A DNA stretch of 64,000 nucleotides, taken from NCBI RefSeq assembly GCF_003332305.1, contig NZ_QOIO01000002.1:62001-126000 (forward strand), written 5' to 3'. This stretch comes from Microvirga aerophila. Lineage in GTDB: Bacteria > Pseudomonadota > Alphaproteobacteria > Rhizobiales > Beijerinckiaceae. Below, one piece after another: positions 1-64,000 of the stretch. Made by a program: the position numbers and the translations under genes. Below the pieces are notes generated by a model. It searched no databases and was not told the origin of the DNA. It saw only the letters and a list, made by a program, of their open reading frames with translations. Within the stretch, counting starts at the first letter, position 1. The number at the start of each line of letters is the position of its first letter.

Positions 1-177
1 AACATCTGGACCTCCGAGCGGAGTGCTCACGCACATCAGCCTAGCAGGAATCCACCTGGTTCGGGATCCCATGCAGCCTGCAGCGCCCGGCCCGGTTCTT
101 GGCGACAGGGCAGCGCCGCCTTACAACCTTGGCTGTATGCACTTGCCGACAGGCCGAATGAGCGCGACAATACACTC

Positions 178-1014
178 ATGAAAACCATTCTCGTCCCCAT
201 CGAAGACCACGCCGTGGTCGAGCCCATCCTGGAAACGGCTCTCCTTCTGGGCCGCGCCTTCGACAGCTACATCGAGGGCATCGCGATCACGCCGGATTAT
301 CCAGTCGTGCTCCCGGTCGATATCGCCATCGGGGTGCCGTCGCCGATCACCCCGGAGAACCGGGTCGAAATGGCCAGGGCCTGCCGGGAGCGCTTCGAGG
401 CCTTCATGGTGACGAAGCAGATTTCCCGCGCGGCCGCTGGATTTGCCACGCTAGGCTATGGCTGGCGGCAGGACGGCCTGATGGAGGATGCTTTCCTGGG
501 GGCTTACGGGCGGGTTTTCGACGTGAGCGTTCTCGGCCGGCCGGACGGTGCGAGCGGCCGGACACGCCTGTCGACCGTGGAATCCGCCTTGTTCGAGACC
601 GGCCGCCCGGTTCTGATCGCGCCCCCCGCCCCTCCACGCAGTCTTGGCGAAACCGCTGTCATCGCCTGGAACCGGAGCACGGAAACGGCCCGCGCGGTAC
701 TGGGATCCATGCCGCTTCTCGCCAGGGCCCGCCGGGTCGTCGTTCTCGAACTCGAGGATTGGGGCGTTCCCGGGCCTTCGGGGTCCGAACTCGTGCGCGC
801 CCTGCGGATGCACGGCATCGAGGCGCAGGCCATAACGGCGCCCGATCCCAACAACAGGCCGGGCGAGACGATCCTGGCGGAGGCTGGTGCGTTGGGCTGC
901 GACCTGCTGGTGAAGGGAGCCTACACCCAGAGCCGCCTCAGGCAGATGTTCTTTGGCGGCGCAACAAGCCACATCCTGGGCAACACGACCATTCCAGTCC
1001 TGATGGCCCATTAA
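178..1014 (+). CDS. Universal stress protein, UspA family (tandem domain)
   Basis: This 278-residue protein is about twice the length of a single Usp domain, so it probably has two Usp folds with a degenerate first half. The N-terminus (MKTILVPIED) is the typical first Usp strand. The C-terminal half carries the nucleotide-binding-like signature: KGAYTQSR, then FFGGATSHIL, then a TTIPVL end, matching the G-2x-G-9x-G(S/T) pattern of ATP-binding Usp proteins. Such proteins are cytoplasmic and are induced by stress or stationary phase. It is followed after 8 bases by the SMP-30 gene, so the two may be co-transcribed. I found no clear ribosome site or promoter in the 177 bases upstream. The family is secure; the ligand and role are unknown. 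Confidence 0.85.
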   Translation: MKTILVPIEDHAVVEPILETALLLGRAFDSYIEGIAITPDYPVVLPVDIAIGVPSPITPENRVEMARACRERFEAFMVTKQISRAAAGFATLGYGWRQDGLMEDAFLGAYGRVFDVSVLGRPDGASGRTRLSTVESALFETGRPVLIAPPAPPRSLGETAVIAWNRSTETARAVLGSMPLLARARRVVVLELEDWGVPGPSGSELVRALRMHGIEAQAITAPDPNNRPGETILAEAGALGCDLLVKGAYTQSRLRQMFFGGATSHILGNTTIPVLMAH

Positions 1015-1022
1015 CCGACGCC

Positions 1023-1937
1023 ATGTTCAGGGATGTCGCCGTCACACTGGACGAACGCTTCCGGCGTCTTGCCGTCGGCAATGCACGTCTCGAAAAACTC
1101 GCGGAAGGGTGCCGGTGGGCCGAGGGACCGGCCTACTTTCCGGCAGGCCGATACCTCGTCTGGAGCGACGTGCCGAACGACCGCATGATGCGGTATGACG
1201 AGACCTCGGGCGCCGTCAGTGTCTTCAGGGCCCCATCGGGCTATTCGAACGGCAACACGGTCGACACGCAGGGACGCCTGGTCACGTGCGAACACGGCTT
1301 TCGACGGGTAACCCGCACGGAGCACGACGGCTCGATCACCGTGGTCGCCAGCCACCACGACGGCAAGCGCTTCAACAGCCCCAACGACGTGGTGGTGAAA
1401 TCCGACGGTTCGATCTGGTTCACCGATCCGGCCTATGGGATCGACACCGACTATGAAGGCCACAAGGCCGAGAGCGAGATCGGCGGCTGCCATGTCTATC
1501 GCGTCGATCCCCAGAGCGGCGCGGTCACGCGGGTCGCCGACGATTTCGTGCGCCCCAACGGCATTGCATTCTCTCCCGACGAGAAGCGCCTCTACGTGGC
1601 CGATACGGGCGCGACCCATGTGCCGGACGGCCCGCGCCACATCAGGGTATTCGACGTGGCCGAGGACGGCGGCCTCGCCGGGGGATCGGTCTTCGCCACT
1701 TGCACCAACGGGCTGTTCGACGGCTTCCGGCTGGACGATTTCGGGCGGATCTGGACCAGTGCCGGGGATGGAGTCCATTGCTATGATCCGGACGGCACCT
1801 TGATCGGCAAGATCCTCGTGCCCGAGAACGTCGCCAACGTGGTCTTCGGCGGTCCCAAGCGCAACCGTCTGTACATCTGCGCGACGACCTCGCTCTACGC
1901 CGTCATGCTGTACGTAAACGGGGCCAAGACGTTCTAG
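1023..1937 (+). CDS. SMP-30/gluconolactonase family sugar lactonase
   Basis: A 304-residue six-bladed beta-propeller enzyme expected to hydrolyse a sugar lactone, with one divalent metal in the central channel. Three metal-ligand motifs are visible: WAEGP near residue 25 (Glu), FNSPNDVVV near 120 (Asn), and PNGIAFSPDE with LYVADTG near 185 (Asp). DGSIWFTDPAYG is the family blade motif. The frame is open further upstream into the uspA gene, but homology begins only here, so I chose the ATG 8 bases after the uspA stop. Nearby sugar-acid genes make an aldonolactone a reasonable substrate. That is inference, since no dehydrogenase partner is adjacent. Confidence 0.85.
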   Translation: MFRDVAVTLDERFRRLAVGNARLEKLAEGCRWAEGPAYFPAGRYLVWSDVPNDRMMRYDETSGAVSVFRAPSGYSNGNTVDTQGRLVTCEHGFRRVTRTEHDGSITVVASHHDGKRFNSPNDVVVKSDGSIWFTDPAYGIDTDYEGHKAESEIGGCHVYRVDPQSGAVTRVADDFVRPNGIAFSPDEKRLYVADTGATHVPDGPRHIRVFDVAEDGGLAGGSVFATCTNGLFDGFRLDDFGRIWTSAGDGVHCYDPDGTLIGKILVPENVANVVFGGPKRNRLYICATTSLYAVMLYVNGAKTF

Positions 1938-2060
1938 AGCACCCCTTTTTCCGCTCGATGCGCCGGCGGCCGCAGGACAGCCATGTCACGGGCAGCTTGT
2001 CATTCCAGGCCGGATCACCCATGGATGCGCCGCGCATAAGCGTGATTTCTCGAGCTTTTC

Positions 2061-2975
2061 ATGTCCTTTCCTGCCTTCAAAATTCGATCTGGCGTCCCCT
2101 TCGGCATTGGAATGATGCTGCTCGGCGTCTTCCTGTTCTCCATGAACGACGTGATGGGGAAGTGGCTTGTGGCCACCTATTCGGTCGGCCAGGTTCTGCT
2201 CCTGCGCAGCATGGCGGCGCTCGTGGTGCTGCTTCCCCTCATGCGCAGGCAGAAGGTCGCTCTTGAGATCCCGCCGCAGCCGGGGCTTCATCTGCTGCGG
2301 ATCACGCTCTCGACCCTGGAGGTCGCCTGCTTCTACTGGGCGGTCACATACCTGCCTCTTGCGGACGTGATGACGTACTACCTCGCAGGGCCGATCTACG
2401 TGGCAGCCTTTGCGGTTTTCTGGCTCGGCGAGAGGCTCGACCGGCAAAGGGTGGCCGCCATCGGCATCGGTTTCGTGGGCGTCCTGATCGCCCTGCGGCC
2501 GTCGCCTGCCACCATGAGCCTGCCTGCCCTCATCGCGCTTGGGGGCAGCGTCTTTTACGCCCTCCTCATGATCACGACCCGGAAGCTCCGGGACACCGAC
2601 GACGGCACCCTGGTCCTCGGCCAGATCATCGGAGCGCTTATCTTCGGCATCGTGGCGGCCCCCTTCGGCTGGGTCAATCCGAGCCTGCTGGATCTGGCCG
2701 GGTTGTTCCTCCTGGGGATCATTTCCATGGCCGGCCATGCCTGCGTGAACCGTTCCCTCAAGATCGCTCCGGCGTCGATCGTCGCACCCTATCAATACAC
2801 CCTGATCGTTTGGGCCATTGTGCTGGGATACCTGTTCTTTGGCGACATCGTGCAGTTCTGGACACTCATCGGCGCGGTCGTGATCTGCGCCGCCGGTCTT
2901 GCGCTGCTTCTTCTGGAGCGCGAAGCCGCCCGGCGCGAGAAAGATGTGGAAGCTCCGATCCTGCCGGAGGCGTGA
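2061..2975 (+). CDS. DMT-superfamily (EamA) inner-membrane transporter
   Basis: The 304 residues contain about ten hydrophobic segments arranged as two repeated EamA halves, the usual drug/metabolite transporter layout. The first half begins FGIGMMLLGVFLFSMNDV and the second begins near residue 150 (ALIALGGSVFYALLM). The conserved Asn-Asp-after-helix-1 region and the proline-containing PIYVA segment of the EamA repeat are present. The C-terminus is charged and cytoplasmic. It probably exports a small metabolite; the substrate cannot be read from sequence. It sits between the lactonase and the ABC transporter with 85-120 base gaps, so it probably has its own promoter. A second EamA gene lies at 17591-18496. 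Confidence 0.82.
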   Translation: MSFPAFKIRSGVPFGIGMMLLGVFLFSMNDVMGKWLVATYSVGQVLLLRSMAALVVLLPLMRRQKVALEIPPQPGLHLLRITLSTLEVACFYWAVTYLPLADVMTYYLAGPIYVAAFAVFWLGERLDRQRVAAIGIGFVGVLIALRPSPATMSLPALIALGGSVFYALLMITTRKLRDTDDGTLVLGQIIGALIFGIVAAPFGWVNPSLLDLAGLFLLGIISMAGHACVNRSLKIAPASIVAPYQYTLIVWAIVLGYLFFGDIVQFWTLIGAVVICAAGLALLLLEREAARREKDVEAPILPEA

Positions 2976-3060
2976 ACCCCTCCACAGATGCTCCCAGAGT
3001 CGTGCTTGACAGGCCGCGAGGCGGAAGGGTCAATGACGCTATAAAATCATGGGGAGCCCG

Positions 3061-4251
3061 ATGCGCCTGAAGTCTAAAATTATTGCCGCAACGGCAAGTC
3101 TTTTGCTCACGTCCACTGCCTACGCGCAGGACATCAAGATCGCCCTGATCGCCGGCAAGACCGGCCCGCTGGAGGCTTACGCCAAGCAGACCGAAGCCGG
3201 CTTCATGATGGGGCTGGAATATCTCACCAAGGGCACCATGGCGGTGAACGGCCGCAAGATCACCGTGATCGTGAAGGACGACCAGCTCAAGGCCGATCTC
3301 TCCAAGACCCTGCTCGAACAAGCCTACAACGATGACAAGGTCGACCTGGCCGTCGGCACCACGTCGTCCGCTGCGGCGCTGGCCATGTTGCCGGTTGCGG
3401 AAGAAAACGAGAAGGTTCTGATCGTCGAGCCCGCCGTGGCGGACGCGATCACCGGCGACAAGTGGAACCGCTTCATCTTCCGCACGGCCCGCAACTCCAC
3501 GCAGGACGCCTACGGGGCGGCTGCTGCTGTCCCCGCCAGCGGCGACGTGAGCATCGCGACCCTGGCGCAGGACTATGCCTTCGGCCGCGACGGCGTGGCG
3601 GCGCTCAAGAACGCGCTTGCCGAAATCCGCCCCAACGCCAAAGTGGTGTTCGAGGAATACACCCCGCAGAACGCCACCGACTTCACGGCTTCGGCCCAGC
3701 GCCTCTTCGATGCGCTCAAGGACAAGCCCGGCAAGAAGATCATCACCATCATCTGGGCAGGCCAGCATCCCCTGCCCAAGATCGCGGACCTGAAGCCGGA
3801 GCGCTTTGGCATCGAGATCGCGCCGGGCGGCAACATCCTGCCGGCCATGCAGATCTATAAGAACTATCCGGGCATGGAAGGCGCGGTGTACTACTACTAT
3901 GCCTTCCCGAAGAACCCCATGAACGACTGGCTCGTGACCGAGCACCAGAAGCGCTTCAACGCCCCGCCGGACTTCTTCACCGCAGGTGGCTTCGCGGCGG
4001 CTTCCGCGGCTCTCACGGCGATCGAGAAGGCGGGCGGCACCGATACCGAGAAGCTGATCAAGGCGATGGAAGGCATGACCTTCGAGACCCCGAAGGGTCC
4101 CATGACCTTCCGCAAGGAAGACCACCAGGCCCTTCAGGTCATGTATCACTTCAAGGTCAAGGCGAACGGCAAGGATCAGAACGACCTTCTGGACCTCGTC
4201 AGCACGATCCCAGCCGACAAGCTGCCGATCCCGGTCCGGAACAAGCGCTGA
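3061..4251 (+). CDS. ABC transporter periplasmic binding protein (Peripla_BP_6, Liv type)
   Basis: A 396-residue secreted binding protein with a clear signal peptide (MRLKSKIIAA, hydrophobic core, cleavage after AYA). The body is a Leu/Ile/Val-binding type fold: KIALIAGKTGPLE opens the first lobe and VGTTSSAAALAM is the hinge-proximal ligand loop. An ATG 12 bases upstream at 3049 is in frame, but GGGGAG lies 6 bases before the second ATG, which also gives a better signal peptide, so I start at 3061. It is the first gene of a five-gene transporter (SBP, LivG, LivF, LivH and LivM types). This subgroup often takes amides, short-chain or aromatic compounds rather than branched amino acids. The ligand is unknown. 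Confidence 0.88.
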   Translation: MRLKSKIIAATASLLLTSTAYAQDIKIALIAGKTGPLEAYAKQTEAGFMMGLEYLTKGTMAVNGRKITVIVKDDQLKADLSKTLLEQAYNDDKVDLAVGTTSSAAALAMLPVAEENEKVLIVEPAVADAITGDKWNRFIFRTARNSTQDAYGAAAAVPASGDVSIATLAQDYAFGRDGVAALKNALAEIRPNAKVVFEEYTPQNATDFTASAQRLFDALKDKPGKKIITIIWAGQHPLPKIADLKPERFGIEIAPGGNILPAMQIYKNYPGMEGAVYYYYAFPKNPMNDWLVTEHQKRFNAPPDFFTAGGFAAASAALTAIEKAGGTDTEKLIKAMEGMTFETPKGPMTFRKEDHQALQVMYHFKVKANGKDQNDLLDLVSTIPADKLPIPVRNKR

Positions 4252-4258
4252 TCCGACA

Positions 4259-5035
4259 GTGAACCTTTCAACAACCACGCCCGCGCTGGAAACGCGCGGG
4301 CTGACCATTCGGTTCGGCGGCCATGTGGCGGTCAACGACGTGTCGTGCCGGTTCACGCCCGGCACGCTCACGGCCATCGTCGGCCCGAACGGCGCCGGCA
4401 AGACCACCTATTTCAATCTCGTGTCGGGGCAGCTGCGCGCCACCGCCGGACAGGTGCTGGTGGACGGGCAGGACATCACAGGCCTGCCGCCATCCGCACG
4501 GACGCGGCGCGGACTCGGACGGGCCTTCCAGCTCACCAACCTGTTTCCGCAGCTGACGGCGCTGGAGAACGTGCGGCTCGCGGTGCAAAGCCGCGCCGAT
4601 GCGGGCTGGTCGCTTTTCAAAGTGTGGAACAGCCGGCGCGATCTCATCGAGAAGGCGGAAGCGGTTCTTGAGCGGGTGCGGCTCGCGGACAAGCGCCATG
4701 TGGCCCCCAAGGCCCTCTCGCATGGCGACCAGCGCAAGCTTGAAGTGGCTCTCATCATCGCCATGGAGCCGAAGGTGTTCATGTTCGACGAGCCGACCGC
4801 CGGCATGAGCGTCGACGAGGTGCCGACCGTGCTCGAACTCATTCACGACATTAAGCAGCGCGGCGACGCGACGGTTCTCCTCGTGGAGCACAAGATGGAC
4901 GTGGTGCGCTCGCTGGCGGACCGCATCATCGTGTTGCACAACGGGACGCTTGTGGCGGATGGCGAGCCTGCGGAAGTGATCGCCTCGCCGGTCGTTCAGG
5001 AAGCCTATCTCGGACTGGAGGCCGCCCGTGCCTGA
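4259..5035 (+). CDS. ABC transporter ATP-binding protein, LivG type
   Basis: A 258-residue ATPase of the branched-chain amino-acid transporter class. Walker A is GPNGAGKT at residues 42-49. The signature motif is the LivG-typical LSHGDQRKLE rather than LSGGQ, and Walker B is VFMFDEPTAGM. The BCA_ABC_TP C-terminal extension is present (LVEHKMDVVRSLADRI and onward). It starts with GTG 7 bases after the binding-protein stop and overlaps the next ATPase gene by 8 bases, showing translational coupling. It should pair with the LivF-type ATPase on the cytoplasmic face of the LivH/LivM permeases. Confidence 0.93.
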   Translation: MNLSTTTPALETRGLTIRFGGHVAVNDVSCRFTPGTLTAIVGPNGAGKTTYFNLVSGQLRATAGQVLVDGQDITGLPPSARTRRGLGRAFQLTNLFPQLTALENVRLAVQSRADAGWSLFKVWNSRRDLIEKAEAVLERVRLADKRHVAPKALSHGDQRKLEVALIIAMEPKVFMFDEPTAGMSVDEVPTVLELIHDIKQRGDATVLLVEHKMDVVRSLADRIIVLHNGTLVADGEPAEVIASPVVQEAYLGLEAARA

Positions 5036-5753
5036 GCCCCTGCTCCAGCTGGAAGGCGTGCAGACCCATATTGGGCCGTACCACATTCTCCACGGCGTGG
5101 ACTTCGATGTGCCTGCCGGCAGCCTGACCATGCTTCTCGGCCGCAACGGCGCGGGCAAATCCACGACGCTGCGCACCATCATGGGCCTGTGGCAGGCCTC
5201 CTCGGGACGCATCCGCTTCGATGGGCGCGATATCACGGCGAGCGCCACGCCGGACATCGCGCGGGCGGGCATCGCCTATGTGCCGGAAGCCATGGGCATT
5301 TTCACGGATCTGACCGTGCGGGAGAACATCGTCCTTGCGGCCCGCAGCGGCCCCGTCGACAGCGCGCGGCTCGACTGGATGCTCGGGCTCTTCCCTGCCC
5401 TCAGGCGCTTCTGGAACCTGCCCGCCGGCAATCTCTCCGGTGGACAGAAGCAGATGCTGGCCATTGCCCGCGCCATCGCCGAGCCGCGCCGGCTTCTGCT
5501 TGTAGACGAACCCACGAAGGGTCTCGCGCCCGTGATGGTTCGCAGCATGATCGAAGCCTTCAAGGCGCTGAAAGCGGCAGGCGAGACAATCCTGCTCGTC
5601 GAGCAGAATTTCTACGCGGCTTCGGTACTGGGAGACGGTGTGGTGGTCATGGACGACGGCCGCATCGTTCATAGCGGCCCCATGAGCGACCTCGTGACGG
5701 ATCAATCCCTGCAGCAGCGCCTGCTCGGCCTCAGCCTGGATGCTCACCAATGA
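5028..5753 (+). CDS. ABC transporter ATP-binding protein, LivF type
   Basis: A 241-residue ATPase with Walker A GRNGAGKS at residues 38-45, a canonical LSGGQKQMLAIARAI signature and Walker B LLLVDEPTKGLAP. The last two patterns are typical of LivF. The GTG start lies inside the end of the livG-type gene, and its own stop overlaps the next start as ATGA. The second half of the ATPase heterodimer of this importer. Confidence 0.93.
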   Translation: MPEPLLQLEGVQTHIGPYHILHGVDFDVPAGSLTMLLGRNGAGKSTTLRTIMGLWQASSGRIRFDGRDITASATPDIARAGIAYVPEAMGIFTDLTVRENIVLAARSGPVDSARLDWMLGLFPALRRFWNLPAGNLSGGQKQMLAIARAIAEPRRLLLVDEPTKGLAPVMVRSMIEAFKALKAAGETILLVEQNFYAASVLGDGVVVMDDGRIVHSGPMSDLVTDQSLQQRLLGLSLDAHQ

Positions 5754-6769
5754 CCGACATGGCAGAACCCTCCTCCGTCTCCGAGCTACCCATCACCAGA
5801 ACGGACTGGCTGCCGCTGGCGCTCGTGCCTGCGCTGGCGCTGCTGGCGCTTCCCTTCATCGGAAGCCCATCCTCCTGGGTGACGCTCACCGTGGCCGGTC
5901 TCGCCATGGGCATGATGATCTTCCTCATGGCATCTGGTCTCACGCTGGTGTTCGGCCTGATGGACATCATCAATTTCGGCCACGGGGTCTTCATTTCGCT
6001 TGGGGCCTACGCGACTCTTCTGGTGCTGGGGCCTCTGGCCGCCTGGGGACAGGCGGATTCGGTCGCGCTCAATCTTACCCTTCTCGGGCTCTGCATCGTG
6101 GCCGCCATGGCCGTGACGGGGATTGTCGGGGCGGTCTTCGAGCGGGTGATCGTTCGTCCGGTCTATGGCAGCCACCTGAAACAGATCCTCGTCACCATGG
6201 GCGGTCTCATTGTTGCCGAGCAGGCGATTCACGCTATCTGGGGTGCGTCGCCGATCCCGATCCAGCTGCCTGAAACCCTACGCGGCGCGTTCGTCCTCGG
6301 CGACATCGTCATGGAACGCTTTCGCGTGGTCGCAGTGGGAATTGGGCTCCTGGTCTTCATCGCGATGCAGCTCGTTCTCAACCGCACGCGTCTCGGCCTG
6401 CTGATCCGCGCCGGCGTCGAGAACCCGGAAATGGTCGAAGCGCTCGGCTATCGCATTCGCCGCCTTTTTGTCAGCGTCTTCGTGGCGGGATCAGCGCTCG
6501 CCGGCCTCGGCGGCGTCATGTGGGCCTTCTATCGCCAGACCCTGACCGCCAGCATGGGCATGGAGGTGATGGTCCTGGTGTTCATCGTGATCATCATCGG
6601 CGGCCTGGGCTCGGTGGGCGGATGCTTCGTAGGCTCCATCCTGGTTGCCCTCGTGGCGAATTACGTAGGCTTTCTGGCCCCCAAGCTCGCGCTGATCTCC
6701 AACATCCTCGTCATGGCTCTCGTGCTGATCTGGCGTCCGCAGGGCCTCTTTCCGGTAGCACGCCGATGA
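5750..6769 (+). CDS. ABC transporter permease, LivH type
   Basis: A 339-residue membrane protein with 8-9 hydrophobic segments. The LivH family motifs are visible: GLTLVFGLMDIINFGHGVF near residue 65 and, near the end, VFIVIIIGGLGSVGG. The N-terminal extension of about 40 residues (TDMAEPSSVSE and onward) is longer than in E. coli LivH. The start ATG overlaps the livF stop by 4 bases, and its own stop overlaps the livM start by 4 bases. Forms the membrane channel with LivM. Confidence 0.92.
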   Translation: MTDMAEPSSVSELPITRTDWLPLALVPALALLALPFIGSPSSWVTLTVAGLAMGMMIFLMASGLTLVFGLMDIINFGHGVFISLGAYATLLVLGPLAAWGQADSVALNLTLLGLCIVAAMAVTGIVGAVFERVIVRPVYGSHLKQILVTMGGLIVAEQAIHAIWGASPIPIQLPETLRGAFVLGDIVMERFRVVAVGIGLLVFIAMQLVLNRTRLGLLIRAGVENPEMVEALGYRIRRLFVSVFVAGSALAGLGGVMWAFYRQTLTASMGMEVMVLVFIVIIIGGLGSVGGCFVGSILVALVANYVGFLAPKLALISNILVMALVLIWRPQGLFPVARR

Positions 6770-7890
6770 CCGCGACCTCCATCCCCGCTCTCTTCGACGA
6801 GACCCGCGTCCGCGGCGGCTTCCTGCAGGGGCTCCTGTCATCGGACCTCCCCCGATCACGGGTCCTGTCGTTCATCCTACTGGCCATTCTCGCGATTCTG
6901 GCCGCAACGCCCTTTCTCTTTTCCGGCAGCCAGCCCCTGAGCACCGCGGCGAAGATCTGCGTCTTCATCGTTCTGGTGGCGAGCTATGACCTGCTGCTCG
7001 GCTATTCCGGGATCGTGTCCTTCGCCCACACCATGTTCTTCGGCATCGGCGGCTACGGTGTCGCCATCGCGCTCGAACGACTGGGGGCAAGCTGGACATC
7101 GGTCGCCGTCGGGCTTGCGGCGGCCCTTGTGCTCTCGGCCCTGCTGGCCGCGGCCATCGGGCTGCTCTCCTTGCGGGTCAGGGCGATCTTCTTTTCCATG
7201 ATCACGCTTGCGGTGGCGTCGGCGGTCGCTGTGCTGGCCTCGCAGCTCTCCGAAATCACCGGCGGCGAGGACGGCCTGTCCTTTCAGCTACCGTTCGAGC
7301 TCCGACCAGCATTCCGCCCCCTGTCGGAGCCGCTCTTCGGCGTGACCGTCAACGGACGTGTGGTGGCCTATTATCTCGTGTTCTTCGTGGCCCTTGGAGT
7401 ATTCCTGCTCCTTCTGCGTCTCGTGAACTCGCCGTTCGGGCGGGTGCTCCAAGCCATCCGCGAGAACGAGTTTCGCGCCGAGGCGCTAGGCTATCGCGTC
7501 GTCGCCTACAGGACCGCAGCCTCCGTGATCTCCGCTTTGGCGGCGGCGGTTGCGGGCGCGCTCATTGCTCTGTGGCTGCGCTATAACGGACCGGACACGA
7601 CCCTGTCCTTTTCGATCATGATCGACATCCTCCTGATGGTGGTCATCGGCGGCATGGGAACCATGTACGGCGCGGTCATTAGCGCAACCCTCTTCGTGCT
7701 GGCGCAAAGCTACCTGCAGGTCCTCATGGAGGCCGGCAGCACGGCTTTGTCGGGCGTCCCGATCCTTCCCAACCTCATCCACCCTGACCGCTGGCTGCTC
7801 TGGCTCGGCGCCCTGTTCATCATCAGCGTCTATGCGTTCCCCGGGGGGATCGTGGGCCGCCTGCGGCAAGGACGGTCGTCACGAGCTTGA
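6766..7890 (+). CDS. ABC transporter permease, LivM type
   Basis: A 374-residue membrane permease. The open frame extends upstream into livH, but the protein starts at the ATG that overlaps the livH stop (ATGA). LivM motifs are visible: LLLGYSGIVSFAHTMFFGIGGYGV near residue 80, the EAA-like ALGYRVVAYR near 240, and VVIGGMGTMYGAVI near 290. Last gene of the transporter operon. The 54-base gap to the next gene and the change of theme suggest the operon ends here, although I see no strong terminator. Confidence 0.92.
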   Translation: MTATSIPALFDETRVRGGFLQGLLSSDLPRSRVLSFILLAILAILAATPFLFSGSQPLSTAAKICVFIVLVASYDLLLGYSGIVSFAHTMFFGIGGYGVAIALERLGASWTSVAVGLAAALVLSALLAAAIGLLSLRVRAIFFSMITLAVASAVAVLASQLSEITGGEDGLSFQLPFELRPAFRPLSEPLFGVTVNGRVVAYYLVFFVALGVFLLLLRLVNSPFGRVLQAIRENEFRAEALGYRVVAYRTAASVISALAAAVAGALIALWLRYNGPDTTLSFSIMIDILLMVVIGGMGTMYGAVISATLFVLAQSYLQVLMEAGSTALSGVPILPNLIHPDRWLLWLGALFIISVYAFPGGIVGRLRQGRSSRA

Positions 7891-7944
7891 CCGTGCAACC
7901 AAGCCCGCGGTGGGGCGTTTCCCTCAGGAGCGGAGGGATGCGTT

Positions 7945-8412
7945 ATGAGCCGTGCCTTTGTTCGGGAACCCGAGGGTGGAGAAGCCTATGAGGACCTTCC
8001 GGACCGCCAGGTCAGTCCGCATCCGAACCTCGTGACCCCATCTGGTTTGGCCCAAATGGATCAGGAAGTCGCGAGCTTGCAGCAGCGTCTCGCAGATGCG
8101 CAGGCAAGGGACGACAAGGCCGAAATAGCTCGGGTGTCCCGCGATCTGCGCTACTGGACCTACCGGCGAGCGACGGCGGAACTCGTGCCCGCGTCGTCGG
8201 ACACATCCCATGTCCGCTTCGGATCCCGCGTGACCTTCGAACGGGACGACGGCCGGTCTCAAACTTATCAGATCGTGGGCGAGGACGAAGCTGATCCGGC
8301 CAAGGGGAGCATCTCGTATGTGTCGCCACTGGCGCGTGCTCTAATGGGCAAAGAGATCGGTGATGCCGTTCCTTTGCCTCAGGGACAAGCCGAGATCGTT
8401 CGGATCGAGTAG
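7945..8412 (+). CDS. GreA/GreB-family protein
   Basis: A 155-residue protein resembling transcript-cleavage factors and the stand-alone GreAB C-terminal family. Residues 25-75 form an N-terminal helical segment (LAQMDQEVASLQQRL...), shorter than the GreA coiled coil. Residues 88-155 are the FKBP-like GreAB C-terminal domain: FGSRVTFER, YQIVGEDEADP, SYVSPLARALMGKEIGD. The acidic coiled-coil-tip residues needed for RNA cleavage cannot be confirmed, because the tip region reads ARDDKAEIARVSR. It may therefore be a secondary-channel regulator rather than a true GreA. RBS GGAGCGGAGGGATG lies just upstream. It is not clearly linked to its neighbours. Confidence 0.8.
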   Translation: MSRAFVREPEGGEAYEDLPDRQVSPHPNLVTPSGLAQMDQEVASLQQRLADAQARDDKAEIARVSRDLRYWTYRRATAELVPASSDTSHVRFGSRVTFERDDGRSQTYQIVGEDEADPAKGSISYVSPLARALMGKEIGDAVPLPQGQAEIVRIE

Positions 8413-8767
8413 GACTTTCCGGCCCAAGGCACCTGCCAGAGCCTCAAGACACATCGACGCATTGGTGCCAAATGCGCCGAGGCATGCGTCGCGAGCTGGC
8501 CCTCAGTCACCGTACCCGTGCGCTTGCCGTTAGGGAAAACGAGCTCTTAAAGGAAACCTTTTGCTCTGCTTGTAGGGCACCGAGGACTTACAGTATTGCC
8601 CAATTGAATCCTCCAACACCTCTGATGTTATTTTGTATCAACTAGGGCAAATCAGGTTTTATCTTGACTCAGCATTTTGTCTCAACTTAGGGTTAAGATC
8701 AAAATCTAACTGATCAGCGTAAGACTTGGCCTTATACCTGACCTGCAAGTCCCAGGGGGCGATCCAA
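8413..8767. other. Gene-free stretch with an imperfect direct repeat
   Basis: 355 bases without a convincing gene. The only structure I see is a pair of similar segments, ATTTTGTATCAAC-TAGGG at 8630-8647 and ATTTTGTCTCAACTTAGGG at 8674-8692, about 44 bases apart, both reading toward the gene at 8768. An AGATCAAAATCT inverted repeat follows at 8696-8707. These could be regulator-binding sites for the downstream gene. Confidence 0.35.
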
Positions 8768-9217
8768 ATGACTGAAGCAGAGATCGAAATCGTAGCCGAA
8801 GAGCTTGCGAAGCTTGGAGGCACCGCTTGGTATCCGGGCCGCGAGAAAGGTCCGATCCTCCGGGTCGTCCACGAACGCTACCGTGACCGGGCAAAGGCCG
8901 CTATCGCAGCCCTCGACCGCTTCCGGGCGCTCAAATCGGACGGGCCTCCGGCAGTTGATGCCGCGCCTCAGCCAGAAGAAACCGATACGACCCCGGTGGT
9001 CGCCACCATCAAGCCCGGAACTCGGATCGTCTACCGCCCCCCTGGCGATCGCCGCGCCTATCCGTGCACGGTGGAGAAAATCCGCAACGGCTTCGCCTAT
9101 CTGGTGCCTGAGAACCGGAGTGGCATCAGCTGGGTCTCCGTTGGCGACTTGGCGGAGCTTGCGGGCTCAGGTCAGGTGCAGATCGAGGATGGCGACTCCC
9201 CGTCGGCATCGGCGTGA
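8768..9217 (+). CDS. Hypothetical protein
   Basis: 149 residues, no recognised family. The N-terminal half is charged and helical (TEAEIEIVAEELAKLGG, then ERYRDRAKAAIAALDRF near 40). A Pro/Ala/Glu-rich linker spans about 58-75. The C-terminal half looks like a small beta domain (GTRIVYRPPGDRRAYPCTV, FAYLVPENRSGISWV) that could be SH3-like. An upstream in-frame ATG at 8726 exists, but AGGGGG sits 8 bases before 8768, so I chose the latter. Followed by a terminator-like hairpin. Function unknown. Confidence 0.6.
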   Translation: MTEAEIEIVAEELAKLGGTAWYPGREKGPILRVVHERYRDRAKAAIAALDRFRALKSDGPPAVDAAPQPEETDTTPVVATIKPGTRIVYRPPGDRRAYPCTVEKIRNGFAYLVPENRSGISWVSVGDLAELAGSGQVQIEDGDSPSASA

Positions 9218-9255
9218 TGTTGAACCACCCACGAAGGCTCTAAGCACAGAACGCA

Positions 9256-9289
9256 AAAGGCATCCTGTCCTGATGGAAAGGATGCCTTT
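9256..9289. terminator. Bidirectional terminator-like hairpin
   Basis: A perfect 11-bp stem (AAAGGCATCCT with AGGATGCCTTT) closes a 12-base loop. It is followed by TTTCTT on the plus strand and TTTTGCG on the minus strand. It lies between the convergent genes ending at 9217 (+) and 9347 (-), so it can serve both. Confidence 0.65.
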
Positions 9290-9346
9290 CTTAAGGCGAA
9301 ATGACGTTGCGGAAACTGCTACGTCCGTTCCACAAGCAACGAGATC

Positions 9347-9469
9347 TTAGCGACCCGACTGGATCTCGCCCCAAGACCAACCCGCCTGAGCCGGGGTAGC
9401 GGCAAAGCTCGCGAACGTAACCGTGACAGCCACGGCAAATGCAATCTGCAACATTGCTTTCTTCAGCAT
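9347..9469 (-). CDS. Tiny secreted peptide (signal peptide plus about 11 residues)
   Basis: A 40-residue ORF. A classical signal sequence (MLKKAMLQ, hydrophobic core to about residue 25, cleavage after PAQA) leaves a mature peptide of only about 11 residues starting GWSWGE. I start at the ATG at 9469 because AAGGG lies about 8 bases upstream. An ATG 6 bases earlier would be too close to that site, and the longer frame has no RBS. Its stop falls close to the terminator hairpin at 9256-9289. The function is unknown, and the retained Trp-rich tail may be the functional part. Confidence 0.55.
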   Translation of the reverse strand: MLKKAMLQIAFAVAVTVTFASFAATPAQAGWSWGEIQSGR

Positions 9470-9639
9470 GTTCATTTCCCTTTGTTGTTCGCCGCCTATC
9501 GGCGGCAGGAATTTGGTAACATAATAACATTTCATATTCAAACTCACCCGAGCTGTTGCTGTCTCTGGGTGTGCGCAATTGCACCTGAAGGGGTGCTCGG
9601 TGCCCGCCCGGCATATGCAAAACTAGTAGCGATGTCGGG

Positions 9640-10092
9640 CTACAGGTCGCCCAAGGTAAGCTGAGCTTTCGGAGCCGGTTCCGCGCGACCACGTTTCTTG
9701 TCTGTCCGGGCTGGGCCCGCTTTAGCGGCACGGGGTTTAGTCTGGGTCTGGCTGTTCTTATCAGCCATGCGCGCCTTGGCCCGATCTCTTGCGACAGCTT
9801 CGGGAGAAGCCGGGTTCTCTTCCAGCCACTTGCCGCGTTTGATGACTTCGTTGACGCGCCCTTGGTTGACGCCGAGCTTGAAGGCGATTTCCTGCTGGGT
9901 CATTCCGGTCGTCGCATGGAGTTCCAGGATCTGGCGAGCGACGTCTGGCGTCATCTTGCGTCCCGTAATCCGGCGGGCCGGGGCAATCGAACGTTTTGCG
10001 CGGTCGCGTTCACGGAGCTTTTGCAGCACCGCGAGGGCCATGTTCAATCCCTGCTCGCGCAGAGCGTCTTCGAACTCTTTCAGCGTGGTCAA
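9640..10092 (-). CDS. Hypothetical protein with central helix-turn-helix
   Basis: About 150 residues. The N-terminal part is helical (KEFEDALREQGLNMALAVLQ) with a basic stretch. The centre is a recruitment-type HTH: MTPDVARQILELH, then TGMTQQEIAFKLGVNQGRV and NEVIKRGKW. The last 60 residues are Lys/Arg/Ala-rich and probably disordered. It is likely a DNA-binding protein. The start is uncertain: the frame is open to 10179 (GTG) with ATGs at 10140/10137, but the only good ribosome site (GGGAG, 8 bases) precedes the TTG at 10092. Not linked to an operon. Confidence 0.6.
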   Translation of the reverse strand: MTTLKEFEDALREQGLNMALAVLQKLRERDRAKRSIAPARRITGRKMTPDVARQILELHATTGMTQQEIAFKLGVNQGRVNEVIKRGKWLEENPASPEAVARDRAKARMADKNSQTQTKPRAAKAGPARTDKKRGRAEPAPKAQLTLGDL

Positions 10093-10240
10093 TTGGCACA
10101 CTCCCACGAGAGCCAAAGGACAGAGACGGCTGCCCATCATCAAACTTAACGGCGAAGCTCGGCCTTTGGTTTCGCCCACAACGGTCCGCTGACCAGTAGG
10201 CCGACATCAAAACCTGGGCTGCTCGCCTGTGATGATCGGC

Positions 10241-10624
10241 TCAAGCGCGAATCATATCATGGATCTGACGCACGAGCGTCGCGGGATGATAGGGCTTCGG
10301 GATAAAACGCCCATGATCGGGTATTTCATCAGGATCGGGACACGCGTAGCCGGATGAGATCAGCAAGCGGATATGCGGCCAGCGCGCGAATACCTGTTCG
10401 GCGAGAGCCATCCCGTTCATCGAGCCGGGCATGTCCACATCGGTGAACAGCACCTGGACCTCGTCGGAGCATGTCTCGAGCACCAGCAGAGCGATGTCGG
10501 CGTTCGCGGCTTCCAACACCCGGAACCCGGCATCTTCCAGCTCGTCGACGGCGGTCATTCGCACCAAGGGCTCGTCCTCCACGAGGAGAACGACGGGTTG
10601 TTCTTCAGGTCTGGGGGCCAGCAT
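10241..10624 (-). CDS. Single-domain response regulator (CheY-like receiver)
   Basis: A 127-residue stand-alone receiver with no output domain. It has the acidic pair E16-D17 (LLVEDEP), the phospho-acceptor D62 (LFTDVDMPG), the Ser switch in LLISSGY and the K110 Pro pair (FIPKPY). Close in style to the receivers of alphaproteobacterial hybrid histidine kinases and to stress-pathway single-domain regulators. A perfect GGAAC-N17-CGTT promoter ends 8 bases before the ATG, suggesting EcfG control and an almost leaderless mRNA. No kinase is adjacent. Confidence 0.88.
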   Translation of the reverse strand: MLAPRPEEQPVVLLVEDEPLVRMTAVDELEDAGFRVLEAANADIALLVLETCSDEVQVLFTDVDMPGSMNGMALAEQVFARWPHIRLLISSGYACPDPDEIPDHGRFIPKPYHPATLVRQIHDMIRA

Positions 10625-10632
10625 ACATGCGA

Positions 10633-10658
10633 AACGAACGCTAACCTATGTTAGTTCC
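10633..10658 (-). promoter_or_regulatory. EcfG-type general stress promoter
   Basis: Reading on the minus strand, GGAAC (10658-10654) is followed by exactly 17 bases and CGTT (10636-10633). This is the known -35/-10 pattern of the alphaproteobacterial general-stress sigma factor EcfG. It points into the receiver gene starting at 10624. The predicted transcription start is within a few bases of the start codon. Confidence 0.65.
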
Positions 10659-10712
10659 TAGGGCTAAGTTTCTATTGTTGAAAAGAATTTTCAGCATACG
10701 CCCACAGCAGTC

Positions 10713-10739
10713 GCCTGCCACTGGGTCGTGGCAGGCTTT
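10713..10739. terminator. Terminator-like hairpin
   Basis: GCCTGCCAC (10713-10721) and GTGGCAGGC (10728-10736) form a perfect 9-bp stem with a 6-base loop, followed by TTT on the plus strand. It lies just beyond the stop of the minus-strand gene at 10765-11085 and probably marks the end of that transcript. Confidence 0.5.
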
Positions 10740-10764
10740 GCCAAAAGATGAGCCGATCCAGCCG

Positions 10765-11085
10765 TCAGTGAGCCGTCGGGCGGCCATCCTCGTCGACGTT
10801 CTCATAGTAGAGGGTTTTGGGCGGCAAAGCTTCGAGCTGCCGGCGGGTCGGAGGCCAGCTCGCGGTGTCATGAGCAGCTCCGAGATAGTGCGGCCTGAAG
10901 CGCAGGTCGACGAGACTCCTCAGCTCGGGAGCAGCCAAGTCCATGACCTTGGCGTCGCGCCAACGGCGGCGCACCTTAGTGTTTCCGGAGAGGCGGCTCC
11001 AGAGAGTCTTAACCTCCTCCTCGACAACCAATGTTATGCGACCGGTAAATGTCCTTCGGAGATTGAAACGACCGGTGAGAGCCAT
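10765..11085 (-). CDS. Hypothetical protein
   Basis: 106 residues, no recognised family. The N-terminus is basic and beta-like (MALTGRFNLRRTFTGRITLVVEEEVK); the middle is a basic helix (SRLSGNTKVRRRWRDAK), followed by APELRSLVDLRFRPHYLG. The C-terminus is polar. The frame continues upstream to 11214, but GAGG lies 8 bases before this ATG. No signal peptide or membrane segment; no functional clue from its neighbours. Confidence 0.5.
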   Translation of the reverse strand: MALTGRFNLRRTFTGRITLVVEEEVKTLWSRLSGNTKVRRRWRDAKVMDLAAPELRSLVDLRFRPHYLGAAHDTASWPPTRRQLEALPPKTLYYENVDEDGRPTAH

Positions 11086-11407
11086 CTTGTCTACCTCAAT
11101 CCGTAACTTTTTGAGTGCCTGATAAAGCAATGAGCGTTTAGGCTTAAATTCCCGCCATGCGCCGAAGCTATGATTCACGTTCCAGGCGGGTTCCCTATAG
11201 CAATGCTTATGCACTCAGAGTGTTCCGGACTACTGGCCTTGACGCTTGATCGATCAGCGTCCTGCCAAGCGGCCAAGTTCTCGTGTGTTGGCTCCATCGG
11301 CGGCATCGGCGGCATCGGCGTGTGCGAAGTAAAACCGAACGTCATCATCGGCCTCAATCGACTCTTAATCGGCGGGTGGTAGGTCTTTCGCAGCAAGGGA
11401 GGCGTAC
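11086..11407. other. Gene-free stretch
   Basis: About 320 bases with no supported gene. A short tandem repeat of GGCATCGGC-like units lies at about 11297-11320. A good ribosome site (GGGAGG) lies at its right edge for the next gene. Nothing else is recognisable. Confidence 0.4.
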
Positions 11408-11776
11408 GTGAAAAAACTGGTTCTCGTTCTTGGTATGGCAGCCAGTTCAGCCGCGTGCGTGCCGATGACCCACGAAACCCTCGCCGTTGCGTGTTCCGAC
11501 TACATCGGCCGCCCCATCTCGGAACGCATCGCAGCCTTCGGCCCTCCGAAAACCGTCTATCGGATCAACCCAACACAGCTTGGATACGTTTTCGAGACGA
11601 AACAAACCACGTTGGAGGGCGGGCATCCCTACTACACCGTCAACTACATGGTCGGCGTCCACAAGCACCGTACGCCGATCTACCCGGTCACCACGACCTG
11701 CAAGGGGTTTATCGTTGCCTCCACATCCGAGGCCGCGCCGGTTTCTCAGCGCATCATCGTCGATGTGATCCGGTAG
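11408..11776 (+). CDS. Probable small lipoprotein
   Basis: 122 residues starting with GTG behind a strong GGGAGG site. A short signal (MKKLVLVLGMAASSAAC) ends in Cys17, a likely lipidation site, although the -3 position is Ser rather than Leu. The mature part (HETLAVACSDYIGRPISERIAAFGPP, and later a YPVTTTCKGF segment) resembles small lipoproteins whose start acts like an SmpA/OmlA-type 'class of parameters' repeat. It has two further Cys, which could pair. The exact role is unknown; it probably sits in the inner or outer membrane facing the periplasm. Confidence 0.6.
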   Translation: MKKLVLVLGMAASSAACVPMTHETLAVACSDYIGRPISERIAAFGPPKTVYRINPTQLGYVFETKQTTLEGGHPYYTVNYMVGVHKHRTPIYPVTTTCKGFIVASTSEAAPVSQRIIVDVIR

Positions 11777-11793
11777 CCGCCGGGTCGAGCCAG

Positions 11794-13173
11794 CTAATCC
11801 TGAGCCATAGGCCCCGCCAGCACGGGTTCAAGGCCAGCCGCGATGCCAAGGATGCGCCGATCGCTCCCGCCCGCGCCTGCGAGCATGAAGCCGGTAGGGG
11901 CTTCGCCCGGCTCGTGCATCGGCAGCGAAATGGCGCAACCATCGATCATGTTGATGGTCGTCGGGTTGCGTAGCGCCAGCAGATTCACCCGTCCGTACGT
12001 CTCGTCGTCGGCCAGATCCGAGAGGCGCGGAGGAATCATCGGGACCGTCGGCATGATCAAGGCATCATAGGGCGCGAGCGCAGCTGTCGCTTGGTCGACC
12101 AGGCTCTTTCGCGCAGCCAGAACCGCAATGTAATCCGCGGCACTTTGCTCCGCGCCCCGCAGGATGCGCACCGCGACACGAGGGTCATAGAGATGCTTCT
12201 TCTGCGAGATGAGCGGCTGATGCCACGCGTAGCTTTCGGCCGCCGTAAAGCCGCCTTTGGCGTTGATCTTTGGGATTTCGTCAAATGCCGGAAAAGGCGC
12301 TTCGGTGATCCGTGCGCCGGCCGCCGACAGACGCGACAGAGCGCGCTCGAACGCCTTTGCGACCACGTCGTCGATATTGTCGAACATGATGGTGGTTGGC
12401 ACCAGAAGGCGCAAGCCTTCAACCGAGACGGGCGAGACATCCATGCTCTGCTCATCCGCCAGAATAGCGTCCAAGGCGGCGCAGCAGGCGACCGTTCGGG
12501 CGATGGGACCAATCGAGTCGAGGCTCGGCGAAAGTGGAACCGCTCCATCGAGCGGCACGCGACGCGCTGTCGGCTTGAAGCCGACGAGCCCCGTGAAAGC
12601 AGCCGGAATGCGGCAGGATCCTCCCGTATCGGTGCCCAAGGCCGCATGCGCCATCCCGTCCGTCAACGAGACGGCGGCTCCTGAAGACGAGCCCCCGGGG
12701 ATCCTCCCGGTAGCGCGGTCCCATGGGTTGCGCGGGGTCCCGTAATGAGGATTGAGGCCAAGGCCGGAATAGGCGAACTCGGTCATGTTCGTTCGCCCGA
12801 TGATGACGAATCCGGCGCGGCGCAATCGCCTGACACTCGGAGCATCAGCCGCGGCCGGGGCAGCATCCGAAAGGGCCCGTGATCCGGCCATGGTGACGTC
12901 GCCACGGACGTCGAACAGATCTTTGATCGAGATCGGAATGCCTGCAAACGGCGACGGCGCGGCACCCGCAGCCCGCAAGGCGTCAATGCCATCCGCGGCC
13001 ATCCGAGCGGTCTCCCGCGAGACCTGTAGAAAGGTGCGGGATCCCTCGCCGTCCCGATCGTCGATCCTGTCCAGGCACTGTTCCACGAGAGCACGGCTCG
13101 TGGTGCGGCCGGACGCAAGATCATCCACAAGCATGGCCAAGGTCGGTCCGGTGGTGGTCATCGTGTGTTGCAA
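11794..13173 (-). CDS. Amidase-signature family hydrolase
   Basis: A 459-residue amidase of the GatA/AtzF type that hydrolyses an amide or urea derivative with a Ser-cisSer-Lys triad. The catalytic Lys is K84 (ISIKDLF), the cis-Ser lies in GGSSSG (residues 160-165), and the nucleophile is Ser186 in TDTGGSCRIPA. The signature region continues as FTGLVGFKPT. No gatB or gatC neighbours are present, so it is not a tRNA amidotransferase subunit here. It stands alone between stress-type genes and ends convergently, 17 bases from the lipoprotein gene. The substrate is unknown. Confidence 0.87.
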   Translation of the reverse strand: MQHTMTTTGPTLAMLVDDLASGRTTSRALVEQCLDRIDDRDGEGSRTFLQVSRETARMAADGIDALRAAGAAPSPFAGIPISIKDLFDVRGDVTMAGSRALSDAAPAAADAPSVRRLRRAGFVIIGRTNMTEFAYSGLGLNPHYGTPRNPWDRATGRIPGGSSSGAAVSLTDGMAHAALGTDTGGSCRIPAAFTGLVGFKPTARRVPLDGAVPLSPSLDSIGPIARTVACCAALDAILADEQSMDVSPVSVEGLRLLVPTTIMFDNIDDVVAKAFERALSRLSAAGARITEAPFPAFDEIPKINAKGGFTAAESYAWHQPLISQKKHLYDPRVAVRILRGAEQSAADYIAVLAARKSLVDQATAALAPYDALIMPTVPMIPPRLSDLADDETYGRVNLLALRNPTTINMIDGCAISLPMHEPGEAPTGFMLAGAGGSDRRILGIAAGLEPVLAGPMAQD

Positions 13174-13314
13174 CTTTCCAAAGCAGCCCCAGGCGCGGTC
13201 AAGGTAACGGATTTCCGAAAGAATGCAGCCCCCGAGCTTGACTGTCGACCAGCTTTGCCTGGCGTTTCACCCGTGGCTAGACCGCTTGCTAGCTGCTGGC
13301 AATTCAACCGCTCC

Positions 13315-13340
13315 GGAACGAGTGCATCGCATCGTCCGTT
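13315..13340 (+). promoter_or_regulatory. EcfG-type general stress promoter
   Basis: GGAAC (13315-13319), then exactly 17 bases, then CGTT (13337-13340). A perfect match to the alphaproteobacterial EcfG pattern, 43 bases upstream of the ATG at 13384. It supports that small ORF being a real stress-induced gene. Confidence 0.65.
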
Positions 13341-13383
13341 GATGTTTGCTGACCATGAAACCCGTTCCTGGCCCGAGGCAGTT

Positions 13384-13575
13384 ATGACCGAACCGAAAAA
13401 GAACATCGTCTCCAGCGACGATGAAGAAGGGCTGGCGAACATGAGCCTGAACAGCAGCCGGCGGCCAGCCTCATTGCCTGAGAACAACGCGGATGAAAGC
13501 TCGGCGGATCATCACTCCGAACCGATTCCGGCGCCAGCCGTGAAGGTCCCCGACCAGCAGAAGCCCAAGCCCTGA
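13384..13575 (+). CDS. Small acidic, probably disordered protein
   Basis: 63 residues starting MTEPKKNIVSSDDEEG, rich in Asp/Glu/Ser early and in Pro/Lys late (APAVKVPDQQKPKP). There is no folded-domain pattern, signal peptide or membrane segment. The frame is open upstream to 13165, but only this ATG has a site (GAGG, 5 bases) and lies behind the EcfG promoter at 13315. Likely a stress-induced small protein; function unknown. Confidence 0.5.
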   Translation: MTEPKKNIVSSDDEEGLANMSLNSSRRPASLPENNADESSADHHSEPIPAPAVKVPDQQKPKP

Positions 13576-13602
13576 CGGGCACAATCCGCAATGGCCCGTG
13601 CG

Positions 13603-13887
13603 TTACAAGATAGCCCGCACGATAAGCCAAGCGATGAAGCACAGGATCGAGAAGCCTGCCATCGAAAGGCCGATGTTCGTCCAGCGAGGGATTCGCCCCT
13701 CCCATAGATGAGTCAGATGCTCGACTTCATCGGTCAGTGGAGCTTTGAGGAGAATGCGGAACCTCCTGCGGGCATACCAGCCCCCGCTAAGCGGGATGAT
13801 CGAAAGCCATCCCACCACGACCGCCAATTTCCAAAGCAGAACTTGTAGGCTCTCGAGGTTCACGGCACGCTCCTGGCTGACAACCAT
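13603..13887 (-). CDS. Small membrane protein, two transmembrane segments
   Basis: 94 residues. The first hydrophobic helix is about residues 17-35 (LLWKLAVVVGWLSIIPLSGG) and the second about 73-92 (MAGFSILCFIAWLIV). Between them is a soluble loop with charged residues. No recognised family. It converges on the small acidic gene, with an ACGGGC/GCCCGT hairpin candidate in the 27-base gap. Expected in the inner membrane with both ends on the same side. Confidence 0.5.
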   Translation of the reverse strand: MVVSQERAVNLESLQVLLWKLAVVVGWLSIIPLSGGWYARRRFRILLKAPLTDEVEHLTHLWEGRIPRWTNIGLSMAGFSILCFIAWLIVRAIL

Positions 13888-14018
13888 CGTCTAGAACATC
13901 CGCCGAGTGTCGATTCATGGCGCCGATCGCGCCGTTCGTCCGCCCTTGGTCGTTTGACGGGCCCTGCCCGGCCATGGACAGACCGGCGCGCCCCTCATGT
14001 ATACGGGAAGGCGCTCGG

Positions 14019-14441
14019 TCAGCGCTCCCAGGAGTGCCGGGGACCCGTCTTCCTCGCTCCGTCAACGCTCCAGGCTCCCGGTCCGGTGAAGACGAAAAGC
14101 AGAAAAACGAAGCAATAGAGGATGGCGGCATCGCCGCCGTTGAGCGCCGGATACATGCTCCGCGGAGCATGGAACATCCAGTAGGCGACAGCCATCTCGC
14201 CTGCCAGAACGAAGGCGACAGGGCGGGTCAAGAAGCCGAACAGAATCAGAAGGCCGCCGACGAGTTCAAGCACGGCCCCGACTCCGAAAAGTGACATGAG
14301 CGGCGGGATCCCGCTCTCGGGCGGAGCAGGAAAGCCGAAGAGCTTCTGCGTACCATGCAACATGAAGATCAGAGCCGTTACAATCCGCAGAACAGCAAGC
14401 GCCTGCGGCGACCAGCGGCCAAGAGCATCGTGGTTTGTCAT
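14019..14441 (-). CDS. DoxX family inner-membrane protein
   Basis: 140 residues with four hydrophobic helices. DoxX motifs are visible: LAVLRIVTALIFMLHGTQKLFG, GVGAVLELVGGLLILFGF, and FVLAGEMAVAYWMFHAPRS. The frame is open to 14594, but GGAGACACC lies directly before this ATG. DoxX proteins are small quinone/redox-linked membrane proteins whose exact activity varies; bacterial homologues are linked to redox stress. Monocistronic here. Confidence 0.85.
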   Translation of the reverse strand: MTNHDALGRWSPQALAVLRIVTALIFMLHGTQKLFGFPAPPESGIPPLMSLFGVGAVLELVGGLLILFGFLTRPVAFVLAGEMAVAYWMFHAPRSMYPALNGGDAAILYCFVFLLFVFTGPGAWSVDGARKTGPRHSWER

Positions 14442-14741
14442 ATGGTGTCTCCGGCTTGGTTCTTGACAACTGTCCGTAGATGAGATGTTCACAATCGATC
14501 GAGCGATGATCAACAAGAATTCCTCGCTCCTCAAGCAACTGAGTTTCGTCGCTTGAAGATCCGGGAAAGTACTTCGTGATCTTACTAATGTCACGAATGC
14601 GAGATTTCGCTACTCCTCGACGTCAGGCACCTGCCAAGACGATGATTGCCGTACAATCATCTCCACCACAAGCCCCCTGCTCTGAGGATGTCGCTGGCTG
14701 GCCTCGTTCGCGAGTATGGGCCGTCGACCGTGAGGTAATCT

Positions 14742-15488
14742 ATGTCCCTGATCAGCGTCTATGATGAACGGACTTTTCCGGTGTCTCAACACGATACTCA
14801 GGTGCCGGCGATCATCATCAGTACGAACGCCTTGTTCTGCATGGGGCTAAGACACATTCTTTCAGAATCGCGTTTCATTGTTTCAGAAGCGGCCCCTCAC
14901 GAAGCACCAACCCTAAGCCGCTCAGGACCCGCCCTCTTCATCATCGATGGCAGCCAGTGTTCCGATCCGACGGATATCGTCAGGCGGTTGAGAGCATCCT
15001 GTTCGGGTGCGCGAGTCGTTGTCATGGCGGAGCGCTTCGAGCCCGCCTGGGTGCTGGTCGGCGCGGATGCAGGCGTGAATGGCTTCTGCAGCTCGAACGT
15101 TGACCCCGACATCCTCATCAAGTCCCTCGAGCTCGTCATGGCGGGAGGCAATATTTTTCCCTCCGCCATGCTTCGTAAGCTGATCCACAACTTGTCATTC
15201 GGCGGTGAGCACGCGCGTGAGGAGACCTCCCACCACGATCCAATCGATCTATCGGATCTGAAATCCCACAGTCTGTCCTCACGAGAGTGCGAAATCCTGC
15301 GCTGCCTCATGGAGGGATCTCCGAACAAACTCATCGCGCGGCAGTTCGGGTTGACCGAAGCGACCGTCAAAGTTCACGTCAAGGCGATCCTGCGGAAGAC
15401 CGGGATGAAAAACCGCACGCAGGCTGCCATGTGGGCTGCGAGCCATATGGCTTCAGACCAACGAGACCCTCATATGGCGTCCAGGTAA
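14742..15488 (+). CDS. LuxR/NarL-type response regulator
   Basis: 248 residues. The N-terminal half is a receiver-like domain: ALFIIDGSQC places an Asp (D69) at the phosphorylation position, although the early acidic pocket (AIIISTNALFC) lacks the usual Asp pair. The C-terminal LuxR HTH runs about 178-240: LSSRECEILRCLMEGSPNK, then ATVKVHVKAILRKTGMKNRTQ. A close paralogue lies at 40757-41566. No sensor kinase is adjacent. I predict a DNA-binding regulator that may work without classical phosphorylation. Confidence 0.83.
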   Translation: MSLISVYDERTFPVSQHDTQVPAIIISTNALFCMGLRHILSESRFIVSEAAPHEAPTLSRSGPALFIIDGSQCSDPTDIVRRLRASCSGARVVVMAERFEPAWVLVGADAGVNGFCSSNVDPDILIKSLELVMAGGNIFPSAMLRKLIHNLSFGGEHAREETSHHDPIDLSDLKSHSLSSRECEILRCLMEGSPNKLIARQFGLTEATVKVHVKAILRKTGMKNRTQAAMWAASHMASDQRDPHMASR

Positions 15489-15770
15489 GACAAGCCTCGT
15501 TCTTCTAAACGGAACAAAGCGCTTCCGGGGTGCTTATCAGACGTTCCTGCCTACCATTGCCTTGGCTCGAGCACATTCTTGCGTCGCTGTCTTCGCTGAG
15601 GCTGGCTATCTCCATTCCGACAGGTGTGGTGTTTGCTATCCGCAATAGAAAGGTCATGTCACCGTAAGGACGCATACCTCAAAAGGCGCAATCTGTTTGC
15701 TCCAATTGCAAAAGATTCCTAACACCAACTAAGCTCAGCCTTGGGACCAAACCGCTCGGAGACGCTCCTA

Positions 15771-15908
15771 ATGGTGAATGACGGCCACCATTCGAAAGAA
15801 CAGGCCGACATTGAAGAAGCCTTGGCCATCAAGGAGCATGTCAAAGCGATGCTGCGAAAGCTCGCGACGCGCATGAAGGAACGTCCATCACCTCCCAAGT
15901 CCGAGTGA
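15771..15908 (+). CDS. Small charged hypothetical protein
   Basis: A 45-residue ORF starting MVNDGHHSKEQ, then a continuous charged helix (IEEALAIKEHVKAMLRKL), ending with a short Pro/Lys tail. GGAG lies 9 bases before the ATG. The ORF ends 10 bases before the convergent diguanylate cyclase stop. It is short, so the call rests on the RBS and the coherent amphipathic helix. No family recognised. The 280 bases upstream (15489-15770) hold nothing I can identify. Confidence 0.35.
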   Translation: MVNDGHHSKEQADIEEALAIKEHVKAMLRKLATRMKERPSPPKSE

Positions 15909-15918
15909 AGCAGCCGCC

Positions 15919-17412
15919 TTATCCGACGCGGCGCTGTTCGAAACCGGTTTCCATGTAATATGCCCGCTTCACCTCATACATGAGAAGATCGGCTCGTCTT
16001 GCCACATCCTCGAGTCGCTCGCCGGCACGTCCCGTTGCGGCTCCCATTGCAAAGCTGAGAGCCGGGCCGGAGTAGAACTGGTTATTGACCTCAACAAGCT
16101 TTTCGATGTTCTCCACCACGACAGCGGCGTCGCGCTCGTCCGTCGCAGGCAGAAGGATCGCGAACTCATCACCGCCGATCCGCGCAACGTGGCAAGGCTT
16201 GTCGACGGCCTTGTTCAGCACCTCTCCGGCGCGACGCAGCAATGCGTCGCCGGCAGCATGGCCCAGCTGATCGTTGGTAGCCTTCAGGCCGTTCAAGTCC
16301 GCTACGATGATCGTGACCGGAAAGAGCCTTTTGCGCTTAAGCCGGTTCAACTCATCCGCATAGAAGGAGCGGTTGTAGAGTTTCGTCAGGACGTCATGCT
16401 GTCCTAGATACTCGAGATAGGCTTCGGCCTTTTTGCGAGCCGTGATGTCCGTGAGCGCAACCTGAACCAGAGACCAGTCCTGTTCATGGCCGGGCAGAAC
16501 CGAGAACTGGAGATGAAGGTGGAGTTCGTCTCCATTCAGTGAGTAATTGACCACCTCCCGCTGCTGAAAGAGCTTGCCGCTCCACAGGTCGATGAGTTGC
16601 TCCTTGAAGGGCTCCCGCATATCGTCGCGAAAGACGTCGCCGAGACGGCGCAATAAGGTGGCTTTGTCCGGTGCGGCGAATAACTCGAGCGTGTGCTGAT
16701 TCACGTCGATGACGCGGATCTCGGCCATGCAGCGGTCGACAAACTCCTGATGCACATCGGTGAAGACACGAAAGTCCCGTATGCCTTTGTCCCGCGCCTC
16801 ATCGATGAGCCGCTTAACGCAGCTGAAATCCTCCACCCACAACGATACGGGGGAATGCTCGAACAGCCCACGGGCATATTGCTCGCTACCGGCAAGCTGA
16901 CGGCGCGCCGTTTCCCTGTCGGTCACGTCCTCGATCGCCACCAGAACCCGTTCCCAGCCGTTCTCATGGCCTGGAAGGATGCTGCCCTTCAGTTGGATAT
17001 CGAGGCGCCTCCCCGACAATGTGTAATTCACCGTATGGCTGAAGAACTCAGTCTGCCCGTTCCATAGCTGTTCAAGCTCCTCCACGTGAGCCTTGAACAT
17101 GTCGTTTCGGAAAATCTTGCCGAGGTTTTCGATCAAGTGCGGGAGATCATCCGCCTCGAAAAGGCTGAGCGTCTTTCGGTTCACCTTGATCACGCGGATC
17201 AAGGCTGAACAGGCCTCCACTCGCCCAGGGTCCTCCAGCAGATAATTCCGCAACTTTGTCACGCCCGCTTGGCGCCATTCCTCGAACAGCCGCCTCACGC
17301 CGCTGTAGTCTTCGAGCCAAAGGGAAACAGGCGCGAGATCAAACATCTCTGCATCGTCCCGCGAAGGGCAGGCTCGGATCTCGGATTGGGCGCTTTCGAG
17401 GTCGTTCGTCAT
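15919..17412 (-). CDS. Diguanylate cyclase with two tandem PAS domains
   Basis: 497 residues. Two similar PAS-type sensory units lie in tandem, about residues 22-170 and 180-335. Both contain PVSLW-EDFS-like starts, an IRVI-VN segment and a SILPGHE/SVLPGHE strand. A GGDEF domain follows (about 345-490), with GGDEF at 413-417. No EAL domain is present. The RxxD inhibitory site that normally sits five residues before GGDEF is not seen (sequence HVARI), so product inhibition may be absent. It should make cyclic di-GMP in response to a small-molecule or redox cue. No membrane segment, so cytoplasmic. Monocistronic. Confidence 0.87.
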   Translation of the reverse strand: MTNDLESAQSEIRACPSRDDAEMFDLAPVSLWLEDYSGVRRLFEEWRQAGVTKLRNYLLEDPGRVEACSALIRVIKVNRKTLSLFEADDLPHLIENLGKIFRNDMFKAHVEELEQLWNGQTEFFSHTVNYTLSGRRLDIQLKGSILPGHENGWERVLVAIEDVTDRETARRQLAGSEQYARGLFEHSPVSLWVEDFSCVKRLIDEARDKGIRDFRVFTDVHQEFVDRCMAEIRVIDVNQHTLELFAAPDKATLLRRLGDVFRDDMREPFKEQLIDLWSGKLFQQREVVNYSLNGDELHLHLQFSVLPGHEQDWSLVQVALTDITARKKAEAYLEYLGQHDVLTKLYNRSFYADELNRLKRKRLFPVTIIVADLNGLKATNDQLGHAAGDALLRRAGEVLNKAVDKPCHVARIGGDEFAILLPATDERDAAVVVENIEKLVEVNNQFYSGPALSFAMGAATGRAGERLEDVARRADLLMYEVKRAYYMETGFEQRRVG

Positions 17413-17590
17413 GCGAAGCCTATAAAATCTCGGTGGATCAGCCAGCGAAGCGACGCATATCGAAAGGCTGCATTGATAAGCTCAAACGTTTTATTGAAGT
17501 AACCTACCTACGTTAACGTGGGGTTTACCTTAAGGCATATCTTCACAGTGCAGGAATTTGCCGCAGCAAAAGCTCCAGCGCCCCTCTACT

Positions 17591-18496
17591 TCAGTCAGTG
17601 TCTTTCATGAGCGCGCCAGTCACCCGGACGGTGCGCTCCCGGTGGGCCGTATAAAGCCCGCTTGCGATGATCACGACCGCTCCAGCGACGGTCCATTGGT
17701 CGGGAACATTGGCGAAGATCAGGTAGCCGAGCAGGCCCGACCAAATCAGCTGGCTATACGCGAAGGGCGCCAGAACGGATGCCCGGGCCTGCTGGAAGGC
17801 CACGACCACGAGCCATTGGGCAATTGTGGATGAAATTCCGGTGATCAGGGCCAGCCCGATCTCTGGCCAGCCGGGTGAAACCCACTGAAACGGGACAATG
17901 ACCGAGGTCGCCAGCAATCCGACGAGTGCTGCATAGGTCAGTGAGACGACCGGACCATCCGCTCCGCTCATCTTGCGGGTGACCACGAGGGCGACGGCCC
18001 AGCTTGTGGCCGACAATATCGGCAGGATGGCGGCCGCGTCGAACGCTCCCGCGCCCGGCCTGACGATGATGAGGACCCCAAGCAGCCCTACTCCCACCGC
18101 CGACCACCGGCGCCACCCCACAACCTCCCCCAGGAACGGAATCGAGAGAGCCGTTACAATGACGGGTGAGACGAACGCAATGGCCGTGGCCTCCGCCATC
18201 GGCAGGAAGGCCAAGCCCATGATGAAGAAGACCGATGAACCCAGCACACCAAGAGCGCGGAGCATCTGCAGGGTCGGACGCTGCGAGCGCAGCGCGGAGG
18301 ATTGTCTCGTGACGCATATCGTCCCCACCATCAGCAGGGTGAAAATGCAGAAGCGAAGCCATGCCACTTCGACCGCCGGCAAGGTCGCGGTCATTACCTT
18401 GGATGCGGCGTCCGAACAGGAGAAGAAGGCAAGCGCCAGGATCATAAGGGCGATGCCCCGCAGCGGGCGATCGCGGTTGACGGGGAATTCACGCAT
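17591..18496 (-). CDS. DMT-superfamily (EamA) transporter
   Basis: About 301 residues with ten hydrophobic helices in two EamA halves (start RGIALMILALAFFSCSDAASK; second half AILPILSATSWAVALVVTRK). The frame is open to 18652, but the upstream 52 residues look non-homologous; the ATG at 18496 precedes the first helix, and no start has a strong ribosome site. It is divergent from ltnD, with 174 bases between. It may export or import a metabolite linked to it; that is inference. Confidence 0.8.
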   Translation of the reverse strand: MREFPVNRDRPLRGIALMILALAFFSCSDAASKVMTATLPAVEVAWLRFCIFTLLMVGTICVTRQSSALRSQRPTLQMLRALGVLGSSVFFIMGLAFLPMAEATAIAFVSPVIVTALSIPFLGEVVGWRRWSAVGVGLLGVLIIVRPGAGAFDAAAILPILSATSWAVALVVTRKMSGADGPVVSLTYAALVGLLATSVIVPFQWVSPGWPEIGLALITGISSTIAQWLVVVAFQQARASVLAPFAYSQLIWSGLLGYLIFANVPDQWTVAGAVVIIASGLYTAHRERTVRVTGALMKDTD

Positions 18497-18670
18497 CGAA
18501 ATGGGACTGGCTCCGATTGCGGCAAGGAAGGGGAACGGGCCCGCTCCTACGGCCAAACGCCTTCGACCTTGAGGTCTGTTGCTGCATCCGACTGGGGGAC
18601 GCCTTACTTCCCTTTCTGTCAAATAGGCTCGACTATCAACAAGTGATTTCACCGAAGGGGACAGGACACC

Positions 18671-19555
18671 ATGACACGCATCGCTTTCGTCGGCCTTGGC
18701 GCGATGGGACTGCCGATGGCCAAGAACCTCGTCGCAAAAGGCTTCACGGTCGGCGGATACGATTTGAACTCCAAAGCCCTGGAGAACCTTGAGAGTGCCG
18801 GCGGCCTGCGGGCGGCAAGTGCCGCCGATGTCGCGTCAGGGGCGGATATGCTGATCCTGATGGTTGTGAATGCCGCCCAGGCTGAAGCTGTCCTGTTTGA
18901 CGGAGGATCACTTGCGGCTCTCAGCCCGAACGGAATCGTTGCCCTGATGGCGACCTGCCCGCCATCGGCCGCGGAGGCGATCGAACAGCGGGTTCGGGAG
19001 ACCGGCCGGCGATTGCTCGATGCTCCGGTGTCAGGAGGCGTGGCGGGCGCAACAGCCGGAACTCTCACGATCATGGCGGCAGGCGCACGTCAGACATTCG
19101 AGGAGGCGAAGCCTGTTCTCGACGCCCTCGGCGACAAGGTCTTTCATGTGGGTGAACGCCCTGGTCAGGGCGCCATGGTGAAAACTGTCAACCAGCTGCT
19201 CTGCGGCGTTCATATCGCCGTGGCCGCGGAGGCATTGGCGCTCGCCGGGAAGGTCAATGTCGATCTGAATATCCTGCTCCAGATCCTAGGCGGTTCGGCC
19301 GCGTCGAGCTGGATGCTGAAGGACCGGGGACCACGCATGCTGGAGGCCGACCCTCACGTGGCCAGCGCGGTTGACATCTTTGTCAAGGATCTCGGCATCG
19401 TCTTGAATGCGGGACGGGACACGAAGGCCGCGTTGCCGTTGGCGGCGGCTGCCCATCAGATGTTTCTCGCCGCGTCCGGGCGGGGCGAAGGCGCTGCGGA
19501 TGACAGCCAAGTCATCCGGTCCTACCTCGCCCTGAATGGTCAGACTCTTGCCTGA
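18671..19555 (+). CDS. ltnD: L-threonate dehydrogenase-like (3-hydroxyisobutyrate dehydrogenase superfamily)
   Basis: 294 residues. The Rossmann motif FVGLGAMG is at the N-terminus, and the substrate motif DAPVSGG lies near residue 118. The catalytic Lys is in the MVKTVNQLLCGVHIA segment. The C-terminus has SAVDIFVKDLGIV and DDSQVI, which match LtnD better than GarR or MmsB as I recall these families. LtnD oxidises L-threonate to 2-oxo-tetronate with NAD+, the first step of L-threonate catabolism. The next enzymes (OtnI, OtnK, OtnC) lie 30 kb away at 49.7-52.5 kb. It starts with ATG 10 bases after an AAGGGGA site and is followed by a terminator. Confidence 0.75.
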   Translation: MTRIAFVGLGAMGLPMAKNLVAKGFTVGGYDLNSKALENLESAGGLRAASAADVASGADMLILMVVNAAQAEAVLFDGGSLAALSPNGIVALMATCPPSAAEAIEQRVRETGRRLLDAPVSGGVAGATAGTLTIMAAGARQTFEEAKPVLDALGDKVFHVGERPGQGAMVKTVNQLLCGVHIAVAAEALALAGKVNVDLNILLQILGGSAASSWMLKDRGPRMLEADPHVASAVDIFVKDLGIVLNAGRDTKAALPLAAAAHQMFLAASGRGEGAADDSQVIRSYLALNGQTLA

Positions 19556-19558
19556 CAG

Positions 19559-19592
19559 GCCCGAGGCGTTTGAACGCGGGGCTCGGGCTTTC
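19559..19592 (+). terminator. Terminator candidate after ltnD
   Basis: GCCCGAG (19559-19565) pairs with CTCGGGC (19582-19588), with a smaller GCGTT/AACGC hairpin inside, then TTTC. It begins 4 bases after the ltnD stop. Confidence 0.55.
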
Positions 19593-19663
19593 AAATCGAT
19601 CGGTTAAGCCGGGGTAGAAGGTGCTTTGCGCCGAAGGGGTCGGCGCAGCACGGAATGCGTCGC

Positions 19664-19795
19664 TCAGAAATCCAGACCGAGCTTACCGGCTCGAGCCATG
19701 TGCTGCTTCATCAGACGCTTGGCCTTGAGCTGGTTGGCATAGGCGATTGCATTGACGACACGCATGACGACACGGAGGATGTTTGCAACGAACAT
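19664..19795 (-). CDS. Tiny amphipathic-helix protein
   Basis: A 43-residue ORF starting MFVANILRVVMRVVNAIA, a hydrophobic-basic helix followed by a Lys/Arg-rich second helix and a short GLDF tail. It is preceded by a strong ribosome site (GGAG, 8 bases) and by two palindromes (19817-19828, 19892-19914). No recognised family; a membrane-surface or nucleic-acid-contacting peptide would fit. Longer readings of the frame upstream lack an RBS. Confidence 0.45.
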   Translation of the reverse strand: MFVANILRVVMRVVNAIAYANQLKAKRLMKQHMARAGKLGLDF

Positions 19796-19816
19796 AAGAG
19801 TTTCTCCACAGAGTGT

Positions 19817-19828
19817 GGTCCTAGGACC
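19817..19828. promoter_or_regulatory. Perfect 12-bp palindrome GGTCCTAGGACC
   Basis: Self-complementary GGTCCTAGGACC, 22 bases upstream of the tiny gene starting at 19795. A possible operator in its promoter or leader. No known regulator is assigned. Confidence 0.35.
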
Positions 19829-19891
19829 AAGGCAGTCGCTTTCCGAACGCTGCCTGAGCCTAAGATGGGGCCTTATATTGCGATGCGGTAG

Positions 19892-19914
19892 ATAGGTCAG
19901 CACAGGTGACCTAT
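19892..19914. promoter_or_regulatory. Inverted repeat ATAGGTCA-N7-TGACCTAT
   Basis: Perfect 8-bp arms (19892-19899 and 19907-19914) separated by 7 bases, about 100 bases upstream of the tiny gene at 19795. It could be an operator or an RNA hairpin. The rest of the 19796-20041 gap shows nothing else. Confidence 0.35.
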
Positions 19915-20041
19915 GCGCCCCCAGCATGGATGCTTAATCCTGCTGCCGTATTCAGTTAACTATTGCATAAGGCGTGAGCACGCTGCCCATGGTTGCGCCG
20001 TAGCGTCATGAAGCTTGGCGAAGCACTAACCTGATCAAGCC

Positions 20042-20746
20042 TCAGTCGCTGATGTTGAGGATCGAGATCTTCGATTCCTCCCTGCGCCAGAGCCAATAGC
20101 ATTCCTGGATCGCGGTTCTGGCCAATTCGGGCTCCCGGTCCCGCAGGGCCTGCACCAAGGCACGATAGGCTTCGACATTCCGCTCGAAGGCTCCCCTCAC
20201 CATGGAGATGATCTTCACCTTGTTGGCGATGACCGACCGGATGACCGACGAGAGCCCATCGATGACGATCACGATGACCGGATTGCGACAGGCTTTGGCC
20301 AGGCTGGCATGGAGCTCGAACTGAAGCTCGACCACATCCTCCATGGTTTCACAGGCGGCGATCTCGTCGATGAGCCGGTCGAGTTCTTCGAAATCGGCCG
20401 TGCTCGCGTGGATTGCAGCCGCGCCGGCCATCTCTCGACCGATCATTTCCATGGCATTCTGAATCTGGTCGATCGAGATGAAGCCCAATTTCAGCGCAAC
20501 GCCGAAATAGAACTGGAGAAACCGCGAATTCGGCAGCGCCAGATAGGTGCCGCTGCCTTGAACACGCTGAAGCAGTCCAAGGGTTTCCAGGACGGTCAGC
20601 CGGTCGCGCAGGGTCGGTCGCTGGATGCCGAGTTGGTCAGCCAGTTCTCGCTCGGTCGGCAGTTTGATACGCCCACTCGGGTCGGGGCGTAGCTCCATTG
20701 CGATGTCAATGACGCGCGCAAGGATGTCGTCTTCGCCATCGGTCAT
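20042..20746 (-). CDS. GntR-family regulator (FadR/FCD subfamily)
   Basis: 234 residues. An N-terminal winged HTH (about 10-70) reads LPTERELADQLGIQR then TLRDRLTVLETLGLL and GSGTYL. The C-terminal half is an FCD-type helical ligand domain (about 90-225), with candidate metal ligands in the FELHASLAKACRN segment. It is the last gene of the minus-strand block that starts at 28310, 18 bases after the FGGY kinase, so it is probably co-expressed with the enzymes it controls. The TTGGT-N3-ACCAA sites at 24.2 and 28.3 kb fit its family's operator style. The effector is probably the pathway sugar or a phosphorylated intermediate (inference). Confidence 0.88.
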   Translation of the reverse strand: MTDGEDDILARVIDIAMELRPDPSGRIKLPTERELADQLGIQRPTLRDRLTVLETLGLLQRVQGSGTYLALPNSRFLQFYFGVALKLGFISIDQIQNAMEMIGREMAGAAAIHASTADFEELDRLIDEIAACETMEDVVELQFELHASLAKACRNPVIVIVIDGLSSVIRSVIANKVKIISMVRGAFERNVEAYRALVQALRDREPELARTAIQECYWLWRREESKISILNISD

Positions 20747-20764
20747 CGAGAATCGTCGTTCCTC

Positions 20765-22321
20765 TTATCCAGATGCTCGTGTCCCAAGGCGGGGCCTCGT
20801 CTCCACATCTGCGTACCGGTCGGAGCTGCGATCTGCAAGAGCATGCATCAGGTCCCGCAACTGCGGGTAAGCCGAATCGAAGATCTTGAACATATGATCG
20901 TAGGTATCGAGGGTCCGCTGGGGCCCAGGCTTGATCGGCACGGCATTCTCCCGGATCAGCGGGAGATCCGCATCTTGCGCGCTGGTGAACATCCCTGCCG
21001 CTATGGCGCCCAGGAGGCCTGCGCCAAGGGCGGCGGCGTCCGGCATGTCCGACATGATGTAATCGAGCTTCAGGACGTCGGCTTTCATTTGACCCCAGAA
21101 CCGGTTGCGTGCGCCGCCGCCGACGCCGAGCATGCGCTCTGGCCGTATGCCCCACTTGGCCGAGCCGCGCTCCAGGATCTGCCTCAGGCCAAAGGTGGTT
21201 CCCTCGAAGACCGCGCGGACCATGTCCTGCCGGGTGTGCCGGAGAAGCAACCCGAGCCAGCTACCGCTCGCCTCGGCGTCCCAGATTGGGCTCCGTTCCC
21301 CTGCGAGGTAAGGCAGAAACAGCAGGCCGTTCGCCCCGGGGATGGATTCCTGCGCCAGACGCTCCAACTCCGCAAGGGTCTGGAGTTCCGGCCACACTTT
21401 GTTGTTGAGCCAGCCGAAGGCTCCCCCAAGGGTCGACATGGCGCCATGGGCGAGCCAGCGTCCGGGGATGATATGCTGCCGGTGCAGGAAGGATGCCTCG
21501 AAATCGGGTCGGTCGAGGCAAAAGGTGATCACACCCGACGTTCCCACCGACTCGAACACCTTGCCGCCATCCACGAGACCAACCGCGAAGGATGCGGCTG
21601 CCGTATCGGCAGCGCCAAGCGCCACCGGGGTTCCGGCCCGGATCCCCGTCAAGGCCGAGGCTGCGTCGGTCACCTGGCCGATGGCGTCGGTGCAGGAACG
21701 AATGTCGGGCAACATCGCAGCATCGAGCCCCCAGACAGCCAGGAGATCAGCACTCCAGGAAGGCTCGGCAGTGCCGATCCGCATCAGCCCCGAATAGGAA
21801 GCCTGCGTGGGCTCGATGGCATCCTGGCCACTGAGTTGGCGGGCCAGAAAGCCATTGAGCATGGTAACCCGGCGTACTCGGGCCCAAGCTGCGGGCTCGT
21901 GTTCACGGACCCATGCGAGGTTGGCCGCCCAGCACGTGGATGTACTGGTCCGGTTTCCTGTCTCCCGGGCGTAGGCCGGAGCGTCCGATCCTACCACCGC
22001 GTCGAGGCGCGCCTGAGCGCGGCCGTCCAGATAGAGGATCCCCGGCCTGACTGCACGGCCATCCCCGTCGAGGAGGATGGTCGTCGGGCAGGTCGTCGCA
22101 AGGCCTATCGACATGATCGAAGGCACCCGCGCTGCGACCTCCCGGATCGCCTCGGCGGTTGCGGCCCAGTAGCGCTCGAGATCAATCTCCGCCCAAAGCG
22201 AATAGGGCGTGATCACAGGCACCGCCCGATGAGCCTTGGCAATCAGCTGGCCTTCGCGTGTGAAGGCGCAAACCTTGATCCCGCTCGTACCTGCGTCAAC
22301 GCCGAGGAAGGCTTCAGTCAT
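20765..22321 (-). CDS. FGGY-family carbohydrate kinase
   Basis: A 518-residue sugar kinase of the xylulokinase/LsrK type. The N-terminal ATPase motif is FLGVDAGTSGIKV. The catalytic Asp is in GAADTAAASFAVG (about residue 240). FGGY family segments are FLPYLAGERSPIWDAEASG and LGVGGGARNRFWGQMKADV. The last 50 residues are longer than in typical xylulokinases. It overlaps the upstream dehydrogenase gene by 8 bases. It should phosphorylate the ketose or keto-acid made by the alcohol dehydrogenase before aldol cleavage; the substrate is not predictable. Confidence 0.88.
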   Translation of the reverse strand: MTEAFLGVDAGTSGIKVCAFTREGQLIAKAHRAVPVITPYSLWAEIDLERYWAATAEAIREVAARVPSIMSIGLATTCPTTILLDGDGRAVRPGILYLDGRAQARLDAVVGSDAPAYARETGNRTSTSTCWAANLAWVREHEPAAWARVRRVTMLNGFLARQLSGQDAIEPTQASYSGLMRIGTAEPSWSADLLAVWGLDAAMLPDIRSCTDAIGQVTDAASALTGIRAGTPVALGAADTAAASFAVGLVDGGKVFESVGTSGVITFCLDRPDFEASFLHRQHIIPGRWLAHGAMSTLGGAFGWLNNKVWPELQTLAELERLAQESIPGANGLLFLPYLAGERSPIWDAEASGSWLGLLLRHTRQDMVRAVFEGTTFGLRQILERGSAKWGIRPERMLGVGGGARNRFWGQMKADVLKLDYIMSDMPDAAALGAGLLGAIAAGMFTSAQDADLPLIRENAVPIKPGPQRTLDTYDHMFKIFDSAYPQLRDLMHALADRSSDRYADVETRPRLGTRASG

Positions 22322-23354
22322 TGCGGATCGCCACCTTCAATGCCCGCCCGCTCTCAGCCTCTTTCAGCGCCTCGACCGCATCGCCGAGTTCAAAGCGGTG
22401 CGTGACGAGGGAGTTCGCGTCAATGAGGCCGCCGGCAAGCAGGTTGAGCGCAGTCTCGTAGTCCTGACGCCGGAGCGCGCTCGCGCCGGTGACAGTGATC
22501 TCGTTGTAATGCACCAGGTTGACGTCGAACGTTGCCATGTCCCCCGCCGAGAAGCCCGCGAAGAGATTGACCCGCCCGCCCTTGCGCACGAGCTTCAAGG
22601 CTTCGTTCGCGAGCGCCGGCACGCCGATCGCCAGGATGGCCGCATCTGCGCCAAGCCCGTCGGTCACGTCACGGATGGCTCCCGCAAGGTCTTCCTTCGT
22701 GGGATCGAAAGCCAGATCGACGCCGCGATCGAGGGCTGCCTGCCGACGCATCTCGTTCGGCTCGCTCATGATCACGAGGCGCGCGCCAGCGCGACGGGCC
22801 AGCGCCGCATGCATCAGGCCGATGGGCCCGGCACCCAGGATGACGACCACATCGCCCAGGTTGACGCCCACGTTGCGCATGCCGTTGATGCAGCAGGCCA
22901 GCGGCTCGGCAAGTGCTGCGGCTTCGTAGGCCATGCCTTGCGGAATTTTCACGGCGTTGCCGGATTCCAGCGCCAGAGCCGGCACCTTCAGGTACTCGGC
23001 ATAAGCTCCGTCGAACTCATAGCCGATGGCCTGACGGTTGAGGCAGACATTTTCGCGGCCGGTCTTGCAGTAGGCGCATCGCCGGCAGGGCATCACCGGG
23101 TTCACGGAAACCGCGTCGCCGCAGGAGAATTGCGAAACGCCTGCGCCGACCTCGACGACCTCTCCGGCAAACTCATGCCCGAGCACGGACGGGAACCGAA
23201 CCCCTTTGGTCTTGCGGCCACGCAGGATCCTGATGTCCGTACCGCAGACAGTCGCAGCTTTGACCTTGAGGATCAGTTCGCCAGGACCGGCCGACGGGGT
23301 CGGCATGTCCTGCAGGACGAAGTCGTCAGGAGCGCGAAGTACAGCTGCCTTCAT
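22314..23354 (-). CDS. Zinc-dependent medium-chain alcohol/polyol dehydrogenase
   Basis: A 346-residue sorbitol/threonine-dehydrogenase-like enzyme. Catalytic zinc ligands are C37 (VCGTD) and H60-E61 (LGHEFAG); structural zinc ligands are C90, C93, C96 and C104. The NAD(P) fold has VVILGAGPIGLMHA near residue 170 and EP after the second strand, which favours NAD(H). It overlaps the aldolase gene by 4 bases upstream and the kinase gene by 8 bases downstream. It probably oxidises a secondary hydroxyl of a polyol or sugar acid. Confidence 0.9.
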   Translation of the reverse strand: MKAAVLRAPDDFVLQDMPTPSAGPGELILKVKAATVCGTDIRILRGRKTKGVRFPSVLGHEFAGEVVEVGAGVSQFSCGDAVSVNPVMPCRRCAYCKTGRENVCLNRQAIGYEFDGAYAEYLKVPALALESGNAVKIPQGMAYEAAALAEPLACCINGMRNVGVNLGDVVVILGAGPIGLMHAALARRAGARLVIMSEPNEMRRQAALDRGVDLAFDPTKEDLAGAIRDVTDGLGADAAILAIGVPALANEALKLVRKGGRVNLFAGFSAGDMATFDVNLVHYNEITVTGASALRRQDYETALNLLAGGLIDANSLVTHRFELGDAVEALKEAESGRALKVAIRND

Positions 23355-24175
23355 GACTGGAGATCCTTCTCTTCCTCGAGAGCCCGATCATAGACCTTAA
23401 GGGCCTCTTCCACACTCGCGTCCTGGTGCATCAGTGCCGAAAGCGACTTGATCACTGCCGATGTATGCGGGTGGGACCAGACGAAGCGGCCGTAGGTAAC
23501 GCCGCGCATGCCAACGTCCAGCGCCTCGCGGGTCATGCGGAGGTAGTCTTCGAGGGTCTCGCCCATCTCGCCGCCTGCAAGTGCCACGATGGCCGGGCAG
23601 GAATCGACCACGAGGCGGAAGCTTTCAGCAGAACCCGACCACATGGTCTTGATGATGTCGACGCCAAGCTCGGCGCCGGCGCGAACCGCATAGGCGAGAA
23701 CCTGCGCATCATGCTGGTCCTTGATCAAAGCGCCCTTCGGATAGATGTGCGCCACGAGCGGCATGCCGGCGGAAGCTGCTTCCTTGGAGACCTTGCCCAG
23801 GAAGGTGAGCTGCTGTGCCTGATCGGGACCACCGACGATGCAGCCAACCGAGATCGCGTCGGCGCCCATGCGCACCGCCTCCTCCACGTCCGCCACCGGC
23901 GTGTCGTAGGTCGGGTGATACTGCACCGAATAGGCGCTGGCCTTCAGGATAATGGAAGACTGGCCGGCGTAGGGCGGGAACACTTTCTCGGCGATGCCCT
24001 TGTGCATCGTGATCGCGTCGGGCTTGCCGGCAGCAACCCTCTTCATCACCGACCGGATATCCACGAGACCCGGCATCATGCCGCGGGTGATCGGGTGATC
24101 CACGGTGATCGCCAGCATGCGGCCGGACTTTGGATTGACGATTCGGCTGAGGCGGACTTCTTTTCCGAGAAACAT
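23351..24175 (-). CDS. Class I aldolase, DeoC/LacD/LsrF family
   Basis: A 274-residue TIM-barrel aldolase. The Schiff-base Lys is K176 in GVDIIKTMWSG; D26 lies in ITVDHPITRG, and the phosphate-binding end includes ALAGGEM. The frame is open to 24265, but AAAAGGAG lies directly before the ATG at 24175. Class I enzymes of this kind cleave phosphorylated ketoses or sulfo- or deoxy-sugars, usually yielding dihydroxyacetone phosphate or a similar product. It is the first gene after an operator pair (24231-24292), so it has its own controlled promoter within the block. Confidence 0.85.
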   Translation of the reverse strand: MFLGKEVRLSRIVNPKSGRMLAITVDHPITRGMMPGLVDIRSVMKRVAAGKPDAITMHKGIAEKVFPPYAGQSSIILKASAYSVQYHPTYDTPVADVEEAVRMGADAISVGCIVGGPDQAQQLTFLGKVSKEAASAGMPLVAHIYPKGALIKDQHDAQVLAYAVRAGAELGVDIIKTMWSGSAESFRLVVDSCPAIVALAGGEMGETLEDYLRMTREALDVGMRGVTYGRFVWSHPHTSAVIKSLSALMHQDASVEEALKVYDRALEEEKDLQS

Positions 24176-24230
24176 GAAGGCTCCTTTTAAAGCGCAAAGC
24201 GGTCGGTTTGAACCGATAGAACGAATGACA

Positions 24231-24292
24231 GAAATTTGGTTATACCAATTTTGCCGAACAGACAATATCCACGGAAATTGGTCTTACCAATT
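24231..24292. promoter_or_regulatory. Paired operators TTGGT-N3-ACCAA, promoter of the aldolase gene
   Basis: Two palindromes lie upstream of the aldolase start. Site 1 core TTGGT-TAT-ACCAA is at 24236-24248, and site 2 core TTGGT-CTT-ACCAA is at 24278-24290. Both are flanked by A/T extensions. Their centres are 42 bases apart (about four helical turns). Site 2 abuts the stop of the 2-hydroxyacid dehydrogenase gene. I assign them to the GntR/FCD protein at 20042 by inference. Confidence 0.7.
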
Positions 24293-25277
24293 ACCCGATC
24301 GTGACGAGATTCCTTGGGGATCCGGCCCAGAACGCGTCGATGTTGTCGAAGAGCTGGTCAGTCAGCCCTTGGATCGCTTCGCTGCTGGCCCAGGCCACGT
24401 GAGGCGTCAGAATGAAATCGGGCCGGTCCACCAGGCGCATGAACGGATGGTCCGCCGCGGGAGGCTCGGCGGTGACGACGTCGAAGGCGGCGCCGGAGAT
24501 CCGGCCGCTGGTCAGCGCTTCCGCCAGAGCCGCCTCGTCCACCAGCCCGCCGCGCGCCGTGTTGATGATGAGGGGCCGCTGCTCCATGAGGGCGAATTCG
24601 GGACCCGAGATCATGTTGCGGGTGGAAGCCATGAGGGGCGAATGGAGTGTGATGATATCGCTCTGCCGCAGGACATCCTCGAAGGGCGTGTAGAGCGGCC
24701 CCATCCCGGTTGAACCCTTGTAGGCGGAAAACAGCACCCGCATGCCGAAGCCACGGGCAATGTCGGCAACCGCACGTCCGAGCACGCCGTCTCCGATGAT
24801 CCCTAAGGTCGAGCCGGAAAGGTCGCGGATCGGGTGGTCGAAGAAGCAGAATTGACCAGCCTCTTGCCACCGCCCCCGGCGGACGGAATCCGCATAGGCA
24901 AGGATGCTTCGGCGCAGGGCGAGCATGAGCGCGAACGTGTGCTCAGGCACGGTGTTGATCGCGTAGTTGCGGATGTTGCTCACCGCAATGCCACGTTCGG
25001 CACAGGCTGCCACGTCGACGACATCGGTGCCGGTCGCCGCAACGGCAATCAGTCGAAGCTCTGAGGCTCCATCGAGCGCCGCACGGCGCACCGGCGCCTT
25101 GTTGGTGATCACGATGTCGGCGTCCGCGATGCGGGACGCGACCTCGTCGGGAGCCGTCTTGTCAAAAGTCACGAGCTCGTGCGGAAAGGCAGGCGGCCGG
25201 AGCCTCGTTTCGGGCGAGAGAGTCTCGCGATCGAGGAAAACGATGCGTGCCGGTCGGACGGAGGGTTGATGGTTCAT
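24291..25277 (-). CDS. D-isomer-specific 2-hydroxyacid dehydrogenase
   Basis: 328 residues. The NAD-binding motif is GIIGDGVLGRAVADI near residue 165. Catalytic residues are the Arg in NTARGGLVDEA, the Glu in VVTAEPP and the His in LTPHVAWAS. Hydroxypyruvate/glycerate or a similar 2-oxoacid is the usual substrate, with NAD(P)H. It lies 131 bases after dctM and before the aldolase. Its exact role is unclear: it may reduce an oxoacid formed by the aldolase. Confidence 0.88.
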   Translation of the reverse strand: MNHQPSVRPARIVFLDRETLSPETRLRPPAFPHELVTFDKTAPDEVASRIADADIVITNKAPVRRAALDGASELRLIAVAATGTDVVDVAACAERGIAVSNIRNYAINTVPEHTFALMLALRRSILAYADSVRRGRWQEAGQFCFFDHPIRDLSGSTLGIIGDGVLGRAVADIARGFGMRVLFSAYKGSTGMGPLYTPFEDVLRQSDIITLHSPLMASTRNMISGPEFALMEQRPLIINTARGGLVDEAALAEALTSGRISGAAFDVVTAEPPAADHPFMRLVDRPDFILTPHVAWASSEAIQGLTDQLFDNIDAFWAGSPRNLVTIG

Positions 25278-25408
25278 CGTTGCACCACTTTCTACATAAC
25301 TGCGTCAGGAGCATCCGCAGCTTGCGCCCCTGCCCTCGCGCATGAGAAACGCCGCAGCTTTTTGTTCACGATCCTTGTCAGGCGCGTATGACACCCGCGC
25401 CCGGTATC

Positions 25409-26689
25409 TTAGTAGAGGCCCAGGAGCTTGATCGGGCCGATGGTCAGAACCGGGAATAGGACGAGCGCCAGGATGGCGGCGGTGAGGATGAGCACTGGAA
25501 CCATCGAGCCCTTGATGACATCTTCAATGGACATCTTGGCCACCTGCGCCACTGCGTAAAGGCATACGCCAACAGGCGGCGTCACCAGGCCCAGCGTGAG
25601 CGTCACCACGGTGACGATCAGGAAATGCATGGGATCAATACCCATCTTCAGGGCCGGCGGCAGCAGCACAGGGATCAGGATGAACATGGCCGCGATGGCA
25701 TCCATGAACATTCCGACCACGATGAGGAACAGGAAGATCAGGAACAGCGCCATCGTCGGGCCGGTGCTGATGCTGGACAGGAACTCGGCAACCTGCACCG
25801 GCAGTCCGTCGAAGGCAAACACCCAGGCAGCGAGCTTTGCGGTCGCGGCGATGAACAGGATCGTGCCGGAGGCTCGCGCCGTCTCGACTAGGATGTTCCA
25901 GATCTCTGACGGAGGAATGCTGCGATAGACGATGACCGACAGGAACATCGTGTAGACCACCGCGATGGCAGCGGCTTCCGTCGGGGTGAAGAAGCCATTC
26001 ACGATGCCGCCGAGCAGGATGACCGGGGTCAGCATCGGGAGGATGGCGCGAAGTCCTGTCGTCACCACCAGGCGGAAATTGAACGGCGTCGGTGGATTGT
26101 AGCCGTGATGCACCGCGTAGAAATGGTTGAACACCATGAACACGAACGCGATGAAAAGGCCCGGGATCAAGCCCGCCACGAGCAGGGTTCCAATGGACAC
26201 ATTCGCGATGGAGCCTGCGATCACCACCAGGATGGACGGCGGGATAATAGACGACAGCGTGGAGGTGACTAGCGTCATGCCGACAGCATAGCCCTTAGGG
26301 AACCCATGCCGCTCCATAGCCTTGATCTCGATCGCGCCGACGGACGCAATGTCGGCCACGGACGATCCAGAGATGCCGCCGAAGATGACGGAGGAAACCA
26401 CGTTCACGTGGCCGAGACCGCCCGGCATCCAGCCAACGATCGCCTCAGCGAAGTCGAAGATACGCTCCGCCACGCGCCCCCGCTCCATGAAGTGCCCGAC
26501 CAGAATGAAAAGCGGCACCGCCACGAGCAGGAACGAGTTCATCGCCGAGAACATGCTCTGCGACAAAAGATCGATGGGCGTCGAGGTGAACATCGTGATG
26601 ACCGCGACGCTGGCAAGGCCAAGCGCCACCGCCAATGGAACGCCGAGAGCGGACAATCCGAGGAATAGCAGAAGAAGCGCGATGCTCAC
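25409..26689 (-). CDS. dctM: TRAP transporter large permease, DctM type
   Basis: A 426-residue polytopic membrane protein with about 12 hydrophobic helices. DctM motifs are ALGLASVAVITMF, LVAVPLFILVGHFMERG, GISGSSVADIASVG, and TPPVGVCLYAVAQVAKM near the end. The frame reads further upstream into dctQ, but I start at the GTG at 26689, just after the dctQ stop TGA, with AAAGG 9 bases before it. The TTG inside the dctQ stop (TTGA) is an alternative start. Confidence 0.88.
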   Translation of the reverse strand: MSIALLLLFLGLSALGVPLAVALGLASVAVITMFTSTPIDLLSQSMFSAMNSFLLVAVPLFILVGHFMERGRVAERIFDFAEAIVGWMPGGLGHVNVVSSVIFGGISGSSVADIASVGAIEIKAMERHGFPKGYAVGMTLVTSTLSSIIPPSILVVIAGSIANVSIGTLLVAGLIPGLFIAFVFMVFNHFYAVHHGYNPPTPFNFRLVVTTGLRAILPMLTPVILLGGIVNGFFTPTEAAAIAVVYTMFLSVIVYRSIPPSEIWNILVETARASGTILFIAATAKLAAWVFAFDGLPVQVAEFLSSISTGPTMALFLIFLFLIVVGMFMDAIAAMFILIPVLLPPALKMGIDPMHFLIVTVVTLTLGLVTPPVGVCLYAVAQVAKMSIEDVIKGSMVPVLILTAAILALVLFPVLTIGPIKLLGLY

Positions 26690-26691
26690 GG

Positions 26692-27243
26692 TCAATGACC
26701 TTTCGAAACAAACACGTCGGGTTCGTCCAGGTCCACCTGGGGCGGAATACCGACCTCGGGCAGTGCGATGAGATTGCGGCTCGACTTCAGCGATTCCAGG
26801 ATGGCCAGAATGGCGAGCACAGCCGAGATCGGCAGGATCAGGCCGATGATCCACATGGGAATGGGAAGCGTCGCCGTCTCCTCGTTCATCATGATCTGTT
26901 GGCGAACGAGACTGATGCCCGTCCATCCCATGAGAACGAAGAACAAAATGGAAGAACTGACGTAAATCGGAACCGCCAGCCGCCGGAACAGGCGGGGCAC
27001 TGCAGCGATGAACACGACGACGCGAGCACTCTCGACGGTGCGAAAGCCCGCTGCCAATCCAAGAAAGACCATCCAGACGAAAAGATAGCGAGTCGCTTCC
27101 TCGGACCAGGACACGGGCACGCCCAGCAGGCGGGTCACGACCTGAGTAAGGACCACGATGAGAATGCCGGCGGCCGTCGCCCCCGCCGCAAAATCGGCGC
27201 TGAGCTTGACGAACCTGCCAAGAAGAGACGGTTTATGAGCCAT
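26692..27243 (-). CDS. dctQ: TRAP transporter small permease, DctQ type
   Basis: A 183-residue membrane protein with four hydrophobic helices. DctQ features are FAAGATAAGILIVVLTQVV, the LLGVPVSWSEEATRYLFVW motif and the later FFVLMGWTGISLV. It lies 68 bases after dctP, with a strong hairpin in the gap, and runs directly into dctM. It completes a DctPQM importer for a carboxylate or sugar acid, driven by a sodium gradient. Confidence 0.87.
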   Translation of the reverse strand: MAHKPSLLGRFVKLSADFAAGATAAGILIVVLTQVVTRLLGVPVSWSEEATRYLFVWMVFLGLAAGFRTVESARVVVFIAAVPRLFRRLAVPIYVSSSILFFVLMGWTGISLVRQQIMMNEETATLPIPMWIIGLILPISAVLAILAILESLKSSRNLIALPEVGIPPQVDLDEPDVFVSKGH

Positions 27244-27268
27244 GGGACGTCAACTTCCGAATGAAGAT

Positions 27269-27290
27269 GCTGGCCGCGCATGCGGCCAGC
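27269..27290 (-). promoter_or_regulatory. Intercistronic hairpin between dctP and dctQ
   Basis: GCTGGCCGC (27269-27277) and GCGGCCAGC (27282-27290) form a perfect 9-bp GC-rich stem with a 4-base loop. No T-run follows. It probably stabilises the dctP message or partly ends transcription, giving excess binding protein over membrane components. Confidence 0.55.
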
Positions 27291-27311
27291 TCTCTTGGAG
27301 GATGTCTGTCT

Positions 27312-28310
27312 TTACTGCTTGCCGACGGCCGCGATGGTGCGGTCGAAGAAGGACTGGTCCTTCACCAGTTTAGCGAAGGTCGGGAACAGCTCCTTGGCGA
27401 CGTCGGCAAAAGCCTTCTGCTGCTCGGGCGTCAGGCGCTCCACCTTCATGCCCTTCTCGCTGAGCGTCGCGATTGAGCGGCCCTCATCGGCGGCGTCGTT
27501 CTCCACCTTCCAGGCTTCGGCCTCCGTGGCTGCCTGCCTGACGGCGTTCTTCTGGTCCTCGGGAAGCGCGTTGTACTTGGCGGGGTTGATCGCCAGCACC
27601 CAGCCGTCCGCCATGTGGTTCGTCATGGTCACATGGGACTGCACTTCATAGAACTTGGCCGTGACCGGGATGTTGATCGGGTTTTCCTGCCCGTCGATCA
27701 CCTTGAGCTGCAGAGCGTTATAGACCTCAGCGAACGCCATTGGCGTCGGAGCCGCGCCCATCTTCTTGAAGAACTCGACCCAGAGCGGGTTGTTGGGGAC
27801 GCGGAATTTCAGACCGCTGAGATCCTGCGGGCTAAGAATGGGCTTACGGGAATTCGTCATCTGGCGGAAGGGACGCGGCCACATGCCAAGGCCCTTGATA
27901 CCGATCTTTTCCAGATCGGCGGTGAGTTCCTGCCCCATCGGGCCAGACAGATAGGACCGAAGCTGCCCAAGGTCGCTGAAGAGATAGGGGACGGAAATCG
28001 CCGTGAATTTCGGATTGAAATTCGCATAGAGCGATGTCGACAGCAGCAGCATGTCGAGGGAGCCCCCCGCGAGTTGCTTTACGGCCGCCGAAGGATCACC
28101 GCCGTAGAGAGTGCCGTTCGGGAAAACCTTAACCGTGACCTTGCCCCCGGTCTTCTGCGACACGAGTTCAGCGAACTTGTTGGCCGCAAGCGTGATCTCG
28201 GAATTGTCCGGGTCCGGTGTCGAAAGCGTGAACGTCGTCTGGGCGCTCGCCGCCGTCGCGATCATCATCATCGCAGCCGTCGCAACACCCTGAATCACTG
28301 ATTTCAGCAT
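27312..28310 (-). CDS. dctP: TRAP transporter periplasmic binding protein, DctP type
   Basis: A 332-residue secreted binding protein. The signal peptide ends at about ATAASA. DctP hallmarks are LPEDQ-type helices, the ligand Arg/Asn segment VPNNPLWVEFFKKMGAAPTP, and VIDGQENP near residue 195. The ATG lies just downstream of two operator palindromes (28334-28346, 28377-28389), making it the first gene of the block. A second, unlinked DctP-type gene is at 33659. Confidence 0.9.
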   Translation of the reverse strand: MLKSVIQGVATAAMMMIATAASAQTTFTLSTPDPDNSEITLAANKFAELVSQKTGGKVTVKVFPNGTLYGGDPSAAVKQLAGGSLDMLLLSTSLYANFNPKFTAISVPYLFSDLGQLRSYLSGPMGQELTADLEKIGIKGLGMWPRPFRQMTNSRKPILSPQDLSGLKFRVPNNPLWVEFFKKMGAAPTPMAFAEVYNALQLKVIDGQENPINIPVTAKFYEVQSHVTMTNHMADGWVLAINPAKYNALPEDQKNAVRQAATEAEAWKVENDAADEGRSIATLSEKGMKVERLTPEQQKAFADVAKELFPTFAKLVKDQSFFDRTIAAVGKQ

Positions 28311-28333
28311 TCTCGTCTCCTCCTAGTTGGTTA

Positions 28334-28389
28334 TTGGTTATGCCAATACGCTAGCGAAACGCTTAGGACCTGACAAGTGGTATAACCAA
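28334..28389. promoter_or_regulatory. Paired operators TTGGT-N3-(A/G)CCAA, promoter of dctP
   Basis: Two palindromes lie upstream of dctP. Site 3 core TTGGT-TAT-GCCAA is at 28334-28346, and site 4 core GTGGT-ATA-ACCAA is at 28377-28389; each has one mismatch in an arm. Centres are 43 bases apart, almost the same spacing as the aldolase-promoter pair. The rest of 28390-28592 holds nothing recognisable. Confidence 0.65.
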
Positions 28390-28592
28390 TTTCGGACTAT
28401 CGACCATCGTCGACTATCCTTTTGCCCCAAAGGCCCGGTTCGGGTGGGCAAGTCTTCTGGCGATAGTCATGATGGCATGAGCAGGGTGCGAAAGAACGGC
28501 AGAAGAACAGTGGGCGACGCGTCCCGTGCGATACGGCAAAGCTTCGCGGTGTTCGTTCACAGTGCATCATTCGGCGGACGAACGAGCCGTTG

Positions 28593-29834
28593 CTATCGTA
28601 TGACGATGGCTCTGAAATCGTTCACGTTGGTAAGGGTTGGGCCGGTCACGATCAGCCGGTCGAGGGCAGCAAAGGCCGAGTAGGCGTCGTTGTTGGCAAG
28701 ATGAAGGACGAGATCGACCCCCTTGGCGGACGCAGCCTCGAAGAAGGCGGCGTCGATCCAAGCGCCGGCGTTGTCCTCCGAGCCATCGATCCCGTCGGTA
28801 TCGCACGCAAGAGCCGAGATCGAAGCCTCGTCCCGTAACGCGAGCGCCAGGGCGAGGAGAAATTCTGCATTGCGACCGCCCCGGCCCTTTCCCCGAACCG
28901 TAACGGTCGTCTCTCCGCCTGAAATGAGCACGCAGGGTTTCGCGACGGGATCATCATAAAGAACGACGGACCGCGAAATTCCGGCCAGAACCGTTGCTAC
29001 TTCGCGGGCCTCTCCCTCAATCGCGTCGCCGAGAACGAGCGGGTTGAGACCAAGCTCCCGGGCCTTGTCGGCTGCCGCCACAAGGGCTGATCGGGGCGTC
29101 GCGATCATATGCACCTCTCCAGGGGGAGCCGCATCCATGGCGGCATTGGCCCGAATCGCCGTCTCGATCTTCTCGGAGACGGGGATGCCATAGGCCTTCA
29201 GCTCCCGAAGCACGACTTCAGGATCGGCAATGTCGGGAATCGTCGGTCCCGAGCCCACAACCGCCGGATCATCGCCTGGGACATCCGAGATGATGTAGGT
29301 GACGAGCCTTGCCGGAGCGACGGCCGCCGCAAGCCGTCCGCCTTTGATGGACGACAATGCCCGGCGTGCCCGGTTCATGACCGTGATCGGCGCTCCTGAT
29401 TTCAGAAGGTGTCGGTTGATCTCCTGCTTGTCGGCCAGGGTGAGGCCGGGGGCGGGAAGGGTGAGAAGCGAGGACGCGCCGCCCGACATGAGGCAGATGA
29501 CGAGATCATCCGGCCCAGCGGATTGGGCGAGTGCGAGAATCCGCTCGGCGGCCCTGAGACCTGCCTCATCCGGAACCGGGTGCGCGGCCTCGACCACCTC
29601 TATGAACTGGGTCGGCGCGGCATGCCCGTATCGCGTAACCACCAGGCCTTCACAAGGACGCCCCCACTCCACCTCGAAGGCCCGCGCCATGGAGCCGGCA
29701 GCCTTGCCGGCACCGATGACAATAGTGCGCCCTTTCGGAGCAGCCGGCAGACGGGCCGAAAACTTTCCGTCTGGACCTGCAGCCAACGAAGCCGCTGCAA
29801 AAAGCTCCCGCAGGACCTGCTCGTCACTCACCAT
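28593..29834 (-). CDS. Glycerate 2-kinase (MOFRL/DUF4147 family)
   Basis: A 413-residue class II glycerate kinase (TtuD/GckA type) expected to make 2-phosphoglycerate. The N-terminal DUF4147 domain contains IVIGAGKAAGSMA and LMSGGASSLLTLP. The C-terminal MOFRL domain contains LISGGETTVTVRGKGRGGRNAEF and ACDTDGIDG. The frame is open to 30098, but GAGG lies 6 bases before this ATG. It suits the tail of tartronate-semialdehyde or hydroxypyruvate metabolism, for example with the dehydrogenase at 43582. It is divergent from pgi. Confidence 0.9.
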   Translation of the reverse strand: MVSDEQVLRELFAAASLAAGPDGKFSARLPAAPKGRTIVIGAGKAAGSMARAFEVEWGRPCEGLVVTRYGHAAPTQFIEVVEAAHPVPDEAGLRAAERILALAQSAGPDDLVICLMSGGASSLLTLPAPGLTLADKQEINRHLLKSGAPITVMNRARRALSSIKGGRLAAAVAPARLVTYIISDVPGDDPAVVGSGPTIPDIADPEVVLRELKAYGIPVSEKIETAIRANAAMDAAPPGEVHMIATPRSALVAAADKARELGLNPLVLGDAIEGEAREVATVLAGISRSVVLYDDPVAKPCVLISGGETTVTVRGKGRGGRNAEFLLALALALRDEASISALACDTDGIDGSEDNAGAWIDAAFFEAASAKGVDLVLHLANNDAYSAFAALDRLIVTGPTLTNVNDFRAIVIR

Positions 29835-30039
29835 GTGAACCTCTTCACCTGAACCGGGGCATATGCTTAGGATGAGCGACGCTCGTCGGCAAATCCAAAG
29901 CGTCAGGAGCCCGCTTCCGCGACCGGAGACGACAAATACCCACCGGCGGCGAGGATGACGAGGTCGCTCAAGCTGGCCTCCGGACGGTCCGTGCCCTAAC
30001 ATCCATCCGGAACAATTTCTTGGGCTGGACCACAACCTG

Positions 30040-31683
30040 ATGACGACGACGACCGCCTCACCGGCTTGGCAGGCGCTGCAAGCGCACTCCGAGACCATTC
30101 GAAAGCTGCACCTGCGCGATCTGTTTGCACAGGATCCGGAACGTTTCGAGCGCCTCTCCGTCCGGCTCGGCGATCTTCTCCTCGATTATTCCAAGCATCG
30201 CGTTACGACGGAGACCATGGAGCTCCTGCTCGATCTGGCGCGGTTCGCCGATGTGGAGCGGTGGCGGGACAAGATGTTCTCAGGCGAGAAGATCAACTCC
30301 ACCGAGAACCGCGCGGTCCTGCACGTTGCTTTGCGCAACCGATCCGGCAAGCCGATCGTCGTCGACGGTCGCGATGTCATGCCGGGGGTCGAAGGTGTGC
30401 TGGGGAGAATGCGTGACTTCTCCGAGCGTGTCAGGAGCGGCGCTTGGCGTGGAGCGACAGGCGAGGCCATTACGGACATCGTCAATATCGGGATCGGCGG
30501 TTCGGACCTTGGACCCCTGATGGTCTGCGAGGCCTTGAAGCCCTATCAGCGGCCAGACTTGCGGCCGCATTTCGTGTCCAACGTCGATGCGGCGCATCTT
30601 ACCCACACAATCAGCCGTCTCGACCCGGCGCGAACGTTGTTCATCGTCGCATCGAAAACCTTCACGACCCAGGAAACCATGACCAATGCGGCCAGCGCGC
30701 GGGCCTGGCTGACGGACGCCCTGGGTGAGGATGCGGTGGCCAAACACTTCGTGGCCGTCTCCACCAATGCGGCCGAAGTGGCGCGGTTCGGCATCGACAC
30801 GGCCAACATGTTCGAATTCTGGGATTGGGTCGGCGGTCGATACAGCCTCTGGTCGGCCATCGGCCTGCCGATCGTGCTGGCGGTCGGCTTCGAGCGATTC
30901 CTTGAGCTGCTCGAAGGTGCGCATGCCATGGACGAGCATTTTCAAACCGCTCCGCTCGACCAGAACCTGCCGGTCATCATGGGTCTTCTCGGTGTTTGGT
31001 ATCGCAACTTCCTGGGCGCCTCGACCGTGGCGCTCATTCCTTACGATCAGCATCTCAGTCGGTTCGCCGCCTACTTCCAACAAGGCGACATGGAGAGCAA
31101 CGGCAAGTTCGTCCGTCGCGATGGCACGCGCGTCGATTACGCCACCGGTCCCATCATCTGGGGCGAGCCCGGCACGAACGGCCAACATGCCTTCTTCCAG
31201 CTCCTCCATCAGGGCACAGAGCTGATTCCAGCGGATTTCATGGCGGCGGCCCAAAGCCAGACGCCCATGAGGGACCACCACGACAAGCTGCTCGCCAACT
31301 TTCTGGCGCAGACCGAAGCCCTTGCGTTCGGAAAAACCGAGGCCGAAGCAAGATCCGAACTGGAGAAGAAGGGCCTGTCAGGCGAAGCCCTGGCGGCCCT
31401 GCTGCCGCATAAGATTTTTGAAGGCAACCGGCCGACGACCTCGATCCTTTATGAGAGGCTGACGCCTCACAGGCTCGGCTCCCTGATTGCGCTCTACGAG
31501 CACAAGATCTTCGTCCAAGGCATCGTCTGGGGGATCAACAGCTTCGACCAATGGGGCGTCGAATTGGGCAAGGAGTTGGCCTCTCGCATATTGCCTGAGT
31601 TGGACGGCGATGAACCGATCACGACCCACGACAGCTCGACAAATGGCCTGATCAATCATTTCAAGCATCTGCGTAGAGGTTAG
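30040..31683 (+). CDS. pgi: Glucose-6-phosphate isomerase
   Basis: 547 residues, normal length for the bacterial enzyme, interconverting glucose-6-P and fructose-6-P. Both PROSITE-type PGI signatures are present: [16 protein letters not shown] (about residue 265) and [17 protein letters not shown] (about 490). The catalytic Glu region ([13 protein letters not shown]) and the base His (ARPTT-like [13 protein letters not shown]) are intact. A core metabolic gene, convergent with the PPC-domain gene, with no clear functional link to its neighbours. Confidence 0.97.
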
Positions 31684-31733
31684 GCGTTTCTATATTTCAT
31701 GGACGGGAATTTTACAGGAGACCGACGATCCAT

Positions 31734-32606
31734 TCACGCGGGGCCAGCGTCCTGTTCGATTGCCTCGATCACCAATTCAAAGGTGACACAGACAGGATTG
31801 TCGCCTCTTAAAATCTCTCCCGAGAAGATCCGGCCATCCATGTCGACGACATCGATCTCAAGCCGGGCCCGAGGTTGACCGTCGACCCTCGCCACGGTGC
31901 CCCTCCGGATCAGTACCTCCGTCGCGTACGATTTGACAAAACTTCCACCGACGAAGTGGACCTCGTTCAAGCTGCCGATACCGAAGACGTTGGCGGCCTG
32001 TATTCCGTGCATTGAACAGATGCTCTCAATCGCTACGCTGACGTCCTCGTTCGGTCGGACCTTTGCGATCAGGGTGCGCTGACCTCCTGCGCCTGCTTGT
32101 CCTCCAGGCGCAGTAACCGGCTCGAAAAGGGTGAAGTTCGTTTCAGCGTCGGGGATTGCTTGGAATGCGGCGTCTTTCATGCCGATTCCCGTAACCTCGA
32201 TGGGGTCAACGATCTTGGTGTCTCGGGCAAGCATGTGCCCCATGCGCGGCCCCTCGGCGGTGTCCCAGATCCCGTGGCAGTGGATGAACCGCTTTCCGTC
32301 TCGAAAGCCGACGATGGCGCCTGCCCGCACGATCTCCACGGCGCCCTCCGGTTCGAAGGTGGCGCTGTACCACGCTGCATGCAGAGCATCGGGAGACGCA
32401 GCCGGAATCACATACTTGAACGGCTCGAACCGTCCACCTTGCAGGAAGACGAAGCCGCCCATGCAGCCCGCCTCCTCAAAGCCTTTGGTGATTGCCTCAT
32501 CGACCGCACATCCCGGTTCGAGCGTGAAACGCAGCCGAACCGGCGAGCCGCTTACGGCAGCGACGCGCTCGGGGGCAACGGGACCTGGATGAAGAATTTT
32601 CCTCAT
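31734..32606 (-). CDS. Tandem PPC/DUF296-domain protein
   Basis: 290 residues with two PPC-like (DUF296, AT-hook-associated) domains. The first, about 20-150, includes GFVFLQGGRF and the possible metal-binding His set FIHCHGIW and MGHMLARD. The second, about 180-285, includes RTLIAKVRPNEDV and NVFGIGSLNEVHF. No AT-hook is seen. Bacterial PPC proteins are mostly uncharacterised; single-domain versions form trimers. The frame starts at 32624, but GAAGG lies 7 bases before the ATG at 32606. It is probably part of the SDR/ligase block; its role is unknown. Confidence 0.7.
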   Translation of the reverse strand: MRKILHPGPVAPERVAAVSGSPVRLRFTLEPGCAVDEAITKGFEEAGCMGGFVFLQGGRFEPFKYVIPAASPDALHAAWYSATFEPEGAVEIVRAGAIVGFRDGKRFIHCHGIWDTAEGPRMGHMLARDTKIVDPIEVTGIGMKDAAFQAIPDAETNFTLFEPVTAPGGQAGAGGQRTLIAKVRPNEDVSVAIESICSMHGIQAANVFGIGSLNEVHFVGGSFVKSYATEVLIRRGTVARVDGQPRARLEIDVVDMDGRIFSGEILRGDNPVCVTFELVIEAIEQDAGPA

Positions 32607-32747
32607 GATATAGCCTTCAACCATGATTCCGTTGGAAACGGTTGTCGGATGGGACGCACGCCCCTGACTCGCCGCATGGAGCTTCGACGTGTCGGCTGCC
32701 TTGTTCCCGCGACTTGTTATTCTGCGTGATAAACGCGAACACGGCTT

Positions 32748-33551
32748 TCAATGGAACTCGGACACGGCGCAGCTTTGGCCCCCGTCGACCGGAAGGCATA
32801 CCCCTGTAATGAACTGAGCCTCGTCCGAGGCCAGGAAAACGGCCGCGTTGGCAATGTCCCACGCCGTTCCCATTTTGCCAGTCGGAACCGCTGCGTTGCG
32901 CGCCGCCACCATTTCGTCAACGGATGCGTACTGCCCGGAGATCTGCTTGTAGATCAGTGGTGTGTCGATCAATCCCGGCATGATGCAGTTGGCGCGAATG
33001 CCGTTGCGGGCATATTGCATGGCGAGCGCGACGGTCGCCTGGTTCACCGCCGCCTTAGTGGCGTAATACGCAAAGTATGGGTAGCCGGTCCAACGGATAG
33101 CTGCGAGCGAGGAGATGTTGATGATCGCTCCGTGACCCTGTCGCAGCATATGTGGAATGACCGCTTTGGCAGAACGATAGACCGAACCGATATTGAGATT
33201 GAGGGCTGTCTCGAACTTCTCGTCGGTCAGCTCCACCGGGCCGCCCATGTGGGTGACTCCGACGTTGTTGTGGAGAATGTCGATCCGATCGAACGCAGCA
33301 ACAGTCGAGGCAACCGCCTCCGCGACCGAGTTGCTATCGGTCACGTCTGCCGTGATGGCAGCTGCGCTGCCACCTTCGCCCCTGATGATGGCCGCCGTCT
33401 CTTCCGCGGCCTGTTGCGCGAGGTCGATGCAAGCAACGCGGGCGCCTTCCCGCGCGTAGGCTACGGCGGCGGCCTTGCCGTTGCCCCATCCGGGCCCGGA
33501 GGATCCCGCTCCGAACACAATGGCGGTCTTTCCCTTCAGACGATCGACCAT
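32748..33551 (-). CDS. Short-chain dehydrogenase/reductase
   Basis: A 267-residue classical SDR. The NAD(P) motif is VFGAGSSGPGWGNGKA (an unusual long variant of TGxxxGxG); NNVG is at about residue 95. The catalytic Ser is in INISSLAA, and the Tyr-x3-Lys is in YFAYYATKAAVNQA. The C-terminal DGGQS is typical. Starts with ATG behind GGGAG. It lies 107 bases after the TRAP binding-protein gene on the same strand, so they are likely co-transcribed. The substrate is unknown. Confidence 0.88.
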   Translation of the reverse strand: MVDRLKGKTAIVFGAGSSGPGWGNGKAAAVAYAREGARVACIDLAQQAAEETAAIIRGEGGSAAAITADVTDSNSVAEAVASTVAAFDRIDILHNNVGVTHMGGPVELTDEKFETALNLNIGSVYRSAKAVIPHMLRQGHGAIINISSLAAIRWTGYPYFAYYATKAAVNQATVALAMQYARNGIRANCIMPGLIDTPLIYKQISGQYASVDEMVAARNAAVPTGKMGTAWDIANAAVFLASDEAQFITGVCLPVDGGQSCAVSEFH

Positions 33552-33658
33552 GTTTCTCCCTTGAGCGCTGGCTTTGGAGCATGCGCGCTCTTATGGCGGC
33601 GGAAGCGCATCGCTGCCCGACCGCCTGCTGGCAGTCAGGCAGCGATAAGGCATTGCGA

Positions 33659-34669
33659 TCAGCTCAGGGTGCTGCCCACCGATTTCTCGAGGATAGCCCA
33701 TGCTTCATCGCCGTACTTCTTCTTCCACTCCGCATAGAACCCGGCTTTGCGAAGCGCTTCACGGAATGGTCCGGCTTCCGGCTCGTTGAACGCCATGCCC
33801 TTGGACACGAGTTCGTCCTTGAGCCCGGCATTCAATTTCGCGACATCGGCGCGCTCGGAGACGGCAGCCTCGTTGAGGTGCTTCGCGACGACCGTGCGTA
33901 GATTTTCAGGGAGGCGTTCCCAGGACCGGCGATTTGCCAGGAACCAGAACCCGTCCCACATGTGGTTCGTCATGGAGCAGAATTTCTGAACCTCGAACAG
34001 CTTCGCGGTCGAGATGATCGCAAGGGGATTTTCCTGCCCGTCGACCACCTTCGTCTGCAAAGCCGTGTAAACTTCCGCGAAATTGATGCTGGCGGGCGAG
34101 GATCCGAATGCGGAGAACATCGACGTCCAGAGAGGGCTGACCGGAACGCGGATCTTGAATCCCTTCAAATCCTCTGGAGTCTGGATTGGCTTGTTGGAGC
34201 TCGTGATTTGCCGGAAGCCGTTGTCCCAGATCTTGTCCATCACGACGAGGTTGGCCTTGGAGATCTGGCCACGGACGTAGGCGCCGAGCTCGCCATCCAT
34301 CGCCTTCCAGACGGCATCGTAGTTGGGGAATGCGAAACCGATGCCGCTCAAGGAGGCGTTGGGCACGAGCGTGGACAGGATCAGCGGAGACAAAGTGAAG
34401 AACTCGACGCCGCCGGACCTGACCTGGCTCAGCATGTCCGTATCGGAGCCGAGCTGGTTGTTGGGAAAAATCTGGATCTCGACCCGACCGCCGGTTTCCT
34501 GCTTGATCCTGTCCGCAGCTTCCTTCGCGCGAAGGTTCATGGGATGCGCCGCAGGCAGGTTGTTGGCGTACTTGTAGGTAAACTCGGCTGATTGGGCACG
34601 AGCCCCGAAGCCGCTCACCAGCGCCGCAGAGGCTGCGCCTTGCAGGATCGTCCGGCGTGAAATGATCAT
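33659..34669 (-). CDS. Orphan TRAP-transporter binding protein (DctP type)
   Basis: A 336-residue binding protein with a twin-arginine-like leader (ISRRTILQGAAS), so export may be by Tat. DctP features are ANNLPAAHPMNLRAK, VPVSPLWTSMFSAFG and VVDGQENP. No dctQ or dctM lies beside it, so it must use permeases encoded elsewhere or act as a sensor-type binding protein. GGGAGAGAAAC precedes the ATG at 34669. It is divergent from the IclR regulator at 35114, with two palindromes between them. Confidence 0.85.
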   Translation of the reverse strand: MIISRRTILQGAASAALVSGFGARAQSAEFTYKYANNLPAAHPMNLRAKEAADRIKQETGGRVEIQIFPNNQLGSDTDMLSQVRSGGVEFFTLSPLILSTLVPNASLSGIGFAFPNYDAVWKAMDGELGAYVRGQISKANLVVMDKIWDNGFRQITSSNKPIQTPEDLKGFKIRVPVSPLWTSMFSAFGSSPASINFAEVYTALQTKVVDGQENPLAIISTAKLFEVQKFCSMTNHMWDGFWFLANRRSWERLPENLRTVVAKHLNEAAVSERADVAKLNAGLKDELVSKGMAFNEPEAGPFREALRKAGFYAEWKKKYGDEAWAILEKSVGSTLS

Positions 34670-34973
34670 GTTTCTCTCCCTCATGGTTGTTTTGGCAGAC
34701 GTTAAGCGCTTCCGTGGGTTAAAGGAAGGCGTTTGAGGTTGACGCTGTCACGGCGATCAAGACAAGGCCGCGACACGCTATGTCTCGTCGGGTCTAACGA
34801 CGACCATCGTTTGCGACGATCAGCGCCGCAGCAGTCCCTCGCATTCCAGCACACGGCACAAATGTTCGCCCTGCGTTGGGATCCTCCCCGCGCACCGAAC
34901 CCGCCTAGAAGTCCGATTCAGCATCTCGTTTCCTCCCGCTTCCCTTAGCATCAGCGGTACGAACCGCATAAGA

Positions 34974-34990
34974 GGTCCATTTTATGGATC
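34974..34990. promoter_or_regulatory. Palindrome GGTCCAT-TTT-ATGGATC
   Basis: The arms GGTCCAT and ATGGATC pair apart from one position near the ends, with a 3-base centre. It shares the TCCA/TGGA half-sites with the site at 35082. It lies 125 bases from the iclR start and about 305 from the TRAP gene start. IclR regulators bind such inverted repeats; the assignment to the local IclR protein is inference. Confidence 0.55.
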
Positions 34991-35081
34991 GTTGTTTGTC
35001 TAATACGGAGGAAAAGATACACGTCTGGCAAGTCATTGCAATATTCCTTGGAGCAACTACGATTGCCTAAGGAGCTATTGA

Positions 35082-35098
35082 GGTCCACCATATGGACC
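35082..35098. promoter_or_regulatory. Palindrome GGTCCA-N5-TGGACC before iclR
   Basis: Perfect GGTCCA/TGGACC arms with centre CCATA. It ends 15 bases before the iclR start codon, where it would block transcription or translation, which suggests autoregulation. Same half-site as the 34974 site; centres 108 bases apart. Confidence 0.6.
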
Positions 35099-35113
35099 TT
35101 CACCGGATCTGCC

Positions 35114-35926
35114 ATGGATGACCTCAAATCCTCGACACACGATCTGTCAGGCTCACAGAGCGTTGACCGGGCTTTGCGGCTGCTAGCTCTGGTTGGCCGA
35201 GGGGCCGAGCACGGCGCGCCCTTGACTGACATTGTCGAGGAGAGCGGACTTAACAAACCGACAGCCCGGCGGCTGCTTCTCGCCCTGATGCGCGCTGGTT
35301 TAGTCGAGCAGGAGGCCCAGACAAAACGCTATTACCTCGGCGAGGAAGCTTATGTCCTCGGCACCCTTGCGTCGCGCCGTCATGGATTGCTCGAGCTTTC
35401 AATGGAGAGCCTGCGCAATCTCTCTGAAGTCACCATGGACACGAGCTTCATTTCGGTGAGGCGGGAAAATTACTCCATGTGCCTGTACCGTCAGGAAGGC
35501 ACATACCCGGTGAGGACCCACGCCCTTCAAACCGGATATCAGCATCCGCTCGGCATTGGCGCAGGCTCGCTCGCTATTCTGGCCGCCCTCAAGGACGACG
35601 AAGTCGAGCGCGTTCTTGCGGCGAACGAAAAAGTGCTGGATGCGCAATATTCCAACTACACCCTAGGACAGATCCGCGAAGATGTCGCCAAGACCCGTGA
35701 GCACGGCTACTCGGTCAATCCCGGCCGTATCGTCGCGAGTTCCTGGGGAATCGGCGCCGCCATTCTGTTTCCAGATGGGCGAGTGGCCGGCGCGCTCAGC
35801 ATCGCGGCGATCGACAGTCGGTTGACCGAGAAGCGGCAGCCGGAACTTGCCCGTTATCTGAAGCTCGAGGCCGGACGCATAGAGGCCAAGCTTCGCAAGA
35901 TGTTTGTCCCGGAAGGCCGAGGATGA
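35114..35926 (+). CDS. IclR-family transcriptional regulator
   Basis: 270 residues. The N-terminal winged HTH (about 15-75) reads SQSVDRALRLLALVG then LNKPTARRLLLALMRAGLV. The C-terminal IclR effector domain (about 95-265) includes YRQEGTYPVRT, HPLGIGAGSLAILA and the terminal ALSIAAIDSRL. The start ATG is taken at 35114 because the frame's upstream codons run through the palindrome. It probably controls the divergent TRAP binding protein and the downstream ligase/SDR genes, in response to a carboxylic acid (family habit; inference). Confidence 0.88.
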   Translation: MDDLKSSTHDLSGSQSVDRALRLLALVGRGAEHGAPLTDIVEESGLNKPTARRLLLALMRAGLVEQEAQTKRYYLGEEAYVLGTLASRRHGLLELSMESLRNLSEVTMDTSFISVRRENYSMCLYRQEGTYPVRTHALQTGYQHPLGIGAGSLAILAALKDDEVERVLAANEKVLDAQYSNYTLGQIREDVAKTREHGYSVNPGRIVASSWGIGAAILFPDGRVAGALSIAAIDSRLTEKRQPELARYLKLEAGRIEAKLRKMFVPEGRG

Positions 35927-36013
35927 TGCGCGAGGACCATGCGCATCGCCAGACTCCCTTCAAATCCTAAAGTTTTTCCTGCCGAACCGCATTCCGTCCT
36001 TGGAGCAGATGAT

Positions 36014-37651
36014 ATGACCAGCACCCATCCTCAGCCACAAGGCGGCGTGATCCCGGTCTCCAGGCGGGTTATGAACCTTTCCCATTTCCTTCGCCAAACG
36101 GCGCGCCGTCATGGGCAGGAAATCGGCTTCGTGTGGGGCGACCTGACCCTGACATGGGTAGAACTCGACCGGCGCGTCGACGCTATGGCGGCCGCCCTTA
36201 CGGCGAAGGGCATCGCGAAAGGCGACCGCATATTGGTGCAGTCCAAGAACTGCCATCAGATGTTCGAGTCGATGTTCGCCTGTTTTCGCATCGGGGCGGT
36301 ATGGGTGCCGACAAACTACAGGCAGACCTCTGATGAGGTTGCATATTTGGCGCAAGCAAGCGGGGCCTCCGCCATGATTTGCCATTGCGATTTTCCCGAC
36401 CATGCCGCAGCCGTCCGCGAGGCTGTGCCGGGCATCCGCTTCGTCATCTCCATCGGCCGATCGGAGATCGGGGAAGACTACGACGATCTCGTCGAACGTC
36501 ATATGGGAGAGGCCGTATCACCGGCGCCGGTCCTGCACGACGATCCGTGCTGGTTCTTCTTTACGTCGGGGACGACCGGACGTCCCAAAGCTGCTGTTTT
36601 GACTCATGGACAGATGGCGTTCGTGATCACGAACCATCTCTGCGACTTGATGCCGGGAACAACCCATGCGGACGCGTCTCTCGTAGTCGCGCCACTGTCC
36701 CATGGAGCCGGCGTCCACCAACTGGTGCAGGTGGCGCGAGGCGCCAAGACAGTGCTTCTTTCAGGCGACCGCTTTGACGTAAACGAAGCGTGGGCCTTGG
36801 TGGCCCGATGGCGCATCACGAACATGTTCACGGTTCCGACCATCGTGAAAATGCTGACCGAGCACCCGTCGATCGATGCCCATGATCACTCATCGCTACG
36901 CTATGTGATCTATGCGGGCGCACCCATGTACCGGGAGGACCAGAAGCACGCCCTGAAAAAGCTCGGGAAAGTGCTGGTTCAATATTTCGGCCTGGGCGAG
37001 GTCACTGGAAACATCACCGTACTGCCCCCTGCCCTTCATGAGCTGGATGATGGTGACGACGTCAAGATCGGAACCTGTGGCTACGAGCGAACCGGCATGC
37101 AGGTCTCCATACAGGACGACCAGGGCCGCGAGGTCCGGTCGGGTGCGACAGGCGAGATCTGTGTCTGTGGCCCAGCTGTTTTTGCCGGCTACTACGACAA
37201 CCCGGAGGCCAACGAGAAGGCTTTTCGGAACGGCTGGTTTCGAACCGGCGATCTTGGCCACATGGACCAGGAAGGCTTCCTCTACATCACTGGTCGCGCC
37301 TCCGACATGTACATCTCGGGCGGCTCGAACGTCTATCCGCGCGAAATCGAGGAGAAGGTGCTCACTCATCCGGCCATTGCCGAAGTGGCGGTGCTGGGCG
37401 TGCCCGATAAGACTTGGGGGGAAGTCGGCGTTGCAGTGTGCGTTCTTCGCCCCGACGCTGCGCTGAACGAGCGCGAGCTTCTAGGTTGGATGGACGGAAA
37501 GGTTGCTCGATACAAGCTCCCGAAGCGCGTGTTTTTCTGGGAAGCCCTGCCAAGATCCGCCTACGGAAAGATCACGAAGAAAAACATTCGCGCGGAGTTG
37601 GAGGCACGAGGTTACCTGCCGCTGGATCAAAAGATCGAAGCCTCTGCCTGA
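36014..37651 (+). CDS. AMP-binding acyl-CoA ligase
   Basis: A 545-residue ATP-dependent acid-CoA ligase. The P-loop motif is FFFTSGTTGRPKAAVLTHGQ (about residue 180), the A5 motif is QYFGLGEVTGNI, and A7/A8 are FRTGDLGHMDQEGF and YISGGSNVYPREIEE. The C-terminal catalytic Lys is in YGKITKKN. The start at 36014 follows GGAG, 9 bases away. The acyl substrate (fatty, aromatic or branched) cannot be read. It lies 87 bases after iclR and 60 before the SDR, so a three-gene unit is likely. Confidence 0.9.
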   Translation: MTSTHPQPQGGVIPVSRRVMNLSHFLRQTARRHGQEIGFVWGDLTLTWVELDRRVDAMAAALTAKGIAKGDRILVQSKNCHQMFESMFACFRIGAVWVPTNYRQTSDEVAYLAQASGASAMICHCDFPDHAAAVREAVPGIRFVISIGRSEIGEDYDDLVERHMGEAVSPAPVLHDDPCWFFFTSGTTGRPKAAVLTHGQMAFVITNHLCDLMPGTTHADASLVVAPLSHGAGVHQLVQVARGAKTVLLSGDRFDVNEAWALVARWRITNMFTVPTIVKMLTEHPSIDAHDHSSLRYVIYAGAPMYREDQKHALKKLGKVLVQYFGLGEVTGNITVLPPALHELDDGDDVKIGTCGYERTGMQVSIQDDQGREVRSGATGEICVCGPAVFAGYYDNPEANEKAFRNGWFRTGDLGHMDQEGFLYITGRASDMYISGGSNVYPREIEEKVLTHPAIAEVAVLGVPDKTWGEVGVAVCVLRPDAALNERELLGWMDGKVARYKLPKRVFFWEALPRSAYGKITKKNIRAELEARGYLPLDQKIEASA

Positions 37652-37711
37652 GGCGCGCCCGCACATCCTGTCGAGGCATTGCTCACGCTATTCACACCAA
37701 CGGGGAACAAG

Positions 37712-38515
37712 ATGGCAGGCCAGGAAACGGTTCTCATTACGGGCGGTGCTTCGGGCATTGGGTTCGCCGTGGTCGAGGCTGCTCTCGAAGAGGGTTGGCG
37801 TGCCGTCGTGGTCGATCGTGATCAAAAGAGCCTCGATCAATGCCGCGATACCCTCGGAAGGTCGAGCGGGTCTGTTCGCTTCGAGCAACTGGACATCACG
37901 GATGAGGATGCGGTCGTACAATCCATTCTCCGATGCGAAGGAGATTTCGGACCCATCAGCGGGCTGGTGAACTCCGCCGGAATTGGCCGCGATGTTCCGG
38001 CGATCGAAACGAGCGTTGATCTTTTCCGCACGCTTCTGGAGGTCAACCTCATTGGAAGCTTCGTGGTTTCCCGCGAAGTCGCGCGCCGCATGCGGGAGCG
38101 AGGCAAGGGCTCCATCGTCAACATCGCATCGGTATCTGGCGTTCGCGGCAATGTGGGGCGGGTGGCCTACGGCGCGTCCAAAGGTGGCGTGATTACAATG
38201 ACCCAGGTAATGGCCGTGGAGCTCGCATCCGCCGGAATCCGGGTCAACGCCGTCGCGCCCGGGCCCATAGAGACGCCCCTTGTCCGTGAAGTTCATACTG
38301 ACGAAATTCGTGCCGAATGGCTCGCCACCGTTCCGCAGGGCCGCTATGGAAAACCGTCCGAGATTGCCAGTGCGGTGATTTTCCTTCTGGATGACGCCCG
38401 GTCGAGTTTCGTGACGGGACAGACCCTTTGCGTCGATGGCGGCTTCACGGCTGCGGGGCTAATGGGGCGCACGAAAGTGCATGCTCCAGCGGCGAAGGAT
38501 GCCGGCGCTCGTTAG
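37712..38515 (+). CDS. Short-chain dehydrogenase/reductase
   Basis: A 267-residue classical SDR. The NAD(P) motif is LITGGASGIGFAV; the NSAG segment is VNSAGIG; the catalytic Ser lies in VNIASVSG and the Tyr-x3-Lys in AYGASKGG. DGGFTAAG ends the domain. Starts at 37712 behind GGGGAA. Downstream of the acyl-CoA ligase, so it may act on an acyl-CoA, for example as a 3-hydroxyacyl dehydrogenase. The last 25 residues are a tail of unknown role. Confidence 0.88.
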   Translation: MAGQETVLITGGASGIGFAVVEAALEEGWRAVVVDRDQKSLDQCRDTLGRSSGSVRFEQLDITDEDAVVQSILRCEGDFGPISGLVNSAGIGRDVPAIETSVDLFRTLLEVNLIGSFVVSREVARRMRERGKGSIVNIASVSGVRGNVGRVAYGASKGGVITMTQVMAVELASAGIRVNAVAPGPIETPLVREVHTDEIRAEWLATVPQGRYGKPSEIASAVIFLLDDARSSFVTGQTLCVDGGFTAAGLMGRTKVHAPAAKDAGAR

Positions 38516-38766
38516 AAGAGCTTCCTCAATTTGGGCAAAGCGCTTGTCGGATTGGCCGAAGGCGCGAAGCCATTGACGTGCGATGGACGGCGGTATTCGG
38601 GGATGCAGATGTGGCTCTCGTCGCCTTCCGGAGTGCTACTAATTCGAGCCACATTACTCTTTTGCCCATGCGGGCGACTTCGACAGCCAAAATGCGAGCC
38701 CTTACTGTCGTGACCGGGGCCTAGGTGATTCAGGCTCCTCCCCTTCACCCTCAGAAAGGTCATTTC

Positions 38767-39588
38767 ATGGGCATGATCACGACCAAAGACGGCACCGAGA
38801 TCTACTACAAGGATTGGGGCCAGGGGCAGCCTGTCGTATTCAGTCATGGCTGGCCGCTGACTGCAGACGCGTGGGACGATCAGATGGTTTTCCTAGCGTC
38901 GCACGGCTATCGCTGCATCGCCCATGATCGCCGAGGGCATGGCCGTTCAAGCCAGCCTTGGGACGGCAACGAGATGGACACCTACGCGGACGATCTGGCG
39001 GCGCTGGTGGAGGCCCTGGACCTGAAGGATGCAATCCATATTGGACATTCGACCGGTGGAGGAGAAGTCGCCCGGTATATCGGTCGTCATGGTACCAAAA
39101 GGGTGGCCAAGGCCGTGCTCATCAGCGCAGTTCCGCCGATCATGTTGAAGACCGAAGCGAATCCCGGCGGCTTGCCGCTGGAGACCTTCGATGACATTCG
39201 CGCAGGCGTCTCGGCCGATCGCTCTCAATTCTTCAAGGATTTGAGCGCCCCATTCTTTGGAGCCAACCGTCAGGGAGCAAATGTTTCCCAGGGCCTTCGC
39301 GATTGGTTCTGGCTGCAGGGAATGATGGGTGGCGTGAAAAACGAGCTCGACTGCATCAAGGCATTCTCGGAAACCGACTTCACCGAGGACCTGAAAAAAT
39401 TCGATGTTCCGACTCTCATCCTCCATGGGGACGATGATCAGATCGTGCCGATTGGCGCATCTGCCATGCTCTCATCGAAGATCGTCCCCGACGCGACCTT
39501 GAAGATTTACCCTGGAGCGGATCATGGCATCTGCTCGACGCGCAAGGACGAGGTCAATGCAGATATTCTGCAATTCCTGAAAAGCTGA
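38767..39588 (+). CDS. Alpha/beta hydrolase (non-heme chloroperoxidase/esterase type)
   Basis: A 273-residue alpha/beta hydrolase. Nucleophile S95 lies in [10 protein letters not shown], the acid Asp is in [10 protein letters not shown], and the His is in GADHGICST. The oxyanion segment [15 protein letters not shown] resembles cofactor-free haloperoxidases and aryl esterases. The frame opens at 38725, but AAAGG precedes the ATG at 38767. Cytoplasmic, since there is no signal. Ends convergently with the BTLCP gene. Confidence 0.87.
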
Positions 39589-39682
39589 CCGTCTGGCCTC
39601 ACGCCTACTGCAAACGCACAGTCCTGGCTTCCATGCGGTGGCGTGGAGGTCAGGTTGAGGCGAAGCCGAAATTCTCGGCTGC

Positions 39683-40402
39683 CTAACGGTTCACGGTGAC
39701 GATGGGCACCGCCCAGTCGCCAAGCATGACCCAGGCCTCGCTCTCGGTCCCTTCACGTTTGAGGTAAACATAGCCTGTCTGCTTCCATGGAAGCACCGCA
39801 TCCCGCTTGTTATCGAGGATGAAATCGCCGTGATCGGTCCGGATCATCATCACAGCATGCCCGGCGCCCAATTCATCGATGACTACGGTCATCCGCATGG
39901 CGCGGCGCGGAAGGCCGGCCTTTATCAACAGCTTGCGTTTGAGAAGCTGGATATCCTCACAGTCGCCCATGCCATCGTCGGGAAAGTCCCAACGATCCAC
40001 CACGCCCCAGTGATCCTGGTCCGTGACAGCCAGGATCATGGCGTTCACACGTTCATTCACACTGGTGATCGCGGCCCATATATCCGGGTTGAGAGAGACA
40101 AGGGTGGGCTCGCGAGCATTGATCGCACATTCCTCAGGAAGCTGTTCGCAGAAGCGGATCCAAGCGGTCGTGGGGTCTGCCTTTCCGTGGGAGCGAGTGG
40201 CTTCGCTGGCTGTAGGCAACGACGCTTTCTCGGCGAATGCAGCTGCGGCTGGATCGGAAATGGTCGTGACTGCAATTCCCAGCGCCGCCACGGCAGAACC
40301 GAGGCAACGTTTTGCCTTTCCGGTCCAGCGCTTCCTGTATGAGGCGGCGAACCTGGCGATTACCGCCGGTTTCGATAACAGGGCATAAGTAGGACCGTCC
40401 AT
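39683..40402 (-). CDS. Transglutaminase-like cysteine peptidase (BTLCP family)
   Basis: A 239-residue bacterial transglutaminase-like Cys peptidase. The catalytic triad is visible: C148 (GMGDCEDIQ), H182 (GAGHAVMM) and D197 (FILDNKR). WGVVDRWDFPDDG is a family segment. Residues 30-56 are hydrophobic and may be an export signal, so it probably acts in the periplasm. Related proteins such as LapG cleave surface adhesins in a c-di-GMP circuit, but this is the shorter alphaproteobacterial family and no LapD is adjacent. The frame begins at 40483; I chose the ATG at 40402. Confidence 0.85.
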   Translation of the reverse strand: MDGPTYALLSKPAVIARFAASYRKRWTGKAKRCLGSAVAALGIAVTTISDPAAAAFAEKASLPTASEATRSHGKADPTTAWIRFCEQLPEECAINAREPTLVSLNPDIWAAITSVNERVNAMILAVTDQDHWGVVDRWDFPDDGMGDCEDIQLLKRKLLIKAGLPRRAMRMTVVIDELGAGHAVMMIRTDHGDFILDNKRDAVLPWKQTGYVYLKREGTESEAWVMLGDWAVPIVTVNR

Positions 40403-40756
40403 GCGAGGCTCCAGAGCAGAACTGGAATGATGGACGGAGGTAGTAAACCACTTCTTAAGAGGCGTTATCAGGTCGGTGCGCAACCTAACGGAGGCGCTGA
40501 GGCGGCCTGGAGCGCAGTTCGCCCAGGCTCTTCAACCGCTTTGGAAAGCATCCCAGACGGTTAATTGCCTTGCGGCGTTGAGGACATGAGGTTGCTTTTA
40601 GACCAATGCCCCGAGACCCAAATAGCGAACAGTTGCCTCGTTGGCGGCTCGATCACGCAGACAAAAAAGGCCGACGCGTATTTCCGGCGTCGGCCTGCTT
40701 CGAGAGTATCAGGAGATCCGGCGCCGCCACGTGTGCGGCTAGCGCCAAAATTCCGC
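40403..40756. other. Gene-free stretch between BTLCP and LuxR genes
   Basis: 354 bases; only the strong minus-strand terminator at 40663-40696 is recognised. No credible gene on either strand. Confidence 0.5.
40663..40696 (-). terminator. Intrinsic terminator of the LuxR gene
   Basis: AGGCCGACGC (40668-40677) and GCGTCGGCCT (40687-40696) form a perfect 10-bp stem with a 9-base loop. On the minus strand it runs into TTTTTT. It lies 61 bases past the stop of the LuxR gene. Confidence 0.85.
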
Positions 40757-41566
40757 TTAACGAGCGAAGGAGCGGTGTTCGCCGTCTATTTTGTAGTTGG
40801 TATTCATTGGACCTGCGCTGTCGCCATTCTCCGTCACAATATGATCGGACGCCCACATGGCTGCCTGCGTACGGTTCTTCGCCCCGATCTTTCGAAGGAT
40901 CGCCTTGACGTGAACCTTGACGGTAGCCTCGCTCAATCCGAACCGGCGCGCGATGACCTTGTTAGGCTCACCTTCCATCAGGCCGCGCAGAATTTCACCC
41001 TCTCGAACGGAAAGCTTATGGGCGATCGGGATGGAAACTCTCGTCTTGTCGTTGGATGCATGACGAGGCTGGCTTCCTGCTTGGCGCGAGAGTTGGGCAA
41101 GCACTGAAAGCACGATCCCGGAGGGAAGGATATCCTCCCCAAGAGCGATCAAGTCGAGAGAACGGGTCAGAACATCTCGGTCTGCGGTCATCAGGCAGAA
41201 GCCATCAACTCCGGCTTCATAAGCTTCCATAACGCGGGTGATGTCGAAATCGTCGGCCAGCATGCAAACCCGTCCGATCGGACATTGTGTCTTCAGATGA
41301 CGGATCGTGCTGATGCTCTCGTCCGTCCAATGACTTGCGCTGACGATGAAGAGCACGGGACGGTCGTGTGGGATCTGCGGTAGGCTATCACCCCATGCCA
41401 TCTCCGTCACAACGAAGCGGGTCCCTGACAGCAAATGCTTCAGGCCTGTGAAAAGTAGGGCATTCTCACCAAGCAGGATAGCCAGCACCGGCGCGGAAGC
41501 TCCTGTCGACACCCCGTCGAGGCCAGATCGCGCTTGAGTAACGATGTTTCCGTTAACCTCGATCAT
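40757..41566 (-). CDS. LuxR-type regulator with degenerate receiver
   Basis: 269 residues. The receiver-like N-terminal half (25-150) reads VLAILLGENALL and VLFIVSASHW; Ser76 occupies the phospho-acceptor position held by Asp69 in the paralogue at 14742. The LuxR HTH (about 185-245) is almost identical between the two: PNKVIARRFGLSEATVKVH and KNRTQAAMW. It therefore probably responds to something other than phosphorylation, or is controlled by expression only. Followed by an intrinsic terminator. Confidence 0.83.
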   Translation of the reverse strand: MIEVNGNIVTQARSGLDGVSTGASAPVLAILLGENALLFTGLKHLLSGTRFVVTEMAWGDSLPQIPHDRPVLFIVSASHWTDESISTIRHLKTQCPIGRVCMLADDFDITRVMEAYEAGVDGFCLMTADRDVLTRSLDLIALGEDILPSGIVLSVLAQLSRQAGSQPRHASNDKTRVSIPIAHKLSVREGEILRGLMEGEPNKVIARRFGLSEATVKVHVKAILRKIGAKNRTQAAMWASDHIVTENGDSAGPMNTNYKIDGEHRSFAR

Positions 41567-41804
41567 CCCGCTCTCCCGTTATAGAAACAAGTCGTACCCA
41601 CAATTCATGAGATACGATATTTCGTTTTAACTTGCCCCGTCCGTCGTTCATCTTGTAGAACAGGTGCAGGGGCCACGATAACACTTTGGATTGAAGCGTC
41701 TGTCGGGAATCCGACATAAAAGGAAAATTTCCGGACATTAGGGGTTTTACCGCAAGTTTTTATTGTTGAATGCCGGAAGCAGTTGGAATTGACGGGATAG
41801 CAGC

Positions 41805-42557
41805 CTAACGATGCGTGTAGGTGCCAGGCAAAAGACGTTCGAAATTGCGTCTTATCTTATCGTAACACTCGCAAGTGGTGTCCTCGAGACCCGCACGGTC
41901 CGTGACGGTGATAAAGCCCCTTCGCTGTGAGATCAGACCTGCCGTCTGAAGCGTGCGGGTCACAAGACTGACCGTGGACCGTTGCACGCCTAGCATCTCG
42001 GCCAGAAACTCGTGCGTAAGGGGTAGAGTGTCCTGATCCAGCCTGTCGTGCATGCTCAGGATCCACCGGCAACAGCGGGCTTCGACGCTGTGAACGGCAT
42101 TGCATGCGACAGTCTGAAATGTCTGCGCCAGCAGCGCTTCCGTGAAACGGAGAAACAGCAGCCTCATGCTTGGGCGGGTAGCGACTACTTCGTGAAGGCG
42201 ATCAACAGGGACTCGGGATGCGGTTCCGTTTATCTGTACGATATATCGTCCGAAAGACTGGCGGCTGACCATGGCGCTGACGAAGCCGAGCAGTGCTTCC
42301 CGGCCGAACACTGCCATCTCAACGGAGTTGCCATCCTCCATGACGGTTACAAGGGAAACAACCGAGTCGTGAGGGAAATACGTGTGATGGATCGTTTCGC
42401 CGGCGTCAAAGAGGACCTTGCCCCTCGTCAGCTCCACGAACTCGAGATGTGGTTCAATGAGCGCGTAATCATCAGGGTCAAGGGCCGCCAAAATTCGATT
42501 AACACGGTGACCTGCCGGTTTAGGAGCTTGATCTGAAGGAATACATCGATGTTCCAT
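41805..42557 (-). CDS. Crp/Fnr-family transcriptional regulator
   Basis: 250 residues. The cyclic-nucleotide-binding fold (about 25-150) includes FDAGETIHHTYFPHDSVVSL and GREALLGFVSA; the usual cAMP-binding FGE/RT motif is absent. A Crp-type HTH (about 175-230) includes LTHEFLAEMLGVQRSTVSLV. The Fnr N-terminal Cys cluster is not present. The helix 'MAVFGREALLGF' style is common in the alphaproteobacterial single-signal Crp group whose ligand is unknown. No obvious target is adjacent. Confidence 0.87.
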   Translation of the reverse strand: MEHRCIPSDQAPKPAGHRVNRILAALDPDDYALIEPHLEFVELTRGKVLFDAGETIHHTYFPHDSVVSLVTVMEDGNSVEMAVFGREALLGFVSAMVSRQSFGRYIVQINGTASRVPVDRLHEVVATRPSMRLLFLRFTEALLAQTFQTVACNAVHSVEARCCRWILSMHDRLDQDTLPLTHEFLAEMLGVQRSTVSLVTRTLQTAGLISQRRGFITVTDRAGLEDTTCECYDKIRRNFERLLPGTYTHR

Positions 42558-42871
42558 ATCGACCCGAACCTACAATGCAGAACCCGGCTCCTTACGCGTT
42601 TCGACTGTTTGCCGGCCTTATCGAAGAGACAATCTGTCTGCCCAGTCCCATATCCTTTAAACAATCTTGGCTTATCAAAGCATGATCTCCGGCTTACAGC
42701 AAACGCCGGAGCCGAATGCCCCTCACAGCCCATGCGGCCAAAGTGAACCTGTGGTTCGAGAGGTTCGGTTCGGCTGCTATCCATTGTGGGGATCGCATTG
42801 AACCGTATCCTTACGAGCGACGTTGAACCAAGACAGTAGCCAACCGGCTGCTCTTAAAACGGGGTTCGACG
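42558..42871. other. Gene-free stretch with a near-EcfG promoter
   Basis: 314 bases with no credible gene. TGAAC (42799-42803), 17 bases, then CGTT (42821-42824) matches the EcfG pattern with one mismatch, pointing into the gene at 42872. Confidence 0.45.
42799..42824 (+). promoter_or_regulatory. Near-consensus EcfG-type promoter
   Basis: TGAAC-N17-CGTT: one mismatch at the first -35 base, spacer exactly 17. It lies 47 bases before the ATG at 42872. Confidence 0.4.
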
Positions 42872-43168
42872 GTGTTGAGTTTCGAAAGTGTCGAAGAAGT
42901 CTGCGAGAGCAAGAAAATTACCCTTGTGGTCCACCCAGCGATCCGTCGAGCCGTGAAAGGTTATGAGGAAAGCTTTTATGTGGGTCTGCGCTGTTTCCTG
43001 AAAGGTGAATCGGACGGGACGTACTTTCTCCCTCTCCAGGATGGCGGTTATGTTCGCCTCGCATTCTCACAGCGCTGGTCCGCAGGGGAACATAAGATTC
43101 TGAGGGTTGACCCACTCACGCCAGAAGGCCTGCAGCGGGTCAAAAACTCCCTAGCGGCAGACATCTGA
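42872..43168 (+). CDS. Hypothetical protein
   Basis: 98 residues, cytoplasmic, no recognised family. The sequence suggests an alternating beta structure (ITLVVHPAIRRAV, YVGLRCFLKG, YFLPLQDGGYVRLAF), and the C-terminus is helical (TPEGLQRVKNSLA). The start is supported only by ORF length and the near-EcfG promoter upstream; there is no strong RBS. Possibly a stress-induced gene. Confidence 0.45.
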   Translation: MLSFESVEEVCESKKITLVVHPAIRRAVKGYEESFYVGLRCFLKGESDGTYFLPLQDGGYVRLAFSQRWSAGEHKILRVDPLTPEGLQRVKNSLAADI

Positions 43169-43581
43169 AGGCGAGAACGATCTTCCGTGATGTCCACTGG
43201 GTGATCACTGACGGAGCTGCATAAACCGCAGGTGCGAGGGGTATGCTCAGCGCTCTCTTTTACGCCGAAGCGGCGGCGAACTTAGTTACTCTGTGGGCTC
43301 ATGCCCGAAGCGCATAGCTCACATGGCGTGAGCCCTATACCGCAGTGCAGCATGACGGGATATCGTCCCTCTATTGGTCGAAACCAGCCCGCCTGGAAAC
43401 AATAGAGATTTGCCATGATCCTCCTGACCGCACTCCGTTCGTCAGCGCCATCCTCAAGGATACCCGCGACTTGCAGCGCACCATTCAGCAGCGTTACCGC
43501 TTTCTAGCGGAGTGACGCTCCCACCAGGTCGAAGTGCTGTATTGCTTGCAGCGGAGATGACCCCGCCGCATCCCGGAAATT
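43169..43581. other. Long intergenic region with a short open frame
   Basis: 413 bases. An open plus-strand frame runs 43318-43515 without stops and, from a GTG at 43345, would give 56 residues with protein-like composition (ARLETIEICHDPPDRT, then TRDLQRTIQQRYRF). It has no RBS and no recognised homology, so I treat it as a possible gene remnant. Nothing else is seen. Confidence 0.35.
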
Positions 43582-44469
43582 TCAGGCTGCGGCGCCGTTT
43601 CTTCGCTCGAGTTCCACGAGCAGGCCGCTGTGGTCGAGATCCCCGGCATTCTCTATAAGCCCACGGAAAAGACTGGCGGTCAGGGCCGTATAAGGCACTG
43701 CATCCATCATCAGCCGCTCCGCCGCATCGAGGGCGTTGTCCAAATCCTTCAGGTGCGTGACCGAACGCCCCTTCGTGGCAAAATCCCGCTCGACCATCCG
43801 CTGGCCATGAAGGTCGAGGATGCGGCTTTCGGCAAAGCCGCCCCGTAAGGCTTCGCGGACCTTGGCTGGGTCAGCCCCGCCGCGCTGCGCCAGGAGCAAG
43901 GCCTCCGCGACAGCCCCGATCGTGACGCCGACGATGATCTGATTGGCGAGCTTGGCAAGCTGACCCGCGCCCTGCGGTCCCACATGAACAGGACGCCCCA
44001 TCACGCTCAAAATAGGCTCTACCCGGGCGTACACGCCAGCATCGCCGCCGGCCATGATGGCCAGAGTGCCCTGCTCTGCCCCAACGGTTCCCCCCGATAC
44101 AGGCGCATCGATGTGATGGATGCCCCGCTCTGCTAACCGCTTTGCATGTTCCTGCGCTTCGGCAGGCTTGATAGAACTCATGTCCACGACGATGCTGCCG
44201 GGCCGTAGGGTCTCTATAACGTCCTGCGAGAACAGGACATTCCGCACGATCGCGCCATTCTCGAGCATCAGAATGACGATATCCGCATCCTGCACGGCCT
44301 CATGCGCCGTATCGGCGACACTCGCGCCGAATGGAGCGAGAGCTTCGGCCTTTTCGCGGGAGCGGTTCCAAACCGTGAGCGGGTGGCCTCCATCGAGCAG
44401 CCGCTTGGCTTGACGTGAACCCATGAGGCCAACGCCAAGGAATGCGATGCTGCCTGAGGTGGATGCCAT
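43582..44469 (-). CDS. NAD(P)-dependent 3-hydroxyacid dehydrogenase (GarR/GlxR-like)
   Basis: A 295-residue beta-hydroxyacid dehydrogenase. The Rossmann motif FLGVGLMGSRQAKRL opens the chain, DAPVSGGTVGAEQGTL is at about 120, and the catalytic Lys is in GQLAKLANQIIVG. Tartronate-semialdehyde reductase (GarR/GlxR) and threonate/erythronate dehydrogenases are in this superfamily. It ends a minus-strand run (pdxA, tctCBA, this gene), so it probably acts on the compound the Tct transporter brings in. It differs from the ltnD-like protein at 18671 in the C-terminal third. Confidence 0.85.
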   Translation of the reverse strand: MASTSGSIAFLGVGLMGSRQAKRLLDGGHPLTVWNRSREKAEALAPFGASVADTAHEAVQDADIVILMLENGAIVRNVLFSQDVIETLRPGSIVVDMSSIKPAEAQEHAKRLAERGIHHIDAPVSGGTVGAEQGTLAIMAGGDAGVYARVEPILSVMGRPVHVGPQGAGQLAKLANQIIVGVTIGAVAEALLLAQRGGADPAKVREALRGGFAESRILDLHGQRMVERDFATKGRSVTHLKDLDNALDAAERLMMDAVPYTALTASLFRGLIENAGDLDHSGLLVELERRNGAAA

Positions 44470-44530
44470 TTCGGAAACTCCTTGCCGCTAGAGTGATACG
44501 CTTAGCTGTGGATGGTGCGGTCCAGCGCTG

Positions 44531-46045
44531 TCAGGCGGTGGCCGAAGTGGTCTTCGGCCGTGTCAGGCGAGCCAGCACCATGCTGAGAAGCGGCCAGAAC
44601 GCGAGCACCAGTCCGAGCGATATCAGCGTTGCCACGAGGCCGTTTGACCAGAAAATCGACAGCGAGCCCTTGGACATGATCATGGATTGCCGGAAGGCGT
44701 CCTCGGCCTTGTCGCCCAGCACCATTGCGAGGACGAGAGGCGCGATCGGGTAGTCGAGCTTTTTGAACAGATACCCCGCGAGCCCGAACGCGAGCGCCAG
44801 CCAGAGATCGAACGAGCGTCCCGCAACCGTATAGGCGCCGATGAAACAGACGATCACAATGATCGGACCGATGATAGCAAACGGGATGCGCAGGATGGAA
44901 GCGAAGAGCGGGATGGTGGTCAGCACCACGAGCACGGCGACCATGTTGCCCAGGTACATGCTGGCGATCAGGCCCCAGACAAAATCCGGACGTTCGATGA
45001 ACAACATGGGTCCCGGATTGAGGCCCCAGATCATCAAGCCGCCCATCATCACAGCCGCGGTCGCGGAGCCCGGCACACCGAGTGCGAGCATTGGCAGGAT
45101 GGCGCTGCTTCCGGCTGCGTGATCGGCCGTCTCCGGAGCAACCACGCCCTCAGGCTCACCCTTGCCGAAGGCTTCCTTGCGGCGGGAGAGGCGCTTGGCG
45201 AGACCATAGCTCATGAAGGAAGCGGCTGTCGGCCCACCCGGCGTGATGCCCATCCAGCACCCAATGACGCTGCTTCTCAGTAGCGCAACCCAGTAACGGG
45301 GCATCGTACCGATGGTCCGGACAACGTCGCGAAGCCTGACGCGGGCCCGGATCCCGTCGAAGCGCAGCCCCTCCTCCATGGTGAGCATGAGCTCGCCGAT
45401 GCCGAACAAGCCGATCACTGCGATCAGGAAGCTGATGCCGCTCAGAAGTTCGTTCAGCCCGAATGTCAGACGCAGTCCGCCCGATACCGTATCCATGCCC
45501 ACAGCCGCGAACGCAAACCCAAGCCCCATGGACACGACCGTCTTGAAGGGAGACGTCCCGCCCAATCCGACGAAGCTCGCAAAGGCTAGGAAGTAAACCG
45601 CAAAGTATTCCGGCGAGCTGAACCTGAGGGCGAACTTGGCCACCCATCCGGACAAGACCGTGATGAGGATAACACCCACCAAAGCCCCAAAGCCCGCTGA
45701 CAGGAATGCGAGCGTCAAGGCTTCGGCGGCGTTGCCCTGCTTGGCCATGGGATACCCGTCGAAGGTCGTTGCAACCGACGAAGGCTCGCCCGGAATGTTG
45801 AACAGAATTGAGGTGGTCGACCCGCCGAAGAGCGCACCCCAATACATGCTCGTAAGGAGAATGATGGCTGAGACGGGATCCATCGTGAATGTCAGCGGCA
45901 GCAGCAGCGAGACGCCGTTCGGCGCGCCAAGGCCAGGCAGGACGCCTACCAGAATGCCGAGGAGAACGCCGACGACCATCAGCGCGACATGGTAAGTCGT
46001 CAGGGCAACTCCAAAGCCATGCAGGAGCGATGCGAAATTTTCCAC
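44531..46045 (-). CDS. tctA: Tripartite tricarboxylate transporter, large permease (TctA)
   Basis: 504 residues with about 12 hydrophobic helices. TctA family motifs are visible: GVLPGLGAPNGVSLLLPLTF, the GGSTTSILFNIPGEPSS loop, and GITPGGPTAASFMSYGLAKR. It ends with a cytoplasmic basic tail. Works with the small permease TctB and binding protein TctC, which precede it on the same strand. Substrates of this family include citrate, tartrate, and aromatic or sugar acids; the context suggests a sugar acid. Confidence 0.92.
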   Translation of the reverse strand: MENFASLLHGFGVALTTYHVALMVVGVLLGILVGVLPGLGAPNGVSLLLPLTFTMDPVSAIILLTSMYWGALFGGSTTSILFNIPGEPSSVATTFDGYPMAKQGNAAEALTLAFLSAGFGALVGVILITVLSGWVAKFALRFSSPEYFAVYFLAFASFVGLGGTSPFKTVVSMGLGFAFAAVGMDTVSGGLRLTFGLNELLSGISFLIAVIGLFGIGELMLTMEEGLRFDGIRARVRLRDVVRTIGTMPRYWVALLRSSVIGCWMGITPGGPTAASFMSYGLAKRLSRRKEAFGKGEPEGVVAPETADHAAGSSAILPMLALGVPGSATAAVMMGGLMIWGLNPGPMLFIERPDFVWGLIASMYLGNMVAVLVVLTTIPLFASILRIPFAIIGPIIVIVCFIGAYTVAGRSFDLWLALAFGLAGYLFKKLDYPIAPLVLAMVLGDKAEDAFRQSMIMSKGSLSIFWSNGLVATLISLGLVLAFWPLLSMVLARLTRPKTTSATA

Positions 46046-46072
46046 GGCCTGTCTCCCGCAATCGGTTGGAGT

Positions 46073-46552
46073 TCAGTAAATGCCCAACGCGGCTTCAAGA
46101 GGCCCTTTCAGGAGAGGAACCTGAAATGCAATCTCGAGCACGATGTAAAAGATGACGGCGGCCGCAAGGCCGGAAGCAGCAGACACGATCAGCCTGTAGC
46201 CGCCCTGCATCCACATGACGAAGGTCAGATAAAGGGCTGTTGCCACGTAGAGCCCGAGTAGAAGGGCAGTAGGGACGAAGAATAGGATTGGGATGAAAAA
46301 CGCCCCCAGCCGCTTGGCCTGCTCCCGATCCAGGAAGACGGATTGCAGCGCCTGTCGTCCGGTCGCTGCCTGAAAGAGCGTGCCGATGCTCGCGGCGATG
46401 ATCAGCAGCCCGATGTAGAACGGAAACGCCCCCGCGTCGGGGCCGGCATCTCCCCAACCGACACCGAATTCGAGGGCGCCGGCCACGGCCGTCAGCCCCA
46501 GACCGGCCGTCATGAGCGCCGTTGCGATTTCAGCCTGGAAACGGGAAATCAT
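46073..46552 (-). CDS. tctB: Tripartite tricarboxylate transporter, small permease (TctB)
   Basis: A 159-residue membrane protein with four hydrophobic helices. TctB segments are ALEFGVGWGDAGPDAGAFPF and FIGLLIIAASIGTLF-like FYIGLLIIAAS. It lies 27 bases before tctA, with a hairpin on its tctC side. Membrane partner of TctA. Confidence 0.85.
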   Translation of the reverse strand: MISRFQAEIATALMTAGLGLTAVAGALEFGVGWGDAGPDAGAFPFYIGLLIIAASIGTLFQAATGRQALQSVFLDREQAKRLGAFFIPILFFVPTALLLGLYVATALYLTFVMWMQGGYRLIVSAASGLAAAVIFYIVLEIAFQVPLLKGPLEAALGIY

Positions 46553-46566
46553 TGCGTCGTCCCTTA

Positions 46567-46596
46567 CCTGCGCCGCACCGGGTAATCCGGCGCAGG
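46567..46596 (-). promoter_or_regulatory. Intercistronic hairpin between tctC and tctB
   Basis: CCTGCGCCG (46567-46575) and CGGCGCAGG (46588-46596) form a perfect 9-bp stem with a 12-base loop, without a T-run. Same position and style as the dctP/dctQ hairpin; it probably allows more binding protein than permease. Confidence 0.5.
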
Positions 46597-46628
46597 CAGA
46601 GCTGCGCCGGTCATCGGCTTATTGGATC

Positions 46629-47624
46629 TTAGCGAACGATCCACCCTTCGCGCTCGAAGACCTTGCTCGTCTTCACATCGTCCTCGGCAATGAAGCGCTT
46701 CAGCTCTTCGCCGGCCAGGAAACGGTTGGTCTGGGAAGTACGTTCGATATACTCCTTCCACTCCGGCGTTTCGCTGACCTTCTTCAGAAGGTCAGCATAG
46801 AACTCTGCGGCCTCCTGAGGAACTCCGCCCGGCAGCCACACGGTGCGGGGCATCTGGAACTGCTCGATCGGAATGCCGGCTTCCTTGCAGGTCGGGATAT
46901 CGGACCAACCCATCGTGGCCGTGACCTTCGCACCGCCTTGGAGGCGGGTCGGGCTGAACACGCAGAGCGGCGTCACAGCGCCGGCTTTCCATTGTCCGGC
47001 ATTCTCGTTCGGGTTGTTCGTATTGCCGTCGATATGACCGCCGGCCAGCTGGACACCAGCCGCGCCGCCGCCCTGGAACGGCACGTAAATGAACTTCGTT
47101 CCGGTCGCTTCTTCAATCAAGCTTGTGAGGGTCTGATCAGTATCCTTGGACTGGCTCCCGCCGATCTTGAGGGTCTCCGGCTTTGCCTTGGCGGCCTCGA
47201 TGAAGCTCTTTGCGTCCTTGTAGGGTGAGTTCCCGTTGACCCAGAGCACGAACTCGTCGAGAGCCATGGCGGCAACCGGCGTCAACTCGCTCGGCTTGTA
47301 GGCGAGCTTCGCCACATACGGCAAGAGGTATGCATTATTGGTGCCGAAGGTCAGCTTGTGGGGATCGCCTGCGGCTACTTTCGTGTAAACGAAGCCTTCG
47401 GCTCCGCTGCCGCCGCCCTTGTTCGTAACGACGACGGATTGCTCCATCAGCTTGTGCTTCGCGATGATCGACTGGACCATTCGCGCAAAGTTGTCCGTTC
47501 CTCCGCCCGGGCTCGAGGTTACGATGAATTCAACCGGCTTCGCGGGCTTCCAATCAGCCTGTGCCGCTGCGCCGAACACAACGGTGAGAGCCGTTGCAAC
47601 CAACCACGACGTTTTCTTGATCAT
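46629..47624 (-). CDS. tctC: Tripartite tricarboxylate transporter, binding protein (TctC)
   Basis: A 331-residue secreted binding protein (TctC/BugT type) with a signal peptide ending AAAQA-D. Family segments: KPVEFIVTSSPGGGTDNFARMV, NKGGGSGAEGF, and later DIPTCKEAGIPIEQFQ. A strong GGGAGG site precedes the ATG at 47624. It is the first transporter gene after pdxA on the minus strand. It captures a carboxylate in the periplasm for TctAB. Confidence 0.92.
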   Translation of the reverse strand: MIKKTSWLVATALTVVFGAAAQADWKPAKPVEFIVTSSPGGGTDNFARMVQSIIAKHKLMEQSVVVTNKGGGSGAEGFVYTKVAAGDPHKLTFGTNNAYLLPYVAKLAYKPSELTPVAAMALDEFVLWVNGNSPYKDAKSFIEAAKAKPETLKIGGSQSKDTDQTLTSLIEEATGTKFIYVPFQGGGAAGVQLAGGHIDGNTNNPNENAGQWKAGAVTPLCVFSPTRLQGGAKVTATMGWSDIPTCKEAGIPIEQFQMPRTVWLPGGVPQEAAEFYADLLKKVSETPEWKEYIERTSQTNRFLAGEELKRFIAEDDVKTSKVFEREGWIVR

Positions 47625-47681
47625 TCTCTTCCTCCCTTGATGATTAATACGGGCCGATGGCGTCGGCATGAGCTTGGGTCG

Positions 47682-48755
47682 TTATGAGGCCCCAGCCACC
47701 GCTAGTTCCGGCGCAGTCCCGCCCTCGGCTTGTCGTCTTGCCAGTACCTCAGAACCCATACGGATCGCGAGTAAAAGGGCTTCTCGGCTTGCGCCGAGAT
47801 TGGCGATTCCGCGGCCGGCAATTTCATATGCGGTGCCGTGAGCAGGAGTGCAGATCGGGAACGGGAAGCCGCCGATCAGCGTGATGCCGCGGTCAAAGCC
47901 CATCAGCTTCATGGCGATCTGACCTTGGTCGTGATACATGGTCAGAACAGCGTCGAAATCGCCGTTATTGGCCCGCAGGAAAACGGTATCCGATGGAAAT
48001 GGCCCCTCGACCGTGAGACCTTGGGCAATAGCCTGCTGGACGGCAGGCTCGATCACGTCAATCTCTTCTCGACCGAAATTCCCGCCATCGCCTGCATGAG
48101 GGTTGAGCCCGGCTACAGCGATGCGCGGCGGGTTGAAGCCAGCTGCGCGCATGCAGCGGTCCGCCAGAGTTAGGGAGCGCAGGATCGCCTGCTCGGAGAT
48201 TGCGGAGGCAACTCGCGACAGGGGAATATGAGACGTCACGCGGGCATTCCAGAGATTACCCAGAACGTTGAATTCGCTCGCCGGGGCGCTCGTCTTCAGG
48301 ACGTCGCGCACGAAACGGATTTCGTCGTCATATCCATCATAGGCGAGGCGCATCGCCTTCTTGTTGAATGGCGTGAAGAAGACAGCATCTGCGCGGCCCG
48401 ACTGCGCCAGGAGCAAGGCGCGCCGGAAGTTCTCCGTCGCGAACAAGCCGCCCTCAAGGGTCGCGGTTGCCGGCGTGACCTGGTCCAAGCTGAGGTTTTG
48501 CAAGTCGACGAAAACCGGACGCGTAGAATCTACCGGGATCGCGTCATCCGGCGAGATTGCGTCCACATCAACGCCGAGGCCAGCAACTTTAGCGCCCTGA
48601 TCCAGGATCCGACGGTCGCCATAGATCACCAAGTGCGCCTGAGACCGAATCTCGTCGGATGCTATGAGCTTGGCCGCAAGCTCTGGGCTGATGCCGGCCG
48701 GATCGCCCATGGCAAACGCGACGGTGGGCTTTGTTGATGAGGAACGAGCGCTCAC
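47682..48755 (-). CDS. pdxA2: PdxA-family dehydrogenase (probable PdxA2, tetronate-phosphate type)
   Basis: A 357-residue metal- and NAD-dependent dehydrogenase of the 4-hydroxythreonine-4-phosphate family. Metal-ligand segments are visible: TSHIPLSRV, GLNPHAGDGGNFG and YHDQGQIAMKL. The N-terminal MGDPAGISPE is typical. PdxA2-type enzymes oxidise and decarboxylate D-threonate 4-phosphate to dihydroxyacetone phosphate; PdxA proper serves vitamin B6. Its position beside a Tct transporter and the otn genes points to the former. No separate threonate kinase (DtnK type) is in the window. Confidence 0.82.
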   Translation of the reverse strand: MSARSSSTKPTVAFAMGDPAGISPELAAKLIASDEIRSQAHLVIYGDRRILDQGAKVAGLGVDVDAISPDDAIPVDSTRPVFVDLQNLSLDQVTPATATLEGGLFATENFRRALLLAQSGRADAVFFTPFNKKAMRLAYDGYDDEIRFVRDVLKTSAPASEFNVLGNLWNARVTSHIPLSRVASAISEQAILRSLTLADRCMRAAGFNPPRIAVAGLNPHAGDGGNFGREEIDVIEPAVQQAIAQGLTVEGPFPSDTVFLRANNGDFDAVLTMYHDQGQIAMKLMGFDRGITLIGGFPFPICTPAHGTAYEIAGRGIANLGASREALLLAIRMGSEVLARRQAEGGTAPELAVAGAS

Positions 48756-48813
48756 AGCAACCTCTTCTAAGATGACGTAAGGACACTAACAGGCCCATTC
48801 CGTGTACGCAAGT

Positions 48814-48829
48814 ATTCTGCATACAGAAT
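48814..48829. promoter_or_regulatory. Inverted repeat ATTCTG-CATA-CAGAAT
   Basis: Perfect 6-bp arms with a 4-base centre, 59 bases before the divergent pdxA start. Likely an operator for the local GntR/FCD regulator at 48910. Confidence 0.55.
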
Positions 48830-48847
48830 TTTGTTTGCACGTGCGTA

Positions 48848-48867
48848 GCATCCGATATAATGGATGC
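48848..48867. promoter_or_regulatory. Inverted repeat GCATCC-N8-GGATGC over a -10 element
   Basis: Perfect 6-bp arms (48848-48853 and 48862-48867) enclose TATAAT at 48856-48861, a plausible -10 box for the gntR gene at 48910. A weak -35 (TTTGCA) lies upstream. The repeat overlapping the -10 suggests autorepression. Confidence 0.5.
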
Positions 48868-48909
48868 ATGGTGCAACCGCAGGCGTTATGACAGGCGGAT
48901 ATTCCAAAG

Positions 48910-49611
48910 ATGGATCGACCAATGGCAACCGAGGCTTCGCACTCCTTGCTCGAAGATTTCGAAGGGCGTGGACCCATTGCCCGACAGAGCCTGCACGAGG
49001 CCATCGTGGCGCGGGTGCGCGACATGATCATCGAGGGCGAACTAGCTCCGGGCACCCGGATTCATGAGGGAAACCTGGGCGGCAAGCTCGGCGTGTCGCG
49101 CACGCCTCTGAGAGAGGCGCTCAAGTTTCTTGCGAGCGAGGGGCTTGTCGAGTTGTCGCCAGGCCGGGGTGCCGTGGTTCGGCAGTTCAGCGCCAAGGAT
49201 GTCTATGACAGCCTGGTGGTCCTTGGGGCTCTTGAGGGGCTCGCGGGTCGTCTCGCCTGTGAACAGGCCACAGATAAGGACATTCGCGAAGTCAGGCGTC
49301 TGCATGATCATATGATGGAGATGTATGCGAGCCGCGACCGACTGCCCTATTTCAAGCTAAATCAAAATATCCACTCGGCCATACTCCGGCTCACGAAGAA
49401 CGAGGCCCTGGCCTACGTCCACGGAACTTTGCAGGCCCGTCTGCGGCGGATCCGGTATATCGGCAACGAGGGCCCCGAAAAATGGGCTGCGGCCGTCGCC
49501 GATCACGAGGAAATCATCAGCGCGCTTGAGGCGCGAGACGCGGAGCGCCTGTCCAAAGTCCTGACGGTTCATATGGAGAGAACCTGGGAGCGCGTCAGGA
49601 ACTCTATCTAA
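48910..49611 (+). CDS. GntR-family regulator (FCD subfamily) of the tetronate cluster
   Basis: 233 residues. The winged HTH (about 25-90) reads GELAPGTRIHEGNLGGKLGVSR with TPLREALKFLASEGLV. The FCD domain (about 95-225) includes FKLNQNIHSAILR and DHEEIISALEARDAERL, with probable metal/ligand His residues. Two starts are possible: 48910 (used) and 48922. Divergent from pdxA2/tct and first of the otn run, so it probably controls both. The effector is likely a tetronate or its phosphate (inference). Confidence 0.87.
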   Translation: MDRPMATEASHSLLEDFEGRGPIARQSLHEAIVARVRDMIIEGELAPGTRIHEGNLGGKLGVSRTPLREALKFLASEGLVELSPGRGAVVRQFSAKDVYDSLVVLGALEGLAGRLACEQATDKDIREVRRLHDHMMEMYASRDRLPYFKLNQNIHSAILRLTKNEALAYVHGTLQARLRRIRYIGNEGPEKWAAAVADHEEIISALEARDAERLSKVLTVHMERTWERVRNSI

Positions 49612-49691
49612 ATACCGAGAACGCCTCGCGCCGCCGGCTCAACGCCGGTGACGCAAGGCACCCCAGCCACACTTCGCCAAGGGCCGCCAAC

Positions 49692-50411
49692 GTGAGCCAT
49701 GAGAGCCAACTCCGCGAAACCATCTGCCGCTTCGGCCGCTCCCTGTTCGAGCGCGGTCTGACCGCAGGATCATCCGGCAATATCTCGGTTCGGCTGGGGG
49801 ATGGAAACTGGCTCGCAACTCCGACGAATAGTTCTCTCGGATTTCTCGACCCTGCCCAGTTGAGCAAGCTTGATCCCGACGGCCGCCTGCTGTCTGGGGA
49901 CCAACCGACGAAAGAGCTACCCCTCCACTCCGCCCTTTATGCAACCCGCAAGGATGCAGGGGCCATCGTCCACCTGCACTCCACCCATTCGGTCGCGGTT
50001 TCCATGCTGCCGGATGTGAACCCAGCCGATGTACTCCCGCCGATGACCGCCTATTATGTCATGCGTGTCGGGCGAACTGCCCTGGTTCCCTATTACCGTC
50101 CGGGAGATCCTGCGGTCGTGGACGCGATCCATGGCCTCGCAGGACGCTATACCTCCGTGCTCCTCGCCAACCACGGTCCCGTCGTCGCCGGCAAGGATTT
50201 GGAAGCGGCTGTCTACGCAACTGAAGAATTGGAGGAGACAGCCAAACTCCGTCTTCTTTTGCATGGACTGAATCCGCGCCTGTTAAGCCGGGCCCAGGTG
50301 AGAGATCTTGTCGATCATTTCGGCCTGGATGAAGCGATTGGCGCCGAAGCGCCCGAGACCGCTCATGAGTCCTGTTCGCTTCCCCATCAACACTCCCACA
50401 AATGCGGATGA
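49692..50411 (+). CDS. otnC: 3-oxo-tetronate 4-phosphate decarboxylase (class II aldolase family)
   Basis: A 239-residue class II aldolase/adducin-type metalloenzyme. Zn-binding histidines are in VHLHSTHSVAVSM and in LANHGPVV; the Gly-rich loop is GLTAGSSGNISVRL. The C-terminus is a His/Cys-rich tail (ESCSLPHQHSHKCG) that could bind extra metal. OtnC decarboxylates 3-oxo-tetronate 4-phosphate to dihydroxyacetone phosphate and CO2. It lies 80 bases after gntR and 4 bases before otnI. Confidence 0.83.
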   Translation: MSHESQLRETICRFGRSLFERGLTAGSSGNISVRLGDGNWLATPTNSSLGFLDPAQLSKLDPDGRLLSGDQPTKELPLHSALYATRKDAGAIVHLHSTHSVAVSMLPDVNPADVLPPMTAYYVMRVGRTALVPYYRPGDPAVVDAIHGLAGRYTSVLLANHGPVVAGKDLEAAVYATEELEETAKLRLLLHGLNPRLLSRAQVRDLVDHFGLDEAIGAEAPETAHESCSLPHQHSHKCG

Positions 50412-50415
50412 ACCG

Positions 50416-51228
50416 ATGCCCCGCTTCTCTGCCAATCTGGGCTTTCTCTTCACGGAAAGACCCGAAACCGATCGAATTACCGCCGCCGCGGCGGCTGGCT
50501 TCCGGGCTGTCGAGATGCACTGGCCTTACCAGGTGCCAGCCTCCGACATGCGCGATGCCCTCACCAAGGCTCAGGTGACGATGCTTGGCTTGAATACGGC
50601 CGTCGGCAACGCCGCAGCAGGCGATTTCGGCCTAGGAGCTTTGCCGGGCCGGGAGAGCGAGTTCGAGCAGACAGTCGATCAGGCGCTCTCATACGGAGCA
50701 GCAATCGGCGCGACAGCCGTCCATTGCATGGCAGGCGTCGTGAGCGCCGAGGATTTCGCTGCTGCCGAGCGCACGTTCGTGTCGAATCTGAAAGAAGCCG
50801 CCGACAAGGCCGCGCAAGCTTCGATAATGGTTCTCCTCGAGCCGATCAATCATCGCGACAAGCCGAACTACTTCCTCAGCCGCATCGAACAGGCAGCCTC
50901 GATCATTGACCAAGTCGGTCGGACGAACGTGAAGATTATGTTCGACTGCTACCACACGCAGATCACGCAGGGCGATTTGACGACTCGACTCAAGACATAC
51001 CTGGACATCATCGGGCACGTGCAGATTGCAGCAGTACCGAGCCGTGCCGAACCGGATGAAGGCGAGGTCAACTACCGCGATATCTGCAGCGTTCTCGACC
51101 GCCTTGGGTACCAGGGCTGGATAGGAGCCGAGTACAAGCCCCGTGGGCGAACTGAGGACGGGCTCGGCTGGCTCCGGGCCTTATCCGGCAACACCACGCC
51201 ATCCAGCTCGAGAGAGATCACAGCATGA
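50416..51228 (+). CDS. otnI: 2-oxo-tetronate isomerase (hydroxypyruvate isomerase family)
   Basis: A 270-residue TIM-barrel isomerase. RFSANLGFLFTERP opens the barrel; metal-ligand Glu lies in VLLEPINHRD, others in MFDCYHTQ and IGAEYKPRG. OtnI interconverts 2-oxo- and 3-oxo-tetronate. The frame is open to 50308, but homology begins at the ATG at 50416. It overlaps otnK by 4 bases. The RBS is weak, suggesting coupling to otnC. Confidence 0.84.
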   Translation: MPRFSANLGFLFTERPETDRITAAAAAGFRAVEMHWPYQVPASDMRDALTKAQVTMLGLNTAVGNAAAGDFGLGALPGRESEFEQTVDQALSYGAAIGATAVHCMAGVVSAEDFAAAERTFVSNLKEAADKAAQASIMVLLEPINHRDKPNYFLSRIEQAASIIDQVGRTNVKIMFDCYHTQITQGDLTTRLKTYLDIIGHVQIAAVPSRAEPDEGEVNYRDICSVLDRLGYQGWIGAEYKPRGRTEDGLGWLRALSGNTTPSSSREITA

Positions 51229-52487
51229 AACTCGGATGCATCGCAGACGATCTGACGGGCGCAACGGATCTGGCGCTTATGCTCGCCCGAGAAGGGCTCA
51301 AGACGGTTCAAACCATCGGCGTGCCGGATGCGAGCCTCGATCTATCGGGCGCCGACGCTGTCGTCGTGGCGCTCAAGTCGCGAACGATCCCCGCGCAGGA
51401 AGCCGTCGAGCAATCCTTGGCCGCAGCAAACTCCTTGCGCGCGGCAGGCGCCCAGCATCTCTTCTTCAAGTACTGCTCCACCTTCGACTCTACCGACGAG
51501 GGCAATATCGGCCCCGTCGCGGAGGCGCTTCTCTCCTTTACAAACAGTGACTTCACTCTTGCCTGCCCGGCTTTTCCGGCGAACGGGCGCACGGTGTACA
51601 AGGGTCATCTGTTCGTGAATGGGGTGCCGCTAAGCGAGAGCAGCATGAAGGATCACCCTCTGACACCCATGCGCGATTCAAACCTCGTTCGCGTGCTTCA
51701 ACGGCAGACAGGATGTTCCGTGGGCCTCGTCGCCTTCGAGGATGTCGAGGGCGGCCCCGATGCCATCCGCAAGGCCTTCGACAGGGAGAAGGCAGCCGGC
51801 CATCAGATCGTGATCGTTGATGCGATAACGGATAGTCACCTGCGCGCCATTGGACTTGCAGCGGCAGAACTTCCGCTCATTACCGGTGGGTCGGGAGTCG
51901 CTATGGGTTTGCCCGCAGCCTATCGAGGAGACCATGCCTCGGTCGCTTCACCTTCTGGTGTTTTCGACGCGCCCGCGGGACGCGAGGCGATTTTGGCTGG
52001 CTCGTGCTCGAGCGCCACGAGGCGGCAGGTAGAGATCGCCATCGAGAGAGGCGTTCCGGCGTTCCGCATCGACCCCATGGACCTCGCGTCCGGAAAGCTC
52101 ACATCGCAAGCCGTGCTCGCATGGATCGGAGCACAGGAGACAGGCGGCCCTGTCCTTGTCTATTCGACGGCAACGCCCGACGAGGTGCAGGACGTTCAGG
52201 GCAAACTTGGTCGCATGAACGCAGGGGAAATGGTCGAGAGGGTGTTGGCGGAGATCGCGCGCGCCCTACCGGCCCTGGGCTTCACACGCCTCCTGGTCGC
52301 CGGCGGCGAGACATCAGGAGCGGTGGTCGGCGCTCTTGGCGTCGATGCCCTCACCATTGGGCCGGAGATCGACCCTGGAGTTCCATGGACCAGAACCCTC
52401 GCCGGGACAGATCTCGCCCTCGCCCTCAAGTCAGGTAATTTCGGCGCCCCGGACTTCTTTCTGAAGGCCTGGAACATGCTGCGATAG
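51225..52487 (+). CDS. otnK: 3-oxo-tetronate kinase (DUF1537 family)
   Basis: A 420-residue four-carbon acid-sugar kinase. The N-terminal domain has CIADDLTGATDLALML and the OtnK-like FKYCSTFDSTDEGNIGP, CPAFPANGRTVYKGHLF and HPLTPMRDSNLVRVL segments. The C-terminal nucleotide domain includes LVAGGETSGAVV and LKSGNFG. It phosphorylates 3-oxo-tetronate at C4. Related kinases act on D-threonate (DtnK) and on apionate-derived acids. Start overlaps otnI; 80 bases separate it from the next gene. Confidence 0.87.
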   Translation: MKLGCIADDLTGATDLALMLAREGLKTVQTIGVPDASLDLSGADAVVVALKSRTIPAQEAVEQSLAAANSLRAAGAQHLFFKYCSTFDSTDEGNIGPVAEALLSFTNSDFTLACPAFPANGRTVYKGHLFVNGVPLSESSMKDHPLTPMRDSNLVRVLQRQTGCSVGLVAFEDVEGGPDAIRKAFDREKAAGHQIVIVDAITDSHLRAIGLAAAELPLITGGSGVAMGLPAAYRGDHASVASPSGVFDAPAGREAILAGSCSSATRRQVEIAIERGVPAFRIDPMDLASGKLTSQAVLAWIGAQETGGPVLVYSTATPDEVQDVQGKLGRMNAGEMVERVLAEIARALPALGFTRLLVAGGETSGAVVGALGVDALTIGPEIDPGVPWTRTLAGTDLALALKSGNFGAPDFFLKAWNMLR

Positions 52488-52567
52488 CCTGCACTCAAGA
52501 TACTAGATTGCCGGATCAATTATAATCAAACCGATGACCCCAATCGCATCGGGCGGAGGAGTTCGCG

Positions 52568-53956
52568 ATGAATTACCATACCTACTATGCAAAAGCGGAC
52601 CGCCCTGTTGAAACCTGCGTGGTGGGTACAGGCGGCTTTGGTCAGAGCTTTCTTGCCCAAGCCCGACGCGTTCCTCTGATGAACGCACGAATCGCAGTCG
52701 ACATTACCTCCGAAGCCGCTGCATCCGGATTGAGGGCTGCGGGGATCGACCCTCGAGAAATCCGAATTTGCGATTCTGCTCAAGATGCCAAAGCCGCCTG
52801 GGATCGAGGCGACCACATCGCCGTCAGCGATCTTGCCACGGTGGCTGACCTTCCCGTCGACGTCATCGTCGAAGCTACGGGGCGGCCCCTGGCGGCTGCG
52901 CGCCATGCGCTCATCGCTGTTGAAGCGGGGAAGCATCTCGCGCTCGTCACCAAGGAACTCGACAGTGTCGTTGGACCAGGCCTCAAGCATCTCGCGGCGG
53001 AGCATGATCTGGTCGTCACCACGGTCGACGGCGATCAACCGAGCTTGCTCATCGGCCTTGCAACCTGGGCCGAAGTGATGGGCTTTAGCGTGATCGCGGC
53101 GGGCAAATCCAGCGAGTATGATTTCGTCTACGATCCTTCGTCGCGGCGTCTGACCAGCAATGAGCGGCTGGCGGAGGGAGTGGATCTTGAAAGCCACTGG
53201 AGCTTGGGCGAGCGCGACGTCCGAGAAATTCTCGCAGCACGAGACGCCGCAATTGCAGGTTTTCCGCAAAGAGCTGTGCCGGATCTATGCGAGCTCATGG
53301 TCGTCGCCAATGCTACCGGCCTTCAGCCCGACCGTATGGACCTCCACGCCCCCCTCGCCCGCATCAATGAGGTGCCGACGATTTTCTCCCATCGAGATGG
53401 CGGCGGCATCCTTTCAGGCGAGCGTCGTCTCGACGTGTTCCACTGCCTTCGCAAACCCGACGAGATCAGCTTTGCAGGTGGCGTCTTCGTAGCCATCCGG
53501 TGTGAGAATGCGGCGAGCTGGGAGATGCTGGCCCAGAAGGGGCATATCGTCAGCCGCACGGGCGAGACAGCGATGGTCTTCCTGCCGCGGCACCTCCTCG
53601 GGCTCGAAGCTGCAACCAGCATTCTGGATGCTGCGATCCACAATGTGTCCGGCTACGGGTCCGACTACCGACCCCGCTATGACCTGATTGCCGTCGCAAC
53701 CGAAGACTTGCCGGCCGGTACAGTTCTATCCATGGGTGGTCACCATCATACGATCTCCGGCTTGACCGCCGAGTTTAGACCCGCTGGCTCTTTGTCGGAC
53801 AATGCACCTGCACCATTCTATCTTGCGGCTGATTGTCGGTTTGCAGCGCCAGTCCGCAAGGGACAGGAAGTCCGCATGAAGGATCTTGACCTTCCGGGCA
53901 CCTCGGCTCTGCTCACCTTACGCCGCAAGCAGGATGCACGGTTCTTCGGACAATAG
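52568..53956 (+). CDS. NAD(P)-dependent oxidoreductase with C-terminal SAF domain
   Basis: 462 residues, of the family listed as homoserine dehydrogenase-like (COG4091 type). The Rossmann motif CVVGTGGFGQSFLA lies at about 18-32; the middle has IVEATGRPLAAARHALIAVE and LVTKELDSVVGP. From about 370 there is a SAF-like domain: LIAVATEDLPAGTVLSMGGHHH, SLSDNAPAPFYLA, and GQEVRMKDLDLPG. SAF domains occur in sugar-acid dehydratases and antifreeze-like proteins, so an acid-sugar substrate is likely. It is not part of the described Otn pathway as I know it; it may feed another acid sugar in. Confidence 0.75.
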   Translation: MNYHTYYAKADRPVETCVVGTGGFGQSFLAQARRVPLMNARIAVDITSEAAASGLRAAGIDPREIRICDSAQDAKAAWDRGDHIAVSDLATVADLPVDVIVEATGRPLAAARHALIAVEAGKHLALVTKELDSVVGPGLKHLAAEHDLVVTTVDGDQPSLLIGLATWAEVMGFSVIAAGKSSEYDFVYDPSSRRLTSNERLAEGVDLESHWSLGERDVREILAARDAAIAGFPQRAVPDLCELMVVANATGLQPDRMDLHAPLARINEVPTIFSHRDGGGILSGERRLDVFHCLRKPDEISFAGGVFVAIRCENAASWEMLAQKGHIVSRTGETAMVFLPRHLLGLEAATSILDAAIHNVSGYGSDYRPRYDLIAVATEDLPAGTVLSMGGHHHTISGLTAEFRPAGSLSDNAPAPFYLAADCRFAAPVRKGQEVRMKDLDLPGTSALLTLRRKQDARFFGQ

Positions 53957-53987
53957 GTCGGCAATCATCAGCCGGAGCAAATGACCG

Positions 53988-54971
53988 ATGACCCTCCTGT
54001 CGCATTTGCGGCCCGATCGCTTCACCCTGGCTCTGCTGGCAAGCGCGATCGGAGCTACCCTCATGCCTGCAACCGGAGCCGCCGCACCGGTCCTCAAGAT
54101 CGTTATTGCCGGTTCAATCGCGCTTCTGTTCTTCCTACAAGGTGCTCGCCTGCCGCGGGAGGCAATTGTCGGCGGCATCGTCCACTGGCGACTGCATCTG
54201 ACCGTCTTTGCAGCCACGTTCATTCTGTTCCCGCTCCTCGGCCTCCTGCTGAGCAAGAGCCTCCAGCCGATTTTGGCGCCGGGGATAGCTTTAGGCATAC
54301 TCTACCTCTGCCTTCTGCCATCGACTATTCAATCCTCCATCACCTTCACGTCGATCGCCCATGGCAACGTGGCTGCCGCCGTGTGCAGCGCGTCCGCATC
54401 GAACGTGCTGGGTGTATTCCTTACGCCGCTCCTCATGAGCTTTCTCATGAATACGCAAGGCGGCGTGCCATTGAGCGCCATCGGCTCCGTGGTCATGCAA
54501 CTCCTCGTCCCGTTCATCGTGGGACACTTGGCGCGACCCTGGATCGGCCAATGGGTCGAACGACACCGGACCGTGACCGGGATCGTTGATCGGGGGGCTA
54601 TTCTGCTGGTGGTATACTATGCTTTCGGCGAAGCAGTTCTGAATGGCCTGTGGCACCAATTGTCAGCGCGTGATCTCGCCGTTCTCATCGTCCTCAACTG
54701 CGTTCTCCTCGCCACGGTTCTTTTCGTCGTGACAGGTGCAAGCCGTCTGTTCGGATTCTCCCGTCCGGACGAGATTGCCATTGTGTTCTGTGGATCCAAG
54801 AAAAGTCTTGGCAGCGGGGTTCCGATCGCAAGCATCTTGTTCCCGGCCGCGATGATCGGCGTGGTCATCCTGCCGCTCATGCTTTTCCATCAAATCCAGC
54901 TCGTGGTCTGCGCGGTTCTGGCCCGTGCTTATGCAAGTCGCGCCGAAGCGGCATCTGCGCGCCGGAGCTGA
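53988..54971 (+). CDS. SLC10-type (bile acid:sodium symporter family) carrier, YfeH/SLC10A7-like
   Basis: A 327-residue membrane protein with about ten hydrophobic helices. SLC10A7-like features are FLQGARLPREAIVGG, LPSTIQSSITFTSIAHGN and FCGSKKSLGSGVPIA. It begins 31 bases after the SAF oxidoreductase and closes the otn run. It could bring in an acid, or export one, beside the Tct system; the substrate is unknown. Convergent with the next operon. Confidence 0.83.
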   Translation: MTLLSHLRPDRFTLALLASAIGATLMPATGAAAPVLKIVIAGSIALLFFLQGARLPREAIVGGIVHWRLHLTVFAATFILFPLLGLLLSKSLQPILAPGIALGILYLCLLPSTIQSSITFTSIAHGNVAAAVCSASASNVLGVFLTPLLMSFLMNTQGGVPLSAIGSVVMQLLVPFIVGHLARPWIGQWVERHRTVTGIVDRGAILLVVYYAFGEAVLNGLWHQLSARDLAVLIVLNCVLLATVLFVVTGASRLFGFSRPDEIAIVFCGSKKSLGSGVPIASILFPAAMIGVVILPLMLFHQIQLVVCAVLARAYASRAEAASARRS

Positions 54972-55024
54972 AGCGTCTTCCAGAGACACGACCGCAAGCC
55001 GGTCCTGTGGCCCGATCGAGCGCT

Positions 55025-56182
55025 TTACAGGACAGCGCCATAAAGGCCAGCAACCTCTTCCGAGTTCATATCGCGGGGATTGTTGGCGAGAAGTCTTTGA
55101 ATGCCGACCGTGACCTCGCGGGCCATCTCGGGAATATCTGCCTCGGTGACGCCGAGTTGGCTCAATCGCGTCTCCAATCCGACCGACGCCACCAGTTGTT
55201 CAAGCTCGGACACGAAGGCCTCGGCGGCGGCAGAGGCATCAACGAAGCGATGCCCTGGCAGCAGATGGGTGGCGAGCTCCGCATACTCCTTTTCGGCGAC
55301 CGGCATGTTGAACCGCATCACCGGTCCCATGACCAGAGCGTTGCTGTGACCATGCGGGATGTGGAATCGGGTACCCAAGGGGTAGGACAAGGCATGGACA
55401 GCCGCAACCGACGCATTGACGAAGGCCATCCCGGCCAACATCGAGCCCTGGAGCATAGCAGAGCGAGCCTCGATATCGGTCCCATCGGCCACAACTTTAC
55501 GGATGTTTCCTCCCAGCAAGTCCAGCGCCTTCACGGCGAGCGTATCGGAAACCACGTTCTTGCGTGTGCGGCTCGTGTAGGCCTCGATGGCATGCACCAT
55601 GGCGTCTAGCGCGGAAGCAGCGGTCACATGTGCCGGCATGCCCAGCGTCAGTTCCGCATCCAGGAGTGCGACATCGGGCAAAAGCTGGGAGGAGTAAATC
55701 GCTTTCTTCTCATTGGCCTCGCTGGTCACCACCGATGTCCAGGTCACCTCAGACCCTGTGCCCGCAGTGGTCGGCACCTGGATCAATGGCAACCGTTGAC
55801 CCCGCGCCAGATCGGTGCCGTACATTTCTTCGATGGGCTGTTCGGAATGAATAAGCAGCGCCACCAGCTTCGCCGTATCCAGTGAGCTTCCTCCACCCAA
55901 CCCGACGATGCCGTTCGCCCCGAAGTTGCGGGCTGCCTCCACGGCTGCGCGCACGACCCTCACAGGCGGATCCGCCTGCACCTGGTCAAACACCGTTGCG
56001 GTCATGCCAGCCGCGGTCAAAGCAGCAACTGCACGTCCCGCAAATCCGCAGGCGGCGATACCGGCATCGCAGATTACGATCGCCCGGCTGACACCCAGCC
56101 CAGCCATCAGAGTACCAATTCGCTTTAACCCTCCAATCTCACAGATCACGCGTGGCGGGCTATGAAACGTGAAGTTTGTCAT
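55025..56182 (-). CDS. Iron-containing (type III) alcohol dehydrogenase
   Basis: A 385-residue Fe-ADH. The NAD(P) motif GLGGGSSLDTAKLVA is at about 95. Metal-ligand residues are seen as the Asp and His of SALDAMVHAIEAY, AVHALSYPLG and HIPHGHSNAL. The substrate is unknown: family members act on maleylacetate, lactaldehyde or simple alcohols. Last gene of the long minus-strand operon, 144 bases after the GMC gene, so it may be a separate unit. Confidence 0.9.
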   Translation of the reverse strand: MTNFTFHSPPRVICEIGGLKRIGTLMAGLGVSRAIVICDAGIAACGFAGRAVAALTAAGMTATVFDQVQADPPVRVVRAAVEAARNFGANGIVGLGGGSSLDTAKLVALLIHSEQPIEEMYGTDLARGQRLPLIQVPTTAGTGSEVTWTSVVTSEANEKKAIYSSQLLPDVALLDAELTLGMPAHVTAASALDAMVHAIEAYTSRTRKNVVSDTLAVKALDLLGGNIRKVVADGTDIEARSAMLQGSMLAGMAFVNASVAAVHALSYPLGTRFHIPHGHSNALVMGPVMRFNMPVAEKEYAELATHLLPGHRFVDASAAAEAFVSELEQLVASVGLETRLSQLGVTEADIPEMAREVTVGIQRLLANNPRDMNSEEVAGLYGAVL

Positions 56183-56326
56183 TCAAGTTCTCCCTGTCTG
56201 TTATTCTGATCGGCGCGGCTGTTCAGTGGAGGAGTGGATTGAGCGGCTGCCCTTCAGGCCTCATCCTGGGTAATGACCTTGCTTTATCTCGAAGGACGGC
56301 TCGATGGGCTTCAGATGTGATTCCTA

Positions 56327-57931
56327 TCAAGCGCTTTGGCGAGCATCGGCTTTGATGAGGTCAGCTCCTTTCTCGGCAATCATCAAGACAGCGGCCTGAG
56401 TGTTGGCCGAGACCATGGTGGGCATGATGGACGCATCCACAACACGAAGTCCTTCAAGCCCATAAACCTTCAGGCGCTCATCCACGACCGCTTGCGGGCC
56501 CTTGCCCATGCTGCAGGTGCCGATCGCGTGATAGATGGTCTGGCCGTTGCGCCGAGCGAAATCGAGCCATTCATCATCGGTGCTCACCTCCGGCCCCGGA
56601 TTCATCTCATAGGCTCGGTACCGATCCATCGCCGGCTGCTCGACAATGTTCCGGGCAATCTTCATGCCGCCAATCAGGGATTCCTGATCGGCTCTGACCG
56701 AAAGGAAATTCGGCCGGATCGCTGGGGGGACAGTAGGGTCCGGCGACTTGATATGGATCGAGCCTCGGGACTCCGGGCGCAGCTGCGTGACGCCAATGGT
56801 CATTCCAGGCTCCCGGTCGAGCTTGCGCTCACCGGCATTCGCGTAGCTCGCATGCATGAAGAAGTACTGCACGTCCGGCGTTTCGAGCTCCGGCCTCGTC
56901 TTGACGAAGCCATGAGCTAGGCCGGTGCCAAATGTCAAAATGCCCTTACGGGTCAAAAAGTACTGAGCGACAGCTGCGCCAAGTCGCCATCCCCTCGTCA
57001 TCTCGTTGAGGGTAACAGGGAGCTTGACGCGCCAGTTCATCCGCGTTGCGAAATGATCGATGTAATTATTGCCTACGCCGGGAAGCGCGTGGGTCACGGG
57101 AATTCCGACAGACCCGAGTGTGTTCGGGTCCCCGACCCCCGACAATTCGAGCAGGTGCGGCGTCTGAATGGATCCCGCTGTCAGGATCACCTCGGCTCGC
57201 GCCCTAACCTTTTTCTCTTCACTCCCAACTCGATAGGTCACGCCGACAGCCCGACGTCCCTCGAAATCAATGCGCATGACATGAGCATGGGTCCGCACCT
57301 CGAGGTTCGGTCGCGACATGGCAGGGCGGAGATAGGCATCTGCGGCGCTCCAGCGGCGTCCCTTCCGCTGATTGACCTGATAATAACCAAAGCCTTCCTG
57401 ATCGACCCCATTGTAGTCGGGGTTCTTCGGATAACCGGCTTCCTGCGCCGCCTCGATGAACGCTTCCGAGATCTCCGGGCGTTCGGACACGCGAACCACA
57501 TTGAGAGGTCCGCTTCCTCCTCGCATTTCGCTCTCGCCGTCTTCGAAGCTCTCCAATTTCTTGAAGTACGGCAGGACGTCCTGGAAGCTCCAGCTTGTCG
57601 CTCCACGCTGTGCCCAGGTATCATAATCCTGGGGTTGGCCGCGGACGAAGATCATGCCGTTGATCAGCGTTGATCCGCCGAGCCCTTTCCCACGCGGCAC
57701 CACAATGGTGCGGTTATGGACATTTTCCTCGGGCTCGGTTTGGAATCGCCAATTATACTTGGCGTTCGTGAGAAGTTTGCTGAAGCCGGCCGGGATCGGG
57801 ATCCAAAACCCGCTGTCAGCACCACCGGCTTCAAGCACCAGAACCTTGTACTTTGAGGATTCCGTCAGACGGTTTGCCAGCACGCATCCAGCCGTCCCGC
57901 CTCCAACGATGATATAATCAAAGTATTCCAT
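56327..57931 (-). CDS. GMC-family FAD alcohol oxidoreductase
   Basis: A 534-residue choline-dehydrogenase-like flavoenzyme. FAD motif DYIIVGGGTAGCVLANRL opens the chain, GKGLGGSTLINGM is at about 80, and the active-site His lies in YHAIGTCSMG with the Asn in SANTQAAVLM. It oxidises a primary alcohol to the aldehyde, passing electrons to quinone or O2. It lies 46 bases after the GlcD-type gene. The substrate is unknown; its neighbours suggest a hydroxylated or oxidised acid. Confidence 0.9.
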   Translation of the reverse strand: MEYFDYIIVGGGTAGCVLANRLTESSKYKVLVLEAGGADSGFWIPIPAGFSKLLTNAKYNWRFQTEPEENVHNRTIVVPRGKGLGGSTLINGMIFVRGQPQDYDTWAQRGATSWSFQDVLPYFKKLESFEDGESEMRGGSGPLNVVRVSERPEISEAFIEAAQEAGYPKNPDYNGVDQEGFGYYQVNQRKGRRWSAADAYLRPAMSRPNLEVRTHAHVMRIDFEGRRAVGVTYRVGSEEKKVRARAEVILTAGSIQTPHLLELSGVGDPNTLGSVGIPVTHALPGVGNNYIDHFATRMNWRVKLPVTLNEMTRGWRLGAAVAQYFLTRKGILTFGTGLAHGFVKTRPELETPDVQYFFMHASYANAGERKLDREPGMTIGVTQLRPESRGSIHIKSPDPTVPPAIRPNFLSVRADQESLIGGMKIARNIVEQPAMDRYRAYEMNPGPEVSTDDEWLDFARRNGQTIYHAIGTCSMGKGPQAVVDERLKVYGLEGLRVVDASIMPTMVSANTQAAVLMIAEKGADLIKADARQSA

Positions 57932-57977
57932 GACAATAATCTTTCAGGAACTCAGCCTCATGATGCCGATGCGATAG

Positions 57978-59366
57978 TCAGGGCGAGAGCACCTTGCCTG
58001 GATTGAGAAGTCCTTGCGGATCGAGAGCAAGCTTGAGCTTTCGGGCAAGCTCCATTTCCACCGAGGAGCGATACCTTACCAGCTCACCGACACGATACTG
58101 CCCGATCCCATGTTCCGCCGAGATGCTGCCGCCATGGGACGCAACAACGTCGTGCACGATACGATTGACGGCGCCAGCATCGTGACCGTCCTCGATCAGA
58201 ACGTTGTAGTGAATGTTCCCGTCACCCAAGTGTCCGAAGGCGTTCACCCGGGTTCCGGGCACTTCATCAGCGAGGGCTTTGCCAACATCGACCAGGAACA
58301 GTGGAACGGCTGTGAGCGGCACGGAGACGTCATGCTTGACGCTTTTGCCCTCTCTCGCTTCGGATTCCGTCACGTGCTCGCGCAGGGCCCACAACTGCGC
58401 CGCCTGTGCGCCGGATTCGGCAATGACTCCGTCAAGGGCGATCTCACGCTCAAAAGCGGAGCCGAGCATCGCCTCGGCAGCCTCGCGCAGCCCAGCCAGA
58501 CTGGACGCCGCCTCGATGAGCACAAACCACTCGCCCTCGGCGATCGGAGGCTTCAGGCCAGCATGTCTCGCGACGAGATCGAGTGATGTCCGGGAAATCA
58601 GCTCAAAGGCGGTTATTTGATCGCCCAAATCATCCTGGGCGAGCCCGAAAAGCGTCAAAGCCGCGTCTGGGTCAGGCACTGACAGCAGGGCAGTGACGGA
58701 GTGCTTGGGCCTTGGAAGCAGTCTCAGGACCGCCGCCGTTACAACTCCAAGCGTACCCTCGCTACCGATGAAGAGTTGCTTCCAGTCGTAGCCAGCATTG
58801 TCCTTGCGCAACCTGCGCAAGCCGTTGGCGATCGTGCCATCGGGTAGCACAACCTCAAGGCCAAGGACGAGATTGCGGGTCATTCCGTAGCGCAGCACAT
58901 TCACGCCGCCGGCATTGGCCGCAACAACGCCTCCGATCGTAGCCGACCCCTCGGCCGCCAGGCTGATGGGAAGCAGGCGGCCTGCCGTGGAGGCGGCATC
59001 CTGCGCAACTTTCAGAATGCAGCCTGCCTCGGCTTCGATTGTCATACCGATAGGATCGACATTCCGGATCGCCGCCATGCGGTTGAGCGATAAAACGACC
59101 TGGGTGCCTGATGCATCCGGAACGGCGCCGCCCGCCAATCCGGTATTTCCGCCTTGTGGTACGATCGGAACTCCGGCCTCGCGACAGATCCGCACGACTT
59201 GTGCAACTTGCTCCGTCGAATTCGGGCGGACCACGCAGGCAGGCTTGCCGGGAAAGAGCTTGCGCCAATCAACCGCATACGATTCCAGATCACGCCAATC
59301 GGTGATTACGCCGGCGGGGCCGAGATAGCTTTGCAGGCGATCGGCAAGATCGGACGACGTGCTCAT
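57978..59366 (-). CDS. FAD-linked oxidase, GlcD/D-lactate dehydrogenase type
   Basis: A 462-residue VAO-type flavoprotein. FAD_binding_4 domain (about 35-175) includes VVRPNSTEQVAQVV and VPQGGNTGLAGGAVP. The C-terminal FAD-oxidase_C domain (about 215-460) has the metal-ligand segment FGHLGDGNIHYNV and SAEHGIGQYRVG. It oxidises a D-2-hydroxyacid (glycolate, D-lactate or D-2-hydroxyglutarate) to the 2-oxoacid. Its start overlaps the fused E1 gene by 4 bases, so the two are translationally coupled: the 2-oxoacid formed could be the E1 substrate. Confidence 0.9.
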   Translation of the reverse strand: MSTSSDLADRLQSYLGPAGVITDWRDLESYAVDWRKLFPGKPACVVRPNSTEQVAQVVRICREAGVPIVPQGGNTGLAGGAVPDASGTQVVLSLNRMAAIRNVDPIGMTIEAEAGCILKVAQDAASTAGRLLPISLAAEGSATIGGVVAANAGGVNVLRYGMTRNLVLGLEVVLPDGTIANGLRRLRKDNAGYDWKQLFIGSEGTLGVVTAAVLRLLPRPKHSVTALLSVPDPDAALTLFGLAQDDLGDQITAFELISRTSLDLVARHAGLKPPIAEGEWFVLIEAASSLAGLREAAEAMLGSAFEREIALDGVIAESGAQAAQLWALREHVTESEAREGKSVKHDVSVPLTAVPLFLVDVGKALADEVPGTRVNAFGHLGDGNIHYNVLIEDGHDAGAVNRIVHDVVASHGGSISAEHGIGQYRVGELVRYRSSVEMELARKLKLALDPQGLLNPGKVLSP

Positions 59367-61570
59367 CTGAAAGCCTCGTTGAGACGCGCTCCATCGACGG
59401 GAGTCCCTTTGGCCGCCATGGCAAGAGCAAGACCTTGGGCGACTTCCCGGCTTCCGGCGAAAGCCGCTCGCTCAAGAACCTTGGAAATGGTGGGAGAAGC
59501 CTCCCGACCATGCACGCGCTGAACCGGCTGATCGAGCCAATCCAGGTAGCGCCGTTGGATTTCGTCCGCGAGCATCGCCCCGTAGGACGTGCCGACGGAT
59601 CCTTGCTCGGCGATGACAACGTTGTTTGTCCGACGAATGCTGTTACCGATCGTTTCCCAGTCGATGGAGGTGCGGTCGAGAGTCCGCAAATCGATGACTT
59701 CGGCATCGACCCCAAGTCTCTCCACGGCTTCAAGGGAGCGCGTCACCATGGCCGAATAGGTGAGTACGGTCAGGTCTCGTCCGGAACGGGCAACGCGAGC
59801 TTTCCCCAGCGGGACGACATAATCGAGATCATCGGCCGGCAGAGCGCCCATCGTCTGATAGAGGTCGACATGCTCGATTACCAGAATAGGATCGCGGCAC
59901 TGCAAGGCTGCGTTCATGAGGCCCACATAATCATGAGGCGTGGATGGTGCGATGATGCGCCAGCCAGGTGAACTGGCGAACATGCCCGCAGGATCGAGCG
60001 AGTGCTGTGAGCCGTAACCCGTACCCATGGCGATCTTGGTGCGTAGAACCAACGGCACGTTGGTGTCGCCGCCGAACATATGGCGGGCCTTGCCGATCTG
60101 GTTGAAGACCTGGTCTGCCGCCACCCACATGAAGTCCGGATACATGAATTCAATGATCGGCCGGTAGCGGCCATCCATGGCCATTCCGCCGGCCAACCCA
60201 GTAAAGGCGGCCTCGCTGATCGGGGTTCCCAGTACACGTCCGGGAAAAGCGTCGGCAAGGCCTCGGGTTGCTCCGTTGGTGCCGCCTTTCAGCCGGTGAA
60301 TATCCTCTCCCATGACCACAAGGGAGGGATCGGTCTCGAAACGTCGGTGCAGAACGTCGGCAATCGCGTCCACGAACTTCCGCTCTTTGGTGGGTCCGTA
60401 ATACGCATCGCTCTCCACGATCCTCACGGTGTTCCAATCCGGCAGATCGCCCCTGATACCTACGTCGACAAAGGCAGCGTCGGGCCACATGTCAGGCCGG
60501 ATGCGCCGCGAATTTCCATGAGCTTCGACAAGGCGTTCCGCCAAACGCGTCATGACCGTCTTACACCGGTCGCGGAGGTCGGACACATCAGCATCGCTGA
60601 CAAGATTGCGCCTGACCATCTCGTCAGCCGTGCGCTTGAGCGGGTCACGGGCGCGCCAGGCGACCTCCTCCTCCTTGCTGCGATAACCGAAAGCAGAGCC
60701 AGGCAGGGGGCCGTTCTGGTGGAAGAAACGATAAACCTCAGCCTCGATCAGCGCAGGACCCTTGCCTTCTCGCAGGAGCGCCAGGGCCTCCTGGGTTGCA
60801 AGATGGACCGCCAGCGGATCCATGCCGTCGACGCGCCATGACGGGATGCCGAACCCGCAACCCCGCCCGGAGAGACGGGCCTCACGCGTAACTTCCTCGA
60901 CCCTGGTTGCAACGGCGTACAGGTTATTCTCGACGAAAAACAACATCGGCAGAGACCAAGCCGCCGCAAGATTCATCGTTTCAAGGGCCGCGCCAATATT
61001 GACGGCGCCGTCCCCGAAATACGTTATGGCGACGTCGCCTGTTTCGGCCATCTTGTGGGCCATGGCCGCGCCCGCCGCGAGCGGCACGCCGCCTCCCACG
61101 ATTGCATTGGTGCCGAGCGCCCCAGCCTCGGCCCAGCGCAAATGCATGGAGCCGCCTCGGCCGTGCCCGAAGCCTGGCTCAAGGCCGAGGATTTCGGCCA
61201 GGGTCTGGTGAAGCACCTGCTCGACCTCGGGTGAGATGTCCGCCTTCGGATCCAGGTGCGGCGCTACATAAGCCAGAGCCTTCGCCAAGAATTGATGGTG
61301 ACCACGGTGTGAGCCGTTGACCTGATCGCTCGCGCGTAGGCCGACAATGGACGCGACAGCGCCGCCTTCCTGTCCGATGGAGGAATGGGCGGGGCCATGT
61401 ACGAGTCCTTCCCCTGCCAGGTCGAGAACCGTCTCCTCAAAAGCCCGGATGAGATGCATCTGCGTGAGCATTTCGCCGAGCAGAGCCGGATCCGCCTTGT
61501 CCCAATCCTCACGGGTGGTGCGCAGTTCAATCCAGGGCGCTGCGGTTTCTAGCCTCGTCCGTTCCGGCAT
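59363..61570 (-). CDS. Fused E1 alpha/beta 2-oxoacid dehydrogenase (TPP-dependent)
   Basis: A 735-residue protein: E1-alpha domain (about 25-330) fused to an E1-beta domain (about 390-725). The TPP motif is YFGDGAVNIGAA through to ENNLYAVA in the alpha part; NGSHRGHHQFLA and HGRGGSMHL are also alpha. Beta segments are VVMGEDIHR, FTGLAGGMAMDG and VIDLRTLDR. No E2 or E3 gene and no lipoyl domain lies in the window. The frame starts at 61735, but AGGAGAACCTCC precedes this ATG. Acetoin or branched oxoacid systems share this fold. It may act non-canonically or recruit housekeeping E2/E3. Confidence 0.88.
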   Translation of the reverse strand: MPERTRLETAAPWIELRTTREDWDKADPALLGEMLTQMHLIRAFEETVLDLAGEGLVHGPAHSSIGQEGGAVASIVGLRASDQVNGSHRGHHQFLAKALAYVAPHLDPKADISPEVEQVLHQTLAEILGLEPGFGHGRGGSMHLRWAEAGALGTNAIVGGGVPLAAGAAMAHKMAETGDVAITYFGDGAVNIGAALETMNLAAAWSLPMLFFVENNLYAVATRVEEVTREARLSGRGCGFGIPSWRVDGMDPLAVHLATQEALALLREGKGPALIEAEVYRFFHQNGPLPGSAFGYRSKEEEVAWRARDPLKRTADEMVRRNLVSDADVSDLRDRCKTVMTRLAERLVEAHGNSRRIRPDMWPDAAFVDVGIRGDLPDWNTVRIVESDAYYGPTKERKFVDAIADVLHRRFETDPSLVVMGEDIHRLKGGTNGATRGLADAFPGRVLGTPISEAAFTGLAGGMAMDGRYRPIIEFMYPDFMWVAADQVFNQIGKARHMFGGDTNVPLVLRTKIAMGTGYGSQHSLDPAGMFASSPGWRIIAPSTPHDYVGLMNAALQCRDPILVIEHVDLYQTMGALPADDLDYVVPLGKARVARSGRDLTVLTYSAMVTRSLEAVERLGVDAEVIDLRTLDRTSIDWETIGNSIRRTNNVVIAEQGSVGTSYGAMLADEIQRRYLDWLDQPVQRVHGREASPTISKVLERAAFAGSREVAQGLALAMAAKGTPVDGARLNEAFR

Positions 61571-61580
61571 GGAGGTTCTC

Positions 61581-62339
61581 CTAAACGTACCCGTATGCGG
61601 TCCAGCCGCCGTCGATTCCGATGATCTGTCCCGTGATGGGACCCGAAGCATCTGAGGCCAGGAAAGCCGCGACCTCGGCCACTTCCCGCGTTTCGATAAG
61701 ACGTCCAATAGGTGTGCGCTTCTCAAGAGCCGCAATATCCAGCCGCCCGCGCGCCTGAAGGTCGTCTACAAACGGGGTGCGGACATAACCTGGCGCAATT
61801 GCGTTCACGCGAATTCCATATTGCGCCCATTCGACGGCAAGCGCCTTGGTCATCGCCGACACGCCGCTCTTTGAAACCACATAGCCCAGTCTCTCGGGCG
61901 CCGCGACAACGCCGTAAATTGAGGAGGTCAGGATGATGTGTCCTTGCCCTCGCGGAATCATTCGCCGGCCCGCCTCCTGAGCCGTCAAGAAGACACCGTC
62001 GAGGTTTACGCCCATGACTCGCCGCCAGCCCTCGAAATCGAGATCCAGCGTTGGGCAGTTTTGCGAAACTCCGGCGTTCGCGAACACCACATCCACAGGA
62101 CCGAACGTTTCCTCGGCCACATCGAAGGCTTGCTTCACATCAGAGGGTTCAGTGACGCTACCCGAGGCGACTGCCACGTTCTCCATATTTCGGGCAGCCT
62201 CTGGGTTCTGGTCCAAGACGATGACCCGAGCACCACGGGAGGCGAACATCCGGGTGATCTCAAGGCCGATCCCCGATGCCCCGCCCGTGATAAGGGCGCA
62301 TCGTCCCTCAAGGCTGCTCAAGGGCCGCTCCAGTGTCAC
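61581..62339 (-). CDS. Short-chain dehydrogenase/reductase
   Basis: A 252-residue classical SDR: LITGGASGIGLEITRM; NAGVSQN; catalytic Ser in LTSSIYGV; Tyr-x3-Lys in YVVSKSGVSA; C-terminal DGGWTAYGYV. The GTG start overlaps the stop of the AroE-like gene (GTGA), preceded by GAGG; the longer frame to 62414 lies inside that gene, so I reject it. Ends 10 bases before the fused E1 start. Likely oxidises a hydroxyl of the operon's substrate. Confidence 0.87.
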   Translation of the reverse strand: MTLERPLSSLEGRCALITGGASGIGLEITRMFASRGARVIVLDQNPEAARNMENVAVASGSVTEPSDVKQAFDVAEETFGPVDVVFANAGVSQNCPTLDLDFEGWRRVMGVNLDGVFLTAQEAGRRMIPRGQGHIILTSSIYGVVAAPERLGYVVSKSGVSAMTKALAVEWAQYGIRVNAIAPGYVRTPFVDDLQARGRLDIAALEKRTPIGRLIETREVAEVAAFLASDASGPITGQIIGIDGGWTAYGYV

Positions 62340-63133
62340 GGAATCATCCTCATGAACTTGGCCATCAATTCGAGCTGGCAGGTGAGCATCGGCCGACCGG
62401 GATGTGTCCGGCATCCCCTCTCCTTCGCGGCGGCCAGAAGGGCCGTCGTTTCAGGCTGCATGATGATTTCTGCAACAACCTGACTAGACGAAAGACCATT
62501 CACGTCGAGGGGTAGAGGATCACCTTCCCTCAGCCCTAGAGAGGTCGCGTTGACGACGATTTCATGCCCTGACGGATCGGGTGACCCTATCTCGACCGAA
62601 ACTGCGGGATAGTGCTTCGCGAGCCGCTGCCGCAGGTCCTCGGACTTGCTTCGTGTACGGTTCGCGACGGTGAGGCGCGACACTCCTGCTTGCGCCAAGG
62701 CAAACGCGATCGCGTTGGCGGCTCCTCCGGCGCCCGCCAGGTAGACGCTCCGTTCGCGCGGCTCGACTCCGCCCTGCCGGAGGCCCGCCACGAAGCCTGC
62801 GCCGTCCAGCATTTCGCCCACGAGGCTGCCATCGTCCTCGCGCCTCACTGTATTGACGGCTCCAATGGCCTGGGCTTGCTCGCTGACTTCGTCACAGAGG
62901 TCCACTATGGCGGTTTTGTGCGGAACCGTGACGACAAAACCCTTCAGGTTGTGCATGGACCTCAGACCAGCCACCAGGGAGTCGAGGCCCCCCGATCCCA
63001 CATGAAACGGGATCATGACTCCGTCGACGCCGTGCTCCTCCATCAACGCATTCAAGGCCTGAGGGGTTTTCACGTGATGGATCGGGTCCGCCAGGATACC
63101 CCAGATAGCCGTACGGCCTGTAGTCTCTGCCAT
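62336..63133 (-). CDS. Shikimate dehydrogenase-like (AroE family), altered substrate motif
   Basis: 265 residues. AroE fold: N-terminal substrate domain (1-105) and Rossmann domain with YLAGAGGAANAIAFAL (about 130). Catalytic Lys is present in VTVPHKTA and the Asp in EMLDGAGF; GAVNTV is conserved. But the shikimate-binding SxS motif (Ser-Lys-Ser in E. coli) reads HVKTP, with Val and Thr, and NTDG is MLDG. It is therefore probably not the housekeeping AroE; substrate may be quinate-like or another cyclic or linear polyol acid. It overlaps the SDR by 4 bases. Confidence 0.8.
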   Translation of the reverse strand: MAETTGRTAIWGILADPIHHVKTPQALNALMEEHGVDGVMIPFHVGSGGLDSLVAGLRSMHNLKGFVVTVPHKTAIVDLCDEVSEQAQAIGAVNTVRREDDGSLVGEMLDGAGFVAGLRQGGVEPRERSVYLAGAGGAANAIAFALAQAGVSRLTVANRTRSKSEDLRQRLAKHYPAVSVEIGSPDPSGHEIVVNATSLGLREGDPLPLDVNGLSSSQVVAEIIMQPETTALLAAAKERGCRTHPGRPMLTCQLELMAKFMRMIP

Positions 63134-63137
63134 TACG

Positions 63138-64000
63138 TCACCCGAGCGTGTAGGCGATCTTCACCGCCGTATAGAACTCACGCGCATACGCACCTTGCTC
63201 GCGCGGGCCGTAGGAGGAGCCCTTTCGTCCACCAAACGGCGTATGATAATCGACTCCCGCGGTGGGAAGGTTCACCATCACCATCCCCGCGCTGGAGCGC
63301 TTCTTGAAATCCCCTGCATATTTGAGGGACGTTGTGCAGATGCCCGAGGACAACCCAAACTCCGTGTCATTGGCGACCGCTACGGCCTCTTCGTAGTCAC
63401 GGACACGGATGACTGTCGCAACAGGCCCGAAGATCTCCTCCCGGTTGACCCGCATATCGTTCGTGGTCTCAGTCAGGAGAGCAGGAGTCATGTAGTGGCC
63501 GGGGGTCTCCCGATCGATTGCCTCGCCTCCGATGACGACCTTCGCGCCTTCTTTTCGACCAATTTCCACATAGCTGATATCCTGCTCGAGCTGCGAACGG
63601 CTGACCACGGGGCCGATATCGGTGCCAGGCTTGAGAGCGTTATCTACCTTCAAGCCTGCAACGCGTTCCTTCAGGGCTTCCACAAAGCGATCATGGATTC
63701 CCTCCTGGACAATCAGGCGGGAAGACGCAGTGCACCGTTGCCCCGTCGAGAAAAAGGCGCCATTCACGGCGCACTCGACAGCGATCTTTAGATCCGCGTC
63801 GTCCAGCACCACGAGCGGGTTCTTGCCGCCCATTTCAAGTTGGATCTTGGCGCCGCGCGCCACCAGATCCCCCGCGAGACGACGCCCGACCGGGACCGAC
63901 CCCGTGAAGCTTAAAGCTCGAACGAGAGGCGACTTGACGATGGCGTTGCCGACTTGAGAGCCGGACCCCATCACAAGGTTGAACACTCCCGACGGTACGC
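63138..64000 (-). CDS. Aldehyde dehydrogenase, partial (N-terminus beyond the window)
   Basis: About 287 residues of the C-terminal part; the frame stays open to the window edge, and the GTG at 63986 is internal (PSGVFNLVMG). Catalytic Glu lies in LEMGGKNP and Cys in GQRCTASS. The KGSSYGPREQG end is typical of 2-oxoglutarate-semialdehyde (2,5-dioxovalerate) dehydrogenases used in sugar-acid catabolism. Its stop lies 4 bases before the AroE-like start. It is the first visible gene of the operon. Confidence 0.9.
   Translation of the reverse strand, partial: VPSGVFNLVMGSGSQVGNAIVKSPLVRALSFTGSVPVGRRLAGDLVARGAKIQLEMGGKNPLVVLDDADLKIAVECAVNGAFFSTGQRCTASSRLIVQEGIHDRFVEALKERVAGLKVDNALKPGTDIGPVVSRSQLEQDISYVEIGRKEGAKVVIGGEAIDRETPGHYMTPALLTETTNDMRVNREEIFGPVATVIRVRDYEEAVAVANDTEFGLSSGICTTSLKYAGDFKKRSSAGMVMVNLPTAGVDYHTPFGGRKGSSYGPREQGAYAREFYTAVKIAYTLG

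Follow-up and report, generated by a model that had tools for sequence, protein, structure and literature searches.

The central finding of this analysis is that the genes at the right end of the window (the whole 64,000-nucleotide stretch of Microvirga aerophila DNA that was analysed) are the distal part of a larger gene set that is, judged from sequence, a widely shared bacterial module for the import and oxidation of a small molecule. The initial annotation had seen here a seven-gene oxidative operon with no described counterpart. That description holds for the open-licence literature, in which we found no characterised equivalent of the operon and no assigned substrate for this conserved, probably regulated catabolic module. 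It does not hold for the gene order, which recurs in many genera, for example on a plasmid of Rhodovulum MB263. The operator, the transporter, and the fused E1 enzyme are direct handles on the substrate, and the conservation of an E1 without a linked E2 makes it testable whether such an enzyme borrows the PDH core or works without lipoyl transfer.

All seven frames are open in an ORF scan, the enzyme name originally given to each agrees with family searches (Table 1), and the view that they are mostly redox enzymes in one gene string is borne out at the sequence level. ALDH and the AroE-like gene are 4 bp apart, the GTGA overlap of the SDR start and the AroE stop is present (62339-62336), the SDR and E1 genes are separated by 10 bp, the ATG of E1 at 61570 is preceded by GGAG, and E1 and GlcD overlap by four bases (59363-59366). 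The next gaps are 46 bp (GlcD to GMC) and 144 bp (GMC to Fe-ADH). Co-translation of at least five genes, as proposed earlier, is therefore plausible from ALDH to GlcD and weaker downstream. Scans of 54500-64000 gave no signal for sigma-70 promoters (4 sites versus a shuffle mean of 2.3) or terminators (5 sites versus 6.8). As predicted, the unit runs beyond the right edge: past 64000, the minus strand carries the rest of the ALDH gene and then the four genes of an ABC transporter, making 11 genes in the unit, while the divergent arm consists of QOR, two SDRs, and a GntR regulator. The transporter and regulator that were to be sought to the right of 64000 are thus both there.

Table 1. Genes of the minus-strand unit that lie in the window (55025-64000)
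Feature	Position	Strand	Remarks
ALDH, 3' part	63138-64000	-	Cut by window edge; full gene 477 aa, on to L005:16571
AroE-like (shikimate dehydrogenase family) dehydrogenase	62336-63133	-	Frame and family search
SDR dehydrogenase	61581-62339	-	GTG start; alternative longer frame to 62414 possible
Fused E1 alpha/beta ThDP enzyme, 735 aa	59363-61570	-	Remodelled loop YRFFHQNGPLPGSAFGYR
GlcD-type FAD-linked 2-hydroxy acid dehydrogenase family protein	57978-59366	-	ATG overlaps E1 stop
GMC flavoprotein alcohol dehydrogenase	56327-57931	-	Family search; PRK02106 subfamily
Iron-containing alcohol dehydrogenase (Fe-ADH)	55025-56182	-	Frame and family search

The composition of the module was examined at the loci of the 80 best of 398 E1 relatives, with a home-made gene caller and author-set identity cut-offs on which the counts depend. 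Linked to E1 at these loci are an SDR (71), LivF (70), LivH (68), SDR3 (64), GntR (62), and AroE (51). The window-type ALDH (6/80), GlcD (10/80), and Fe-ADH (2/80) are rare, and the ALDH and Fe-ADH are therefore probably local additions. Given these counts and the 11-gene string, the seven genes are not the natural unit for which they had been taken. The bacteria that carry the cluster come from soil, sea, and clinical samples. Its presence is patchy—14 of 149 family-sample genomes, including its own, and none of the five other genus members listed in that sample—which, with the absence of E2 and E3, would be expected of a remnant that is decaying or has been scrambled and whose genes share no function. 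This explanation, already disfavoured, is in our view very improbable, since the seven frames are open, the nearest E1 found (from Microvirga calopogonii) is 90% identical with the same gene order to the end of its contig, and the operator described below is exact in 20 loci.

That putative FadR-type operator, TTGTCAGGCAA, lies in the divergent promoter (the SBP/QOR intergenic region), is identical over 16 bp in those loci, and has one exact copy in its own genome. Predicted operators resembling the 11-bp TNGTCNGACNA, which we take to be the FadR-type consensus, are found at promoters, as in a FadR-type GntR regulon. A relaxed palindrome composed after the sites were known occurs near a cluster gene in 65/92 loci, versus 14 in a reversed control and 0-26 in six permutations, one of them as high as 26, among loci that are not independent and include many close kin (mostly Achromobacter). 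The GntR proteins of related loci are annotated FadR/GntR; the GntR of the present cluster has no NCBIfam match at 1e-40.

The transporter is of the branched-chain (HAAT) type, and its Peripla_BP_6 binding protein and Liv-type permease and ATPase genes resemble LivJ/LivK and other HAAT systems. In 12/12 chosen binding proteins, S79, Y150, and Y202 of LivJ are kept. Unlike in LivJ/LivK, E226, presumably their amine-binding Glu, is replaced by A or G and Y18 by L, again in 12/12, which would make an ordinary amino acid an improbable ligand. Solved structures (4xfk and 7jfn) exist for a relative of the sister-cluster binding protein, and a Brucella ovis relative of the other, type-B binding protein is reported not to have taken up threonine on soaking (PMC11376275).

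The fused E1 exhibits similarity to PDH. PF00676 (E1_dh), PF02779, and PF02780 (transketolase pyrimidine and C-terminal domains) all score over the Pfam cut-off, and the two halves match the NCBIfam models of PDH E1 alpha and beta, below the equivalog cut-offs. The ThDP motif GDG...NN is invariant across 80 labelled tree rows, as is the catalytic His of the beta half, H523, which lies in an aligned QHS and corresponds to H128 of the Geobacillus stearothermophilus enzyme. Differences from the mitochondrial/alpha-proteobacterial PDH complex are the fusion of alpha and beta, the location in a catabolic operon without a dedicated E2, and an active-site loop remodelled in 80/80 relatives, in which HQN stands for GHS and the alpha His271 equivalent is Gln throughout. 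A study of PDH proposes that this His aids lipoyl acetylation (PMC2663715). Further changes are His88 for the canonical Tyr and Pro60 for a pocket Phe.

The initial annotation had pointed out that the E1 lacks partners, and neither E2 nor E3 is encoded in the operon. There is no dedicated E2 in the genome either, where the only three E2s present are read as those of PDH, BCKDH, and SucB. The proposed oxidative decarboxylation by E1, which needs an E2, is thus unsupported. Among the 80 related loci, E2 follows E1 in 53 and is not linked in 25 despite at least 3.3 kb downstream; the survey of Roseomonas, Mesorhizobium, and Paracoccus relatives covered the locus or plasmid. On a quick E1 tree without bootstrap, with 12/92 rows unlabelled, gain and loss of E2 take a minimum of three changes. 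This distribution, the lack of a dedicated E2, and the Gln at alpha His271 would all suit an E2-independent E1 in the window lineage, a ThDP-dependent lyase, decarboxylase, or carboligase that frees an aldehyde or acid, and so would a genome of the same genus (G458) in which AroE-GMC is paired with a different, non-E1 ThDP enzyme. We nevertheless regard this as unlikely: the 53 relatives having E2 share the altered loop, which is hence no marker of lost E2 use, the E1 columns that differ with and without E2 are scattered and reveal no clear lost E2-binding face, and the PDH E2 is available in the genome. Slightly less likely still, the Rhizobiales E1 branch with its rebuilt site (HQN, His88, and Pro60) might be a free-standing ThDP C-C lyase without a lipoyl partner, opening a keto intermediate, possibly alicyclic, produced by the SDRs, AroE-like, and GMC enzymes. 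The idea that GlcD takes the place of E2 was rejected, as both genes are absent from the loci of Chelatococcus, Azorhizobium, and Bosea.

The reading that we favour, tentatively and with a little less than even confidence, is an inducible catabolic regulon under GntR(FadR) control, whose substrate would be a small hydroxylated carboxylate and whose E1 would probably hand its acyl group on to the PDH E2 of housekeeping metabolism. Going by its family and pocket, the HAAT-type transporter would import the carboxylate, and the SDR, SDR3, AroE-like, GMC, and GlcD enzymes may oxidise or rearrange its hydroxyls, the product being a 2-oxo acid or a similar alpha-keto compound. If family chemistry is a guide, ThDP on the fused E1 would attack the carbonyl and cleave the adjacent C-C bond. 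In most relatives, the E2 that is linked, often with E3, would move the acyl group to CoA; in the window lineage, E1 would most likely borrow the PDH E2, and ALDH may oxidise the aldehyde product. The PDH E2 is the likely partner because the dedicated E2 of a relative most resembles it: the E2 from P. oryzihabitans shares 53% identity over residues 174-420 and 46% over 7-190 with the PDH E2 of the M. aerophila genome, versus 35% with its SucB and 31% with its BCKDH E2. The borrowing step sits uneasily with the E1 loop, for which a lipoyl-serving role in PDH has been proposed and which is altered in 80/80 relatives. Two neighbours speak for a 2-oxo acid: GlcD, overlapping E1, and a class IV aminotransferase, another 2-oxo-acid-making enzyme type, near a Phaeobacter E1 relative. 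Against this reading, the usual partners are two SDRs and not a 2-hydroxy acid dehydrogenase, a pairing that fits an alpha-hydroxyketone or diketone equally well, and GlcD is scarce.

Such substrates would fit an acetoin-dehydrogenase-like route, which we consider less probable than the carboxylate regulon. SDRs would turn a vicinal diol into an alpha-hydroxyketone or diketone, E1 would split it into an aldehyde and an acyl group, and ALDH would remove the aldehyde. The frequent SDR linkage and the PDH-like nature of the single E2 compared are consistent with this, and relatives that combine SDR, E1, E2, and E3 with a nearby succinate-semialdehyde-type ALDH have what we take to be the layout of acetoin/2,3-butanediol operons. 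However, the HAAT transporter, GntR, and AroE and GMC partners differ from such operons, the E1 loop is missing the GH presumably present in acetoin E1, and the GlcD and aminotransferase neighbours better suit a 2-oxo acid. Assignment of E1 as an acetoin dehydrogenase was set aside, surviving as a chemistry rival only: no such model is among its NCBIfam matches, a negative that counts only if the library includes an acetoin E1 model. As leads, ephedrine-type diketone catabolism and mycosporine breakdown yielded nothing usable in the open-licence literature.

The AroE-like protein does have the altered substrate motif reported earlier (S14V, S16T, N59V, and Y215M), S14 and S16 being, we assume, the carboxylate serines of AroE. 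It scores under the TIGR00507 equivalog cut-off (173.2 versus 200.2 bits). K65 and D102, which we take to be the catalytic dyad of the family, are kept in it and in 56/56 cluster relatives selected at ≥41% identity. At position 14, these relatives have V (51), I (2), L (1), or a gap (2); at position 16, 54 have T and two have a gap. The earlier argument from this motif to an unusual substrate is weak, because AroE relatives beside quiC/aroQ-type genes (L126, L127, and L128) also lack both serines; a model match, at 680.5 bits versus a cut-off of 1200, underlies the name quiC in L126 alone, the other names being given by eye. These relatives are 37-39% identical to the window protein and share M for Y215. 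Unlike them, it is partnered by GMC, SDR, and E1 and has an NRT..K stretch that is presumably as in NADP-type AroE. A 5-ketofructose reductase (7cok) was rejected as its counterpart, at 122.7 bits versus 159.6 for 4k28; in a study of shikimate-dehydrogenase-like proteins, one is reported to reduce 5-ketofructose and another to be inactive on it (PMC7954740).

In NCBIfam, ALDH comes nearest to the models for ketoglutarate-semialdehyde dehydrogenases, with scores under the cut-off. The GMC protein matches a chloramphenicol-type enzyme (8b7s) at 397 bits and choline dehydrogenase higher, at 427.5 bits, and nothing is inferred from the former. It fails the BetA equivalog TIGR01810 (552.4 versus a cut-off of 732.1) and passes the choline dehydrogenase subfamily model PRK02106 (640.9 versus 605).

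The gene string at the right end of the window belongs to an uncharacterised catabolic module that is conserved and probably regulated. All seven minus-strand genes exist as open frames; their family names in the initial annotation agree with our family searches, and the overlaps it described are present (see table). The likeliest start of E1, the fused thiamine diphosphate (ThDP) enzyme, is an ATG ten bases past the SDR stop and preceded by GGAG. The proposed continuation past the right edge was borne out when the sequence beyond was inspected and transporter and regulator genes were found: on the same strand lie the rest of the aldehyde dehydrogenase (ALDH) gene, LivF, a fused LivM-LivG and LivH (Liv names assigned by eye) and a periplasmic binding protein (SBP; named by Pfam). 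The divergent arm holds a PIG3-type quinone oxidoreductase (QOR; 480.8 bits, model cut-off 296.8), SDR2, SDR3, a GntR-type regulator and a D-lyxose-isomerase-family cupin. The operon boundaries given for seven genes thus fail, since the ALDH remainder and the four-gene transporter string belong to the same strand; the unit comprises 11 genes, of which those in the window form the distal portion, and a divergent arm accompanies it.

Nor is the arrangement without counterpart, as had been claimed: the order recurs among the fetched loci within Microvirga, and comparable gene sets occur on plasmids of other genera. The annotated Rhodovulum MB263 plasmid carries QOR, transporter, SDR, AroE, GMC, ALDH, GntR, two SDRs, E1 and E2, and similar sets occur in annotated plasmids of Caballeronia insecticola and Paracoccus albus. 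An E1 scan of genome contigs retained the best 80 of 398 relatives; in the loci of these close relatives, our gene calls and cut-offs gave E1 in 80/80, SDR in 71, LivF 70, LivH 68, SDR3 64, GntR 62, AroE 51, a type-A SBP or weak relative 50, E2 43, VOC protein 40, E3 39, SDR2 28, GMC 25, QOR 20, GlcD 10, window-type ALDH 6 and Fe-ADH 2, some counts being depressed by contig ends. Other loci have a different ALDH (about 35% identical), and in Streptomyces, Shinella, Citricoccus and Paenarthrobacter E1 lies among other genes instead. The module is accessory: it is present in 3/398 phylum-sample and 14/149 family-sample genomes (own genome included in each), and absent from all five other genus members listed in the family sample.

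What is novel is that the E1 has been rebuilt and has neither a linked nor a dedicated E2 in its own genome. The earlier remark that E1 lacks partners in the operon holds for both E2 and E3. A family search of the own genome turned up three E2s and seven matches of E1-alpha type, of which two scored weakly (28.2 and 25.6 bits); judged by eye from sequences and neighbours, the E1s read as PDH, a second pdhA, BCKDH, SucA and the window E1, and the E2s as PDH, BCKDH and SucB. An E2 piece lies near E1 in 53/80 loci and none in 25/80, each with at least 3.3 kb following; the remaining two contigs stop within 71 bases. Linked-E2 presence requires at least three changes on a quick tree (92 E1s, 80 labelled rows). 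Compared with the own PDH E2, that of P. oryzihabitans shows 53% identity across residues 174-420 and 46% across 7-190; its identity to the own SucB is 35% and to the BCKDH E2 31%. In 12 of the 13 other family genomes that carry E1, the best match is 50-53%, and the thirteenth, 83% complete, gave no match; several of these genomes have further E2s at 30-40%. Because of this likeness and survey, the simplest reading is that the window E1 would borrow the PDH E2.

How E1 has been rebuilt is seen in its active site. The motif YR-F/Y-FHQNG-P/G-x-PGSAFGY occurs in 80/80 E1 relatives (best 80 of 398), whereas the own PDH has YRYRGHSMSDP..YR and the own BCKDH YRVGAHSTSDDP..YR at the position of the HQN loop, which HMMER aligned gap-free to human PDH GHS. 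A study of the G. stearothermophilus E1 proposes that the loop histidine, H271 alpha, helps in lipoyl acetylation; replacing this residue by Ala reportedly has an effect like that of I206A, with DCPIP activity up and complex activity down (PMC2663715). His88 replaces the Tyr of the GYRD/TYRQ motif and Pro60 a pocket Phe; neither position varies among the 80 labelled rows of the tree, nor do the ThDP motif, E453 and H523. We infer that these two positions correspond to Y102 alpha and the substrate pocket, respectively. The altered loop might also permit a reaction that bypasses E2; since E2-linked relatives share the HQN loop, it is by itself no sign of E2 independence.

Several proteins bear on the substrate. 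Two of them come from families whose enzymes produce 2-oxo acids: GlcD, whose gene is coupled to that of E1, and a class IV aminotransferase encoded in the vicinity of another E1 relative. A 2-oxo acid substrate for E1 is plausible at a little under an even chance. The two SDRs that are its usual partners fit an alpha-hydroxyketone equally well, and cleavage of an acyloin or diketone by E1 is a rather unlikely alternative. The AroE-like protein keeps K65, D102, N86, T61 and Q244, and its substrate motif is altered as initially described (S14, S16, N59 and Y215 lost). AroE relatives beside quiC/aroQ-type genes show losses at the same places, so it may act on a shikimate-like ring substrate. When the binding protein was compared with 11 chosen relatives, S79, Y150 and Y202 of LivJ were kept in 12/12 sequences, and all 12 have A or G at E226, a ligand contact in LivJ, L at Y18 and H at F276; the T102 position is I or V in 10/12. 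The A/G at E226, with the other pocket residues, suggests that the transporter ligand is probably a carboxylate lacking an alpha-amino group. LivJ contacts other than E226 come from docking (PMC6983066). The other binding-protein type has a relative in Brucella ovis (531 bits to the Caballeronia binding protein), which reportedly took up no threonine on soaking and contained acetate or nitrate (PMC11376275).

Regulation is suggested by the 16-bp TTGTCAGGCAACTTGG, which 20 fetched loci share without a change. Of these, 18 belong to the window's E1 group (L007-L018, L020-L023, L028, L030) and the other two come from Roseomonas relatives (L082, L083). In 19/20 the gene calls put it ahead of SBP and/or QOR/SDR2 or slightly within them, L007 being left unassigned, and its core resembles a FadR-type palindrome. 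The single exact copy in the own genome lies between SBP and QOR; allowing two mismatches adds six matches, against two in all for a backwards control. A relaxed pattern precedes a cluster gene by no more than 350 bp in 65/92 loci (L092, which had no gene calls, included), its reverse in 14, and six permutations in 0, 2, 5, 5, 9 and 26 of the 92. As the pattern was devised after seeing the sites and many loci are close kin, these counts lend support but do not amount to proof. In many Achromobacter loci the site is present twice, at a spacing of 21 bp. We take the site as the predicted operator of the linked GntR.

Coordinates of the features discussed (window positions unless a contig or locus is named; scores in bits)
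Feature	Location	Details
Window in own genome	G000:C97:62001-126000
GTGA overlap	62339-62336
Four shared bases	59363-59366
E1 start (ATG)	61570
Exact TTGTCAGGCAACTTGG copy	C97:131395-131410
Cupin	L006:4861-5547	directly after GntR gene; PF07385 277; NCBIfam 243.2, cut-off 350
C4 sugar-acid cluster	43582-54971	separate; tail to tail with operon
3-oxo-tetronate kinase	within 43582-54971	610.3, cut-off 350
3-oxo-tetronate 4-phosphate decarboxylase	within 43582-54971	326.2, cut-off 250
2-oxo-tetronate isomerase-like	within 43582-54971	318.6, cut-off 325
PdxA-like	within 43582-54971	below cut-off
Hydroxyacid dehydrogenase	within 43582-54971
TctA/TctC-like transporter	within 43582-54971	by eye
SBF-like transporter	within 43582-54971
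DRL-catalytic-domain oxidoreductase	52568-53956	no match in NCBIfam search
Acetolactate-synthase-like ThDP enzyme (Paracoccus albus)	L106:23154-24878	PRK06112 914.3, cut-off 673
AroE/GMC locus in window's genus	L125:5784-14863	AroE 66%, GMC 78%
FolD-type THF dehydrogenase/cyclohydrolase domain protein	L089:8608-9357	near Rhodococcus opacus E1-E2 pair
E1-E2 relative (Ochrobactrum quorumnocens)	L134:4464-20634	names mostly by eye

Other loci touch on this gene set. Many Achromobacter loci have a relative of the DRL-catalytic-domain oxidoreductase (26-27%) adjoining the E1 cluster, and L127 has one (52%) close to genes of quinate type. In P. albus the gene for the acetolactate-synthase-like ThDP enzyme lies between the module's binding-protein and QOR genes. 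At L125 the ThDP enzyme that accompanies AroE and GMC is a different one (PRK07586, over cut-off); the locus also encodes an SDR, a GABA-type transaminase and an acyl-CoA-dehydrogenase-like protein, and no E1 match was obtained there. AroE and FolD families share a fold; our gene calls gave no AroE-like gene at the R. opacus locus. The O. quorumnocens E1-E2 relative lies amid two long hydantoinase-subunit-like frames with ALDH, VOC-like and aminotransferase-like frames, a context resembling that of a Phaeobacter plasmid E1, and the two represent a second setting for this E1 family, one of amino compounds.
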